Shown one piece after another: positions 1 through 64,000 of a DNA stretch of 64,000 bases. Each line of letters opens with the position of its first letter. Within the stretch, counting starts at the first letter, position 1. Origin of the DNA: Halichondria panicea (taxonomy: Eukaryota > Porifera > Demospongiae > Suberitida > Halichondriidae); NCBI RefSeq assembly GCF_963675165.1, contig NC_087385.1, positions 4,760,412-4,824,411 of the forward strand, in the 5' to 3' direction. A model generated the notes under the pieces. The model was not told the origin of the DNA, made no database searches, and saw nothing but the letters and a program-made list of their open reading frames with translations. Made by a program: the position numbers and the translations under genes.

Positions 1-3000
1 GCTGTCTGGCACGACCCTGAGAGAGAGAGAGAGAGAGGGGGGGGTAGGTTGCATGAGAGAATGTCACCATAACATTAATCAGCAGCACAGTACACACACC
101 AAACACGTTTTTGGTTGTTGCATAAGCCCACTTGTATTCACCTGTTTCATACCAGACACCTCCATGAGTGGAATCAGTTCCAGATGAGAGGAGTAGGTAA
201 GTTTCTTGGTAATGGCGGGTAGAAGCAGATGGAGGGACCACAGCTCTGGTAATTCCTACAAACACACGACAGTAGAATATAAGATATGTTGTTCTTATTC
301 CCAAGGGTAATAAGTGCCAGTACACAGCTACCATTGTATGATAGCTTACAGCAGTGAAATGAACCAGACACGAAGTGTAAGAGGCTGTAGAATTCATGAT
401 ACTCTGTAGAAATCCACGGGAGCAATGGAACTTGTCGGCCACCCTCCATATCGAGTCAGGAGTTGTGAGGTTGAGCAGAGAGTGGAGTATGAGGGTGATG
501 TAGAACCGGTGATAAAGCATCATCACATCCTCTGACTGCAAGTAATACATGTAGTGATAGATATGCTATAACATATAGCACATAATTATAACATGATACT
601 ACATTCACTATTAATAAGGCTCAGACTTACCACTGATCCTCTTGCTGCTCCAGTGGCCTTCCCTGCCAGGTAGCCTGGCTTGACTCCCAGTTGCTCTGCT
701 GTTCTCAGCTCATCCTCTCCCAAACCAGTCACCTGCCATGAGGGTATAGTGTGGTGGTTCTTAAGAAGCAACCTCTGTGAGCAGGTACTGTAACAATCTA
801 AAGGCATAATCAACAAAGGGCCTATTCTAATGCACACCTCTTGGAAGTAGACCATCCAGTTTGGTTGTATGGATGTGCCGAGATCAAGGGGAGTGGCCAG
901 AAACAGCAGGTGAAGGTCCGTGGAGAGGACCAGCTGTTGTAAGCTATCCCTCATCTCTTTATATACAAGGTGTGCTTGGTCAACTCTGAGGCACCCTGCG
1001 AGAGTTGTGTGTGTGTAGGAGGGTCTAAAGTAAATATGAAATAACACAGTACATGGGCGTGTCCCTTAAATGCAGATGCACATTGTAGCTGTTACCATGG
1101 ATACATACCTGCTTACCTTCCGCGCATGCGCAGACAACCATGTGGGACTGCTGTTTATCAATTAAGTGGGTGGATCAAGGCGTGGTTTATCTATTCGATT
1201 ATCTGGCATATTCATTCACACACTGAGTTAGCCCTCTAAGTGAAGTGGGTGTGGGGACAAGGCTAACACTAGGTATGTATGTGGAAATGCAATTAGTGGT
1301 CATGGTTGGCTGCACTTCAACTCTATATTCAGCCAACCTGAAATCCTAAGCGCACATGTGCTTTTAATACGCGTGTACTGAAAAAGGCGAAGTCATGCAG
1401 CATTCACTAACAGACAGCCATCTCCAGCTAGACAGTAAGAGCTGACCTTTGAAAGCTGCTCTACCCAGTGGTGTGATGAGGTATTTGCCCTCCCTGAGGT
1501 CTCCGCTTGGTTCCAGAGTGATGTAATCCATAGCAACCAGCTTGGCAACGGCATCAGTGCACTGCTTGTTCAGGTGTGCGTGGTCATGTTGAGCGTGGAG
1601 AAGAGTTGAGGTGAAGAAAAACTGAAGGTCAGAGAAACACTCAACCATCTGAAGAGAGTAAAAAATGGAAGAGTAATGGAAGCGAAATCAATACAGTGCA
1701 GTATAGATCTTGAGAGCTCAAAACCCAAAAGTTATATATCTGACCCAAAACCCACCATTAGGCCTGTAATGTTCAAGATGAGAGAGAGCAGTGTGGCCCC
1801 ATCATCAGACAAGAGGCTGCTCCGACATACCTCATATGGACCAGACAACAAGGACACCACCTGTTAATAACGACGATAGGGACAATTACATGTAACTGAT
1901 TCAGGTACATACTCACCTTGTCCTTGTCTCTGGGGTTGAGAATGAGGATGCTGTCTCCGGTGTTGCACAGGCCACTCCTTCCGGCACGCCCCACCATCTG
2001 CTTATATTGACTGCGAGACATGAGCTGGGAGCCAATGTAGGGAGACCTCAAGATCACTCTGTGCGAACAGGGATGTTCTCAACTGTATGCTAACCACAAT
2101 TAGACAGATCGGAATGACTCTGCTTAATTACTAGAATTAACGGTGAGCATATTCGGTTCCTCCAGAAGTGATAAACGTACCGTTTTGCTGGTAGGTTGAC
2201 TCCTGCAGCCAGGGTAGAGGTGCACGCGATGACACAGAGTACACCGTCTAAGTATCCGTCCTCAATGACTCTCCTCTCGTCCGCAGTGAGGCCCGAGTGA
2301 TGGTAGGCCACGCCGAAGGGGATGGTCTTGGCCAGTGTCGGACACACACCTGATGCCTCCAGACTGAGTGTCTTGAGCAGCTGCTGTTTCTCAGGTAAAC
2401 TAACCCCTCTCAGGGTCCTAGAAAAACACGACAAGTTAAACTATAAAAGCAGACACTGCATAATTACAAGATATGTATGACGCTCAGTAACATAATGTCC
2501 TGCATCAAAACAAGCCATACAAAAGGCCAAACCTTTCACCTTGTTAAGTAAAAGCTTATTTTTTGCTTTTAGCTACCAGCTGACACAGCACTGTTACCTT
2601 GGTAGGGTCTTGGTGAGAAGGAGAGCCAGATTTTGACAGCTTTTCTTGGTAGGGCAGAATATGAGACAAGAAGAGTCGGGTACCACCTCCATCACCAATG
2701 CCGTCAGCTGATCAGGGTCCAGCTGAGAGTGAGTGTGGTCTTTGATGTCTCGTACAAAATCAAAGTTCACTGAGTTACCCACTGAGATGCCATACACGCA
2801 CTTCCCCAGTTTAACTTGTTCCACAAGTTCAACCTACAATGAGCAAATACAACAAATTTCAGGTGAACAAAATGTACGTATTAAATACCCTGAGGTACTG
2901 AATTTCAGACACTGAAAATGAATGCTCAATCAACAACAAAATTGACATATCTGCACATACCTAGCAGCATAAGGTTGTACTGCTGATGGTTACAATAACT

Positions 3001-5338
3001 CACTGGTCTGAAGTTGCTTGAGAAGATTTGCGCCCTCATGAAAGTGGCAAGATCAGCCATGTTTCCTAGTGTGGCACTCATCCCCACTAGCTGTGTGCGA
3101 GGGGAGCAGTGCTGTAGTTTGGCCAGACAACTCTCCAGTGTGGCACCACGGCTACTGCCATCACCCAGCATGTGCAGCTGTAGAATAGAGTAATTATGCC
3201 TGTTTGGTTGTGAACTGGGAGATACAGTCACCACCTCATAGTATCAAAAATGTAAGAAAATAGAGGCTAACAATTAAGTCATACGTGAGTTGGCAGAAAT
3301 GTACATGGCCATCTACGCATACATGTACATATACAGTACACACTGAGGCATAATTAAAGATCTTAGACTATCTAAAGTTATGGCAATGGACAAAAGTCTA
3401 GAACTATCTGGGACACCTGTTAGAAGAGGTTATGTAATCATAGATAGAGTAGAAGAGGATTGGCAACGGAAGTGGTTCACGTGATGTTTTACAATGAAGT
3501 CTATGTAGAGCTCAGAAACAATCCGTGTTTCGCTTTCTACCCCGGGTAAGTTTACCGGGAGTCTAATCATAGTCTATGCATGCGTCTCATAGACCCCTCT
3601 AACACTTAAACAAATGCCCCCTGATGGTGAGTATCATTTGGAAACGAAGAAAATACAATCTTGATTGTCGTGAAGTAGCTAGTCTAACACAGAGCGATTT
3701 TTCATGCTTGTGTTAGTTTAGCTACTATGATATATTATAGCTAAGGTTGTGTCACTAAGTAGTATGCTGTGTCCCAAATGGCCACAAGTATTTGATGAAG
3801 TTGATGTTTAGCAGCAGAACTGCTCGTGGACTTTTTACAGACAGCAAAAACAATTCTCATGAATTATTCATGTTTAGACCCCACGTTGGAAGTAAGCCTC
3901 GATTAAAACCGCGGGGAAACACGGATGGTACTTCGAGGGTACCTCGTTTCCAATCCCTCTCTACTCAATCTATGATGTAATCAACCTCCCTCTCTACTCA
4001 ATCTATGATGTAATCAACCTCCCTCTCACCTCATCCACGACCACCAGTCCCACTCTACTCATTATCTCCAGCTCTATCAGCGAGTTGACTAGTCCATTCC
4101 CTTTCTCTATGGTTGCTATGTACAACACCTTCTTCTTGCGTCTCTGTCTACAAGTATGGCAAACCATAAGTACTGCCATTAGATAAATAAGTGAAGCAAG
4201 AAAGACATGTACATATACACACACACCAGTGTTCAGACCAGTACATTATTATACTCTATAACAGTATCTCCACACACACACACACACACACCTTGGAGGC
4301 AGTGTTCCTTTACTGGCAGCATACTCCTCCACAGCAAAGCCAAAAGTGGTGGAGAACGGAGTCAGCTGCCTCACCTGAGGGCAGAGAGAGAGAGGGTCTG
4401 ATAAGACAGAGGAAAACATATACACCAGTTTCATTACCTTCTCTTGCACGATGGATACAAAGGGTAGAATGAGGAGCACGTCCTTGCAGTGTATGAGCAG
4501 CTGCCTGAGAATGATGATCTCAGCGACGAGGGTCTTGCCTCCACTGGTGGGCAGGGAGTAGATGAGGTTGCCTCCATTACTCACACTAGGTAGACTCAGA
4601 CAACAATGCTGCCAATCTGCACGTGTGTGTGTATGGGGGGACACAGTTTAAAGAAACCGCTGAATTCCAAATCCAAATCTGAATAATTAACTAGTAACAT
4701 GTCACACCATAGAGCTGTTTTATTCCTCTGAATTCTTCATAACACTCTTTCACTCGTAGAGGGAGGCCATAAAACGTCCCACGGTCACTAGTTGTGTTCA
4801 CTTCCGTTGCCTTATTACTCAATAGCGCACTGCTTTTAATAAATTGAGTTCTTGTAATACCATCAATAGACTTATTTAATCCTTCTTCTTTTTTGTCTTC
4901 AGTGCCAGCTGTTAGGGTCTTAGCGCACTCTGATATATTAGAGGTGTTTAGAGAGAAATTAAGATCCTCAGGGCATAGTCCAAATAAAATATCCTGATCA
5001 AATTCACTAGTTTCATTAATTAATTTCCTTGTCGTACACTTTCCCAGAGGAGGACAAGGAATAGGAGAGCTTTCCAGTACTGGGGTCAATACACTCGGAT
5101 GCCCTGACAGACAACACGATTTAACAACAGCTGGCTCTGAACCAAACAAAACATCGTCTAGCATCTTGTCAGTAACTACGTTCTCTTCATTCACATCCAG
5201 TGTAACCATATTGCTAGAGGGATTATTCTTGCTCGTGACGTCATCCTCCTTGGAGACTGCGTCTGCGCTACATACTGTTGATGAGGATTGACATACAATA
5301 CTGTTGCTATCCTCATCATTCTTGCTTGGGGTAGACAC
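1..5338 (-). CDS. HELQ: HELQ (HEL308-like) DNA helicase, multi-exon, 3' end beyond window
   Basis: Superfamily 2 3'-5' DNA helicase of the HELQ/POLQ-helicase/Hel308 group, which acts at stalled forks and in strand annealing during double-strand-break repair (family knowledge). Seen in order on the minus strand: a poorly conserved acidic N-terminal exon (ATG at 5338 to about 4715); Walker [10 protein letters not shown] (exon 4616-4439); an exon ending ASKGTLPP (to about 4292); [16 protein letters not shown] and VVVDE joining LH across an intron to give the DExH box; GMSATLGN (near 3075); VAYHHSGLT and [14 protein letters not shown] (2420-2180); QMVGRAGR (near 1990). Winged-helix and ratchet exons follow at 1648-1445, about 995-837, 731-630 and 540-145. 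The last visible exon ends EVSGMK at a donor near 141, so the C-terminal HhH part lies outside. The intron at about 3240-4020 holds an inserted TIR element. The family match is strong; exact edges of some exons are inferred. Confidence 0.93.
3438..3975. mobile_element. TIR element (about 538 bp) in HELQ intron, TCATAG...CTATGA ends
   Basis: The left end reads TCATAGATAGAGTAGAAGAG. The right end, reverse-complemented, reads TCATAGATTGAGTAGAGAGG, so the ends form imperfect terminal inverted repeats of about 35 bp. The flanks share TGTAA (3433-3437 and 3976-3980), a probable 5-bp target duplication. The right terminus plus flank is partly duplicated again up to 4020, directly against the HELQ donor. 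The body has no coding capacity. A diverged relative lies at about 54163-54660. Confidence 0.7.
4267..4291 (-). repeat. GT microsatellite forming the 5' splice site of a HELQ intron
   Basis: A CA run on the plus strand reads as GTGTGTGTG on the HELQ coding strand and begins exactly at the donor after the exon encoding ASKGTLPP. Several in-register GT dinucleotides are therefore candidate donors. Confidence 0.75.
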
Positions 5339-5698
5339 TGCACTACGACCTCTGCGTCTGTGTCAGGGTACGAAGGTGATATCAAGAGACAGCATACAGC
5401 TAGGTGTACCTCTTCACAGGCCTGCCATAGATAGGGTCATGTTTTGTAGCACTTGCCTGAGTTCTCTGGAGGATCAGAAACATTAATATCGAACACATTG
5501 GGCAACCCATATACCTTGTTTGTTGCCTTGAAGAGGGGCCTCCTCTTTACTTTAGGGGGCATTGATTTCTTCAAAATTAGACCTGTTTTTGACTTGCTGG
5601 CAAGCTACCTCTACCTTCTCTACATGGTCATGATGTAGGGCGTGGTCCCTACTCCCTTGCATTTGTGATTTGATCAACTCGTAGACCTCTATATTTAT

Positions 5699-5934
5699 TA
5701 GCCTCGAGACCAGCCGTTCGTTATCTGAAAGAACGCCTGGTCAAGTTCCAATGTAGCACTCGTTCTAGCTGAGTCAGCGTTTTATAGCTCATAATGATAT
5801 TCATTGGTAATACACCTTGGGCGGACCTTTGCGGGCAATTACCGGTCCAAGAAATTCCTGGACCATAGAACGAGTGCTACATTGGAACTTGACCAGGCGT
5901 TCTTTCAGATAACGAACGGCTGGTCTCGAGGCTA
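5699..5934. mobile_element. Foldback mini-element (236 bp) with 9-bp target duplication
   Basis: Perfect inverted repeats of about 68 bp (5700-5767 and 5865-5932) surround a spacer of about 97 bp. The ends are TAGCCTCGAG and CTCGAGGCTA. The 9-mer TATATTTAT flanks both sides exactly (5690-5698 and 5935-5943), which marks a transposition event. The right boundary is 4 bp from the ATG at 5948 of the next gene. It belongs to the same family as 7501-7531, 38817-39402, 41109-41153 and 53383-53570. Confidence 0.9.
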
Positions 5935-5947
5935 TATATTTATATGC

Positions 5948-7372
5948 ATGGAAGTTTCTTGTATGTACGCCGTTGTTTGCTCCCAGTCAACTCACAAAGG
6001 CTGGACGAAAGCTCTAAAGACTCTGCTACTCAAATATGAATTAAAATGGCCGGATAGAGTCAATGAAGTCATCTATGTTGATGGAGATCTATTCTCAGCT
6101 TTACCACAACTGTCTAAGCTCAAGCCGACATACACATGCTTTCTTGCACACCATTCCGAGTGCAACAAGAAATTTGTTCAGGACATTCACAAGTTGACAC
6201 GAGGGATAGACCACACAACACCTTACACCGATACCATATGGGGTGTGCTCACCGGATGGGAAGAGGACGACTGCCTGTGTATACTACAACAGGAGCCATT
6301 GACAATCAACAGAGTGACTGGAAATTGCCCGATACCTTTGGACAAGTTTAGTTCTGGTGTTTCGTATTCAGAGATTGAGCAGACCGTGGCTTGGAGAAAG
6401 ACAGCAAATGGAGAAGTGGCACAAGAATCATGCCCTGCGGATGTGACCGAATCATTCATCCTCGAAATTGGAGCAGCACATTCGGAAGAGAAAGGAGTGG
6501 ATATGATTATCACGAGTGCACATGCAACAGAAAGTGTACTGAATTTAGGGTATTGCTTCAGCAGTGGAAAACTATCCTGTATTGATGGGCACATACACGG
6601 TCAATCCCTGGATGGTCGGCTTCACAAACTTAGTCACCAACACAACACACCTAAGGTGCTGAGTGCTGCTGGGAATTGTTTGATGGGGTATATTCGTGAC
6701 AGGGATTCAATGGCTCTAGCCTGGATGCATTCCGCTGGTGTGTCGCAGATGGTGGGATACGTGGTCCCAACCTGGTACGGCTATGGTGGATGGGGAGTGC
6801 ACAAATACTTTATCAACAACCCAGGGAAAATGACTTTTGCCGAAGCCTACTTTGCCAACCAGCAGTCTCTCCTAGCAAAACTGGAGTCTCTCAAAACGCC
6901 TAAGCCTGTCATCGAGAAACACGAAGATGTCTACAAGAAGAAATTTGGAGCTGAGAATATTGACGATACACACTCACATGATTTGTCTGGACTGAGTTAC
7001 GACGAGGACACTACGGTATTTTACGGTGACCCAGCCTGGGAAGCAAGACTCGCCCTCAAACCAGAGCTATGGGACTACTCTTCAGCCGTCACAGCATTGA
7101 AACCATCCGAGGAGGATGGTTGGGACAAATCCTGGAGCTATTGGGAGTTCACAGTGGAAACACTACGACCTGGCAGGTGGGATTGTCCTGTTGCCGATGA
7201 CAAGACCACGTCTCCTGGTAGACCACCCATCTATGTGTTCCCCTCTCGTGCTTCAAAAGCTAAACTGATTAACGGAGATGGAATAGTGACATGCAGTTTT
7301 GTTATGATGGTGTTGCAAGGATCGTTTGTTGCTGGACAATTTCATAGAGTTCAATTTGCCACTCAGAACTAA
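5948..7372 (+). CDS. Gingipain/C25-like predicted cysteine peptidase, intronless
   Basis: A single open frame of 474 residues from ATG 5948; ATG 5963 is an alternative start. The open frame extends upstream to 5804 only because it runs through the inserted foldback element, so that part is not counted. Two blocks look like a clan CD dyad: hydrophobic residues then TSAHATES (His about 192), and VLSAAGNCLMG (Cys about 244), followed by MALAWMHSAGV and a GYVVPTWYGYGGWG segment. This spacing resembles gingipain-type C25 domains (TAHGSE ... ACVNG ... EALM ... IAST). No signal peptide or membrane segment is evident, so a cytosolic protein is suggested. Its neighbours are densely interrupted by introns whereas this gene has none, which suggests retroposition or bacterial origin. 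Peptidase activity is inferred, not shown. Confidence 0.6.
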   Translation: MEVSCMYAVVCSQSTHKGWTKALKTLLLKYELKWPDRVNEVIYVDGDLFSALPQLSKLKPTYTCFLAHHSECNKKFVQDIHKLTRGIDHTTPYTDTIWGVLTGWEEDDCLCILQQEPLTINRVTGNCPIPLDKFSSGVSYSEIEQTVAWRKTANGEVAQESCPADVTESFILEIGAAHSEEKGVDMIITSAHATESVLNLGYCFSSGKLSCIDGHIHGQSLDGRLHKLSHQHNTPKVLSAAGNCLMGYIRDRDSMALAWMHSAGVSQMVGYVVPTWYGYGGWGVHKYFINNPGKMTFAEAYFANQQSLLAKLESLKTPKPVIEKHEDVYKKKFGAENIDDTHSHDLSGLSYDEDTTVFYGDPAWEARLALKPELWDYSSAVTALKPSEEDGWDKSWSYWEFTVETLRPGRWDCPVADDKTTSPGRPPIYVFPSRASKAKLINGDGIVTCSFVMMVLQGSFVAGQFHRVQFATQN

Positions 7373-7500
7373 CTTGTTTTTTGTTTTTATATTTGTGTTG
7401 TCATGAATTCATCTGATGTTGTGTATTACATGTGCCTGTTCACATGACTATGAATATAGTTGCAGAACTATTGAAATAAGGGGAAGATTGTGGTTAGAAC

Positions 7501-7531
7501 TTCGAGAAAAATCGGCCTGGGAACAAGGCTA
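7501..7531. mobile_element. 31-bp remnant of the TAGCCT foldback family
   Basis: The segment ends in CCTGGGAACAAGGCTA, one family terminus, and is flanked on both sides by GGTTAGAAC (7492-7500 and 7532-7540), an exact 9-bp direct repeat. The opposite terminus is missing or altered, so this looks like an internally deleted insertion. It lies in the space between the C25-like gene and the dioxygenase gene. Confidence 0.7.
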
Positions 7532-7741
7532 GGTTAGAACTATATAGCTGTTTCAGTGTTTTGCAGATTTTAAGGCAATGTCTTGAGCATATTAATCTAT
7601 CAAGGTTTACCATGTCAGTACATTTAAACCTACAGTATATAGAATACCAAAACACAAGATATAGTACATTCTTGCTCATAAAAATACACAAAACATGCAA
7701 CATACACATACAAAGATACGCATACACAAACACACTAAGTT

Positions 7742-9614
<1,873 letters not shown>

Positions 9615-9941
9615 ATGAATGCTTGTGTGATAGCTTACGTACCTCCATCCTTATCACTTGTTTATAATATTCTGCATACACTTGTGGCTTCTTTGTCGGT
9701 TGACCCTTTTCTTTGCAGTAAAGATCCTGGTAGCAGACACGAAATACAATTCTTGTCTGATTGACCCTTTTCTTTGCAGTAAAGATCGTCTCACTAATTT
9801 CTCATAAATGATAGGTAATAATGCTCATTGTAATTCTCAGAAGGTAAATACAAATTGAAGATATAGAGTCTACACAAAATAGGAACATAGCGCTACTCAG
9901 AAACAATTTATAGAGTTCAAAATTCTTTTTGGTTTATAATG

Positions 9942-12900
9942 CTACGCTGAGTCTGATTCAGTATCTCTCTTAACACATTGTTCAAATACTTCTTTAAACT
10001 CTCTAGCTGTTTCGACATGCTTGAATCGAACAGCTAACTTCTCTTTCTTAGGCTCTTCATCAGTGAAATCTGATTGCGTAAACCATACCCACGACTTGTC
10101 AGTGTTTCCCGGCAACAGTGTCATCTCAGCAGTGATGTTATGATTGCAGCAAATCTTCAATATCTGATCTCTTCTCATCAAAATACGACAACGACCTGTT
10201 TCGGCATGCTGCAGAATCTTGATATCACCCACTCCCCTTTCCTTCCACTGGTTGATAGAGTCATCGAATCGGAACAACTTCCCACGACTTGTAAACAAAG
10301 TACCAGCCTCATCATCCCAGGACTTGGTTGGAGCCACTTTAGGGAGGGAGACCAGAGGCTTGAAATTGATGTCAATTTCTTCTTCAGGATTGGTTTCACC
10401 ATCATCCGCGCTTCGTACAGCAAACAGCTGTTTCCCAGCTCCTTGAAACTGAAAGCCAGGTGTTGCTGTCGCGAATCCAGAGGTGGTTTGTGGGGCAAGG
10501 TCTGAGAATGACACCCGATCTGTTTGTGAAAAAAATCCTTTTGGTTCCTCGACAGGTGAAGGAGGTTGTTTGGTAGGAGCAAAGGTGGCTTCCTCTGGTG
10601 GGTCTTGAGTAATGGAAGCATCACTTTCTGAGTGTGTGCTGCTGTCTTCAAGGTTACTTTCTTTTGGTTCCTCGACAGGTGAAGGAGGTTGTTTGGCAGG
10701 AGCAAAGGTAGCTTCCTCTGGTGGGTCTTGAGTAATGGAAGCATCACTTTCTGAGTGTGTGCTGCTGTCTTCAAGATCACTTTCTTTTGGTTCCTCGACA
10801 GGTGAAGGAGGTTGTTTGGCAGGAGCAAAGGTGGCTTCCTCTGGTGGGTCTTGAGTAATGGAAGCATCACTTTCTGAGTGTGTGCTGCTGTCTTCAAGGT
10901 TACTTTCTTTTGGTTCCTCGACAGGTGAAGGAGGTTGTTTGGCAGGAGCAAAGGTGGCTTCCTCTGGTGGGTCTTGAGTAATGGAAGCATCACTTTCTGA
11001 ATGTGTGCTGCTGTCTTCAAGGTTACTTTCTTTTGGTTCCTCGACCGGTGAAGGAGGTTGTTTGGCAGGAGGTTGTTTGGCAGGAGCAAAGGTGGCTTCC
11101 TCTGGTGGGTCTTGAGTAATGGAAGCATCACTTTCTGAGTGTGTGCTGCTGTCTTCAAGATCACTTTCTTTTGGTTCCTCGACAGGTGAAGGAGGTTGTT
11201 TGGCAGGAGCAAAGGTGGCTTCCTCTGGTGGGTCTTGAGTAATGGAAGCATCACTTTCTGAGTGTGTGCTGCTGTCTTCAAGATCACTTTCTTTTGGTTC
11301 CTCGACAGGTGAAGGAGGTTGTTTGGCAGGAGCAAAGGTGGCTTCCTCTGGTGGGTCTTGAGTAATGGAAGCATCACTTTCTGAGTGTGTGCTGCTGTCT
11401 TTAAGGTCACTTTCTTTTGGTTCCTCGACAGGTGAAGGAGGTTGTTTGGCAGGAGCAAAGGTGGCTTCCTCTGGTGGGTCTTGAGTAATGGAAGCATCAC
11501 TTTCTGAGTGTGTGTTGTTGTCTTCAAGGTCACTCTCATCTCTGCATCCCCTACACCCGGAGCAAGGAGTCTTCTTTTCATACAGGAAAAATGCTGGCGG
11601 CAACATCAGTTGCTTTGCCTTTGCTATAAGTTCTAAGTCAGGTAAATCTTCATACAAAAACACAATGTCATAGTCTTGATTGTTATCATCAACTTGAGAT
11701 TCGGTATTGGGCTCTTCCAATAAAATAGGCTCACTTTGAGAGTGGCTATTGTTTTTCTTTGTAGCAGTTGTTATTGGTAAAGGGTTCTCTGTTTCCAATG
11801 GGGTCGTTTCCAATGGTGGCACTGGTTTGGGGCAGACGTAGGGGACTGAACTCACAGGTGACAGAACTAGAGGAAATCTCAAAAGAGGGTTGCGATTGGT
11901 TGAGCTATCAGGCGAGCATATCTTAACAGCTTCCAATGGAGGAGTTGATAATACCTCGGCAGTCTCCTCTCGAACAGCACCACCACAGGCCACACAGTGG
12001 GTAGCAGATGGTGTGTTAGACAACAAACAAGCAGTGCACGTCCAGGCTCCAGGGGGAGGGGCTAGTTTCAATGGAGGAGTTGATAATACCTCGGCAGTCT
12101 CCTCTCGAACAGCACCACCACAAGCCACACAGTGGGTAGCAGATGGTGTGTTAGACAACAAACAACCGGTACACGTCCAGGCTCCAGGGGGAGGGGCTAG
12201 TTTCAGTCGTAAGTCTTCCCCTAGGGGTTGACTGTTATCATCAGTAATTGAGTCTCCGTCTGTTTCATCATGCTCCGACACACTGTCTTGGGATTCTTCG
12301 TTTGAGCTGGTATCAGATATAATATCTCGTTCGTTTACAATGGACCTCACTTCAGTTGGAGGATCAACAGGGGACTTTCCCTCCTCGCATTCCTCTGGTT
12401 TCTCGGTAGTCAAGTCAGGGTCAGGGGACACTTTGAGTTGTTTGCATTCATCAAACACGTTCTTGAATTCAGTTGCTGTTTCTTGATACTTGAATCGCAC
12501 AGCTAGTTTCTCGGGCCTAGCCTCCCCATCGGAGAAATCACCAGGGGTATACCACACCCACGACCTGTCACTGCCTTGGTTGGGAGTCAAGTCCATAACA
12601 GAATTGATGAAATGATTGCAACAAAGTTTTTTGATCAGATCTCTCCTCATGATAATTCTGGTTTTGTTAGTGGTTTTGTTTCTCGTGATCTTTATATCAC
12701 CAACACCCCTCTCCTTCCACTGATTCACGTTTGAGTCGAAACGATACAGTTTTGCTCGGTGAGAAAACAAAGCTTCATCGAACTCTTCCCCTGTCTTTGT
12801 CTCTACTTCTGGTAAAGTCACTAGTGGTTTGAACGTAATATTCACTTCCGCTTCAGGGTCAACTTCTCCATCTCTGTCAGCCGAGCTAGCACCAAATACA

Positions 12901-15900
12901 GGTCTACCAGCACCTGAAAAGCCTTGACTATTACCACTAGACCATTGAAAACCACCTGATGCTAACTCTGAAAAAGAATTTGCTTTGCCGTCAGAAGAGA
13001 GAAACGAGAAAGCAGCCTTAATCGTTGTTTCTTTAGGTCCATCTTCTTGCTTCACACCAGCGCCGTTTTTGACCGCTTTATCGCCTTCTTCACACAACAC
13101 AGTCTCGCTAGGATTATCCACACTGGCCTCTAAGTTAGGGGAGGGGTCTGGACTGCCGGGCTGCTCCAGAACAGGTGGGTCTTCCGTGCATCCTCTACAT
13201 CCAGGGCAAAGTGCCTTCTTCTCATAGTTGTAGAAGGTGATAGGGAGCATATATTTCTTTGCAAGTTCCACTTTCTCGGGAGGTGGGATTTCTTCTGCTA
13301 CAAAGAGGACACTATCTGTGGAATCTTCCTCTCCGTCTGACAGTGCATCAATGGGATCGCTTCTAGAAACATGATGGTCTGGTGTCACCGATCCACTATT
13401 ATCTGATTCTTGAGCTGATTCTCTATCTTCGGCTTCCTCAGTGTCTTGCTGGGGGGTGGCGGCAAACGAGAAGCTAGAAAAGGCAAATCCTGATTGAAAC
13501 ACACCAGTTGGTGCCGTAGTAGCAGTACTCAGGGGCATGTTGAACAAACCAGTTGGGGCCGTAGTAGCAGTACTCAGGGGCATGTTGAACAAACCAGTTG
13601 GTGCCGTAGTAGCAGTACTCAGAAGGGGCGTGTTGAACAAACCAGTTGGGGCCGTAGTAGCAGTACTCAGGGGCATGTTGAACAAACCAGTTGGGGCCGT
13701 AGTAGCAGTACTCAGGGGCATGTTGAACAAACCAGTTGGTGCCGTAGTAGCAGTACTCAAAAGGGGTGTGTTGAACAAACCAGTTGGAGCCGTAGTAACA
13801 GTACTCAGGGGCATGTTGAACAAACCAGTTGGGGCCGTAGTAGCAGTACTCAGGGGCATGTTGAACAAACCAGTTGGGGCCGTAGTAGCAGTACTCAGAA
13901 GGGGCGTGTTGAACAAACCAGTTGGGGCCGTAGTAGCAGTACTCAGAAGGGGCATTTTGAACCCACCAGTTGGTGCCGTAGTAGCAGCAGGAGTGGTGCC
14001 AAATGAAAGTCCAGTAGACAATTTAAATCCTCCATTTTCACCAAATAAGGAGGTAGCGGTAGCGGTAGTTCCTCCTTTACCAAATGATGTCGTAGCAGCA
14101 GAAGAGTTTGGATTCTTGGTCGAGCATGCCACACATTCATTTGCTGATTCTTTATTAGTGACTAGACACACATTACATGACCAGCTACCTTTGGGGGGAG
14201 CTAGGCGTCCACGAATATCAGTGCTAAACGTTCCTCCTTTACCAAATGATGTCGTAACAGCAGAAGAGTTTGGATTCTTGGTCGAGCATGCCACACATTC
14301 ATTTGCTGATTCTTTATTAGTGATTAGACATACATCACATGACCAGTTGCCTTTGGGGGGAGCGAGGCGTTCACGAATATTAGAGCTCGTCTGGGCTAAT
14401 TGTTCAGTGTTATGTTCTAGTTCCTGCATCACATTACTGCTCTCATTACTGGCATCAGTTTTGAAACTAGCTCTGTCATTAGATGGTAGTTTAAATCCAA
14501 CAAATGGAGTAGCATCTTTTCCAGAGGGCAATAATTTGTTAGTACTCATCGGTTTAAAGGATTCACAAGCTACACACTTCAACGAGTCCTTTTGGTTAAC
14601 TAATAAACAAGTGTCACATGACCAGACGTCTTTTGAAGGGGTGAAGTTTGACAGTCCAGAATCAGGAGGTTTTGGTTTTGTTGATATACTGCTGAGAGGG
14701 AAGCCGACTGTGGGCCCACTGGACAGAGCAGTAACATTGGTTGTGGTGGTACTTGACAGTTTGAACCCACCAGTTGGGAATCCACCACTTGGGGCCGTGG
14801 TTGGAAAAGTCAGTTTGAACCCACCAGTTGGGGCCGTAGTAGCAGTACTCAGAAGGGGAAGTTTGAACCCACCAGTTGGTGCCGTAGTAGCAGCAGGAGT
14901 GGTGCCAAATGAAAGACCAGTAGACAACTTAAATCCTCCACTTTCACTAAACAATAATGAGGTAGCAGTAGAGGTAGTTCCTCCTTCACCGAATGATGTT
15001 GAGGTTGCACTTACAGCAGCAGAGTTTGGATTCTTGGTCGAGCATGCCACACATTCATTTGCTGATTCTTTATTAGTGATTAGACATACATCACATGACC
15101 AGCTGCCTTTGGGGGGAGCGAGGCGTCCACGAATATCAGAGCTCGTCTGGCCCAGTTGTTTAGTGTCACGTTCCAGTTCCTGCGTTGAATTATTGCTCTC
15201 ATTACTGGTATCGGTTTTGCTGAGTTCTTCAACGGCAAATTCAACAGTCTGTTTGAACTTTGTAGCGATCTCATCAGTTTTGAACTTGATGGCTAGTTTT
15301 TCAGATTTGATCTCCTCATCGGAAAATTCGGCATTGGTAAACCAACACAACATACGTTTACTGTCTTGCAAATATTTGAATTTCATGGCAGGCACAACAT
15401 AGTGATTACAACAAATTTTCAGAATCTGATCTCTTCTCATTAACAATCGAATTTTTCCCGTGCTTCGGTGCTTGAGTACTTTCATCTCGCCGAGGCCCTT
15501 GTCCTTCCATTCACTGTTGTGGAATCGAAACAGCTTTGCTCTCTCAACGAACAGTGCCTCTTCGTTCTCTTCACCACTCTGTATATTATCAAGTTCGGGC
15601 AGGGAGACAATCGAATAGTCAACATTATTACTCGTGTCATGTGCATCACTGTTATCTTCTTGATCTTGTTCCGCATCGTTAGACTTGCTTGAGAATATCG
15701 AGGCACCGATGGTGCTGAAAATAGAGTCACTGTGTGTTTTTGGTGTTTCTTTCGGGATAAGTCCTCCACCAATGGCGGCTGTAGAAGGTTGACTGCCTGT
15801 AACATTTTTGGATAAAAGAGAGGACAAAATCGGGGCTTTTGAGGTTGCTATGGTTTCTGTCTGCACACTCGTTACAACAGGTGACTGAGTCGGTGAAAAA

Positions 15901-18900
15901 TTCGCAAAACTCAATAGAGAGCTGTTTCCCAGAATTGAAAATGGCTGACTTGTTTTAGCCAATGTTGCCGACGGAGATGAGGTAGTGGGATTCATAGAGA
16001 AGCTGGGCACAGTGAAAGTAGGCTCAGAGGAGGTACATGCAGGAATAATTGATGGCGGAGGCTGATTGTTCATCGGAAAACTGTACGGTTTAGGGAAAAT
16101 AGAAGACGGTTCCTTAGTTGTGGTGACAGGTTTATCAGTACCATCAACTGTTGTCGTGCCAAATACAGGCAATTGAGAGGCCGAGGACGTGGTTTGACCA
16201 AACGTGACAGGTTTATCAACTGTTTTCGTGCCAAATACAGGCAATTGAGAGGCCGAGGACGTGGTTTGACCAAACGTGACAGGTTTATCAACTGTTTTCG
16301 TGCCAAATACAGGCAATTGAGAGGCCGAGGACGTGGTTTGACCAAACGTAAACGACACTGGTGCTGTAAATGAAAACGATTGTGACCCTAAAACACCAAA
16401 ACCTGACGCTGTTCGTTTCATTCCCGATTTATGCCCACTAGTAGTGACATCATCATTTTTTGGAGACGTTGCTGACACAGTAAATGGGAGAGCAGGATTT
16501 TTGACAGGTAGCGGCTGTTGAGATGGCAACAGATTACCCAAACCTGTGGCCTGTACACTGGGCAAGGGGTGGGCCAGTACAGGTGGCTGAAACTTGGGCG
16601 TTAAAAACAATCTGTTTTGTACTAATTTTGGTGTAGTCGACACAACTTGCTCGTTAGTGGTTGGCATGGTATCGGCATTACTTGCAGCTCCAAGGGATAC
16701 AGGCTTGGTACTTGGACTAATTAATTGCGGTCCACCGATAGCGGGTACAAAGGAGTGAGACAGAAGGTGCTGAGGCAGAGTTAGTGGGGGTATGTTGATC
16801 GGACTTCGGGGGGCAAAGGGACGTGGCGTCTCAACAGATTGTGGGGATCTGTTGATCGGACTTCGGGGGGCAAAGGGACGTGGTGGAGTAGTGAACGTCT
16901 CAACAGATTGTGGGGATCTGTTGATCGGACTTCGGGGGGCAAAGGGACGTGGTGGAGTAGTGAACGTCGTCTCAACAGATTGTGGGGATCTGTTGATCGG
17001 ACTTCGGGGGGCAAAGAAACGTGGTGGAGTAGTGAGCGCCTCAACAGATTGTGGGGGTCTGTTGATCGGACTTTGGGGGGCAAATAGACGTGGTGGAGTA
17101 GTGAGCGTCTGTATTCCAGTGGCAACCCCTTGGAAGCTGTTGTTAGGTTGAGGGACAGCTAGTGGTGGAGGTGATTGCTGCTGTGAGAACATTGCCATTC
17201 GGTTAGGTTGCAGCTGAAACATGTTTAGAGGAGAGGTCTGACGAGGAGAGATCTGCTCGTGAAAGAGAGGCTGCTGTCCTGGCAACCACTGCTGACCCAG
17301 CCCTTGAGGAGATAGCTGCCCTCGGAAATGAGGATCATAATTTGGAGCAGGTGACATTAGTCGAGGCCCATACGATAAGTTGGTTTGACCGTGTGACTGC
17401 ATGCCTGGATACATCGTAAAGCCTTGGGGAGACATTTGCGATTGATTGTTTGTGTGAGTCGTTCGAGATTTTATCAGATCCATTTCAGCCTATGAGGGAA
17501 AGAGAAACACAATTATAAGCTAAGTGTCTAGATAGAATTACAGCTGGCATGAGTTGCTAGGTTACTGGTACAAGCTCACAAACACTACAAAACAATGGCC
17601 TACATCTATATATAGTACTGTACATGAAGCACAGGCTATGGCAGAATAAAATTACCTGTAGTTTCTCAAGCTGAGAGGCCATTTCTGATAATTTTTGTTC
17701 GTGTTTGCGACTCTGATCAGTGAAGGGGGAGGTTATTTGACTGAGAGGCGGGGTCTTTGTGTTGGCCGGGGTGGACGAGAAACGACGAGGGAGACTCGGG
17801 CTCTCCTCTTCATAGTCGAGAGCACACGCCACTATAGTGAGTGGGGGAGGAGAGAGGTACGCAGTCACAATAGTAACCAATGCAAATAGACAGCTGCATG
17901 CATCGCTTGTGGTACGAAATGAAAATACACAGAGTACTTACAAGGAGACTTCTTTGTTTCTCCAAGGAGATCCTGTATATTGTCTCTTTTTAACAAGAAC
18001 TTCTGTCGTAAATTCTGAAAGAATAATATAATAGCTATAAGTTCTCTTGTCTTGATGTTTACAATACCAATATAGCACGTAACTGTTTTATACGGCTATA
18101 TCTAACTAGACACAACATTACAATAATGGTACCTTAATTTCGTGCTCTGGAGTCAACCGAGTAATAGCCAGGTCCAGAGCATCAGCTGCCTTCTGAAGAT
18201 TGTCGAGTCGTGAGTCCACCTTCTCCCGAGTGTCTGCTTGACCGGACATGACAGCAAGATGAAGGTATACCTGTTCAAGAAGAGAGAGATGACATAAATC
18301 ATTTAATACGTTTATGGAAACAGCCGGAAAATGTATCCTATAAGCTAAGAAATGCACTCAAATTAATCGAGAATTCACTTGCAAGACTAGAGCACTGAAG
18401 TGCAAACCCTCGGCTGGTGATATGATTATAAAGAAACCAGAAGAGTGATATAATGCAGTGCATGTAGTGATGTATGACTGAGCTGTCTAGCACAGCAACT
18501 CAGGAGCAATAAAACTAAACCAGACTAGAGACATGCTGAAACATTGAGAACAGAGTTTTAGTGGTACATGAGGTGAACTAGGTCCTAGTCTAGGATCACA
18601 GCAAAGAAGCCTGGAGTCTCAGAGAAGTATGACTCTTGGATGGAGTAGGATCCCAGAGTCAGCTAAGAGCAACAAACAAGTCCCAATTCTAGCTTTCTAT
18701 TGTAGTGACCCTTTTCCACTGTTTTTGGTACGGGATTACTTCAGCTGTAAATACGGAGGGTGCCTCGAATAAAGGCCGCGTGTATAGTGTTAGCTAGCTA
18801 GCTGCCAACGTGCAAGTTCAAGCTTCTTAGTTTATGCTCGCTTTTATTCGACAACAAAGCTCTAACATCGAAATCTACTATTGTTAAAACTAATAACTTA

Positions 18901-21900
18901 TTGTGTGAAGGCTATCCATGCTGTAAACGCAGTGCTGTGGCAGCCAGGTGAGCAGATCCTGAACTTACAAACAGACAAACAAACAAACAGACAAACCAAA
19001 CGACTACTATAACCCGTGGCCGCCCACGCGCCTCGGGTTAATAACATGTACAATATAATTATAATGTACCTTGGTAATGTATAGCAATTTACTAATGCTT
19101 CAGGGTATAGAATGCTACATCGTGCTACAGTAACAGCAGGTGCACATACCTCAGATTGGTTCCAAGCCGAGGGAGCTGTCTTCACTCTCGAGTACAGCCT
19201 GAGTGCCCTGCTCATGTCTTGCCTATACAGCGCTTCATTTGCAATCGTCATCCGTGCCTCGGAAAGTAGTTCTGACTGGCTAGAGTCGGAAGAGGGACTC
19301 AGAATGTGTTCTACGATCGCCCAGTAGTGACAGCTCCGCTTTAGCAACATCTAGAAATGAGTGCTATGCATGTAATTACATACATTGCACCGCTCTTACT
19401 ACCGCATAGCGTGTAATTTTCGTGGGGTAAAAAATTCGTTCAACTCGAAAAACGGTGGTATTCGTAGGTAAAATTTCGTTTAGTCTCGTGGCTGCACTGC
19501 ATTCCTACGTTTGGGTAAGCCACGCCTACGTTAAAATTTCGTGAAGGTCAGCTTGCCCACGAAAATAACGAATATTTTACCCCACGAAAATTACCCGCTA
19601 TACAGTATTCAACAATTGACAGCAACAATTCTATAAGCACCACTCGAACCCACTAACCATTATAACGTCGCGGTCGTCCCCACCATCAGTTTCTAGTTCA
19701 GCCTGAAAGTAAGGGAGAGGTTAGTAGTATTACAAGCAGCTGGCTCTCAGAGAGCATGCACACACACGTACCCTCTTCTTGAAATGCCTGGCAAGTGAGG
19801 TGAGGTGTTCCAGACTGAGCTGAAGAGGACTACTCCCTCGCACGAAACTCAGGAACTCCCTCACCACCTTCTTCACACTAGCTGCATCTTGAGCACTGCA
19901 CACAAATGTTAGAGCAAATATAATTGTAGTAATTGCACCATGGTCAAAGTTTGAAATACAATACACATGTACGGACGGGCCCACACATAAGTTTTCCACA
20001 TAGTTTAGGTAAAGGCTCACATGATCACCAACTACAGAGCTAGCTACAGAGAAGGTAGGACACGCATCACGTGCGCCTCAGTAATTAACAATCCACGTTT
20101 AACCGCAAAGAGATTTAGACAAGGATTTGTGCATGAAAAGTGCAGATATCCAAGGAGCCAAAACAGCAGCGATCCCACTTGAGATCTAGAAAGTGATGTG
20201 AGCTTTAGAGAGCACAACAGTAGATCTACCACAGGCACCATAGCTACACTTGAAAGGTTAAAGGTCAAGAGCCTAACGTAAACATCGTATGCCACACATT
20301 CCATTGACATGTGACTGATGACGCATGTCCCGCCTCCTCTGAGCTAGCTATGGTCAAATGCACCCACTGCTTCACTATGGTTTAACCTGAGCTTTCCGAG
20401 CAGGAAGGTGAGTAAGGCAGTCCAGTAGTGCTGGTGTGGGTTTTTGAGGCTGAGGCAGACGGGTAGACAAGAGACGAGGGCAGTCGTCAGGTTGACTGCT
20501 GTCATGGTAGGTACACTGAACAGCTGGGGTGACGTCAGGCGCTCACTGTACTCAGTTAACAGGTGGGCCAGAAAAGCCTGAGAAGGTAACCAAAATATAT
20601 ATCACTCACTAGAATTTTCATTTTGACATTCATAATTAGCTAAAGGCAATACGTACGTGGTTTTTAGCTAACCACATTAATTACACTAACTACCTCAATG
20701 TCGAGCACACAGAGAGTGGAAGGCTCAGTGGAGTCGAGGGAGGGTGTGTCCAGTCGCAGATCATTGAACATTCTCCCCATCCACAAGAACACTGCAGGGA
20801 AACATGATTATAGAGACACTAAGCCGTTGCCTCAAGTTGAGACATGATAATCCACTTACAAAATGGTTGTTTGTTCAGAGCCTTGTAGGCAAGGCAACGC
20901 CACAGCAAATTGCACAGCTGCCTCTCCTGGGCAATGCATTCTGTACAAAGCACACAATCAACATGGAACCGAGTCTGCATTGGGCAAACTGTTCTCACCT
21001 CTGTCATAATTTTCCAACTCTTGAGCAGAAGGCAAGACAGGAAGTGTGAGGAACGTGCCATCATTAGAGAGAAACGACTGGGGAGGGGGGGATCATGGAG
21101 GAGGTAATATAATTAAATGATACGATTGTACAATGGCTTCCCACCTCTTGGAGAGAGAACTTGATGTCTCTTGATCCAAACTTGGCTTTAAATTTCTACA
21201 AGTGTCACAAAACGTTCGAACTCTTTGTACTATGCAGTTCATACAAAGCATGCGTCTAGGCAACACTCACCCTATTGGTCCCTCCAAACAGAATCTTGAT
21301 CAGGTGCAGCTTCCCGCCCTGGGGATATGGGGGGGACAAGGCAATAAATTATTACCATATATCCCTAACAGTACTAGTAGTCTGTACACACTGTGGAACT
21401 ACAGGTGCAGTGGTCATACCATTTCCATAGCAATTTTGGGTAAACTTTCAAAGAAGAGCTTTCCTTTAGCTGCCTCTATTAGCATCAAGTGCCGACCTGT
21501 AGGATACAGGAACGAAGAGAATGACATGAGATTTATACGTGCAACAAGCAAACGGAGAAGTCAGGAAACCCCTATGTACACAGCACCTGTAATGCTTGTC
21601 CTGGCACAGGCTGTGTTGTACCACGTCCTCAGTCGGAGGTGTGTCCTCTTGTCCAGTGTCCGGTATTGTTCCAGGTCCCAGGGAGGGGCTTTCATCGATG
21701 ACAGCATGCACATCACCCCCATCTGTAAACAAACAGAGAAACATATATTTGCACAATCGTAAAATAACCATGAATAACAGTACAAGGTATAAATGCACCA
21801 CAATCATGCATATTAGTGGGCTCCACAGTCATACACAGAAACTAGCAAGTTTCACTTACAATGGACGCAACAGTGATAGAGCTCAGGAGGGACTGTCTCT

Positions 21901-23899
21901 GTTGCCATGCCAATAGAAAGAGATAGCGGCCAGCCATGAAGTACAGCTGGGCACAGAGTTGCTTGAGGGCCATTTGGAAGAGGGGGAGAGCCGATGGAGG
22001 AAGCACGCTCAGCATCTGTCCAGAGGCACATAGCACCTTGTCAAACCTAATCGGAGGAATGTAAAAGGTGTGTAAATTGTAACAGACTATCCTCTACAAT
22101 CAGGGGAAAAGCAATTTGGTAGCATTGCAAGATGGCACCTACTTGAGGAGTAGAGCTGCACTGTCGTCCAGGTCACTGCTGGGACAGGCTAGAAGATTAA
22201 AGAGAGTCGTAGTGAACTCCAACAGGGTGACTAAAATTTCCAGCGTTTCAACACCATCTCTAACACCTGCACACACAACACTTGAAACACGTACATACAT
22301 GTAATACCCAATATCCCCATGGCTACTGGCATACCTTTTGCTCTTAAGTTCTCATAATAATCCTACAGAACAGTGAATACAAAAGGATGATACTAGTGAC
22401 AATACAAACACACGAGCTACGCTTGGTAACGGTACCTCTGCAATTGTCAGGGCAAACAGCTGCCACTGCAATGAGTCAGTAAGCTGGCCAGCCCGGTAGA
22501 GATCCTCACAGTAATAGAACGCTTCCTGACTCTTACCTATAGAATTTATTGTCAGAGAGGAGAAGAATGATATAACAGACTCACCAGATTGGCAGTACAG
22601 TTTGACTAGTCGAATGTGCAAGTTAACATCGTTCGTATTCACTGCCTGAGGAGTAACTCAGAGTTTGTATGCATAATTATTGTGATCAAAATAATTATTA
22701 CCAGTGCTTTCTTGATAACCTTCTCCATGGAAAAGCCTCCCTCTAAGGATTGAATTTTCTCCTGCAATGGAGACAAAATGATCACATTGTTAAGGTAATT
22801 AGCAATCAATCATCGGTAATGAACTCACGCAAAGAGGGACAATGAGTGGGTGACTCTGACCAATGGCTTCAATGTGTTGCAAGCACTCCTGTGATAAATA
22901 GGTTCAAGCAGTAGCTGCAGTCTGAGTGCGGAGCTCATGTGTTGAGGCTCAACTACACCTACCTTGAGAGAATCAACGGGTGGTTTCTCTAGCTTCAGGT
23001 ACACAGATACCACTGCAGGAAACAGGTATGCATGCGATTACAGAAGAAATCTCACATGACATACTTTTCTACGCAAGGCTTTTAACAACGTAAGCAGTTA
23101 TGAAAGGTACATAAACAGAGCCTTACGTGCTTCTATGACATCTCTCTGTCCTCTTTTCAGCTCTAGAGACCTGCCATAAGAATGTTTGTGATCACATTCA
23201 CGTATACTGCACTGTACTTACCTTTTGTAGTGTGCAATGGCCTTCCCATTCTCAGCAGTGGCATTACACAGGTGACCCATCAACTTGTGCGCCCTAAAGA
23301 GTTGCAGACATACAAATATCAGGTATGAAACTGTACAATGTCACATATATCAAACAAACCTTGGATCTCGCCCATTTACACTGATAAAGTTAGCCAAGTA
23401 GCTGCAAAATGTGGAGCATCAATTCAACAGTACAATATTATTAAGGAGCACATAGATCAGTAGGGGTGCAATTGGGGTACACTACTATAAGCAAAAATCA
23501 GCCCCGCCCCCTTTCAGTTTCAATTTAACCACATCTGATTGAGATTATCTCATACTGCTTACATCACAGCACTGTCATATTCCTTTACTTGATAGAGGAG
23601 TTTGGCAAATTCATATCCATGATGTTTTAGCTGTATGTCAAAAATAGGTACGGGTGATGGTACAACCAAGAGTACAGTTACTTATGTTAACGAAATACAG
23701 GTGCATGTATAAGTACGTGTGGATGCTGCGTGAATAGCTATTTAGTAGTACAATACAAGAATCAACATTGTAGTATATCGTATATCGGGAAGCAACTATT
23801 CAATAGCATTGCTTTGCTACGCTTTACTTCTAGTGGATCAGAGATGCGAGACTCCACCCCAGCAATGTGGCTCTTGACTTGCTCCTTGCTCAGGACCAT
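9942..23899 (-). CDS. RANBP2: RANBP2/Nup358-like nucleoporin, multi-exon with a 7.5-kb 3' exon
   Basis: Cytoplasmic-filament nucleoporin that binds Ran-GTP. The start ATG 23899 opens MVLSKEQVKSHIAGVESR; exon 2 (23630-23563) encodes YEFAKLLYQVKEYDSA and later exons continue the TPR/alpha-helical region (NTNDVNLHIRLVKLY near 22630; SCHYWAIVEHIL near 19330). A short coiled-coil exon (KLSEMASQLEKLQ) joins the giant exon at 17489. That exon holds FG-type Pro/Ser-rich sequence, RanBD1 domains at about 15575-15225, 12790-12440 and 10325-9960, and six RanBP2-type zinc fingers (near 15070, 14590, 14310, 14150, 12150 and 12020). Two motifs resemble the vertebrate LPPTFF segments (ELAKKYMLPITFYNYEKK, KAKQLMLPPAFFLYEKK), each followed by CxGCRGC. 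The protein ends 8-10 residues after the third RanBD with no cyclophilin domain. Several internal repeat arrays are listed separately. Total length is estimated at over 3,000 residues. Minor exon edges in 18000-23600 are inferred. Confidence 0.93.
10530..11545 (-). repeat. 8-copy coding repeat, about 123 bp per unit, in RANBP2
   Basis: The unit is 41 residues, containing THSESDASITQDPPEEATFA then KQPPSPVEEPK. Eight nearly identical copies are in frame. One copy carries an extra AKQPP duplication (near 11060). Units differ mainly at ESDLED/ESNLED/ESDLKD, which points to recent homogenisation. Confidence 0.93.
13490..14000 (-). repeat. 11-unit TTAPTG-LFN coding repeat with higher-order period in RANBP2
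   Basis: Units of 14-15 residues (TTAPTGLFNxPLSTA) supply FN/FK variants in the FG-like region. The central nine units run NTPLL, NMPL, NMPL three times over, so the amplified block is a trimer of about 129 bp. Confidence 0.9.
16130..16350 (-). repeat. Three-copy GQTTSSASQLPVFGT FG repeat in RANBP2
   Basis: About 72-bp direct repeats encode TFGQTTSSASQLPVFGTKTV, carrying two FG dipeptides per unit. Copies are almost identical at DNA level. Confidence 0.88.
16780..17110 (-). repeat. Five-copy TTPPRPFAPRSPINRSPQ repeat in RANBP2
   Basis: About 66-75-bp units encode TTPPRPFAPRSPINRSPQ with small length variants at SVET/SVETTF. They lie near the 5' end of the large exon and keep the frame open. 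Confidence 0.88.
18380..19040. repeat. Dispersed repeat, about 650 bp, copy 1 (RANBP2 intron)
   Basis: Shares an ordered set of blocks with copies at about 55237-56430 and 60290-60800: AGAGCACT-GAAGTGCAAACC, GGATCACAGCAAAGAAGCCT, GCCAACGTGCAAGTTCAAGC, and a terminal GTGGCCGCCCACGCGCCTCG. No open frame is conserved among the copies, so it is probably a non-autonomous element. Confidence 0.75.
19402..19605. mobile_element. Mariner-type MITE (204 bp) with TA duplication, RANBP2 intron
   Basis: Terminal inverted repeats: CCGCATAGCGTGTAATTTTC at the left, CTGTATAGCGGGTAATTTTC at the right when reverse-complemented. Both ends are flanked by TA (19400-19401 and 19606-19607). Same family as 52257-52482. 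There is no coding capacity. Confidence 0.8.
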
Positions 23900-24196
23900 C
23901 TCTTGGACAGCAGTTCAGGAGAGCAGACCTCACTGGAGCATGGAGTATTGGATCTCTGTAGAAGATGTACTACGGTAGTTAGAATAGGATCTAAGCTATT
24001 AAAACACTGTTTGTCTAGGTCCACATGGCTGGGATAACCTTTGACCCTAGAAATAAAAGAACACCATGTGGGTGATCCACGAGAATGCGTTCAGAGCTTG
24101 AGTATTGTGTTGGCTAAAAGATACTGAGAAAGGAAAGGTGATTGATTTTAGTGAATTAATGATGACTGTCTCAAATTCTTCTTTCCAGAGTGTTCA
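23900..24196. promoter_or_regulatory. Divergent promoter region, RANBP2 / MRPL36
   Basis: Only 297 bp separate the start codons of RANBP2 (minus) and MRPL36 (plus), so both promoters must lie here or in overlapping leaders. A pyrimidine-rich CTTTCCAG at 24181-24188, just before the MRPL36 ATG, may be a 5'UTR intron acceptor. No TATA box was recognised. Confidence 0.55.
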
Positions 24197-24487
24197 ATGG
24201 CGAGTCTGCTAAACCTTTTCAGAGGGATGGTATTGAGACCACTCGTTCATCAGTGTCATCTTGTATCATCAAGCTCTGTACACACAGGCATCCCTAGGGC
24301 CATAACTCTGAAGCAAGCCCCCATTTTCAATCACGAGCTACCCTCCTTCAATGCTCTGCTGGCTAGAGGATACAAGACAAAGGGAACACTCAAGCTGAGA
24401 TGTCCAGGCTGCAGATTTGTCAAGAGGAAGGGACGGCTTCGAGTTGTGTGCAGCAAGAAACCAAGACATAAACAGAGACAGGGTTGA
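24197..24487 (+). CDS. MRPL36: Mitochondrial ribosomal protein bL36m
   Basis: Large-subunit mitoribosome protein of the bL36 family, 96 residues in one exon. The C-terminal core reads [20 protein letters not shown] then PRHKQRQG, with Cys-Cys ... Cys ... His as in zinc-binding bL36. The core is preceded by about 60 residues that are rich in hydroxyl and basic residues and poor in acids, consistent with a mitochondrial targeting sequence. ATG 24197 gives the natural family length. It is divergent from RANBP2. Confidence 0.95.
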
Positions 24488-24844
24488 TAGCAGTTACATG
24501 TAGCAATTACAGCTCGATATGTATGTGTTCATGTTTCCATTTTGCAAAAATCTGTTGGGGGAGGGGCTGAATTCTAATTATGCAAATGAAAGATTGAAAG
24601 TGCTTGCAGAGTTCAAAGCTTTAGAGCTGACTAGCTAGCTAGTTAGAGGCGAGCCTATACCTTGATCACAACTTGCATACCAACAGAGGACCAGCACAAA
24701 GACTATCAGGTGCAGTTACTCATACTGTACTGCAGCATTAGGGAGGGTGCATGGATTTACCAGTTGCTATGGAAACATAGGAGACGTGGTTAATAATCCC
24801 TCTGGGTTCCAATCCCTTGCCTTTCTTTCTTAGGCTTTGGTGAG

Positions 24845-27800
24845 ATGAATGGACATCCATCTATGGGCCAACATTTTGGGTCACTCTCTGGAGCAGCAGC
24901 CCAGACGAACGCAGCCCATGGTAAGCACGTGGCTAGCTAGCTAGCTAGGTTTCAGCTCGTTTTTTTAATTCCAGGAACAACATTTGCTTTTCGCAAACGC
25001 TGGGGTCAGATTGATTGGAGGAGTCTAGGTGAGTATCTGGCTGTCTGTATACACCATTGCTTGCATTGTGTGCTGTGTGCAGCATCTGTGGATGTGGACA
25101 GGATTGCTAGAGAGATGGACTTCCAGTCCCTACAGCAGAACATCATGAACGTGACCTTCTGCAACATTGAATCTGAGGTATGATCATCTGCACGGAATAC
25201 TGAATATGACATAAGTACATTTCATAGGAGTTTCATAATGTGGACCATAATTTCACCAAGCTGTTCCGACTAGCACAACTGATTATTGAGTACCTCCTGG
25301 TTAGTTGATAGCTTTGCCATGACAACCTCACATTGTTATATACGAATGGTGTTGTGCAGCATTGCCAACAGTACTTGTCTGAACAAGCCACTGAGTTCGA
25401 GCAGAAAGTACAGGAAAATCAACAAGTGAGTTAGACTTTCTGAAATAGTTGCTAGCGTGATTCTTTTTATACAGGAGCTTGAGAAAGCCAAGAGTGACGT
25501 AGCCTTGCAAACCACTGAGTTTAAAACACTGAAAAAAGAAAACAGGAAGAGGAAAAAAATTATTCAGGCCTATCAGGACATGCTTAATTCTGGTGCCACT
25601 GGTATCCACTCTGTAAGCTCTCTTGGCATGCTCTCATTTGTTACTTGTTTAGGTTCATCGTTTTCCTTCTGTAGTGCCCAGTGTGTAAGAGAGAGTTTGT
25701 GAGTAAAGAGTACCTTCAGTCGCACATCCATAGACGACATCCCGACCATTCTCTCGTGAACGGTAAAGAGGGGGCAGCTAAGAGGTAAGAATATCATCAC
25801 TCTCATTTACCATGCGTACGTTGTTTATACACCTTTTTAGCAGTGTGCTTTCACAAGAGGAGCTAGAGAAGAAACTGATGGAGCAGATGACAGAGAAGCT
25901 GCAAGCAACAGAGACACAGCTCAAGGAGGAGATGCATAAGAAGGTACTTAGAGATTTTTACGCTCCCTATACATGTATATGTACATGTGATAGGAACTTG
26001 AAGCTCAGCAGAAGCAGGTCGATGAGTTTGAGCATTGGAAAGCTAAAGAGCAGGAGAGAATGAAGGTGACCCACCATTGATGGCTAGGTTGATCTCATCG
26101 CATGTAATAATTGTGCCTCTGTGTGTGTGTGTGTACAGTTGGAGCTCCATGCTTTCAAGGAGCCAATCCTCTCAGAGCTGAGAGCTGCTCAACAAGAGAA
26201 GGCACAGCTTGAGCAGGTGATTTTATTCTTGTGAGGGAGCTAAAATTGATTTCGTTTTCTACTGTAGGTACTCCTTCAGAAGCAAGGTGTGTAACAGTGA
26301 TATTGTGTGTATCGGTACATGTAAGATGTGTGGTTAACTTTGCCAGCTGATATTGAAGCTCTCATGGCCAAGAAGCCGTCCCATCTTGGTCATTTGGAGG
26401 TGGGTCACATGTAATATTTATGTGTACTGACTATTGTTCTTAGGGTGCACAGGAGCTGGACATTCATGGCTCTCGGAGAAGACAAGCAGAGATGGAGCAA
26501 GTCAAACAACAGCTAGAGTTAAAGGTTGGTGTCAGCCAGATATGTGAAGAGGTATATACTCTGCCAAGTGTTGATTAATAGTACATGTATCCAGGTTGAT
26601 GAGTTACAGTCCAGCATGAAGAAGCAGGAGAAATCATGGCAAAAGAAGCTTCAGAAAATGTCAACTTCATATCAGGATCAAATAGACGGTGTAAGTTATC
26701 CTCTTTGCACAGTGGGCTTCACTAGTTCACAAGTTTTTTCTCGTCAGTCCACACATAAGTTGTCAGTGTTGGAACAAGGCCTTCAAGAATCGGCTCTCAG
26801 CAAGGAAAAAGACAAGGCACAGTCATCCCTCGAAAAGCAATTATCATCACTAAAGAAGGTAACCTTTTATTGTCGTATAACATTTCTGTGTGTATCATGG
26901 ATATATTATACAGAAAGTGAAGGGCCAAGAAGAACAGCTGCACTCCCACAGGCAAGAGCTTTCAGTCTTAAACTCAAGAGATCCGTCCCCGGTGAGTTTA
27001 GAATAATTCATAATCTTATCCCCCCTAACAATTTCACTCTTCAGACCCCTCTTCGAAACTCCCCTGTGCGTGTACTAGAGTATCCTCCAACTGTGCGTGT
27101 ACAAGAAGATTACTCAGAATCTGGTAAGCCTAGTACCTGAGTACTATGTATACACTATACACTGTGTATGACTGTTTGTGTATGTTGTTAACTCAGAGAG
27201 TGGTAGCGATGAGGTCGATAGCCCCCAGCACCAGTACTACACTCCACTACCGCACAGACCCATGATCAAGAGTAAGTGTTCGGCTGCCTCCTTTACATAT
27301 TGTATTGTATTTCAAACATGGTGTTTACTTCTATCAGCTAATTTCGCCCATTCTCCTGAAATGCTGGCTAACATGAAGCGTGAGACTGAGAGCATTCTGT
27401 CTGGGGCCCTACAGCAAAGAGGACTGCCTCAGGTATGCAGCTGTGCATGTGTACATTCAGTTGTTGACTTTGTATGGCCTCCAGGGACTGGTTGGTCTCA
27501 GTGAGAATGATTTTGCAGCTAAGATGAAGTTACTGGAGCAGGAAAGACAACAGCGTATACAGGTGAGTCGTTAGCAACCCACCTCGCGTGTATGTATGTA
27601 TCTATGGTGTGTACTTTCACCACAGACGAGCTACAACTTTGTCGAGCACAGAGACCATCTTGTTCAAGAGGTCGATGACATATCACGCTCAGACTTTGTG
27701 CGTGATCATCCAAAACATTCCCGTCAAAAGGAGGGCAGGAATAAGGGTGTACCAACAGAACAGGCCGACCTTGCAGTTTCTTTAACTGGTGAGTAGTTTG

Positions 27801-29183
27801 TTACAATCTATGTTTAGGATCTGTGCATGCTGTATAATTATAACTCTATTGTGTCTATATAATTAGGTACAAATAGAAGCAAGCCTCCGCTACCAACAAA
27901 CACTCGACTCAGCTCCTCTCAACAAGGTAGTGTACTGGGTTGCTCATGATTCAACTTACGTATACCCACAGACCCAGCACGTTCTAGTGGGAGCCCGGCA
28001 AGACCTTCTAAAGTAGTACACACATCACCAGCCCACCAAACACCTGCAACAAGAGTGGAACTACAACGCAGCCCGGCAAGGCCTTCTCAAGTGATACACA
28101 TATCACCAGCCCGCGAAGCACCAACAACGAGAGTGGAACCACAACGCAGGTACTTACTACAGCTATGAATTTTGATTCATAAATTGAGCCGTCCTTGTTT
28201 TTTTTAGTGAGTCTGAATCTGAAGAGGAGAGCCTGACATCTTTGACGGCTTCACCACAGCCCCCTCGTCCACTCGTCACAACCTCGGCTGGGTTACAAGA
28301 CAATGACAGCCCCTGGGACAGGTGAGCCAATTAATGAGGTTACCATCTAAATGCTAGTTTCTACAGTTCAGTTATAGCATATTTTGTTTTGGCCTGAGTG
28401 ACACATTACTGTTTGTGTTTACTGTTACTACTTCAGTAGTGATGATGACAGTATTGAAGCACTGGCAGCCCCTCAGTCTGGAGGGAGAACATCATCCACT
28501 CCTATCAAGGTCAGGCAGCACTGACTCAGAATATTAATTATGACGTTTTCCGTTTAACCTCTATACATTTTGCAGGGTGGTGGAATAAGACAGAAGGTGC
28601 GACTATAATTATCTTGTATGTGTGTGTACAATGTATAGCCAGGTTGAAATGCTCTTAATTAGTCCACCCCACACAGATTCCCCCACCCCAAGCCAGTATG
28701 ATCACTATCGAACCCAACCTATCCAAGAAGCCGGTGGGTGGTGTTCCAGTGTTCCAAGTGCCCTCGATGTATGTCTCTCAGGTATTGTACTACTACCCTG
28801 CATGACTAAAAAACTGTAAACATGTTGTCCGTTCACTTCTGTTAGGATGAAGATGACAGTTTCGATATCAGTGAGCCCAGTTTTCAAGGAACCACTGTTA
28901 CCACAAGTTTGAAAGGGTGTGTTAATCCCAAAAATTGCAAGGGAATAATTATGCCTTTCACTTTATCTTTATTAGGACCAACTTGAAGACATCGCTACCT
29001 AGGAAAGACTCTACTCCATCCGTGAATCCCATCTCCCGTACAGGTACAAGTATTATGTATATTCTCCTGATATGCACAGTCTTATATTCACTCATCCATC
29101 ACACAGCCACATCGCGTTCGGCTCTTACCACTGTGAGCGTGGATGATTTTGCTGACTCTGATTTCTCTGACCTGGATTTGTAA
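24845..29183 (+). CDS. DZIP1: DZIP1/DZIP1L-like zinc-finger coiled-coil protein, many exons
   Basis: Basal-body/transition-zone protein needed for cilium assembly and Hedgehog signalling in vertebrates (family knowledge). ATG 24845; exons 24845-24920, 24975-25028, 25082-25178 and onward. The DZIP1 N-terminal domain is evident: FAFRKRWGQIDWRSLASVDV, then DFQSLQQNIMNVTFCNIESE and FRLAQLIIEYLL. One C2H2 finger (CPVCKREFVSKEYLQSHIHR, then RH) is encoded at about 25677-25755. Long coiled coils (25860-26870) and a Ser/Pro-rich acidic C terminus ending FADSDFSDLDL follow. The stop is at 29181-29183. A TTCTTTCTTAG just upstream of the ATG suggests a spliced 5' leader. In a sponge-like animal the flagellated cells are the likely site of action (inference). 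Confidence 0.9.
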
Positions 29184-29302
29184 CTCTGTTCATATAATTA
29201 TAGCTCCTTTATGTACCTGTCCCTGTCACACCAGTTCTTGTAATTCTTATAACATCGTGAATTATTAATACAAAACATGATACACTCTAGAGTTGGTTGG
29301 TT

Positions 29303-30263
29303 CTAAAATAAGTCCTTGAGGGTGTACTTGATCACTTCCTTATTCCACTCATTCTTTATGAAGATAATAGACCAGACAGTCAGTAGGGCATACAAAGGCA
29401 CTGCCAGGAGACAAAAAGCCTGCGTGTATATGGATGCATGTGTGTATGTGTGTGGGGTGAGGAGGGTGATGGGCAAACCAGAAGGGACCACTATTAATAA
29501 TTATAAAGTTGTTGTAATACTAGAAGTACTTACAGAGCCTGTGGCCAGTCCATTCCTAACGAGAGACTCTGATCCGAGACTAGCAAAATAGGCTGCCGTC
29601 ACTCCACCGGCAAGATGCGCAAGAGTTAGCACAAGACTGATGAACACATCCTACAAAATGGAACACATCCTACAAAATGGAACACATCCTACAAAATGGA
29701 ACACATCCTACAAAATGGAACACATCCTACAAAATGGAACACAACAATTATAACATGTACTGGATCGCAACGGTACCGTATAGCAACTAAAGTAAACTCA
29801 CAACAGTCAGAAAAATTGTTGACTTGATATTGATGAGTCCGATGTTGAGAAAACGAACCACAATCATGAGCAACTCCAAGAACACTCCAAATGCTGCACA
29901 GCAGATAATATAGCCGGCAACACCCAGGGACCCAGCCTCAGTGGCAGCTGATACCAGACTGATGTCATCATTGCCCAGTCCAACCAGCGCTATAGCAGCT
30001 CCTACTAAGGCTGGCACAGATCCCACCTTTACAGTATTATAGTTTGTAGATGATAAGATTGTGTAGGGTTACCTAGCTATACTGTCGGTGTAAATTCAAG
30101 CGATAGACAACGTCTACTGAGTTTGTACACACGTGAAAAGGACACATATACTTACCACAGGGGCTAGTACCCTCAGTGCTATCTCCACTCCACCCTGCCA
30201 GAAGCTACAGATTGCTCTCCCAGGCTTGGGGCCCAACACTTGTCCAGCTAGAACTGCAGTCAT
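29303..30263 (-). CDS. Four-transmembrane (MARVEL-like) membrane protein, 4 exons
   Basis: Exons 30263-30156, 30026-29802, 29650-29534 and 29419-29303 all join in phase 0 and give 188 residues. Four hydrophobic segments are visible: VVGSVPALVGAAIALVGL; AGYIICCAAFGVFLELLMIV; VFISLVLTLAHLAGGVTAAY; and FCLLAVPLYALLTVWSIIFI. A short cytosolic-type tail (KNEWNKEVIKYTLKDLF) follows. The four-helix layout with a short loop and no signal peptide resembles MARVEL/tetraspan proteins, but no diagnostic motif is present, so function is unassigned. The acceptor of exon 3 lies at the edge of a 19-bp tandem repeat that copies the splice site. Confidence 0.75.
29647..29741 (-). repeat. 19-bp tandem repeat, 5 copies, each containing a 3' splice site
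   Basis: The unit on the coding strand is GATGTGTTCCATTTTGTAG. CTACAAAATGG starts at 29651, 29670, 29689, 29708 and 29727 on the plus strand. The copy nearest the exon supplies the real acceptor TTTTGTAG followed by GATGTGTTCATC. Confidence 0.95.
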
Positions 30264-30546
30264 CACTGATCAGATAGAGTCTTGAATACAAAATAGAGCA
30301 ACTATAGATGTGCTTCGCATATATAGCAAATGTACGTACAGATGGTTGCTACAACGTTCATAAGAAAAGAGCATGTTAACAACTAGAACCTTTTCATAAT
30401 CATGAATGGACTACATTGTCATGTGACAAAGCTGTTGAACGTTCACTGCTACAAGACAAACGAAATTAAAAAGTTGCCATACAAATCACCATGGAAATTA
30501 TCATTACAATAAATAAGTATCGACAAGCAATTAGGAAAAACAAATT

Positions 30547-32870
30547 CTAATTCCTACTCACTTGTAATAGAGTATGTGACATTGTCCATAAAAGTGGATC
30601 ACTACAAGCAACAGTAACTTGGCTAGCGGAGGGATCAATAATGTTGCTAGTAGAGATAAGTCCCTTCATCTCCATTCCCTCTCCACCTGGACAGACACAC
30701 AATGCACACAACATTACTAGCTTGGATAACACAGAGAGTACATTATGTACGTACAATTGCGGCTACTAAAATTAATGTTATGCACACATCGATTGTTTTT
30801 ACATTACAAATTATGTACATGTACTCCGATTCTGAGTAAATAATTTGTAATGAGAAAATAGCTGTGCTCCAAATCAGTAATATACCTAGGTTCCAAGTGA
30901 GCCCAGTGGTGGTACAGGAGGAACAAGCCCCTCCCACTGGTACCAATCCACAGTGCCCCTCCTCCAGCCCAGAATCGACAGTGATGCAGCTGCTACCCTG
31001 CAAGTAACAACAACAGTACATACCTGCTGTCTTGTTACTACCTATATATTGTTACTACCTATATAGAAACATGGAGGAGCTAAAATACATTTTGTATAAG
31101 GACTTGGTGAAGTAAACAAACGCACTTCTTTTGATACACCTACAAAGATGGACAAAGAAACTGACTGGTTTCAGGAGGAACTGAAGTGAGTCTTCAGACA
31201 TTAGGTAGAGTACATACTTTCTGTCCCGTTACGTATACATAGGAGCTAAAGTAAATGTGGTTGTGGACTTATAGTGAAGTGAAAAAATGTTCTAGAATGT
31301 CAATATAATTATAAAGACATGCTACAGCTACAAATGGTAACAACAGTACATACTTAGATATGAGCTAAAGTAAATGTTGTTGTGGACTTAGGAAGTAATA
31401 TGTCAATAAGAACATGCTACAGCTATATACAATGAAAGCACCGCTGGTGCTGATGCCTCGGTGGAGGTGCCAAAGCTACATAACATAAACATAACATAAA
31501 GCTATTAATAGCTTCAAGAGTTCATTAGGATCCTAATGAACTCTTGCTATTTTGCTGCATGCAGGCAGAATCTAGAATCACAGGGAAACTCAAACCATGA
31601 TTGTTGTTAAAAACGATCGATGCCAAAAGTTCAAGCTAAAAGTAATGGCTGCATCAGCAGAGCCTTGCAGCTCTCTTCTCACTCTTGCAGCTACCAATAG
31701 TTAGCGTTCTAGTGCAGAGCTAACTACTAAGTAGAGTAGTAACACTCGGTGAACAAGTTTTGCTACACACTCTTCTGAAAAGGCTGCAATCATTCCAAGC
31801 AAGCAAACCTAGGCATAACTCGAGAACAAAGCATTATTTTGTAAATCCACAAATTAAAATCCAAGAAAACATGACTAGAAGCCTATAGAAACTCTTACTT
31901 GCACTTTATTGATCCTTGAGCAGCTGTAGCAGTCAACACAGACAGACACACACACAAACACACTACCGTATGTATACACACTCGGTGCGCACTGAGGCAT
32001 AATAATGAACAAAGAAACTGACTGGTTTCAGGAGGAATAGGAGTGAGTCTTCAGACATTAGGTACAGAGGCAAAAGATGACAAGAGGTGTTGAACAACAC
32101 TCCAATGTTGCCCATGGTTTGGTCAAAACGTCCCCACAATGCGTTTATGACGTACACAGCTGAAAACTTCAGGAAAAGAATTATTAATAATTACACTGAT
32201 TGCAATTTCTTGTTCAACTACCTTTAGCATGCCTTGCTCCCTCAGCAATAAGAGATGATTTAATGTCTTTGAAAAGTCAGTGGAGTCTTGGTCCGTAATA
32301 TGAACAACATCGGAGCCCTGGATGTCATGTCACCAAGTTATAACAGATACTGGAGAGCACATACTTACCCTTTCCTTATAGTAGGAGAGCACCTCTGGTC
32401 TGGCTGAATCAAGGTCTCCACAGATCACATTGGGCACATACCTGCAGAGGTAGCTGAAATAAATTAACGGAGCCGTATTGTGCAAAAAAATCCGTACTTG
32501 TGTCGGTCTGGCTCCACACAGTCAAAAAGTGTATTAGACCCACCATCAGCACAGGCTACCACTGAAACTGCATGTATGGATAAAATCTGGTGTAATTACT
32601 CAAATTTGGGAAAATATTTCAGATTACACTCACACAAATTCCAGCAGTTCTTGAGCCATGTCTCCATTCCGTACAGGTTTGAGTTCAGGAGAATAAGACA
32701 TGCCTCACCATTTTCCCTGTATAAAAGCACAGAGCACAGAGCACAGAGCACAGTTGATTACTATTCAGGCTATATACTATAATTATACCATAATATGTTC
32801 ACCTGCTGCCATCAATCCCTCTGCAAAACATGTGTAGTGGAAACAGTGTGTCCCTGATGCACTCAGCCAT
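30547..32870 (-). CDS. TPK1: Thiamin pyrophosphokinase
   Basis: Transfers pyrophosphate from ATP to thiamin, forming thiamin diphosphate in the cytosol. Exons on the minus strand: 32870-about 32806 (MAECIRDTLFPLHMFCRG); about 32718-32640 (ACLILLNSNLYGMETWLKNC); about 32562-32500 (VACADGGSNTLFD); 32441-about 32367 (VICGDLDSARPEV); about 32319-32222 (ITDQDSTDFSKTLNHLLLL); about 32170-32025 (GRFDQTMGNIGVLFN to LLKP); about 31001-30895 (SSCITVDSGLEEGHCGLVPV to TGLTWNLG); about 30689-30547 (GLISTSNIIDPSASQVTV to the stop). ADGG, GDLDS, DQD-TDF and GRFDQ are the family's ATP/Mg and thiamin-site motifs. The final codons (QVSRN) read through a GTGAGT, so an alternative extra terminal exon is possible. 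A partial copy of the sixth exon lies in the following intron (31150-31215). Confidence 0.95.
31150..31215 (-). pseudogene. Partial duplicate of a TPK1 exon end inside the next intron
   Basis: About 60 bp are nearly identical to 32010-32070. The copy still encodes YLMSEDSLQFLLKP followed by the same donor GTCAGT, but has no clear acceptor or upstream half. It is probably a relic; use as an alternative exon cannot be excluded. Confidence 0.65.
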
Positions 32871-33097
32871 TATTCTCCCTCAAATTCAAACCGCGGTCTT
32901 TAATAGAGATGGGTGGAGCTGCTCCACAAGTGTAGAATAGCTCCACCCATCTATCAAGACACTGACCACATAATTATGATTAATAAAAAATGATGATTAA
33001 AAATATACTGTATAAAACAGAGATGTTGCATGAGCCCTCCTCAGTTCTGCTATATTAGAAAAAAAAATCACCATTAGCTAGCTAGCTGTCTAAATCA
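32871..33097. promoter_or_regulatory. Divergent promoter region, TPK1 / scramblase unit A
   Basis: 227 bp separate the TPK1 and scramblase A start codons. A hairpin with arms AGATGGGTGGAGCT and AGCTCCACCCATCT lies at about 32908-32953. Part of this segment (ACCGCGGTCTTTAATAGAG) recurs upstream of scramblase C at about 41966-41985, showing that the promoter was duplicated with the gene. Confidence 0.6.
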
Positions 33098-36000
33098 ATG
33101 GCAGATCAAGGCGACATCCCTCTTGGTAAGGATATAATTTTGTTTTGTATTCTCATCATTGCATTTATATCATACACATACAGGGGAGACTTCTTCTTCA
33201 CATAATCAGGTTGGACCTACCCAACCCTCTCCTAGCAACCCTGAGCAACCTCCCCCTGTAGGACAGCCAGCTACCCAACCTCTACCACCATTACCATACC
33301 CTGCCGGGCAACCCGGACAGCCTGCTAGCCAACCTCCACCACAATTACCATACCCTGCCGGGCAACCTGGACAGCCAGCTGCTGCTCCCTACCCTGGTCA
33401 ACCGGCCCATCTGGATGCTGGTCATCCCCCACAACAAGCAGGTGTTTACCCACCACCACCACCAGGTAATTATAGACCATATTCGTTTGTGTCGATTAGA
33501 ATTCCGGTAGTACCAATAATGATACTCAACTGTGTGTACTCCCCAGGTCCCCAGCCACCCCCTGGAGCAGGGTATGGAGCTGGGTTTGCTGGAGCGTTTG
33601 CAGGAGCACTGGGCGCTGCACAGCAGCCACAGCAGGTGAACAAGTACAGTCAGTCAGTCATTTATAGCTAGTTTCAGATGCTTATGGTATATACCATTTT
33701 GTGTGCCTGATACTGTCTGTAATTTCATGGGATTGTACCCCGTACAGGTGCAATGGATGGCTGCCCCCACTGATGCCCCCAGTGACTGCCCCCCAGGACT
33801 AGAATATCTCATTCACATCGACCAAATCCTCGTCAACCAGCAGATTGAAATATTTGAGAGTAAGCTTCTTCTGTGTGTTGTACATATACGTATGTTACAT
33901 TGCAAAGACACTTGCTAATAATTTGCACAGCACGTAATTATGTGGATGCTGTAGGCTGAGTAAAGAATTTTAGTAGCTTTGCGAGAAAGGTATTCTTGAA
34001 GAGTTACGTAATGTGTGTAGCTTGTACAGGATCTAGGAAGGCCTTCCTGAAGAGTTTACGTAATGTACAGGAAGGCCTTCCTGAAGAGTTTAACTAATGT
34101 ACAGGAAGGGTCTTCTACTAATTGAACCTTTGCAAAGTCAAAGAAAGTGTTTGTCAATTAAACTGTTTATGCCTCGAGGCGTAGCCGCACGAGGGATACG
34201 GTAAAGCTGACTGTGTGTGTGTCTGCGTGTCTGTGTGTCTGTGTGTGTTCCAACTGTAACTGCTCAACGGTTGTAATGCGACGAAAACTAACAGCTTCTA
34301 TAGGCTTCTAGCCACGTTCTCTTGGATTTTGATTCGTGGATTAGCAAACTAAATCTTCTTTCTCGAGTTATGGCTAGTTTGACTCACATTGAAGGCTGTT
34401 GCAGTCTCTTCAGAATCTTTCGTAGCATTATCTGTTCTCACAAAGTTTCTATTCAACTTATAAGTTAGTCTTGTACTAAAGCGCTAGCTTTTTGTTAGCT
34501 ACAAGAGTTAGAAAAGAGCTGTAAAACTAGCTATATGTAGCAGCCATTGACCTTGCAGACACACCCCTTATTTCTGTGTACGTAATGCGCATGCACGCTA
34601 TCCCCTACGTGTGAGAGAATAAAATCCAGAGCAGATCCTCCTGACAGCTATCATCTTTTCTTGAGCCAGAGGGCCTGGTAAGCTACCATATACATATACA
34701 ACAGCTAGATATAACAATATGAATGTACACAAGTCTTTTCTTTTCATCTTATCTTCTCAGTTATAATAGATATAGATTCTGGAAGAATCAATTTCTTCTT
34801 TCTTGAGACCACAAAACACTACAATGATACCATACAATAGCAATATATAAACAAGTCTTTTCTTTTCAGTAGGTTTATATAGAAAATTCATCATATAAAC
34901 TACTAAAACACTCTAATTCTTTTAAGCGAAAGCATAACATGGCGAGAGGCATTAGCAAGCGCACGCTTGCAACACTCGTCAATTAAACTTTTAATTAATT
35001 GATTCATTTCCCTAGCTCCATATGTTGGGGTTAAATTCATAAGCTTACATTTCCCTCTATTAGTTATCACCAACTTTGAGACGGAGAACAAATATCGTAT
35101 CCGTAACACTCTAGGACAGCAGGTCTACTTTGCTGCAGAAGGTGAGTGCTTTGACGGTGTACTGTAGCGTGCATCAACAGAACCCTGTCTATTGTTTAGT
35201 TTTAAAGCTATCTCAAACACGGTATCTTCTGTTTTAAGGAATGATTGCAATTCTATATAGAGTCAAGTGTGTTCCAGCGGCAGTGCTGTGGACCTGGTCG
35301 TGCATTTCAAATGAGCATCACTGACAACAACAACAAGGAAGTGAGTTGGGTCAATGAAACATTGACGCGGAACTTGAGTTAGGCTAGCATATTGACAAGG
35401 TGACAGGTGACATTACTCCTTTGTATTGTACACATGGTTTCACATCCATTATCCTAATAGTTATTCACTGTGCACACTTTATACCACCTCAGGTGATGCG
35501 CTTGGACCGTCCTCGTCGTTGTCTGCCATGCTACTTTTGCTGCAGCTGTTGTTCTCCTAATGTGATAGAGGTGCAGGCCCCTCCAGGCAATGTGGTCGGC
35601 TACGTCAAGCAAGACGGCCTGGGAATAATCCGACCTTGGTTCTTTATTCAGAATGCTGACGGGGAAACCATTCTCAAGATCAAGGGACCTGTGCTCGGTT
35701 GTGCTTGCTATGCTGATGCCAACTTTGAGGTAGGTTTGTCGTGTGGTCTCTTAATTATCTCCTGCACATCGTGTGTGGTTGGCCCTTAGCACATTTCCTT
35801 TAATTAAAAAATACGGTAATGAAACACATTTTAACATGAATCTGCTTCCTGTTTGATGTGTAGGTGCTGTCAGCTGATGGCCAGACCAATGTGGGGCGCA
35901 TCAGTAAGCAGTGGGGAGGACTGGCCAAGGAGTACTTCACTGATGCCGACAACTTTGGAATACAGTGTGAGTTATTTCTGTCAGGGATGTATAGTTGTGA

Positions 36001-36433
36001 GATAATTAATGCATTCCTCAACTACTAAGCAGGGCTGCATTGAGGGGGGGACGAGGGGGGTAATTCGCCCCCCCTGGGATCTAGCCGATTCATTTGTACT
36101 GCTATAATTCTGATGACTTCGCCCCTCCTACATTTTAATTTGCCCATTTCGCCCCCCCTGATCCAAAATCCTAGATGCAGCCCTGCTAAGTGTAGTCACA
36201 TAAGTATATTATGTGTATCCTCTACTGCTAAAGTATTCATGTACGTCTGTTGCAGTTCCCATGGACCTTGATGTCAAGATGAAGGCTGTGATGTTGGGAG
36301 CAGTGTTTCTCATTGTAAGTATACCCTAAAGGATCTGTAATTAATTCACTCTGTCCCATTTCTCCAGGACTTCATGTTTTTCGAGAGTGCTGGTGGAGGG
36401 AACCAAAATGGTGGACGTCGCGCCCACTATTAA
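33098..36433 (+). CDS. Phospholipid scramblase, unit A (complete, 10 exons)
   Basis: PLSCR-family protein, which mediates Ca2+-dependent lipid flip or nuclear/signalling roles in other animals. Exons: 33098-33125, 33184-33465, 33547-33635, 33748-33859, 35064-35141, 35261-35340, 35493-35729, 35864-35966, 36256-36314, 36368-36433. The N terminus is Pro/Gly/Gln-rich (repeated [10 protein letters not shown]), with an alanine/glycine segment in exon 3. The core has [38 protein letters not shown], a palmitoylation-type Cys cluster (CYFCCSCC), [18 protein letters not shown]-like [14 protein letters not shown], the Ca-binding segment [16 protein letters not shown] and hydrophobic [16 protein letters not shown]. 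The first intron pair is short; intron 4 is about 1.2 kb and repeat-rich. Intron 8 contains a 156-bp TIR element. Head-to-head with TPK1. Confidence 0.95.
34020..34115 (+). repeat. Short tandem repeat in scramblase A intron 4
   Basis: About three copies of a 33-40-bp unit built on AGGAAGGCCTTCCTGAAGAG occur, each containing the palindrome AGGAAGGCCTTCCT. A single diverged unit is found at the same place in unit C (43068-43140). Confidence 0.65.
36030..36185. mobile_element. CAGGG TIR element (156 bp), 5-bp CTAAG duplication
   Basis: The ends CAGGGCTGCAT and ATGCAGCCCTG are inverted repeats. CTAAG lies on both sides (36025-36029, 36186-36190). The body contains G- and C-runs. Unit C lacks it at the same intron site. 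Related to 58166-58451. Confidence 0.78.
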
Positions 36434-36784
36434 TGAGATAAGAGAACAACAAAATATACTTTTGAAGCCAGTATATATACATGGGCCTACTGAACAGACT
36501 TTCTTTTTAAAGCTTTTATTCTGTTTATACTATAATACTTTTGTATAGTTGTCTACATTTAAACGCAGGTAATTTTATTGACTAATTGCATGCAAACAAC
36601 CATCACTCCGAGCGAAGGAGGCAACAGTCAAATAGGTCTCGATCTCCTTGAATTAAGGTGGGCTTTTTTATAGGGTTTGGATACCGCAGTTGTCCAAACA
36701 AAACCACACCATGCTGATATCTACAGCTGTACATACACAGGCAGCAAAAAAATATTTCTTGAGGATTATATAACATCAAAATTA

Positions 36785-36850
36785 TATTGCACAACTCAAT
36801 AAGAACACTTCATCCACAAGAAACGTGTCAATAAGGTTATGTCTAATACA
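36785..36850 (-). pseudogene. Relic of ASCC1 terminal exon behind scramblase A
   Basis: ACTTCATCCACAAGAAAC then GTGTCAATAAGG matches the last codons and stop of ASCC1 (45584-45625), with a one-base deletion that breaks the frame. An identical relic lies at about 40250-40310 behind unit B. It shows that the duplicated block reached into ASCC1. Confidence 0.72.
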
Positions 36851-37014
36851 GTAGAACCTCCGAATAACAGACAAGTTGGTACAGGGGGTTTTGTCCGCTA
36901 TTCAGAGGTTTCCTTTATTGGGAGGTTATACCATATAAGGTTACGTTACCCCAAATGTGTTTAATGATGACTTCAAATACACAAATATGATGAACTGAAA
37001 CAGTAGAAGTCTAC

Positions 37015-37220
37015 CTCTGTAGTTGGTAGTTCGCAGTTGGCAGTTGGCAGTTGGTAGTTGGCAGTTGGGAGTTGGCAGTTGGCAGTTGGTAGTTCGCAGT
37101 TGGCAGTTGGCAGTTGGCAGTTGGCAGTTGGCAGTTGGTAGTTCACAGTTGGCAGTTGGTAGTTCGCAGTTGGCAGTTTGCAGTTGGTAGTTCGCAGTTG
37201 GGAGTTGGTAGTTCGTGACC
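37015..37220 (+). repeat. 7-bp minisatellite (AGTTGGC-type) between scramblase units A and B
   Basis: About 200 bp of AGTTGGC/AGTTGGT/AGTTCGC variants. It begins where the A-B spacer stops matching the B-C spacer (about 37000), so it sits on the deletion junction that removed exons 1-5 of unit B. Confidence 0.9.
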
Positions 37221-37579
37221 TTTAAACTTTGCAGTTAGCGTATATAGATCTTTGCACTGCCTCTAATCTTTTAACCTAAATAGCCTCTAAAAGTGCCATG
37301 CAAAACCTGTTTCTATAATTCCCCCCTCCCTGCTGGGATCTGGGAATATAGGTACATGAGGATTAGACTTGAAATGATCTCCCTACCTAGATGTGTACAT
37401 ATAAGATTAATATTACCGTCTTAGACTTAGGCCAGCTAGATATCGGTGCCAGTATCATAATTTAAAAGCAGGCTAATTATTGTTGCAAAGTTTAAAGGTT
37501 ATCAACAGAACCTTGCCTATTGTTTAGTTGTAGAGCTCAAACACGGTTTCTTCTGTTTAAGTAATTTAATCTCTGCTAG

Positions 37580-39894
37580 AGTCAAGTTTGCTCCAGCGGC
37601 AATGCTGTGGACCTGGTCGTGCATTTCAAATGAGCATCACTGACAACAACAACAAGGAAGTGAGTTGGGTCAATGAAACATTAGCTATAACTGTGCAATC
37701 ATAGTAGTAGTGCGTACCTCATTGTTTGATTGTAAGGCTAGCATATTGACAAACTGACAGCATGGTGACAGGCGATATTGCTCCTTTGTATTGTACACAT
37801 GATTGGCTTACAATACATCCATTATCCTAATAGTGATTCACTGTGTACACTTTACCACCTCAGGTGATTCGCTTGGACCGTCCTCTTCGTTGCTACTACA
37901 ACTGCAGTGGTCTGACATGCTACTGTTGCTGCAGCTGTTGTGCCCCTCATGTGATTGAGGTGCAGGCCCCTCCAGGCAATGTTGTTGGCTACGTCAAGCA
38001 GGACGCCTTGGGAATACTCCGACCTTGGTTCTCTATTCAGAATGCTGATGGGGAGACCATGCTCAAGATCAAGGGACCTGTGCTCGGTTGTGCTTGCTAT
38101 GCTGATGCCAACTTTGAGGTAGGGTTGTCGGGTCGTCTCAAATTTCTTAATTGACTCCTACACATCATGTGTGGTTGGCACTTCCTTTTAAATAATTAGA
38201 TTGAACCCGTAGCACATTTTCTTTTATCTAGGGAATAGTAGCAACAAAAGGTAATCACACTTTACTGAATCTGCTCGTGTGTGATGTATAGGTGCTGTCA
38301 GCTGATGGCCAGACCAATGTGGGGCGCATCTGTAAGCAGTGGGGAGGACTGGCCAGGGAGTACTTCACTGATGCCGACAACTTTGGGATACAGTGTGAGT
38401 TGTAGTTTTATGAGGCAATTGCAAGTGTAGTCATATGATTGTGATACGTATTACGTGTATCTTAAGTATTCATGCAGAGGGGGCGGAGCTGATATGCTCA
38501 TGTTTGGGGTGCGCTCGCCCCCTTGGCTCCCCCTGGGATTAGCCCATACAAACTGTGTTACGGTCTGGGGACATACCAATGAATTATTCTACAATGTAAA
38601 TCACAGAATGAACTTCTACTCTTTCTGTTCCATATGCCCACAATTTCCTCTAATTTATCTGTAAGTAAAGGGGGCGATTCCAGAGCAATTTTCATTTAAG
38701 TAGGTGTTGTTTCAGGCCACCGTGTTTTGATGAGCTTCGTCTGGGAAAAGCTTTGCTCTACGGATGTGCAGTAGCCACAGCTATTTTATCCATCTAAACT
38801 GACTCATAGTACCACTTAGCCTCCTTCACCGGCCTTTGAAAGAAGGCCTGCTATCGACTGCTTGCGCATGCGCCAAATTATTGGATTTTTTTCCCGTAAA
38901 TATTCCTATAATACTGGATACATCAGAGAAAATATTCTAAAAGTCATACACAGAGCTATATAGCTAGCTAGCTAGAAACAGAGCTGTGTAGGTTTGTTGT
39001 ACTGCTATTTTCTTCTGATAGAATCAGTAGCAGTAGTTATAGTAGACTTTCACCAAAGTTAGTATTAAATGGGCGTGGCCTGTCCATATAGGCTCTTATC
39101 ATGTCAGCCGTCATTCCTTTCAGACGATTGTCATCCACACTGTTGCAGGCTGTGAGTCTTTTGTTAACATATCAGGCTAAGGGTAGCTATCAGAGAATGC
39201 TATCCGATGGGCTAGAAACCTTCAATCGAACTTTCTATCTACTTCCTTCAATCCACTTCCTTTTGTTGTGATGTCATAGTTTTACTGAGCATAAACGATG
39301 TTATCCAAAGCCCCCAGATACCGGGGGGATATTAGCGCATGCGCAAGCAGTCGATACCAGGCCCACTTCCCTAGCGGGAAGTGCGGCCTGGGATCGAGGC
39401 TAAGTACCACTAAGTTGTTTGAGCACATGCAGGCACTAGATTGTCACTGCTGCATCAAAAACTTTCATTCCACAATACAGTTTGTACTTCATAAAATCCT
39501 AACTTTAACACTGGCACCCTCAGTTCCTGAGAATACACCAGATGCAATATCACAGTCTAAAAACAAACATTTCTGGGGGGCATACCTCAAGATTCCCCTA
39601 GATGGCCGTGTGCCTAAGCGCACGGATATCCAGCTTGCCCCCCTGGAAATTTTCTGTATGAAGGCCTGTATAATACTATACATGTAATATTATTATTCTG
39701 TTGCAGTTCCCATGGACCTTGATGTCAAGATGAAGGCTGTGATGTTGGGAGCAGTGTTTCTCATTGTAAGTATACCTTATATTAAGCTAAAGGATCTGTA
39801 ATTAATTCACTCTGTCCCATTTCTCCAGGACTTCATGTTTTTCGAGAGTGCTGGTGGAGGGAACCAAAATGGTGGACGTCGCGCCCACTATTAA
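37580..39894 (+). pseudogene. Phospholipid scramblase unit B: exons 6-10 only, chimeric
   Basis: Exons 37580-37659, 37864-38118, 38292-38394, 39707-39765 and 39829-39894 are intact, in frame and have good splice sites; they encode the Cys cluster through the Ca-binding segment and the C terminus. Exons 1-5 and any promoter are absent: the homology starts inside intron 5. Exons 6-9 and their introns match unit C, whereas exon 10 and the 3' flank to about 40460 match unit A. Either it is a truncated pseudogene, or its exons serve as alternative 3' exons for unit A transcripts, because the preserved frames would allow A exon 5 to join B exon 6. A 586-bp foldback element interrupts intron 8. Confidence 0.85.
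38817..39402. mobile_element. TAGCCT foldback element (586 bp) with 9-bp duplication and empty site
   Basis: The ends are TAGCCTCCTTCACCGGCC and GGCCTGGGATCGAGGCTA. The target duplication is AGTACCACT (38808-38816, 39403-39411). The paralogous intron of unit C has one AGTACCACT (44645-44653) and no insert. Subterminal inverted segments (CGACTGCTTGCGCATGCGC, around 38860, and its complement near 39335) give further fold-back potential. No open frame is convincing. Confidence 0.92.
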
Positions 39895-40255
39895 TGAGAT
39901 AAGAGAACAACAAAATATACTTTTGAAGCCAGTATATATACATGGGCCTACTGAACAGACTTTCTTTTTAAAGCTTTTATTCTGTTTATACTATAATACT
40001 TCTGTATAGTTGTCTACATTTAAACGCAGGTAATTTTATTGACTAATTGCATGCAAACAACCATCACTCTGAGCGAAGGAGGCAACAGTCAAATAGGTCT
40101 CGATCTCCTTGAATTAAGGTGGGCTTTTTTATAGGGTTTGGATACCGCAGTTGTCCAAACAAAACCACACCATGCTGATATCTACAGCTGTACATACACA
40201 GGCAGCAAAAAAATATTTCTTGAGGATTATATAACATCAAAATTATATTGCACAA

Positions 40256-40310
40256 CTCAATAAGAACACTTCATCCACAAGAAACGTGTCAATAAGGTTA
40301 TGTCTAATAC
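40256..40310 (-). pseudogene. Relic of ASCC1 terminal exon behind scramblase B
   Basis: Same degraded segment as behind unit A, with the same one-base deletion. It lies inside a stretch of about 600 bp nearly identical to the A 3' flank. Confidence 0.7.
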
Positions 40311-40504
40311 AGTAGAACCTCCGAATAACAGACAAGTTGGTACAGGGGGTTTTGTCCGCTATTCAGAGGTTTCCTTTATTGGGAGGTTATACCATATAAG
40401 GTTACGTTACCCCAAATGTATTTAATGATGACTTCAAATACACAAATATGATGAACTGAAACAGTATATACATGTAGCCATGGTCTTTGGGAACAGATTA
40501 CTTA

Positions 40505-40785
40505 AACTACTTGTACAGTTCCGATGATTCTTTTCAAGGTGCTGGTTTTCTTAATCGGGTGTCTATAATCTCTCGGAAGTGTACCACTCTGGACTATACC
40601 AAATTTAAAGCATCATCTGAGTATAGTCCAGAGTGGTACACTTCCGAGAGATTAGACACCCGATTAAGAAAACCAGCACCTTGAAAATGGAACTGTACAA
40701 ATTGATAAAAGTACGTGTACCCGATGTCGGAAGTGTACATGTTGTGCACTTTGGACTATACTCAGATGATGCTTTAAATTTAGGG
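40505..40785. repeat. Compound inverted repeat between scramblase B and C
   Basis: Arms of about 80 bp (about 40517-40600 and 40620-40690) are almost perfectly complementary around the loop AAATTTAAAGCATCATCTGA. The loop sequence is itself present inverted at about 40752-40781, giving an A-B-A'-B' arrangement. No coding function seen. Confidence 0.85.
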
Positions 40786-41108
40786 GTAGATAAGTCATGA
40801 GCTTTCACTAGGGTTGTAAGACCACTGCTGATCAGTGCTAGTCCACTGAGCTGTTTTGTAATTGGGAAAGACTTGGTAACAAAGTAAAAGTGTTAGTATT
40901 TTTGTAGAAATGTGTTCTCTGCTGACTTTGGGGTGATCGACTGTTTATCACCAGATCAGATTGAACAGCACAGAGTAGTGGTCTGAAATAGAAAAAGAAT
41001 TGCATGTTGTGTCAAGGTACATCAGAGATAGATGAGGAACATTTGTTAATATTTATAGGTCAAGAATGTTTCCATGAACATGAGTTATAAGTTGAGTAAG
41101 GTTCTTGT

Positions 41109-41153
41109 TAGCCTCGATTCCAGGCCGCATTAATCGGCCTGGAATCGAGGCTA
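41109..41153. mobile_element. Minimal 45-bp foldback element, 9-bp duplication
   Basis: Two perfect 19-bp inverted arms, TAGCCTCGATTCCAGGCCG and its complement, surround CATTAAT. GGTTCTTGT flanks both sides exactly (41100-41108, 41154-41162). It contains almost nothing but the termini. Confidence 0.92.
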
Positions 41154-41310
41154 GGTTCTTGTCAAAGACAAAGTTGCACAAGTCCTGGGAAAACTGTGAT
41201 GAGCCAGTCAAAGATAGCCAGTTTAATATATCTAGTCACCTACAATCATAAGATTCTCATTTGTAGGTCCAGTTACACATAGCTATACCAAAAACATGTT
41301 TACCTGCTGC

Positions 41311-41369
41311 TAGTTGGGCGGAGTCCAACCACTTGCAGTGGCGAAGCGTGGTTGGACTCCGCCCAACTA
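41311..41369. mobile_element. 59-bp foldback element with TAG...CTA ends, 9-bp duplication
   Basis: Arms TAGTTGGGCGGAGTCCAACC and complement, spacer about 15 bp, flanked by ACCTGCTGC on both sides (41302-41310, 41370-41378). The terminal sequence differs from the TAGCCT family but the TAG/CTA ends and the duplication length agree. Confidence 0.87.
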
Positions 41370-41404
41370 ACCTGCTGCATGCCATCAGAGATTATAATAT
41401 CTTC

Positions 41405-41990
41405 TGCCCAGCCATCAATCCCTCTCGATCTCTTTATATTCTGCAGTGAAAACAGTGTCCATGCATAGATAGACTAGTACGAGGACTAGTATTACTATCT
41501 GCCCTCTACTATATGTACTATACTGAAGTTATTAGGCCCTGGCAAATTATGCCGGCATAATTTGGATATTAGAACAATAATAGGTTAATATGCTGGCATA
41601 ATTGGGCATAATAGGCTTAAAAATTGTGAATTTGGTCAGTTTGGTGCAAATGCAACGGTTCTCTGCTGTTGCTGAACGTGATTTTTCTCTTTTAAATGCT
41701 CCTTTACATCTAGAAGATTATGTTGAATTTATAAATGTACAATACAACAAGAGATAATTTTTTGTTACTACAACGTACTGCTGAAAAAAAAGATTTATGA
41801 CGTCAATGTGGGGCATAATGGGTTCTTTTGACAAGCATAATAGGCTGAATTTGGGGCAGTGCTCAAAAGCATAATAGGCAGAAAAAGAGCATAATTTGCC
41901 ACGCCTGCGCCTAGCGCCTAGAAGTTATGGTCCATTCAGCCATTTTACTTTCCCTCGACTTAAAACCGGCGGCCTTTAATAGAGCTTAGT
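41405..41990 (-). pseudogene. Relic of TPK1 exon 1 and promoter upstream of scramblase C, interrupted
   Basis: GCCATCAATCCCTCTC ... GTGAAAACAGTGTCC (about 41408-41460) and CCATTCAGCCATTTTACTTT ... GGCCTTTAATAGAG (about 41934-41985) match TPK1 exon 1 and its upstream region (32808-32905). They are separated by about 470 bp that include a TIR element. The coding frame is degraded. Confidence 0.75.
41540..41901. mobile_element. TIR element (about 362 bp) with TGGCAAATTATGC ends
   Basis: Terminal TGGCAAATTATGC and GCATAATTTGCCA are perfect 13-bp inverted repeats. Internal GGCATAAT motifs recur. A short open stretch (about 35 residues containing RFSAVAERDFSLLN, 41643-41755) may be transposase debris; the family is not identified. 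It splits the TPK1 relic. Confidence 0.65.
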
Positions 41991-42112
41991 TTGCAGCAGC
42001 CCCACCCATCCTTAATAGGGACTTGAGGACATGTGACCACATTAAAAACAGGGTGTGTCTCAGTTGTGCATCAAAGATAAACAAAATTATCTGCTAGCTG
42101 AATCACTTACCA

Positions 42113-45100
42113 ATGGCAGATCAAGGCGACATCCCTCTTGGTAAGGAGAAAGTATTTGTGTATTCTAATAATGCAATGATAAACTCATACAACAGGGGAG
42201 ACTTCTCCTGCACAAACTCAGGTTGGACCTACCCAACCCTCTCCTAGCAACCCTGAGCAACCTCCCCCTGCACAACCACCTGCAGGACAGCCAGCTAGCC
42301 AACCTCCACCACAATTACCATACCCTGCCGGGCAACCCGGACAGCCTGCTAGCCAACCTCCACAGCAAATACCATACCCTGCTGGGCAACCCGGACAGCC
42401 TGCTGCTGCTCCCTACCCTGGTCAACCGGCCCACCTGGCTGGGCCTCCTCCCTACTATGCTGGTCAGCCCCCACAACAACCAGGCGCTTACCCCCCGGGG
42501 GCCCCACAACAAGCAGGTGTTTACCCACCACCACCACCAGGTAAATTATAGACAGTATTCCTTGTGTCGATTAGAATTCCGGTAGTACCAATAATGATAC
42601 TCAACTGTGTATACTCCCCAGGTCCTCAGCCACCCCCTGGAGCAGGGTATGGAGCTGGGTTTGCTGGAGCGTTTGCAGGAGCACTGGGCGCTGCTGTGCA
42701 GCCACAGCAGGTGAACAAGTACAGTCAGTCAGTCATTTATATCTAGTTTCAGATGCTTATGGCTTGTGCCCATTTTGTGTGCCTGATAGTCTGTAATTTC
42801 ATGAGATTTTCCCCCGTACAGGTGCAATGGATGGCTGCCCCCACTGATGCCCCCAGTGACTGCCCCCCAGGACTAGAGTATCTCATTCACATCGACCAAG
42901 TCCTCGTCAACCAGCAGATTGAAGTATTTGAGTGTAAGCTTCCTCTATGTGTTGTACATGTACGTATGTTACATTGCAAAGATACTTGCTAATATTTCGC
43001 ACAGCACATAATTATGTGGATACTGTAGTCTGAGTAAATAAAGAATTTGGATACCTTTTCGAAGCAATTTAGGAAAGTCTTCTGAAGAGTTTACGTAATA
43101 ATTATGTGTAGCTTGTACAGGAGAGCCTTCCTAGAGTTTACTAATGAAATCACGAACCCTGAACCTTGCAAAGTCAAACGAAGTCTTCGTCAAACTTCGC
43201 AAACTTGATGCAACCTATCGTATTGTTATTCAGTTGATTCATTTTCATTTCCCTCTATTAGTGATCACCAACTTTGAGACTCAGAACAAATATCGTATCC
43301 GTAACACTCTAGGACAGCAGGTCTACTTTGCTGCAGAAGGTGAGTTCTTTGACCCCGTGTGTAGCTTGCATCAACAGAACCCTTTCTATTGTTTAGTTTT
43401 AGAGCTCAACTAAGGTTTCTTCTTTAAATAATTTAATCTCCGCTAGAGTCAAGTGTGCTCCAGCGGCAGTGCTGTGGACCTGGTCGTGCATTTCAAATGA
43501 GCATCACTGACAACAACAACAAGGAAGTGAGTTGAGTCAATGAAACATTAGCTATAACTGTGCAATCATAGTAGTAGTGCGTACCTCATTGTTTGATTGT
43601 AAGGCTAGCATATTGACAAACTGACAGCATGGTGACAGGCGATATTGCTCCTTTGTATTGTACACATGATTGGCTTACAATACATCCATTATCCTAATAG
43701 TGATTCACTGTGTACACTTTACCACCTCAGGTGATTCGCTTGGACCGTCCTCTTCGTTGCTACTACAACTGCAGTGGCCTGACATGCTACTGTTGCTGCA
43801 GCTGTTGTGCCCCTCATGTGATTGAGGTGCAGGCCCCTCCAGGCAATGTTGTTGGCTACGTCAAGCAGGACGCCCTGGGAATACTCCGACCCTGGTTCTC
43901 TATTCAGAATGCTGATGGGGAGACTATGCTCAAGATCAAGGGACCTGTGCTCGGTTGTGCTTGCTATGCTGATGCCAACTTTGAGGTAGGGTTGTCGGGT
44001 CGTCTCAAATTTCTTAATTGACTCCTACACATCATGTGTGGTTGGCACTTCCTTTTAGATTGAACCCGTAGCACATTTTCTTGTTTATCTAGGGAATAGT
44101 AGCAACAAAAGGCAATCACACTTTACTGAATCTGCTCGTGTGTGATGTATAGGTGCTGTCAGCTGATGGCCAGACCAACGTGGGGCGGATCTGTAAGCAG
44201 TGGGGAGGACTGGCCAGGGAGTACTTCACTGATGCCGACAACTTTGGGATACAGTGTGAGTTGTAGTTTTATGAGGCAATGCAAGTATAGTCATATGATT
44301 GTGATACGTATTACGTGTATCTTAAGTATTCAGCAGAGGGGGTGGAGCTGACATACTTGGGGCGCGCTCGCCCCCTGGCTACAGATTGGCCCCCCCCCCC
44401 GGGATTAAGCCATAACAAACTGTGTTACGGTCTGGGGACATACCAATAAAATACCTTGTCTTAATTGTTCTACAATGTGAATCACAGGATCTGTAAGTAA
44501 AGGGGGTGATTCCAGAGCGATTTTCATTTAAATAGGTGCTGTTTCAGGCTACCGTGTTTTGATGAGCTTCGTCTGGGAAAAGCTTTGCTCTACGGATGCA
44601 GTAGCCACAGGAATAGACACAGCTATCTATCTAAGCTGACTCATAGTACCACTAAGTTGTTTGAGCAACATGCAGGCACTTGAGATTGTCACTGCTGCAT
44701 CAAAAACTTTCATTCCACAATACAGTTTGTACTTCATAAAACCCTAACTTTAACACTGGCACCCTCAGTTCCTAAGAATACACCAGATGCAATATCACAG
44801 TCTAAAAACAAACATTTCTGGGGGGCATACCTCAAGATTCCCCTAGATGGCTGTGTGCCTAAGCGCACGGATATCCAGCTTGCCCCCCATTTTTTGAAAT
44901 GTGACTGCCCCCCTGGAAATTTTCTGTATGAAGGCCTGTATAATACTATACATGTAATATTATTATTCTGTTGTAGTTCCCATGGACCTTGATGTCAAGA
45001 TGAAGGCTGTGATGTTGGGAGCAGTGTTTCTCATTGTAAGTATACCTTATATTAAGCTAAAGGATCTGTAATTAATTCACTCTGTCCCAGGACTTCATGT

Positions 45101-45156
45101 TCTTCGAGACTGCTGGCGGAGGGAACCATAATCGTGGACGTCACGCCCACTACTGA
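42113..45156 (+). CDS. Phospholipid scramblase, unit C (complete, 10 exons)
   Basis: Exons 42113-42140, 42196-42540, 42623-42710, 42822-42933, 43262-43339, 43447-43526, 43731-43985, 44153-44255, 44977-45035 and 45091-45156. Same architecture as unit [11 protein letters not shown] start, longer Pro/Gly/Gln-rich N terminus in exon 2 ([10 protein letters not shown] repeats), Cys cluster extended by a [16 protein letters not shown] version, [19 protein letters not shown], and Ca-binding [16 protein letters not shown]. The C-terminal exon differs slightly ([16 protein letters not shown]). Exon 7 is 6 codons longer than in unit A (255 against 237 bp) because of the Cys-region insertion, a difference shared with unit B. 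It lies tail to tail with ASCC1. Functional splitting between A and C is unknown. Confidence 0.95.
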
Positions 45157-45587
45157 TGAGATAACGATAGTATAATACATACTGAACTCAAACATTTTGT
45201 AGGTTTTATCCCATTTTATTTGTTTATACTATAATACTGTTGTATAATATTATATTGTGAGTACTTGGCTACATGTTGAGTAATTGCGTGCAAACAACCA
45301 TCACTCTGAGCGAAGGAGGCAACAGTCAAATAGGTCATTTATTGATCTCCTTGACTTATAAATGTATATATTATACGCAGTTGACCCAACTGTTTCACAG
45401 AGTGAATTGTCCAAACAAACCGCACCATGCTGAGATCTACGTTATGCATAATAATTAGCCGCTCCTTCTCTTATTTACGGGTTCCTGATATATTATGTAG
45501 GCAGCAAAAAAGGTTATCAGATACACTTAAATTACAGACATAAATTATTAGCTAGTGCACGACTCAACATAAGATCTATAGAACACT

Positions 45588-48312
45588 TCATCCACAAGAA
45601 ACAGTGTCAATAGGGTAATGCCTAACACATCTATAAAATCCATCTGGTCCATATTCGCCTCTTTTAGACAAGTGGACGTGCTGAAGAGGGATTTCGCCAA
45701 ACTTGAATTCTCCAAATTTCTGTAATAACGATTAATGGTTCCGCAATATTCAGAGGTGGAATAGCAATAGGCAATAACAAAATACCAGACTACGTAATTA
45801 TATACTGTGGTGGAAATGTTTGTATTTCTCGTATTGTAGAGCATCACACAAAAATTAAAACTACAAAATTAATCTACCGCAATAAGGTTGTAGGTCACTA
45901 TGCTGAGCTGTTGTACAAAATTTGAAATATTTAATTGCACAGTTATATATAATTCATATGAACATTTTCATGAACAAAAATTATACGGTACTTTCTCATA
46001 TATTTGAAGGACATCCTGCATGACACACCCTATAGGAGCGTTCAGCCAATCCTACCAACATAATTACCCTATAGTTACACTGTACTGAGTGCCCTACCTT
46101 GAATATTGTTCTTGCATCAAATGTCTCCCTGGGACCCCTGCCTCTGTGAGGGGTTCTCAATGCCTTCTGTTGGTCTGCCAGCTCTCGAAATGCCGAGTTT
46201 AAAATTGTGGCATGAAGTTTGACTCCAATTCTCTCGAATTCTCTGGTCATGAGGTCGGGAGCCTTCTCCATGAACGAAGCAACAAGTGTGTCCACAAACC
46301 TCTGTAATCTAGGAAGTAACAGCGTAATAACTCGTGACCTTATGTTATAGTTATCATGTTATAGTCGTCATAATTATGCCCATAGGAAGGGTTACTTGAA
46401 GATATCTACCGTATTACTAAACATATAATTGTGCGAGCGTTGATGAATTGGCAAATATAAATATAAAATTGCAAAACCTAAATTAACGCTGGTCATTTTT
46501 CACACGATTTGCCAAAAGGGTCATTTCTGCTCATTTGGCTCATTTGCAAAGGTTTTTTCCTCCCGCAAAATATTTAAAATATAAATTGGTCTGATTCACA
46601 ACCCCTACATGTAGACGTCAAAGTACATTGAAATTGAGTTTCTTGTGTCGCTATTCTGTGTATAAATTGCGTACCATACCTGGCAGATGAGTCCTTCAGT
46701 GACACCTTAGCATAGAGCACACTCACAGCTGAGGGGTCATCATTCATACAGTCTACACCAGAGAGGGTTATCATAACAGTCTCGTCACCAAGGCAATCTC
46801 TGAGAGGAAAATAATTTGTAATCATTGGAGGGGGGTACAAAGATGTCAGCAAAAAAACTTGATACGAGATTTGCACATCGTCATTACTTTCCTGGTAGGT
46901 GGCATGTAGGAAATTCACCTTGCTTCAATAACACACTCCTGAAGGACAGACTTGGCTTTTTCCTGAGACAAAGCCATAATGGTCACTACATGTACTGATA
47001 CATTCTGTGCATGAGCCTCACCACTTCTTCTGGTGTGAATAGTCTCATGACACCAACCGTCAGGTGGAGCTTGGCAGGAGTCTGGAACAGATCCTCACTC
47101 ACCCCTTTGTCCTGTAGCAAATGGAAAACATTCATAGCTATTATAGATGTAGATCTAAGCATTCTTCAGATTCAAAAGGGAGGTCGCGATCACACTTTTA
47201 GCCAATTTTAATGGAAACGTTGCATATAGGTCTACACTATACTTAAATGTTGTAAATCTGAGATACAGGATAGTCTCCACCTTGGAGCATGATGCCAGTA
47301 CTTGGGACCTGAACTCATTCAGTCGCTCGGTGATAATTGGGTGGTTAAGTGGGATGGAGATGAAGTGGGAGATAGGCTCCTTGAGACGATTGGACCACAC
47401 TATTATATCCAGTCTCCTTTTGGCGTCAGACAGGCGAGACACAGTTTCACCTTCAATAACTGAATAGTGTGACAAAATAAAAAAATGTGTGACGGTAAGG
47501 ATCATTGCAATAAGAATTGCATTATTGTTAATCAATAAAGTTCCTAGCTAGCCTCGTTCCCAGGCCAATTTTTAAAGAAAAAATTGGCTTGGGAAAGAGG
47601 ATAGGTATACACCAAGCTCACCAATGTCTCCCTCAGTTCCTCGCTGGGGCACTCTGATCCGAGTCTTGGTGTCTTTTTCAATGGATGATTTTGTACCGCC
47701 TTTCCACCCGATTATGTACTTGTAGAAATCCGATGGAATGACCATTCTGAGCATGAACCCCTTGCCTCCTGGTAGAGGCTCGACCCCTTCAAGCTCAGTC
47801 TCATCGTCTTCTCCACCCTCATCAAAACGGTCATCTGTGTGTGAGATCTTTATTCACCCTTTAACTAGAGGAGAGGGTTCAAGTGGCATATACGGCACCA
47901 GATGTAGGTGTGGGAGGGAGGGAGGGGTTCGAGTTAGCAAAGGAAAAGTTATAAATTTTAGGGTGTTTCCACATCCGTTGCACATCCGGTGCCATATAAG
48001 CCTCATGATCCGAGGAAAGTAAACTATTTATCCGAGTGAGGACAACTATACGATAGCTAGACTAGAAACCCTTTTATTAACAGCCCTCTGACATATACAT
48101 ACAGTCAAGGCCACCCATTAAAAGATACCCATGTAAGTTTGGGTGACACTAAGATCCATGTGGGTCTCTTCTGTTTGTCCAAAGGAGTGGATTATTTTCC
48201 GATAACATCTTCCATCGCTAAGAGACACGAGAGTAGGCTGGAGAACCTCATTCACCCTCCCAGGATGACAGCTGGTGACACATACATCACTAGATGGTGG
48301 CTTTCTGCTCAT
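45588..48312 (-). CDS. ASCC1: ASCC1, activating signal cointegrator complex subunit 1
   Basis: KH plus 2H-phosphoesterase-like protein that in vertebrates works with the ASCC3/ALKBH3 alkylation-repair complex. ATG 48312 starts an exon with VLQPTLVSLSDGRCYRK, as in the family N terminus. The next exon (about 47835-47625) has the KH domain, MLRMVIPSDFYKYIIGWKGG, then SSIEKDTKTRIRVPQRGTEG. Further exons encode FISIPLNHPIITERLNEFRS, KLHLTVGVMRLFT, GVDCMNDDPSAVSVLYAKV, and RIGVKLHATILNSAFREL. The last exon (about 45725-45588) encodes KFGEFKFGEIPLQHVHLSKR to SCG stop. The H-x-T/S-type phosphodiesterase signatures appear as KLHLTVG and KLHATIL. A 55-bp foldback element sits in an intron (47549-47603). 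Confidence 0.92.
47549..47603. mobile_element. 55-bp TAGCCT foldback element in ASCC1 intron
   Basis: TAGCCTCGTTCCCAGGCC and a slightly diverged complement (GGCTTGGGAAAGAGGATA) surround an A/T spacer. No clear 9-bp duplication remains, so this is probably an older copy. Confidence 0.65.
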
Positions 48313-48591
48313 CTTTCACTTCCACGGATTATATACCTCATCTAGCTAGCTGGAGTCTTTATGACAGACAGTCAGTTTCAATTTGAGCACACACATGGTA
48401 AATGTGCTGATGATGGCATGCACAACCCTTCCCCCTTTTAATTTACCTAATTATTATTGAGAACTAAATTGTACTGTAAGTAAACTCATGATGTAACATA
48501 TGAAACACATAATGGACCTACAACTAGCTAGCTACTCAAATTCAGAAACTGTTCAAGTTTGTCAGCAGTTGAAACGACCCGAATCATCGAA

Positions 48592-50373
48592 TCATCGAAT
48601 CATCGAAATCATATCTCTATTTTTGAGCTTGATATCACGCATGGCTGGGATGATGCCCTTTTGAAATGCTATTTGGACAAGATCATCCGCTGTTTTTATG
48701 TCAGGGTATTGACGAAGGGCCCATTTGAGATACGCCAAAAATTCGTTCCAGTCCACAGATCCATCAGAATCCATATCGATTGATATGAATGCTTTCTTGG
48801 TGTCATCGCATCGGTAGCAGCCAAAGTAAGGAGCCATGAAGGCGGCGTAGAAGGAATCGAAACTTAAAACCCCGTCTCCCTTCCTGCCTGGACGTCGACC
48901 ACCCCTTCTGCGGGGACGTCTCTTTCCCTCTTTATCGTCCCACTTGTCCCAAATCTGCTTAATGTCGTCAATGAGCTCTTGGTGGTACTTTAATGCCACT
49001 TTATCGTTGGCAACTATTTCGCCCATCTCAGCGGTTAGCTTACCACCAGCTCGATCAAACAGAATGGCAATTCCTGCTTTGCTCATGTACTCTTCTTTTC
49101 GATTGTCCTTCAAGTCTTCCATGATCTTTGCCTTCATTGCGCTTCCAATTTCCAAAGTGAACTGATCATTTTCCGGAAACAGATCTTGGAGCCTGTCTAC
49201 CAACATTTCGGGAGTAGCCAGAGTTGTGATACGCACTGGAGCCTCCACACCGAAAAACTCGGCAACATCGAAATCTCCAATTCCGAGGAATCCAAACACA
49301 AGATCTGCAGCTCGATCTCCATAGATGGGCTGCTTAGGATGTGGTGCTACACCTGTGGTGATTTTGGTGACGTTGTATGCGGCCTGTCGAAAATACTTGC
49401 AGTTGTACTTGCTCAAGATCTTCTCGTTTCCCATTCGAATCAGGTTCATCATTGTCACAGTAGAACTAGCGTGACCGAGAGCAGCTCCCTCGTCACACAG
49501 GCTGGCCCATACTCCATCGGCACCTGCACTCAAGCAGTCGAGCTGGGAGGCTGTCTGGAGGTCCCATTTCTGATGGATGTGCACAAGCAGCTTGCCGTCA
49601 CTCCAACCGTTTGAATCCATTGTCCTTCGTATAGCTCCAGTCCAAGCTTCAAGCTCTTCTGGGAGGAATTCACCAAACGGATCTTCAAAAGCAAGAGCAA
49701 ACATCCGGTAGGGCTGGGGCATTCTCGCAAGGAATGTCACGATTTCGAGCACTCTTTCGGGGACTTTCGTCATTGCATAAGGGAGATCACGCATGTTCAG
49801 AAGAATGCGAGGATTGGCATCAGCGGGGTGGTTATCATGCACCCACTTGATCCATTTAAAGATGAGTTCGCAAATGTCTTTAGTAAAGACCTTCACTCCC
49901 CATTCAACGTCAGTCCCTGCGAAATCGGCTTCGAAAAAGGTGTTTGCAATACCGTACTTCAAGTTCTTTTCAAGGGAGACAGGAACGTCATCAGTATCAT
50001 AAGCTCCATCTTCGACCACGTCGTAGATTTCAGAAAAAGAAAAAAACCCTCCCATGTCTTCTTTTTCGTCTACAAGCCATTGGCAGAAATCATCATCGAT
50101 GCGAGCAGTCTGAGAGAAAGAGGCAACAATCACATCGGTCATTCCGGCTTTCTTGATCTCTTTGAATATGGCCTTTTTGTTTTCGAGGGTATGGCTACGC
50201 AGTTGACCAACTGTGCTTTCACGGAGTGAGTTGTCCAAACAGAAGAAGTCCATTGTTCGAAGTCTCTCTCGCTTTTCGACCCGAACAGTCTCAATCTCGG
50301 ACTTCATCCGTTCCACTTCTTGTTTGATGCATGCACTTGCTTGATCCATTTTTTGCCTTTTGGAAGGGTTCAT
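48592..50373 (-). CDS. HMGL-like TIM-barrel protein with C-terminal EF-hand, intronless
   Basis: A 593-residue single-exon gene; ATG 50373. Residues about 45-330 look like a pyruvate-carboxyltransferase/HMG-CoA-lyase-type barrel: LDNSLRE (47-52; compare DxTLRE in the family), then LLVHIHQKWDL with His265 and His267 in the metal-site position, and LSAGADGVWASLCDEGAALG, the usual strand after it. The canonical first Asp-x-Thr is replaced by Asp47-Asn-Ser. A basic linker (RRPRRRGGRRPGRKG) precedes an EF-hand pair of which one loop is canonical (Asp533-Met-Asp-Ser-Asp-Gly-Ser-Val ... Glu544, DMDSDGSVDWNEF). The combination suggests a Ca-responsive aldolase or acyl-transferase-like enzyme, but reaction and substrate are unknown. 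The absence of introns amid intron-rich neighbours suggests retroposition or gene transfer. Confidence 0.72.
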   Translation of the reverse strand: MNPSKRQKMDQASACIKQEVERMKSEIETVRVEKRERLRTMDFFCLDNSLRESTVGQLRSHTLENKKAIFKEIKKAGMTDVIVASFSQTARIDDDFCQWLVDEKEDMGGFFSFSEIYDVVEDGAYDTDDVPVSLEKNLKYGIANTFFEADFAGTDVEWGVKVFTKDICELIFKWIKWVHDNHPADANPRILLNMRDLPYAMTKVPERVLEIVTFLARMPQPYRMFALAFEDPFGEFLPEELEAWTGAIRRTMDSNGWSDGKLLVHIHQKWDLQTASQLDCLSAGADGVWASLCDEGAALGHASSTVTMMNLIRMGNEKILSKYNCKYFRQAAYNVTKITTGVAPHPKQPIYGDRAADLVFGFLGIGDFDVAEFFGVEAPVRITTLATPEMLVDRLQDLFPENDQFTLEIGSAMKAKIMEDLKDNRKEEYMSKAGIAILFDRAGGKLTAEMGEIVANDKVALKYHQELIDDIKQIWDKWDDKEGKRRPRRRGGRRPGRKGDGVLSFDSFYAAFMAPYFGCYRCDDTKKAFISIDMDSDGSVDWNEFLAYLKWALRQYPDIKTADDLVQIAFQKGIIPAMRDIKLKNRDMISMIR

Positions 50374-52240
50374 TCAAGTGTTCACAATCAGGAGTTGCAG
50401 AATTGGAGGAAAGTAAACTGACTAAGGAATAGTTTTTTCAACAGCAATTTATACCAAATGCAAACCACAACAGGAATTTATACCAAATTAGACAGGAAGT
50501 AAAGGTTCACAAAATATTATCAGGTGATAGAGAGCCTGAGGTTGAGGAAATGAAGATTGCTTGTAAACCCATGTAGAGAGCCTGGGCCCATGGGCACTTT
50601 GTCACTCAATTTGCATGCTGCTGTATATTGGCACCTTTGCTCATAATTATACTACCTAACTTATAGTGATCTTGAAATGAATGCAGTCTGAACTTTCACT
50701 TTAAAACAAATTACTCAAATAAGTTGTGAGATTGCCTGCACAAGCATAGTGAACAGTCTGCATTAATTCCACTGTGCATATACTTGTGACATATAGGGAT
50801 TGCGGTGTACCGTGTATAACTTTTGCGGAAAGACCATTAGAAAGGTTTTTGCATAGCAGTATTTTTGCAGCAGCATGCATGCATGCGATAATAAATGTAC
50901 AGTTAATTGTGTATGGGTAATAAAATATTCACGGTACATGCTTATAAAATCACGAACATGTATACCTGTTATCAGTGCATGAATTCCAGTCGCTATATGG
51001 GTCTTATCCCTACAACTATCATGAGAGGTCACTTACTATTCCTTCGCTAAGCATGACTCCACTGTATATATCTACTTACCCATTATCTATTGTTGACAAA
51101 CAATATGCATAACAACTGTGAGACAGTTTGACACAAAATTTGACATTCAGAATGCACAATTAAGTAATTAGGTAGCTAGCTACAGTACATACATAACAAG
51201 TCTCACACAAAAAATAATGAAAGTTATGTTTCTTTATTAATACGCTTGACAACATGAACTCTTTGACTCCAAACGCTTGCCACAAGTGTGTGATGTCGAT
51301 ATACAACTGCAGAAAACAAAATCATGGAACTCATGAGGTGTAAGGAGAGGCTATGCAACTTTAACAACATTACTAGAGGAAAGGAGAGGGTATATGCACC
51401 CAACAGCTGTAGGAAACCGAGGGTAGCACTATATACATACTTGTACTATGGTTGCACCAAAGATCAAAGGCTTCAGTTGTAGTTTATACTACTTATACAA
51501 CCTGTCTGACCACAGCCATGGTATATGGCTGTTATACCCTAGTGTATAACTGCCATATACCATGGCTGTGGTCAAACTACATGTACAGCTAGAACTGAAT
51601 ACTGTATCCCACCTTTGCAACAAAATTGACACACTGTTTCAATTAAAACAATGACACACTACTCAATTCAATCAATATTAGCAATATTAGAGCTAGAGAG
51701 AATTCAATACAAAACAGACTACTAATGATTTTAGTCAACATAAAAAGAGCCAAGTTCGAGCGATGAATAGTTCCAAAAAGGAGGCAAATTTGGAAGAACT
51801 CCGTGAATCGAACGATACTGGTTTGTTTGTGTTGCTTTTTTTCAACTTTCAACATTGGTTGTCACAACCTGCTTATTACATTGCTGCATGGGACCAGGAG
51901 CAGTAAGAAGGGTCCAGACTGCCAAGTTTTTCTCAGACTAAAGAGACTGCACTGCACTGCACTGGGCCAGTACAGTAGGCTTGTGGAATGATATTTTGGG
52001 GTACATTTGCACTCTTTGTAGACAAGTAGCACCAGTGTACTTTCTTGAAGTGCCTTCTATAAAGATGCAGAAACACAGCCTTCACAATTGCTTGCTTGAA
52101 TCATAGACGCTTGCTTGAATCATAGACGCTTGCTTGAATCAGCCATCGCTTTTTAAAAGGATAGCAAATTCATTGCATAGCTATAGCAACAGTGACGTCA
52201 AACAGTAGTTATAAGCATATTCATTGAAGAAGCATGACAG
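50374..52240. other. Gene-free stretch, start of about 11-kb repeat-rich desert
   Basis: No exon-like or conserved protein was recognised on either strand. It includes a nearly complete 64-bp hairpin at 51508-51572 (arms GACCACAGCCATGGTATATG with an inner GTTATAC/GTATAAC pair). A short three-copy direct repeat GCTTGCTTGAATCATAGAC occurs near 52090-52140. Confidence 0.6.
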
Positions 52241-52256
52241 GAAGTAGCTAAACATA

Positions 52257-52482
52257 CCGTATAGCGCGAAATTTTCGAGGCACTTATATTTCGTGGATTG
52301 GCCTCTAAAAGCCATTTCGTTGCACAATGTTCGCGGAATGACTGCTTACCGGAAGCCACGCCTTTAGATCTTGCACGTTATAGCAGGTAAAGAACGATTT
52401 TCGTGGACTTAATTTTCGTGTAGGATTGCTAACCCACGAAATCCACGAAAATTAAGCCCCTCGAAAATTTCGCGCTATACGG
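52257..52482. mobile_element. Mariner-type MITE (226 bp) with TA duplication
   Basis: Perfect terminal repeats CCGTATAGCGCGAAATTTTC (24 bp in full) lie at both ends, flanked by TA. Same family as the RANBP2-intron copy at 19402-19605, but with much better preserved ends, so younger. Confidence 0.85.
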
Positions 52483-52513
52483 TAGTAGTACAGTTCTAAA
52501 CATAGTACAAGCC

Positions 52514-52645
52514 AGTTAAACTATGGCCTCTCGTGGTATATTTGCTTTACACGCTCGAGTAATCAGATAAACCAACTCGGCTGCGCCTCGTGGTTTATCA
52601 GATTACTCTTGCGTGTAAATCAAATATACCACTCGAGGCCATTGT
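52514..52645. repeat. Inverted repeat, about 52-bp arms
   Basis: GTTAAACTATGGCCTCTCGT ... and its near-complement ending GGCCATTGTTTAAC enclose GGCTGCGCCTCGTGG. A simple cruciform-capable element with no coding potential. Confidence 0.8.
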
Positions 52646-52689
52646 TTAACTATAACATATACTATACTACATATATATATACATAATTA

Positions 52690-53200
52690 TATATACTACA
52701 GCTGCCTGGGTAAAGATGACATTTAATACCAAGAGGGAATTGCACACTACATGTGTAGGAAGCAGATGGGTATATTATGCACTACGGAATGTACTATACA
52801 GCTGCCTGGGTAAAGATGACATTTAATACCAAGAGGGATGCATTGCACACTACATGTGTAGGAAACAGACAGGGTGCACTAGGTGGAATGCACTATGGAA
52901 TGCAATTACTTCAGCCTACAATCAGATATGTCCTCAAACATAGTGACCCAAACTGGCTTCATAGGAACCAGTTACCATGCCATCAACCTACAATCAGATA
53001 CCTTCTCAAACATAGTGACCCAAACTGGCTTCATAGAGGATAAAGGAACCAGTTACCAATGCCATCAACCTACAATCAGATACCTTCTCAAACATAGTGA
53101 CCCAAACTGGCTTCATAGAGGATAAAGGAACCAGTTACCAATGCCATCAACCTACAATCAGATATGTCCTCAAACAAAGTGACCCAAACTGGCTTCACTG
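52690..53200 (+). repeat. Two adjacent tandem arrays (about 105 bp x2; about 76-87 bp x4)
   Basis: The first array repeats CAGCTGCCTGGGTAAAGATG units. The second repeats CAACCTACAATCAGATA ... GTGACCCAAACTGGCTTCAT four times. Fragments of the second unit reappear at 54115-54160 and 54680-54760, so later insertions split the array. The open frames across it are repeat artefacts. Confidence 0.85.
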
Positions 53201-53224
53201 TCATAAAAATTATTACCAGACCAG

Positions 53225-54120
53225 GGATACAGACAATTGCAAGTTGGTTGTCCAGGTGAAGTGCAGTGTTGATTTGTATAGTAATTAGCCCAATATTAGG
53301 GTGACCACAGTGTTTTTGTTTGAGTCTCTAGGAATTGGCTAGCTTGAAAATGTTGAATGTTGCTTGGATAGCTAGCTAGGATTAGCCTCCTTTGCGGGCC
53401 CTCAATAAGAATTAAGAATGGAGAAGAATGGAGAAAAGAAAGAAGGAAGAGACAAAGAAAAAGGAGATCTCCTTTTTCTTTGTCTCTTCCTTCTTTCTTT
53501 CTTTGTTCCTCTAATTCGTTACGTATTTTGAACTATTGTGACAAAGAACAGAAAAGGAGAGCCTAGGCTAAGCTAGGATTATGCCCAAAGCAATTTCAGA
53601 TGATTTGATTTGCTGGAGAAACGTTCCCAGTATATGATTATACAACATAGTACCAAGGGCGTATAAAAGAAGAGAGGGCATGCAACTCCACTATCAGTAC
53701 ACGTAGCTAGCTGAGTTCATGGGCGGAGGAATGTGTGCATTTGCATAAAGTGCTAAAAATAGAAATTTCTATTTTTAGCATTTCATGCACAATCATGCAC
53801 ATTCATCCGCCCACGTTTGAACTATGCTCATATAGGAGTTGCATGCCCTCTCTTCTTTTATATGCCCTTGATAGTATGTTATACGTTCAACTGTTTCACA
53901 CAGACATAAAAGTACTTTGCCACTTTTTGATTGAAGTAAAGCCTCTATATAATCCTCCACCTTACAAATCTGAAATTGCATTGGCCATGATCCTAGCTAG
54001 CTATCCAAGCAACATTCAAAATTTGCTCTAATAAAAACACTATGGTCACCCTAATTGGGCTAATTACTACAGTGCAATTCAACACTGGACAACCAACTTG
54101 CAATTGTCTGTAAAGGAACC
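53225..54120. mobile_element. About 900-bp imperfect palindrome splitting a tandem array
   Basis: The outer arms share GACAATTGCAAGTTGGTTGT (53230s and complement near 54105), then TAGTAATTAGCCCAAT, GGGTGACCA and GAATGTTGCTTGGATAGCTA. Inner arms share AAGAAGAGAGGGCATGCAAC. The centre is AAAAATAGAAATTTCTATTT at about 53767. The left arm carries a 188-bp nested insertion that the right arm lacks. Confidence 0.85.
53383..53570. mobile_element. TAGCCT foldback element (188 bp) nested in the palindrome
   Basis: Begins TAGCCTCCTTTGCGGGCC, ends GAGAGCCTAGGCTA, flanked by AGCTAGGAT (53374-53382, 53571-53579). It contains a zero-spacer hairpin of about 30-bp purine/pyrimidine arms (GAAAGAAGGAAGAGACAAAG ...). 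The opposite palindrome arm has the uninterrupted AGCTAGGAT site. Confidence 0.9.
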
Positions 54121-54162
54121 ATCACACTAGTGACCAAAACTGGCTTCATAGGTTACCAAGGT

Positions 54163-54660
54163 TGCATAGACCATAGATAAAGTAGAAGCTAGAGGGATTG
54201 GAAACGGAAGTGAGTCACGTGATGTTTTACAATGAAGTCTACGTAGTGGCTCTGGGACCATCCGTGTATCTCTTCATAACTCCCGCAAACGCCCGGGAAA
54301 CATATTGTGTCCAATGCATATATCTCAGAGCTACTCCCATTACTGAGTCACATGCCCCCTGATGGAAGAAAATATAATCTCGATTGTCGTGAAGTAGCTA
54401 GAGGTACACAGTCATGCTTGTGTTCCTATAGTACCTATGATATAATCCAGGAGCCCATAAATAAGAGAAGGAGCGGCTAACTTCAACGTATGCTCGGGGA
54501 TCACTGTGTCCCAAATGCATGGCCTCAAGTATGAGATGAAAGTTGATGTTTAGCAGCAAAACTGCTCGTGACAGCAAACAATTCTTATGAATTATTCATG
54601 TTTAGCCCTCGTGTTAAAAAGTAAAACCGCGGAGATACACGGATGGTACCTCGAGGGTAC
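54163..54660. mobile_element. TIR element related to the HELQ-intron copy, right end truncated
   Basis: Shares long blocks with 3438-3975: AAGTAGCTAG, ATGTTTTACAATGAAGTCTA, ATGCCCCCTGATGG, TGATGTTTAGCAGCA, CGCGGaGA-ACACGGATGGTAC. The left end ATAGATAAAGTAGAAG is present; the right terminal repeat stops early. TGCATAGACC occurs at both flanks. Confidence 0.7.
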
Positions 54661-55236
54661 TTCTGTTTCTATGCATAGACCAGGATGAAGGAAACCAGTT
54701 ACCAATACCTTCAACCTACTATTAGATATGTCTTCAAACAAACTGGTTACCAAGGTTGCATTGACCCAGAGGAGACTGGAACCACTTGACCTTAGGTCAC
54801 TAATTGAATTTCTCCAAACTTCTCTTGCAGCCTACTTCTAACCTAGTTTTTAGTGTCTGCTAGTACAGGGGGGGGGGGTCAAATTTTATTTTTGCCAATT
54901 TTGCTCAGAACCAGAGATACAAGTCTCAAAGCTAGCTGTGTGTTGACCTCGATAACAAGCCGCTCATGATATCGAGGCTAGTACAAGAGCAAGACTTTTA
55001 AAAATAGGCTTGAAGTAGTCTGCAAGAGAAATCCAATTAGTGACCTTAATTAGCTAAGGTGAAGTTCCATACATATGTCCCCAGGTTACCACTTGCATTG
55101 ACATATACATGTATATATCAGCACATCCAAAGTTCAATAGGTTAATTCTAATGTGGTAATTCTCATGTAAAAAGCTGTCAGTTAAAATTTTGCTCACTAT
55201 CATTGTGTAAATTGAGCAACTCACAAGAATGAGAAA

Positions 55237-56430
55237 CTCACAAAACTAGAGCACTAAAGTGCAAACCCTTGGCTGGTGACATGATAATAAAGAAACCAGA
55301 GGAGTGATATAAAATGCAGTGCATGTAGCATGTACAGCTGTTTGCATAGACCTTGCAAAATACTAAATTCACTGCATTACCACAAAACTACCATACAATG
55401 TTGCTATGCAAACAAAAAGTATTGGGTACATTCACATTCATAAAAAGTGAGCAATGTTGCATGACTTCAAGAAATAGACTACATGGAGAGTCATAGAACC
55501 AGGAGGATTTAAAGTAGAGAATGGTCTACCAACGCCTTATGCTGAGACTTGTGCTGTACGAAAAATGTTTACGCTAAAGAGCCTACTAACTTGCTCACTG
55601 CGGTATACCGGTTTTGACCATCAAGTCCGAACATATTTCTCTACTAGATTAGCACCAAACAATATTTTGTGATCTGTTAGTGTTTAAGGTACTTCGTACT
55701 AACAGTTTCTTCAGCCTGAAACTTCAAGCCTCACCATAATTATGTGAGTTTCCATACCACCAAGAGTAGATAAAAGCATCTACTCTTGATATAATTTATA
55801 CCACCTTATATAGCAGGTATTTTTCGAGGGTCTACTCAAAAAGTACCCGTTATACAAGTTCTAGAAACCATTATTGCTCAGGACTGCATGTTGTTTGCAT
55901 AGCAACATTGTATGGTGATTTGTGGTTTTGTGGTAATGCAGTGAGCTGATTTAGTATTTTGCAAGGTCTATGCAAACAGCTGTATGAGCAACTCAAGAGC
56001 AATAAAACTAAACTAACAATGTACATGCATGAGACATGCACTGTGGAGACTGGGATCACAGCAAAGAAGCCTGGAGTCTTAAACTTAGAGAAGTATGGCT
56101 CCTGCCAAGCTGGAATATAGGATCCAGAGTCAGTCAACAACCAACTCATCTACTTATGACCCTATTCAATTGTTCCTGGTACGAATCACTTCAGCTGCAA
56201 ATACGTAGTCAAGGCCACGTGTAGCTAGCTAGCTGCCAACGTGCAAGTTTAAGCTTCTTAGCTTTTGCTCGCTTTTATTCAACAAAGAAGCTCTAATCAA
56301 AATCTGCCACTATTAAAACTAATAACTTGTTGTGTGAAGACTATCCACGCAGCGCTGTGACATCCAGGTGAGTAGACTCAACAAACAAACCAACAGACTA
56401 CTATACCCGTGGCTGCCCACGCGTGCCTCG
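55237..56430. repeat. Dispersed repeat copy 2, split by about 650 bp
   Basis: The 5' block (55237-55330) and 3' block (about 55990-56430) match the 18380-19040 copy in order. The intervening DNA contains a foreign inverted segment: TAGACCTTGCAAAATACTAA ... CATACAATGTTGCTATGCAA near 55348-55410 reappears complemented at 55890-55975. Confidence 0.7.
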
Positions 56431-56438
56431 GGAAACTA

Positions 56439-56834
56439 CAGGGTTTTGCAGAATCGTTGCAACATTAACACAATAGAGTGGAGGGTTGAGTGTTCTGGGT
56501 AAACGAATTTTTATTTAAGGCTAAATCAAGTCCGCGCAATCAAATGACAATTTAAGTGCTGTTAGTGCTAAATTGGCTGGCCCTCTTTTTCATCACATTT
56601 GTCCTTAAAAACTCATACTTGTACCATTTGACACATATCAATGTATGAATTTGCTTGCAATTCGCAAATAAATTATGTATTACTATTAGAGTAGTGGCGG
56701 ATCCAGGGGGGTCTTACCCGAAATTTTGAGCCCGTTAATAATAGGTAGCTATTAGCTGTGGTTTCCATATATATAAGGAACGCTCAACCCTTAACACTTT
56801 TTTGTTGATGTTGCAAAGATTCTGCAAAAACCTG
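56439..56834. mobile_element. TIR element (about 396 bp), CAGGGTTTTGCAGAAT ends
   Basis: Imperfect inverted ends of about 60 bp: CAGGGTTTTGCAGAATCGTT and, at the right, the complement of CAGGTTTTTGCAGAATCTTT. One end of the same family recurs at 58556. No target duplication was recognised. Confidence 0.68.
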
Positions 56835-58165
56835 TATCATAACATGATTATAATAACATTTATAGTCTCAGCTTAGCAGCACAAACTACCAAGGTAACAG
56901 ACTAACAAAGTTTAACAGTTCCACTGACACATTAGCAAATTACCTTCCAAACACTGGGAATTGGCACCTCTCACATACTCAGTAATTATCAGTACACAAA
57001 AAGGATTGAGATTAAAATTTGCAAATTTGACCAAATTCCATGGATTATAATTTATAGCCCATGATCAAAGGCAAAACATTACAAATTATGGCAGAATTTA
57101 AGCATCATTTGAAAGGTCTCTGTTTCAGTTCTATGAATTAATTTTGCTCCTGGAAACTAAATCAGAATTATGATAAAAGGATGTAGTATCTCCAGTCCTG
57201 GTGTCTATTTCCAGGTAATAGCTAATATTTAATTGTCCTGGAAGCTAAATGTACCACATAAGAGGAAAACAAGTGGTGGAAGCTTAGACTCCAAGCCAGC
57301 CATTTTCTTTAATTGGGCTGGGTGCGTGGGAGGAAAGCTCCTAGTTAAGCTCCTAGTTAGATCGCAAAGGGTCAATTTTTCTGCTGATTTGGCCGCAAAA
57401 TATATACGTATAGCTTTATGTGGTAATATGGAAGCCTGGCTAGTACCACATCCAGAGAGTCTAGCTTCCATTAGACTGCAAGGATCATGGTATTTTCCAG
57501 TACTAATTTAGGTTTTGGCGATTTTGATTGTTTTTGTTATTGATCAACCTCCGCAAAGTTCGCATAAAAATTATGTTTGATGCTCGCAAAACATACATTC
57601 TAGTAATACGGTAATCAGGAGTACATAAATATGCAATTATACACTTTTTCACTGAATAATTTGCATGCAGGGGATGGTGCAAAAAAGTGCATATTAATGG
57701 GGTCTGCTTCATGCCACAGTGCAGCTCTCACACACATGTGGGGCAGAGGCTTGTAACAAGTGAGATAGTTGACTAGCACACCTAGCACACACTTACACAT
57801 TCTACACATTGTCATTCATTGTCGAAGATCAAAAGAATGTAATTGCATTCAACAGGTTCTCATGTCCAATGAGCTAATTTGTTCCTGGAGGCTAAATGTA
57901 CCACAACATCCTGTAGCACAGCCAGCAGCACTTTAAAGTCTACACATCAAAAGAATGTAATAGCATTCATCTACTTAATTATGAGCATCACTTATGGCAA
58001 ACATAGAACATTTTGTGAGGGTTGATCAATTCCCAACAATAAAATTGCAAAACCTAATCAGTACTAGTAAATGCACCCACAATGCAATAGTTAGATGCAA
58101 TGGGTCAATTTTTCTGCTGATTTGGCTTATTTGCAAAGGGTTTTTCATCTGCAAAATATTCTTAG
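56835..58165. other. Gene-free A/T-rich stretch
   Basis: Nothing protein-like was recognised. A phrase GGGTCAATTTTTCTGCTGAT appears twice (57368 and 58098) and in weaker form in ASCC1's intron (about 46520), marking another low-copy repeat family. Confidence 0.5.
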
Positions 58166-58451
58166 CAGGGTTTCATACAGAGGTAGGGGTACCCCGGGAT
58201 TTCCCCCCCCCTAGACAAAGTTCCCCCCCCCTGACAATTCCCCAACTTATGATGTAATAAAATCATTAGTTTACACAATAAACTAAAATTGAATTCTACG
58301 ATTCTTTTCTATCTAAAATCTACCAGAATGCACCACAGAGCACCGTTTTTTCAAATTTTCCCAGGGGAGGATGCCCCCGGATCCCCCTACGTTGTGCCGA
58401 CCGAAACCTGCCGTTTCCCCCCCCTAGCAAAAAATCCTGTATGAAACCCTG
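58166..58451. mobile_element. CAGGG TIR element (286 bp), 5-bp CTTAG duplication
   Basis: Ends CAGGGTTTCATACAG and CTGTATGAAACCCTG are perfect complements. CTTAG lies on each side (58161-58165, 58452-58456). C/G-runs in the body resemble the 36030-36185 element. Confidence 0.85.
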
Positions 58452-61260
58452 CTTAGTGTTAACCCGTAACAAGGGGGAGTCAGTGAGATAGATACTGTGT
58501 TAGAGTGCTTATAACATTGCAAAAATAAGATCACAAAATAATACAGATCACAAAACAGGGTTTTGCAGAATCCTTGCAACAAGGCTAAACAGACACAGCA
58601 ATGACTTCTATATAAAAATATATCTTCTTAAAACTTCATGCTTGTACATATTTTGACAAATATTTTGTGCTGCTACAAATCCGCCAAAATTAGTACCCTA
58701 AAAATTGAAAACGCCAAAATTACTACCCATCTATAATAGTAACAATAAGGTACATGTAGTGTTATTGGCAATTCTTGCATATTTGCTGACTCAACATGTA
58801 GGTCAATTAACTTTTACATAACAATCACGTGCTACGATTATTGTCAAGTCAGCAAATATGAGTAGCTACGTTGATGCTCAATGCAGTGACCTTATACCTG
58901 AGATAACAGGCTTGCTACATAGAAGTGATCTTGCAATTGCCCTGTTGGCTTAGAATTCTACAAATGCTGTATCTGAACATAATTATTTGCTGGCTCAGCA
59001 AAAATTGCCAACGCAGTGTCAGGGCTCTGCAGTGTCTGCATGAAGCCATCAAAGCGTACTAACACTTGGCCCTTGTTAATTATATCGAGCTGGGGGAATA
59101 TTCTGTGCCAATTACATTATAATTTTAATTGCTCCTGCATGTTATACCTCCTCTGGGTCTACCTACTACTCCAAACTTGATCAACCAAAACCTTGATTAC
59201 GTCAGTTTGTACAGTGTAGTGATACCATAGTGATACCATGGTGATACATTCCATTGTAGTTTTAACAAATTTTACTGATTTCACTGCACATGGGCCATGG
59301 GCACTATGGTGTTGCTGATAGCAGAAGAAGCTAAACGCTCAGCAGTTTAGCTTAATTAGCAGTACAGGTGTCCACTGAAGATGGCAGCTGCATTATGTCT
59401 AAGACTATTAAGAGCTCTGAAGCAGAGGAGGGAAACCACATGACCTTAGCTAATTTCAGGTGCCGAATTAGATTTCTATTTTATTTTCGTCAATTTGCTC
59501 AGAAGTCAGTATTTTATGCTGGCCTCATACCATATACCTCATACCTCATACGTGGCTTGTTCTCGAGGTCAATGCACAAAGCTGGTCTCGAGAGCTAGGG
59601 ACATCAGGTGTTTAGATAATAGAGGCTCAATTGTACCCCAAATTGTATTATTATCATACCAAGTGAATACCTACTTGTACAGCCACTGACAAGCCACAAG
59701 GGTCTTCAGCTAGAAAATTGGCTGATTAGTTCCTAGAATTCCTGTAAGTGAATGCCCACACACAGACCACTTAGTGCATGCCATAACACAGCTGGAATAA
59801 TTATTGGTCAATTATATAATTATAGAGCCTAGTAGTTCCTAGGATTTCTGTAAATGGATTCCCAGGAAAGTTCAACAAGTTGAGTGTTTTTGTGTGGGAG
59901 TTAAAATTACTCATACAAGAATGAAAACATGCAGTGGGCATTAGGTGTAGTAGGTAGGAAATCTACCTTCCGGTTTTACATCTCACAACTCACATGCACA
60001 ACCAATAACCAGAGTGTTGTACAAAATCAGTAGTACCTTAAGGTGACATATTTTCGCGTGTATTAATTTCTGCTATTTCTGCGAATGAGAGTAAAATCGC
60101 AAAAAATAGTACTCGCAAATAATTGGCCGCCCTCTTGTTCAGATTGACATTTCACAAAAAAATTATACCAGCAAATTGTACAAAACTGTAAAAACGCAAA
60201 AAAATCTACCATTATATATATATATAATGAACATGGAAACCTAGCAGCAACTAACAGAGGGCAATGAAACTAATCAGATTTACTATGACAATTAAGGCTT
60301 TGAAAACGGCAGTGGTGGTGCATGGTCAGGTATGCACTAGAACTAGGATCACAGCAGAGCCAGCAAAAGAGGCCTACAAATAAGGCACTTGACATGCACT
60401 GGGAGTTCTGGACGTTGGTAGGATCACCAGAGCCAGCAAAGAGGCCTAAAGTGTTACAAGTAGCTGAAATGCAGTGAGACCGGAGTAAGCTCACAGTAGA
60501 GCCAGCAAAAAAGCCTAGAGTCTCTTCCCATGAAAATAAATAGGGCTCCATATGGGTAATAGTGCACATGTGTAATAGCGTGCCTCGAAGTACAGCCGCA
60601 GTTAGCTAGCCAGCTAGCTCTATATATAGCCAACGTGCAAAGTGAAGCTTTAAAAATCAAAATTTGCCCCTCTATTAAAACTGTTGTGTGGCGGCTATCC
60701 ATGCTGTCAACGGATGGCAGCCAGGTGAGAAAACTCAGAATACAAACAGACAAACCAAAGGACTACTATAACCCATGGCCGCCCACGTGCCTCGGGTTAA
60801 CAACTTCAGATAAGCAAAGGGCTCTACATAAGTATAACAGGGTGTCATACAGCAGCCCCCCCCCCCCCCCCGTAAAATGTGCATTCAGGTACTAGTTGTA
60901 TAACTGAGTATGCAAAGGCAACCCCAAAATGCACCTAAGACCACCTAATTAACAAACATTTTCCAGGAGGGGGGCATGCCCCTGGGTTTGATCCTAGCCA
61001 GAGACACACTCCGCGTGCCTTATTTCCCCCCTCTACTTCTATAAAAGTCTTGAATAAAGTAAATGTTGGCCTTTACAAAGCACACTCACACCATGTGAAA
61101 CGATACAATCCAAACTCTTGTGGCCACTTAAACTATTTGCGTAGCATTTAAAACACAAACACCTACATGTATAACCAGGAGTGCAAGTCCTGATATAACA
61201 AGGCTGAAGCACAATATTATAGCAACAAGTACGATCTGCTCTGCTCTATAGTAGGCTTAC
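58452..61260. other. Gene-free repeat-rich stretch before LAMTOR4
   Basis: Contains the third copy of the 650-bp dispersed repeat (about 60290-60800), a TATATATATAT tract near 60216, an 18-C run at about 60855 next to a lone CAGGGTGTCATACAG end, and a hairpin at 58773-58858 (CATATTTGCTGACT and complement). A missing last exon of LAMTOR4 could hide here but was not recognised. Confidence 0.5.
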
Positions 61261-61998
61261 TGGACAGTCTTTGAAAGCTCCCCCTCCCCTCGCTGTTGAG
61301 AGCACTCATAAGCTTGCCACTGCTCTGGACCATGTGCAGTACAATGGCTGCTGTCTCCTCATCGTTCTGGAGGTCACCAGCGCTCTGGAATGGAACATTA
61401 ATTAATGGATGGGTTGTGTTCAGCCTGTATTTGCTCTTAATGGAGTAAACTATCAGGAGTGGGTCGAGCAGATGGTACACGATTAACTTAAATTAGTAAT
61501 GGCACATATTTTAGTAATGACATAATGGACCACACCACTGCCGCAGACCTTTTCTTTTAGAAAATACATTGGAACTTTAATTTGCAAGTAAACATGTCCT
61601 CTAGTACACATGTAAACATTGTCGGATTTGGTAAGGATCCTCAAAGTTAATTGTAAATTGTAAGCTATTTAATTAATACTACATCCCTTACCTACCCCAC
61701 TACCATAACGTACCTGTGGCCTATACGTACCTAGTCAGGATAATAACAAGCTCAAAATAGGCTATACTAGGCCCATGCTTACAGTCTGGCCGACGTCTAC
61801 CCCCCCCCACACACACACACACAAACAGTGTACACTGACTACACATAGGCTGGCATACATACACACTCACTTGCTGTATTGCCCCATCAGCTGTCAGGAT
61901 CAGATAACCCGTTTGGCCGGGTATCGACTCTAGATTAGACTGCAAGGTGAAAATGAAACAATCGAATGGGCATATGCGATATATGTGCAACTCACCAT
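61261..61998 (-). CDS. LAMTOR4: LAMTOR4, Ragulator subunit (C-terminal exon not located)
   Basis: Roadblock-type small subunit of the lysosomal Ragulator complex, which recruits Rag GTPases for mTORC1 activation. The start codon ATG (61996-61998) is immediately followed by the donor GTGAGT. Exon 2 (about 61938-61872) reads SNLESIPGQTGYLILTADGA, then IQQ. Exon 3 (about 61387-61261) reads SAGDLQNDEETAAIVLHMVQ, then SSGKLMSALNSEGRGSFQRL and S at a GTAAGC donor. This matches the family (ERIPDQLGYLVLS ... SSGDLENDE ... FKRLSV) up to about residue 65 of about 100. The last strand-coding exon is not recognised downstream. Without splicing, the frame would end SKPTIEQSRSYLLL, which is unlike the family. 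Confidence 0.87.
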
Positions 61999-62369
61999 TT
62001 AGTCTAATAAGGCACAAGTTAATATCTAGTAAGAGGAGGTGAATCTTTTTTGAGGTAGGCTCCTTCTTGGGTAAGAACTAGGCACTATACTGTACTGTAG
62101 TTGGAAGCTAGCTTCTGGTCTTGTCTGCTTCTTCTGTGAGAGATAACACATGTGATAAGGCAAAGTGGCATTGAAGTGGTCGTCCTGACACGCCCATCTA
62201 TCGATAGGTGGGCGTGTCGGTCATGTTGATTCCAGCTAGCTACACAGCTAGCTTAGCTGGCCCAGTTTACAGTCATACTGTTATTACAGCCCACCGGCAC
62301 CCAGAGTTAGCCCAGTAAGGTAGCTGAAGCAGAGACTGAGGCTGCTTGTCAGTGATTTCAGCTGGAGGA
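61999..62369. promoter_or_regulatory. Divergent promoter region, LAMTOR4 / F-box gene
   Basis: 371 bp separate the two start codons. It contains a near-perfect palindrome, GACACGCCCATCTA, TCGA, TAGGTGGGCGTGTC, at about 62187-62218. No TATA box was identified. Confidence 0.55.
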
Positions 62370-63300
62370 ATGGAAAGTATCTTCAATGTTCCTCAGCCAA
62401 TTGTTCACAGCATATTGGACCAACTGAGTGTGGAAGAGGTTTGGGAGCTGAGATCTGTTTGCAAGACCTTCTACCTCTTGTGCAGAACTTATTTTGAGGA
62501 AAGGCTAAAGGAGCTATCCCTCAATAAACAATGGTTGCGCACAGAGCAGTTTGGTCGAACTATTACAATTCTCCGAAATTGCCGATGCCTGAAGAAATTG
62601 TCAATTGAAATTCAACATTCTGATTCGCTCACTGCAAATAAATTATTGACTCTACTGACAAGTTTATCAAGCTCTAATTGCAAATTGTTCGAATACTGTT
62701 TAAAGGGTGTGCACATTCCAGACTGCTCTTTACCTAATGTTTCCGAGAACTTATTAACCATCAGAAAGCTTGTTCTGGAGAACCTTCAAAGTAGTGATTG
62801 GAAGAAACTGTTTACCAGTTTTTTGCGGCCGAACATTCAGTACACAAGTCTACAACGTCTCTCTCTTCGGCTGGCAAGATATGATGGCATTGATCTCCTT
62901 CAATTGGGAAACAACTCTCCAAATTTAACTACACTGGATGTAAGTGAGAGCAGGAATTTTTGTAGCTCATGGCAGCACCAACCTGCACGTGTAACTGTGT
63001 GCTTAAACTATGATGGAATTTCTGCAGGTTTCCTACTGCTCTCAGCTTAAATGTGCATATTTGGAGCACGCTCTGAGACAATGGAGCAAGCTAGAGTCAG
63101 CTCACCTGTTGTATGTCCCCTCTATCAAGAATAGTACTGTCCAAACCTTCAAAGAGTACTGTCCCTTGTTACAGGAGCTGTGTGTTCAAGGCACTCGCGT
63201 TTCACTGGATGCACTGGTGTCTCTGTCCAGCAGAGGTGTGAAGATCGATGTATTGGAGAACGATTTCCCTCGGCATCAGAAAGTGCCACTACAATCTTGA
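62370..63300 (+). CDS. F-box protein with leucine-rich region, 2 exons
   Basis: ATG 62370 begins MESIFNVPQPIVHSILDQLS, then VEEVWELRSVCKTFYLLC, a typical F-box with I/L-spacing and the W-x-x-R-x-V-C-K signature. A leucine-rich C-terminal part follows (CRCLKKLSIEI, LRKLVLENL, LQRLSLRLARYDGIDLLQLG, SPNLTTLDV, CPLLQELCVQGT). The intron runs from GTAAGT at 62939 to TTCTGCAG at 63026-63027; the joint restores LDVSYCSQLK, an FBXL-type repeat phrase. It probably acts as an SCF ubiquitin-ligase substrate receptor; the target is unknown. Other ATGs upstream are absent in frame. Confidence 0.85.
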
Positions 63301-63449
63301 TTTTTCTATTTTCAATTAAGATGATGGTTTCCACCTCTTTTCATTTTATTACTGAATCTGGTTGTGTGTTTACTTGATTTACTCATTTATATATCATCAA
63401 GTGCTCCTGATATCATCCATGTGGTTTAAAAAAGTTGTTCATAATGTAA

Positions 63450-64000
63450 CTAATTTGGGGCAGTAAAGTCATGCTTTTTCATAAAAACTGGTCCCCGTAC
63501 GCTAAGTGTTCTCCTCAGTGTTGGCTCACTCCTGGGATCATCCTGGCTCCTGGTGTAAGGATTCTTCTCAATACCTGAAACGACATTTTTATAGTTAGTA
63601 TGTTACACAGCACAACAATCGTCGTGATACCTGTTATTTGGTAGTGACCGTTCTTTATTACTTCAGGCTCACATTCCAAGCGATTGTCTGAAATGGATAA
63701 TTCTGGAAAAAATACACTTTACAACAATCATGTTAACAAGAGGTGAACATACTGCATAACAAAGGTAGTGATCTTGTTATATTGTCCACATCATTAATTA
63801 GATTGCCATCCAAACTGTACAGCAGAAAATTCGGAAAATTATTGAATTGCCGGATAAATAAAACAACAAACCATAAAGTGTGAAGGGACGTTAGACTGGC
63901 TAGTGTGTCTGGGATGGTTGATAGATTATTGTCCACAATCACTAAGACCTCTAACCTGTTATTGGTGTAACATAAACTGTTTGCATTATACAGTATGCAG
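63450..64000 (-). CDS. Leucine-rich-repeat protein, C-terminal exons only
   Basis: The gene continues beyond the window's right edge. Exons (minus): about 63957-63868 (NRLEVLVIVDNNLSTIPDTL, then ASLTSLHTL), about 63826-63757 (CLDGNLINDVDNITRSLPLL), about 63704-63632 (LSISDNRLECEPEVIKNGHY), about 63573-63450 (GIEKNPYTRSQDDPRSEPTL to the stop). N-x-L-x-x-[IL]P spacing is that of ordinary (SDS22/typical) LRRs. The C terminus is basic and Ser/Thr-rich (RRTLSVRGPVFMKKHDFTAP). Family member not identified. Confidence 0.75.

What the first reader, a model, noticed from the sequence alone, without database searches (positions are those of the whole stretch)
38808..53579. A family of foldback mini-elements (TAG...CTA, 9-bp duplications) down to 45 bp
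Six insertions (5699, 7501, 38817, 41109, 41311, 53383) have exact 9-bp flanking repeats and five share TAGCCT(N)CAGGCC-type termini. Sizes are 236, 31, 586, 45, 59 and 188 bp. The 45-bp copy is essentially two 19-bp ends around a 7-base spacer, so the ends alone may suffice for mobilisation. Nine-base duplications are typical of Mutator-like (MULE) transposases. The varied interiors with conserved ends suggest repeated capture or internal rearrangement.
Basis: partly seen in the sequence, partly recalled or inferred. Interest (0 to 1): 0.82.

Follow-up and report, generated by a model that had tools for sequence, protein, structure and literature searches.

The report
Transposons shrunk to hairpin-tipped scars
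The tiny 'mini-elements' are real and belong to abundant families of small DNA transposons that duplicate 9 bases on insertion, but most look like full-size copies that lost their middle where they sat, leaving just the two ends, rather than the smallest hopping units.

Summary
All six insertions have exact 9-bp flanking repeats and the stated sizes. Four have TAGCCT at both ends, one (7501) at one end, and one (41311) belongs to a second family, TAGTTGGGC. The 18-base end occurs 4,695/4,715 times (<=2 mismatches) in this 131-Mb eukaryotic genome; the reversed pattern gives 0. Flanking repeats are 9 bp, sometimes 10. The inference that the ends alone suffice for movement is not supported. Full-size parents (about 751 and 1,085 bp) sit at different targets with their own duplications. 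Short copies (20-103 bp) mostly have different junctions: 34 sequences in 42, 9 in 9, 11 in 11. One ancestral site shows a 285-bp and several 58-59-bp versions of one insertion. Sizes fall in two classes: in one subfamily 11 listed pairs are 75-103 bp, none 104-981, 26 are 982-1,227. The short class ends about where a hairpin built into many termini ends, for three loop lengths, give or take two bases. Best reading: scars of copies that broke or excised and collapsed in place, joined with little or no homology. The trigger is inferred. No autonomous partner was found. MULE membership fits the duplication length but is unproven.

The parts
5699..5934 (.). 236-bp foldback element, TAGCCTCGAGACCAG ends; 9-bp duplication TATATTTAT at 5690-5698 and 5935-5943
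5708..5742 (.). left terminal hairpin of the 236-bp element (outer arm nt 10-15, inner arm from nt 39); mirror copy at 5891-5925
   Evidence: 6-nt exact match; shuffled p 0.068 left, 0.04 right
7501..7531 (.). 31-bp eroded remnant, TAGCC-type end on the right only; duplication GGTTAGAAC at 7492-7500 and 7532-7540
   Evidence: read
38817..39402 (.). 586-bp element; duplication AGTACCACT at 38808-38816 and 39403-39411; right terminal hairpin 39357-39391
41109..41153 (.). 45-bp short copy, family 1; duplication GGTTCTTGT at 41100-41108 and 41154-41162; the same 45-mer lies at two other sites with other duplications
41311..41369 (.). 59-bp short copy, family 2 (TAGTTGGGCGGAGTCCAACC); duplication ACCTGCTGC at 41302-41310 and 41370-41378; 31 + 31 nt of a known parent type with 3 nt overlap
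53383..53570 (.). 188-bp element, TAGCCTCC / TAGCCTAG ends; duplication AGCTAGGAT at 53374-53382 and 53571-53579; no terminal hairpin of 6 nt or more

Best explanation
These are non-autonomous, MITE/foldback-type DNA transposons with about 18-20 bp inverted ends that insert with a 9-bp (sometimes 10-bp) duplication. In 11 of 20 longer copies tested both ends are themselves hairpins (the inner half of the inverted repeat, a loop of roughly 9-36 bases, and an inverted copy of that half); in 3 one end is, in 6 neither. Full-size copies have moved: near-identical copies sit at different targets, each with its own duplication. The tiny copies are mostly scars made in place: after a break or an excision of a full-size copy, everything between the two terminal hairpins is lost, and the two stubs (end plus part of the loop, sometimes trimmed into the end) are joined with 0-9 bases of shared sequence or a few unmatched bases. 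Shown: parents, duplications, varied junctions, two size classes, and the approximate hairpin bound in the subfamilies read. Inferred: that collapse followed insertion (one site shows both sizes), and that the trigger is transposase excision followed by aborted repair, the terminal hairpin stopping repair synthesis.
For: Parents: three family-2 copies of 751-755 bp, 99-100% identical, at different exact 9-bp duplications; the 1,085-bp subfamily, 7 of 7 copies checked at 1,075-1,088 bp with their own exact 9-10-bp duplication, plus L162 exact and L161 with one mismatch. Junctions: 9 sequences in 9 family-2 and 34 in 42 family-1 short copies, 11 in 11 in the 1,085-bp subfamily. Ten family-2 short copies split into parent arms of 20-39 nt, overlap 0-9 nt in 7, 2-7 unmatched bases in 3. 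Sizes: 11 pairs of 75-103 bp, 0 of 104-981, 26 of 982-1,227 among 100 listed of 1,098 ends; family 2, 11 of 46-65, 5 of 210-427, 12 of 717-755 among 100 listed of 373 ends. Inner-arm starts at nt 55, 34/35 and 29/30 give limits of 108, 67 and 57-59; observed maxima 103, 65 and 59. Same-site series 285, 59, 59, 58 and an eroded 58-59 bp at target GGGGGGTGC, the target single in 13 of 19 other host-repeat copies read; 59 = 285 minus a stretch between GTA repeats. Stubs of 20, 23 and 25 bp with exact duplications.
Against: Identical short sequences lie at independent sites: a 25-mer at eight (4 and 3 sites with exact 9-bp duplication for its two variants, one with 10 bp), the window's 45-mer at 3, a 48-mer at 2; recurrent joins at CGAG or TTAA could give this, but so could transposition. 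Flank identities of the same-site series do not fix which size is ancestral: the 285-bp copy is closest to a 58-bp one, 99.5%. 15 of 40 parent ends show no 6-nt hairpin, including both ends of the 285-bp copy, and many of the other 25 are related to each other with single-end shuffle p up to 0.14. The hairpin bound is approximate: the window's 59-bp family-2 copy exceeds its limit (58) by one base, and short-loop copies of 58-59 bp exceed it by 1-2 if the longer arm is counted. The size rule was found on these data; the one prediction made beforehand was a weak test. Excision as the trigger has no direct evidence, and no transposase was tied to these ends.
Confidence: 0.55

Rival explanations
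1. Collapse in place without any transposase: the terminal hairpins form cruciforms that are cut at their loops, or cause replication slippage, deleting the interior.
For: Break points lie in or next to the hairpin loops on both sides, as loop cutting predicts. A repeated stretch inside L164 looks like templated filler, as in break repair in general.
Against: The 285-to-59-bp case has no 6-nt terminal hairpin. One-sided losses should be common; they cannot be judged from lists of exact ends (26 of 100 and 44 of 100 listed ends unpaired).
Confidence: 0.27
2. One reading: tiny copies are mobile as such, the two ends being enough for a transposase supplied in trans.
For: Identical 25-mers, 45-mers and 48-mers at different targets with exact duplications.
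Against: Most short copies are unique (9 sequences in 9; 34 in 42; 11 in 11), whereas some full-size copies recur nearly unchanged. 20-25-bp forms keep only about 8-13 bases of one end. Two ends 20-40 bp apart could hardly be paired by a transposase dimer (inference).
Confidence: 0.13
3. Chance palindromes with chance flanking repeats.
For: None.
Against: Reversed-pattern controls give 0; flanking-repeat length jumps from 0-3 to 9.
Confidence: 0.01

Closest known systems
Mutator-like elements (MULE) and non-autonomous derivatives, e.g. Muta1 of Aedes aegypti (PMC5225508, passages read)
   Same: 171 Muta1 derivatives have perfect 8- or 9-bp duplications; terminal repeats are often truncated; excision in yeast (donor without duplications) occasionally left up to 13 bp of the terminal repeat.
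   Different: No transposase could be tied to these ends; stubs here keep up to about 55 nt of each end and show a hairpin-related size limit.
Foldback / Rehavkus-type elements (PMC6446971, passages read; Tetris and Tm1 papers seen in search listing only)
   Same: 9-bp duplication (Rehavkus); inverted-repeat-rich ends.
   Different: Ends here are short with one built-in hairpin, not repeat arrays; a separate family in this genome with repeated CACACGAGATCAAC-type ends looks more like those.
Internally deleted P elements and P excision (PMC7776569, passages read)
   Same: Internal deletion; a cut 17 bp inside the inverted repeat would leave part of the end at the donor site.
   Different: P-type elements duplicate 8 bp; here 9-10. 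P-type domains exist in this genome (29 hits), but the two loci partly read showed no paired ends.
Gap filling in animal Pack-TIRs (PMC8277862, passages read)
   Same: Microhomology at junctions; the paper expects excision-driven aborted repair to give large deletions with break points near the ends.
   Different: They found breaks biased to the interior; here break points hug the termini, and no captured filler was noticed.

Membership tests
MITE (miniature inverted-repeat element) | short, inverted ends, target duplication, high copy number | tested here: met
MITE (miniature inverted-repeat element) | non-coding | not tested
   coding potential of the 751- and 1,085-bp parents was not scanned
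Mutator-like (MULE) | about 9-bp duplication (8-11; range partly recalled, values 9, 9-11 and 8 or 9 seen in passages) | tested here: met
   72 pairs at 9 bp, 9 at 10, 2 at 8, 289 at 0-5, of 372 unique-flank pairs
Mutator-like (MULE) | autonomous copy with MULE transposase between the same ends | tested here: inconclusive
   31 PF10551 hits; 30 read as 3.2-kb loci, 0 enclosed by a pair of either end type; 6 of them also read in 5-8.5 kb, 0 enclosed
Foldback | long inverted arms that fold the whole element | tested here: inconclusive
   seen in the 236-bp window copy and the 90-103-bp copies, not in the 751-bp parent beyond its termini
P superfamily | 8-bp duplication | tested here: not met
   the 8-bp value is from passages of PMC7776569
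hAT | 8-bp duplication (recalled) | tested here: not met
KDZ (Kyakuja-Dileera-Zisupton) | KDZ transposase between the same ends | not tested
   53 KDZ matches, many of them pieces of one gene; their flanks were not read

The most novel reading that the evidence does not exclude
The terminal hairpins act as a built-in stop for repair of an excised or broken copy, so that a transposon population turns over by collapse: roughly a third of recognisable two-ended copies (11 of 37 and 11 of 28 listed pairs) are reduced in one step to a stub whose size is set by the hairpin, giving a hairpin-length rule that predicts the scar size of any subfamily.
Probability: 0.3. Interest if true: 0.65.

Novelty: new variant of a known kind. 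Interest (0 to 1): 0.5.

Why it matters
Very short elements flanked by target duplications are easily read as the smallest mobile units. Here thousands of ends in one compact genome let one separate movement (full-size copies) from decay (stubs), and suggest a size rule tied to terminal hairpins. If it holds, it offers a testable link between element-end structure and how excision gaps are repaired, and warns that stub-plus-duplication sites record past insertions rather than new families.

Tried and rejected
Autonomous partner. The 30 MULE loci read (of 31 hits) were searched in 3.2 kb for the first end and then for both end types, and six of them in 5-8.5 kb: no enclosing pair. P-type hits (29): one locus read in 6 kb, no ends; another has an exact end 3 kb upstream, and no right end (<=6 mismatches) or duplication in the 2.5 kb read from its domain on; 2.75 kb in between were not read. 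KDZ hits were only counted.

A P-like 17-nt staggered cut as the source of constant-length stubs was considered and dropped: retained stubs range from about 8 to 55 nt and follow the loop length. Snap-back copying of one end was dropped as the sole route, because the two ends of some 36-bp stubs differ at three positions.

Misses. Of 46 places read out of 60 matches of TTCCAGGCC-N(0-17)-GGCCTGGAA, 15 have exact 9-bp repeats, two of these (L054, L060) in simple repeats and weak; 31 do not: 10 (L065, L066, L070-L076, L078) are the terminal hairpin of longer elements, L047-L050 are copies of one locus, the rest have mismatched, shifted or damaged flanks. Of 21 sites of 16-32 bp read out of 60, 14 have exact 9-bp repeats, one (L140) 10 bp and one (L147) 8 bp; 5 none. 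Of 11 short copies of the 1,085-bp subfamily, L166 and L173 have no clean duplication. Among family-2 short copies L105 has none and L107 one mismatch. The catalogue admits up to one mismatch in the duplication and includes the weak L054 entries.

The size rule was formed on the 1,085-bp and 751-bp subfamilies. The prediction written beforehand gave 5 pairs (47, 56, 58, 298, 298 bp; the two 298s are copies of one locus). The three short ones are within 57-59, the limit of their loop type depending on how the arm is counted, but their own parents were not read: consistent, weak.

Papers: searches (8 searches); in the titles and abstract starts listed I saw no hairpin-bounded collapse and no 20-25-bp stubs with duplications. 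The library lacks most subscription papers. Passages of PMC1978519 and PMC10983969 were also read and not used.
Full report
What is there. The window lies in a 131-Mb, 39-contig eukaryotic assembly (organism not given, not identified). All six insertions are real, with the stated sizes and exact 9-bp flanking repeats. Four carry TAGCCT at both ends. The 31-bp one at 7501 keeps it on one side. The 59-bp one at 41311 belongs to a second family whose end, TAGTTGGGCGGAGTCCAACC, occurs 193/180 times at up to one mismatch, 0/0 for the reversed pattern.

More than chance. The 18-base end TAGCCTCGATTCCAGGCC occurs 4,695/4,715 times at up to two mismatches, and 0/0 for the reversed pattern. In 187,830 bases not chosen by the end, 182 TAGCC...GGCTA pairs were examined: 171 have a longest flanking repeat of 0-3 bp, 11 have exactly 9, none lie between or above (about 8 independent). 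Over everything read, 372 pairs with unique flanks give 72 at 9 bp, 9 at 10, 2 at 8 and 289 at 0-5; the set includes a few composite pairs at tandem sites, and most loci in it were chosen by the ends. In a dispersed host repeat the target GGGGGGTGC runs on uninterrupted in 13 of 19 further copies read; 4 differ at that point, one carries a 54-bp insertion between two copies of the target (L127), and one an insertion with an eroded left flank (L115) (the script's label for L115 is wrong, its letters show the insertion).

Parents move. Family 2 has 751-755-bp copies, three of them 99-100% identical, at different targets with exact duplications. A TAGCC subfamily whose arms read GGCCGAGT has 555/543 exact 22-base ends. 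7 of 7 copies checked at 1,075-1,088 bp have their own 9-10-bp duplication; of the two read whole, L162 has an exact one and L161 one mismatch.

Short copies are mostly one-offs. Of 9 family-2 copies of 46-65 bp with a duplication (at most one mismatch), 9 differ; 42 family-1 copies up to 65 bp hold 34 sequences. Of 11 short copies of the 1,085-bp subfamily, 11 differ: 8 have an exact 9- or 10-bp duplication, a ninth (L170) if the element starts 5 bases further out, two none. Ten family-2 short copies were compared with the parents read: each is a prefix and a suffix of 20-39 nt, with overlaps of 0-9 nt in seven and 2-7 unmatched bases in three (two of the ten, L090 and L092, lie in copies of one host repeat). 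Exceptions: a 25-base stub at eight sites (TCCC and CCCC variants), the window's 45-mer at three, a 48-mer at two. The 25-mer is what a join at the shared CGAG between an arm reading GGCCGAG and the opposite end would give, and such arms are common, so repeated formation is plausible but not proven.

How small. The pattern TAGCCTCG-N(0-16)-CGAGGCTA has 60 places, control 0. Of 21 read, 14 have exact 9-bp duplications, including stubs of 20, 23 and 25 bp. In these the inverted end itself is cut, which makes insertion as such unlikely (inference).

One site, two sizes. Copies of one chromosome segment on contig C1 carry, at the same target, versions of 59, 285, 59 and 58 bp with exact duplications, and one of 58-59 bp whose left duplication is mostly gone (L115). 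The 59-bp form equals the first 32 and last 30 bases of the 285-bp form (one mismatch in the latter) overlapping by GTA. Flank identities of 98.6-99.5% do not fix the direction; collapse is more economical than regrowth, but this is inference.

The hairpin bound. In 25 of 40 ends of 20 longer copies, the inner half of the inverted repeat has an inverted copy of at least 6 nt further in (single-end shuffle p from 0 to 0.14 for these, and many are related). Both ends qualify in 11 of the 20, one in 3, none in 6. The inner arm starts at nt 55 in the 1,085-bp subfamily, 34-35 in the 751-bp copies, and 29-30 in the short-loop type (L004), giving limits of 108, 67 and 57 (59 if only GGCCTGG is counted as the arm). 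Short copies reach 103, 65, and 59 bp for GATTAAAATAC-type loops, so the last type exceeds the stricter limit by 1-2 bases. The window's 59-bp family-2 copy exceeds its own limit (58) by one base. Pair lengths fall in classes: 75-103 and 982-1,227, nothing between, among 37 pairs from 100 listed of 1,098 ends, all on contig C1; 46-65, 210-427 and 717-755 among 28 pairs from 100 listed of 373 ends (four of the 46-bp pairs share one host repeat, and the copies of 373-427 bp have arms of their own subtype). Lists of exact ends favour two-ended copies, so one-sided losses are undercounted: 26 and 44 ends were unpaired. A third end variant, searched after writing the prediction down, gave only 5 pairs and is a weak test.

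Mechanism. In-place collapse is the reading I hold. Its trigger is open. Excision followed by aborted repair fits what PMC8277862 says such repair should look like (passages) and the partial ends left by Muta1 (passages). Nuclease cutting of extruded hairpins fits the loop-bound break points equally well.

Classification. MITE-type: size, ends, duplication and copy number met; coding potential not scanned. MULE: duplication length met; 0 of 30 MULE loci read are enclosed by these ends, with partial flank coverage. P and hAT: duplication length not met. KDZ: present (53 matches), not tested.

Noticed in passing
window 55342-55975: 634-bp stretch with 24-bp identical inverted ends (TTGCATAGACCTTGCAAAATACTA) and an 8-bp direct repeat ACAGCTGT: candidate of a different transposon family.
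   Followed up: no
L014 231-332 and L137 102-205: Tandem units element-duplication-element-duplication sharing the same 9-mer (57+36 bp; 40+23+23 bp), as if the same target was used twice or the unit was duplicated.
   Followed up: partly
L029, L030, L033: MULE-domain locus family with ends made of repeated CACACGAGATCAACTTTCACGAGATCAAC-type units, resembling foldback/Rehavkus ends (resemblance recalled).
   Followed up: no
L019-L024, L031: A MULE-domain family with about 97-99.9% identical copies on several contigs and open frames up to 809 aa, without these inverted ends in the 8.5 kb read around one copy: possibly recently active.
   Followed up: partly
L116-L132: Dispersed host repeat whose edge reads CAGGGGCGTAGCCAGGATTTGAGATAGGGGGGTGCTTGATGAA; 40 matches scored of 116 candidates to its flank.
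   Followed up: partly
window 16889-17161: Short tandem repeat with GTGGTGGAG followed by TAGTGA at several units (seen).
   Followed up: no
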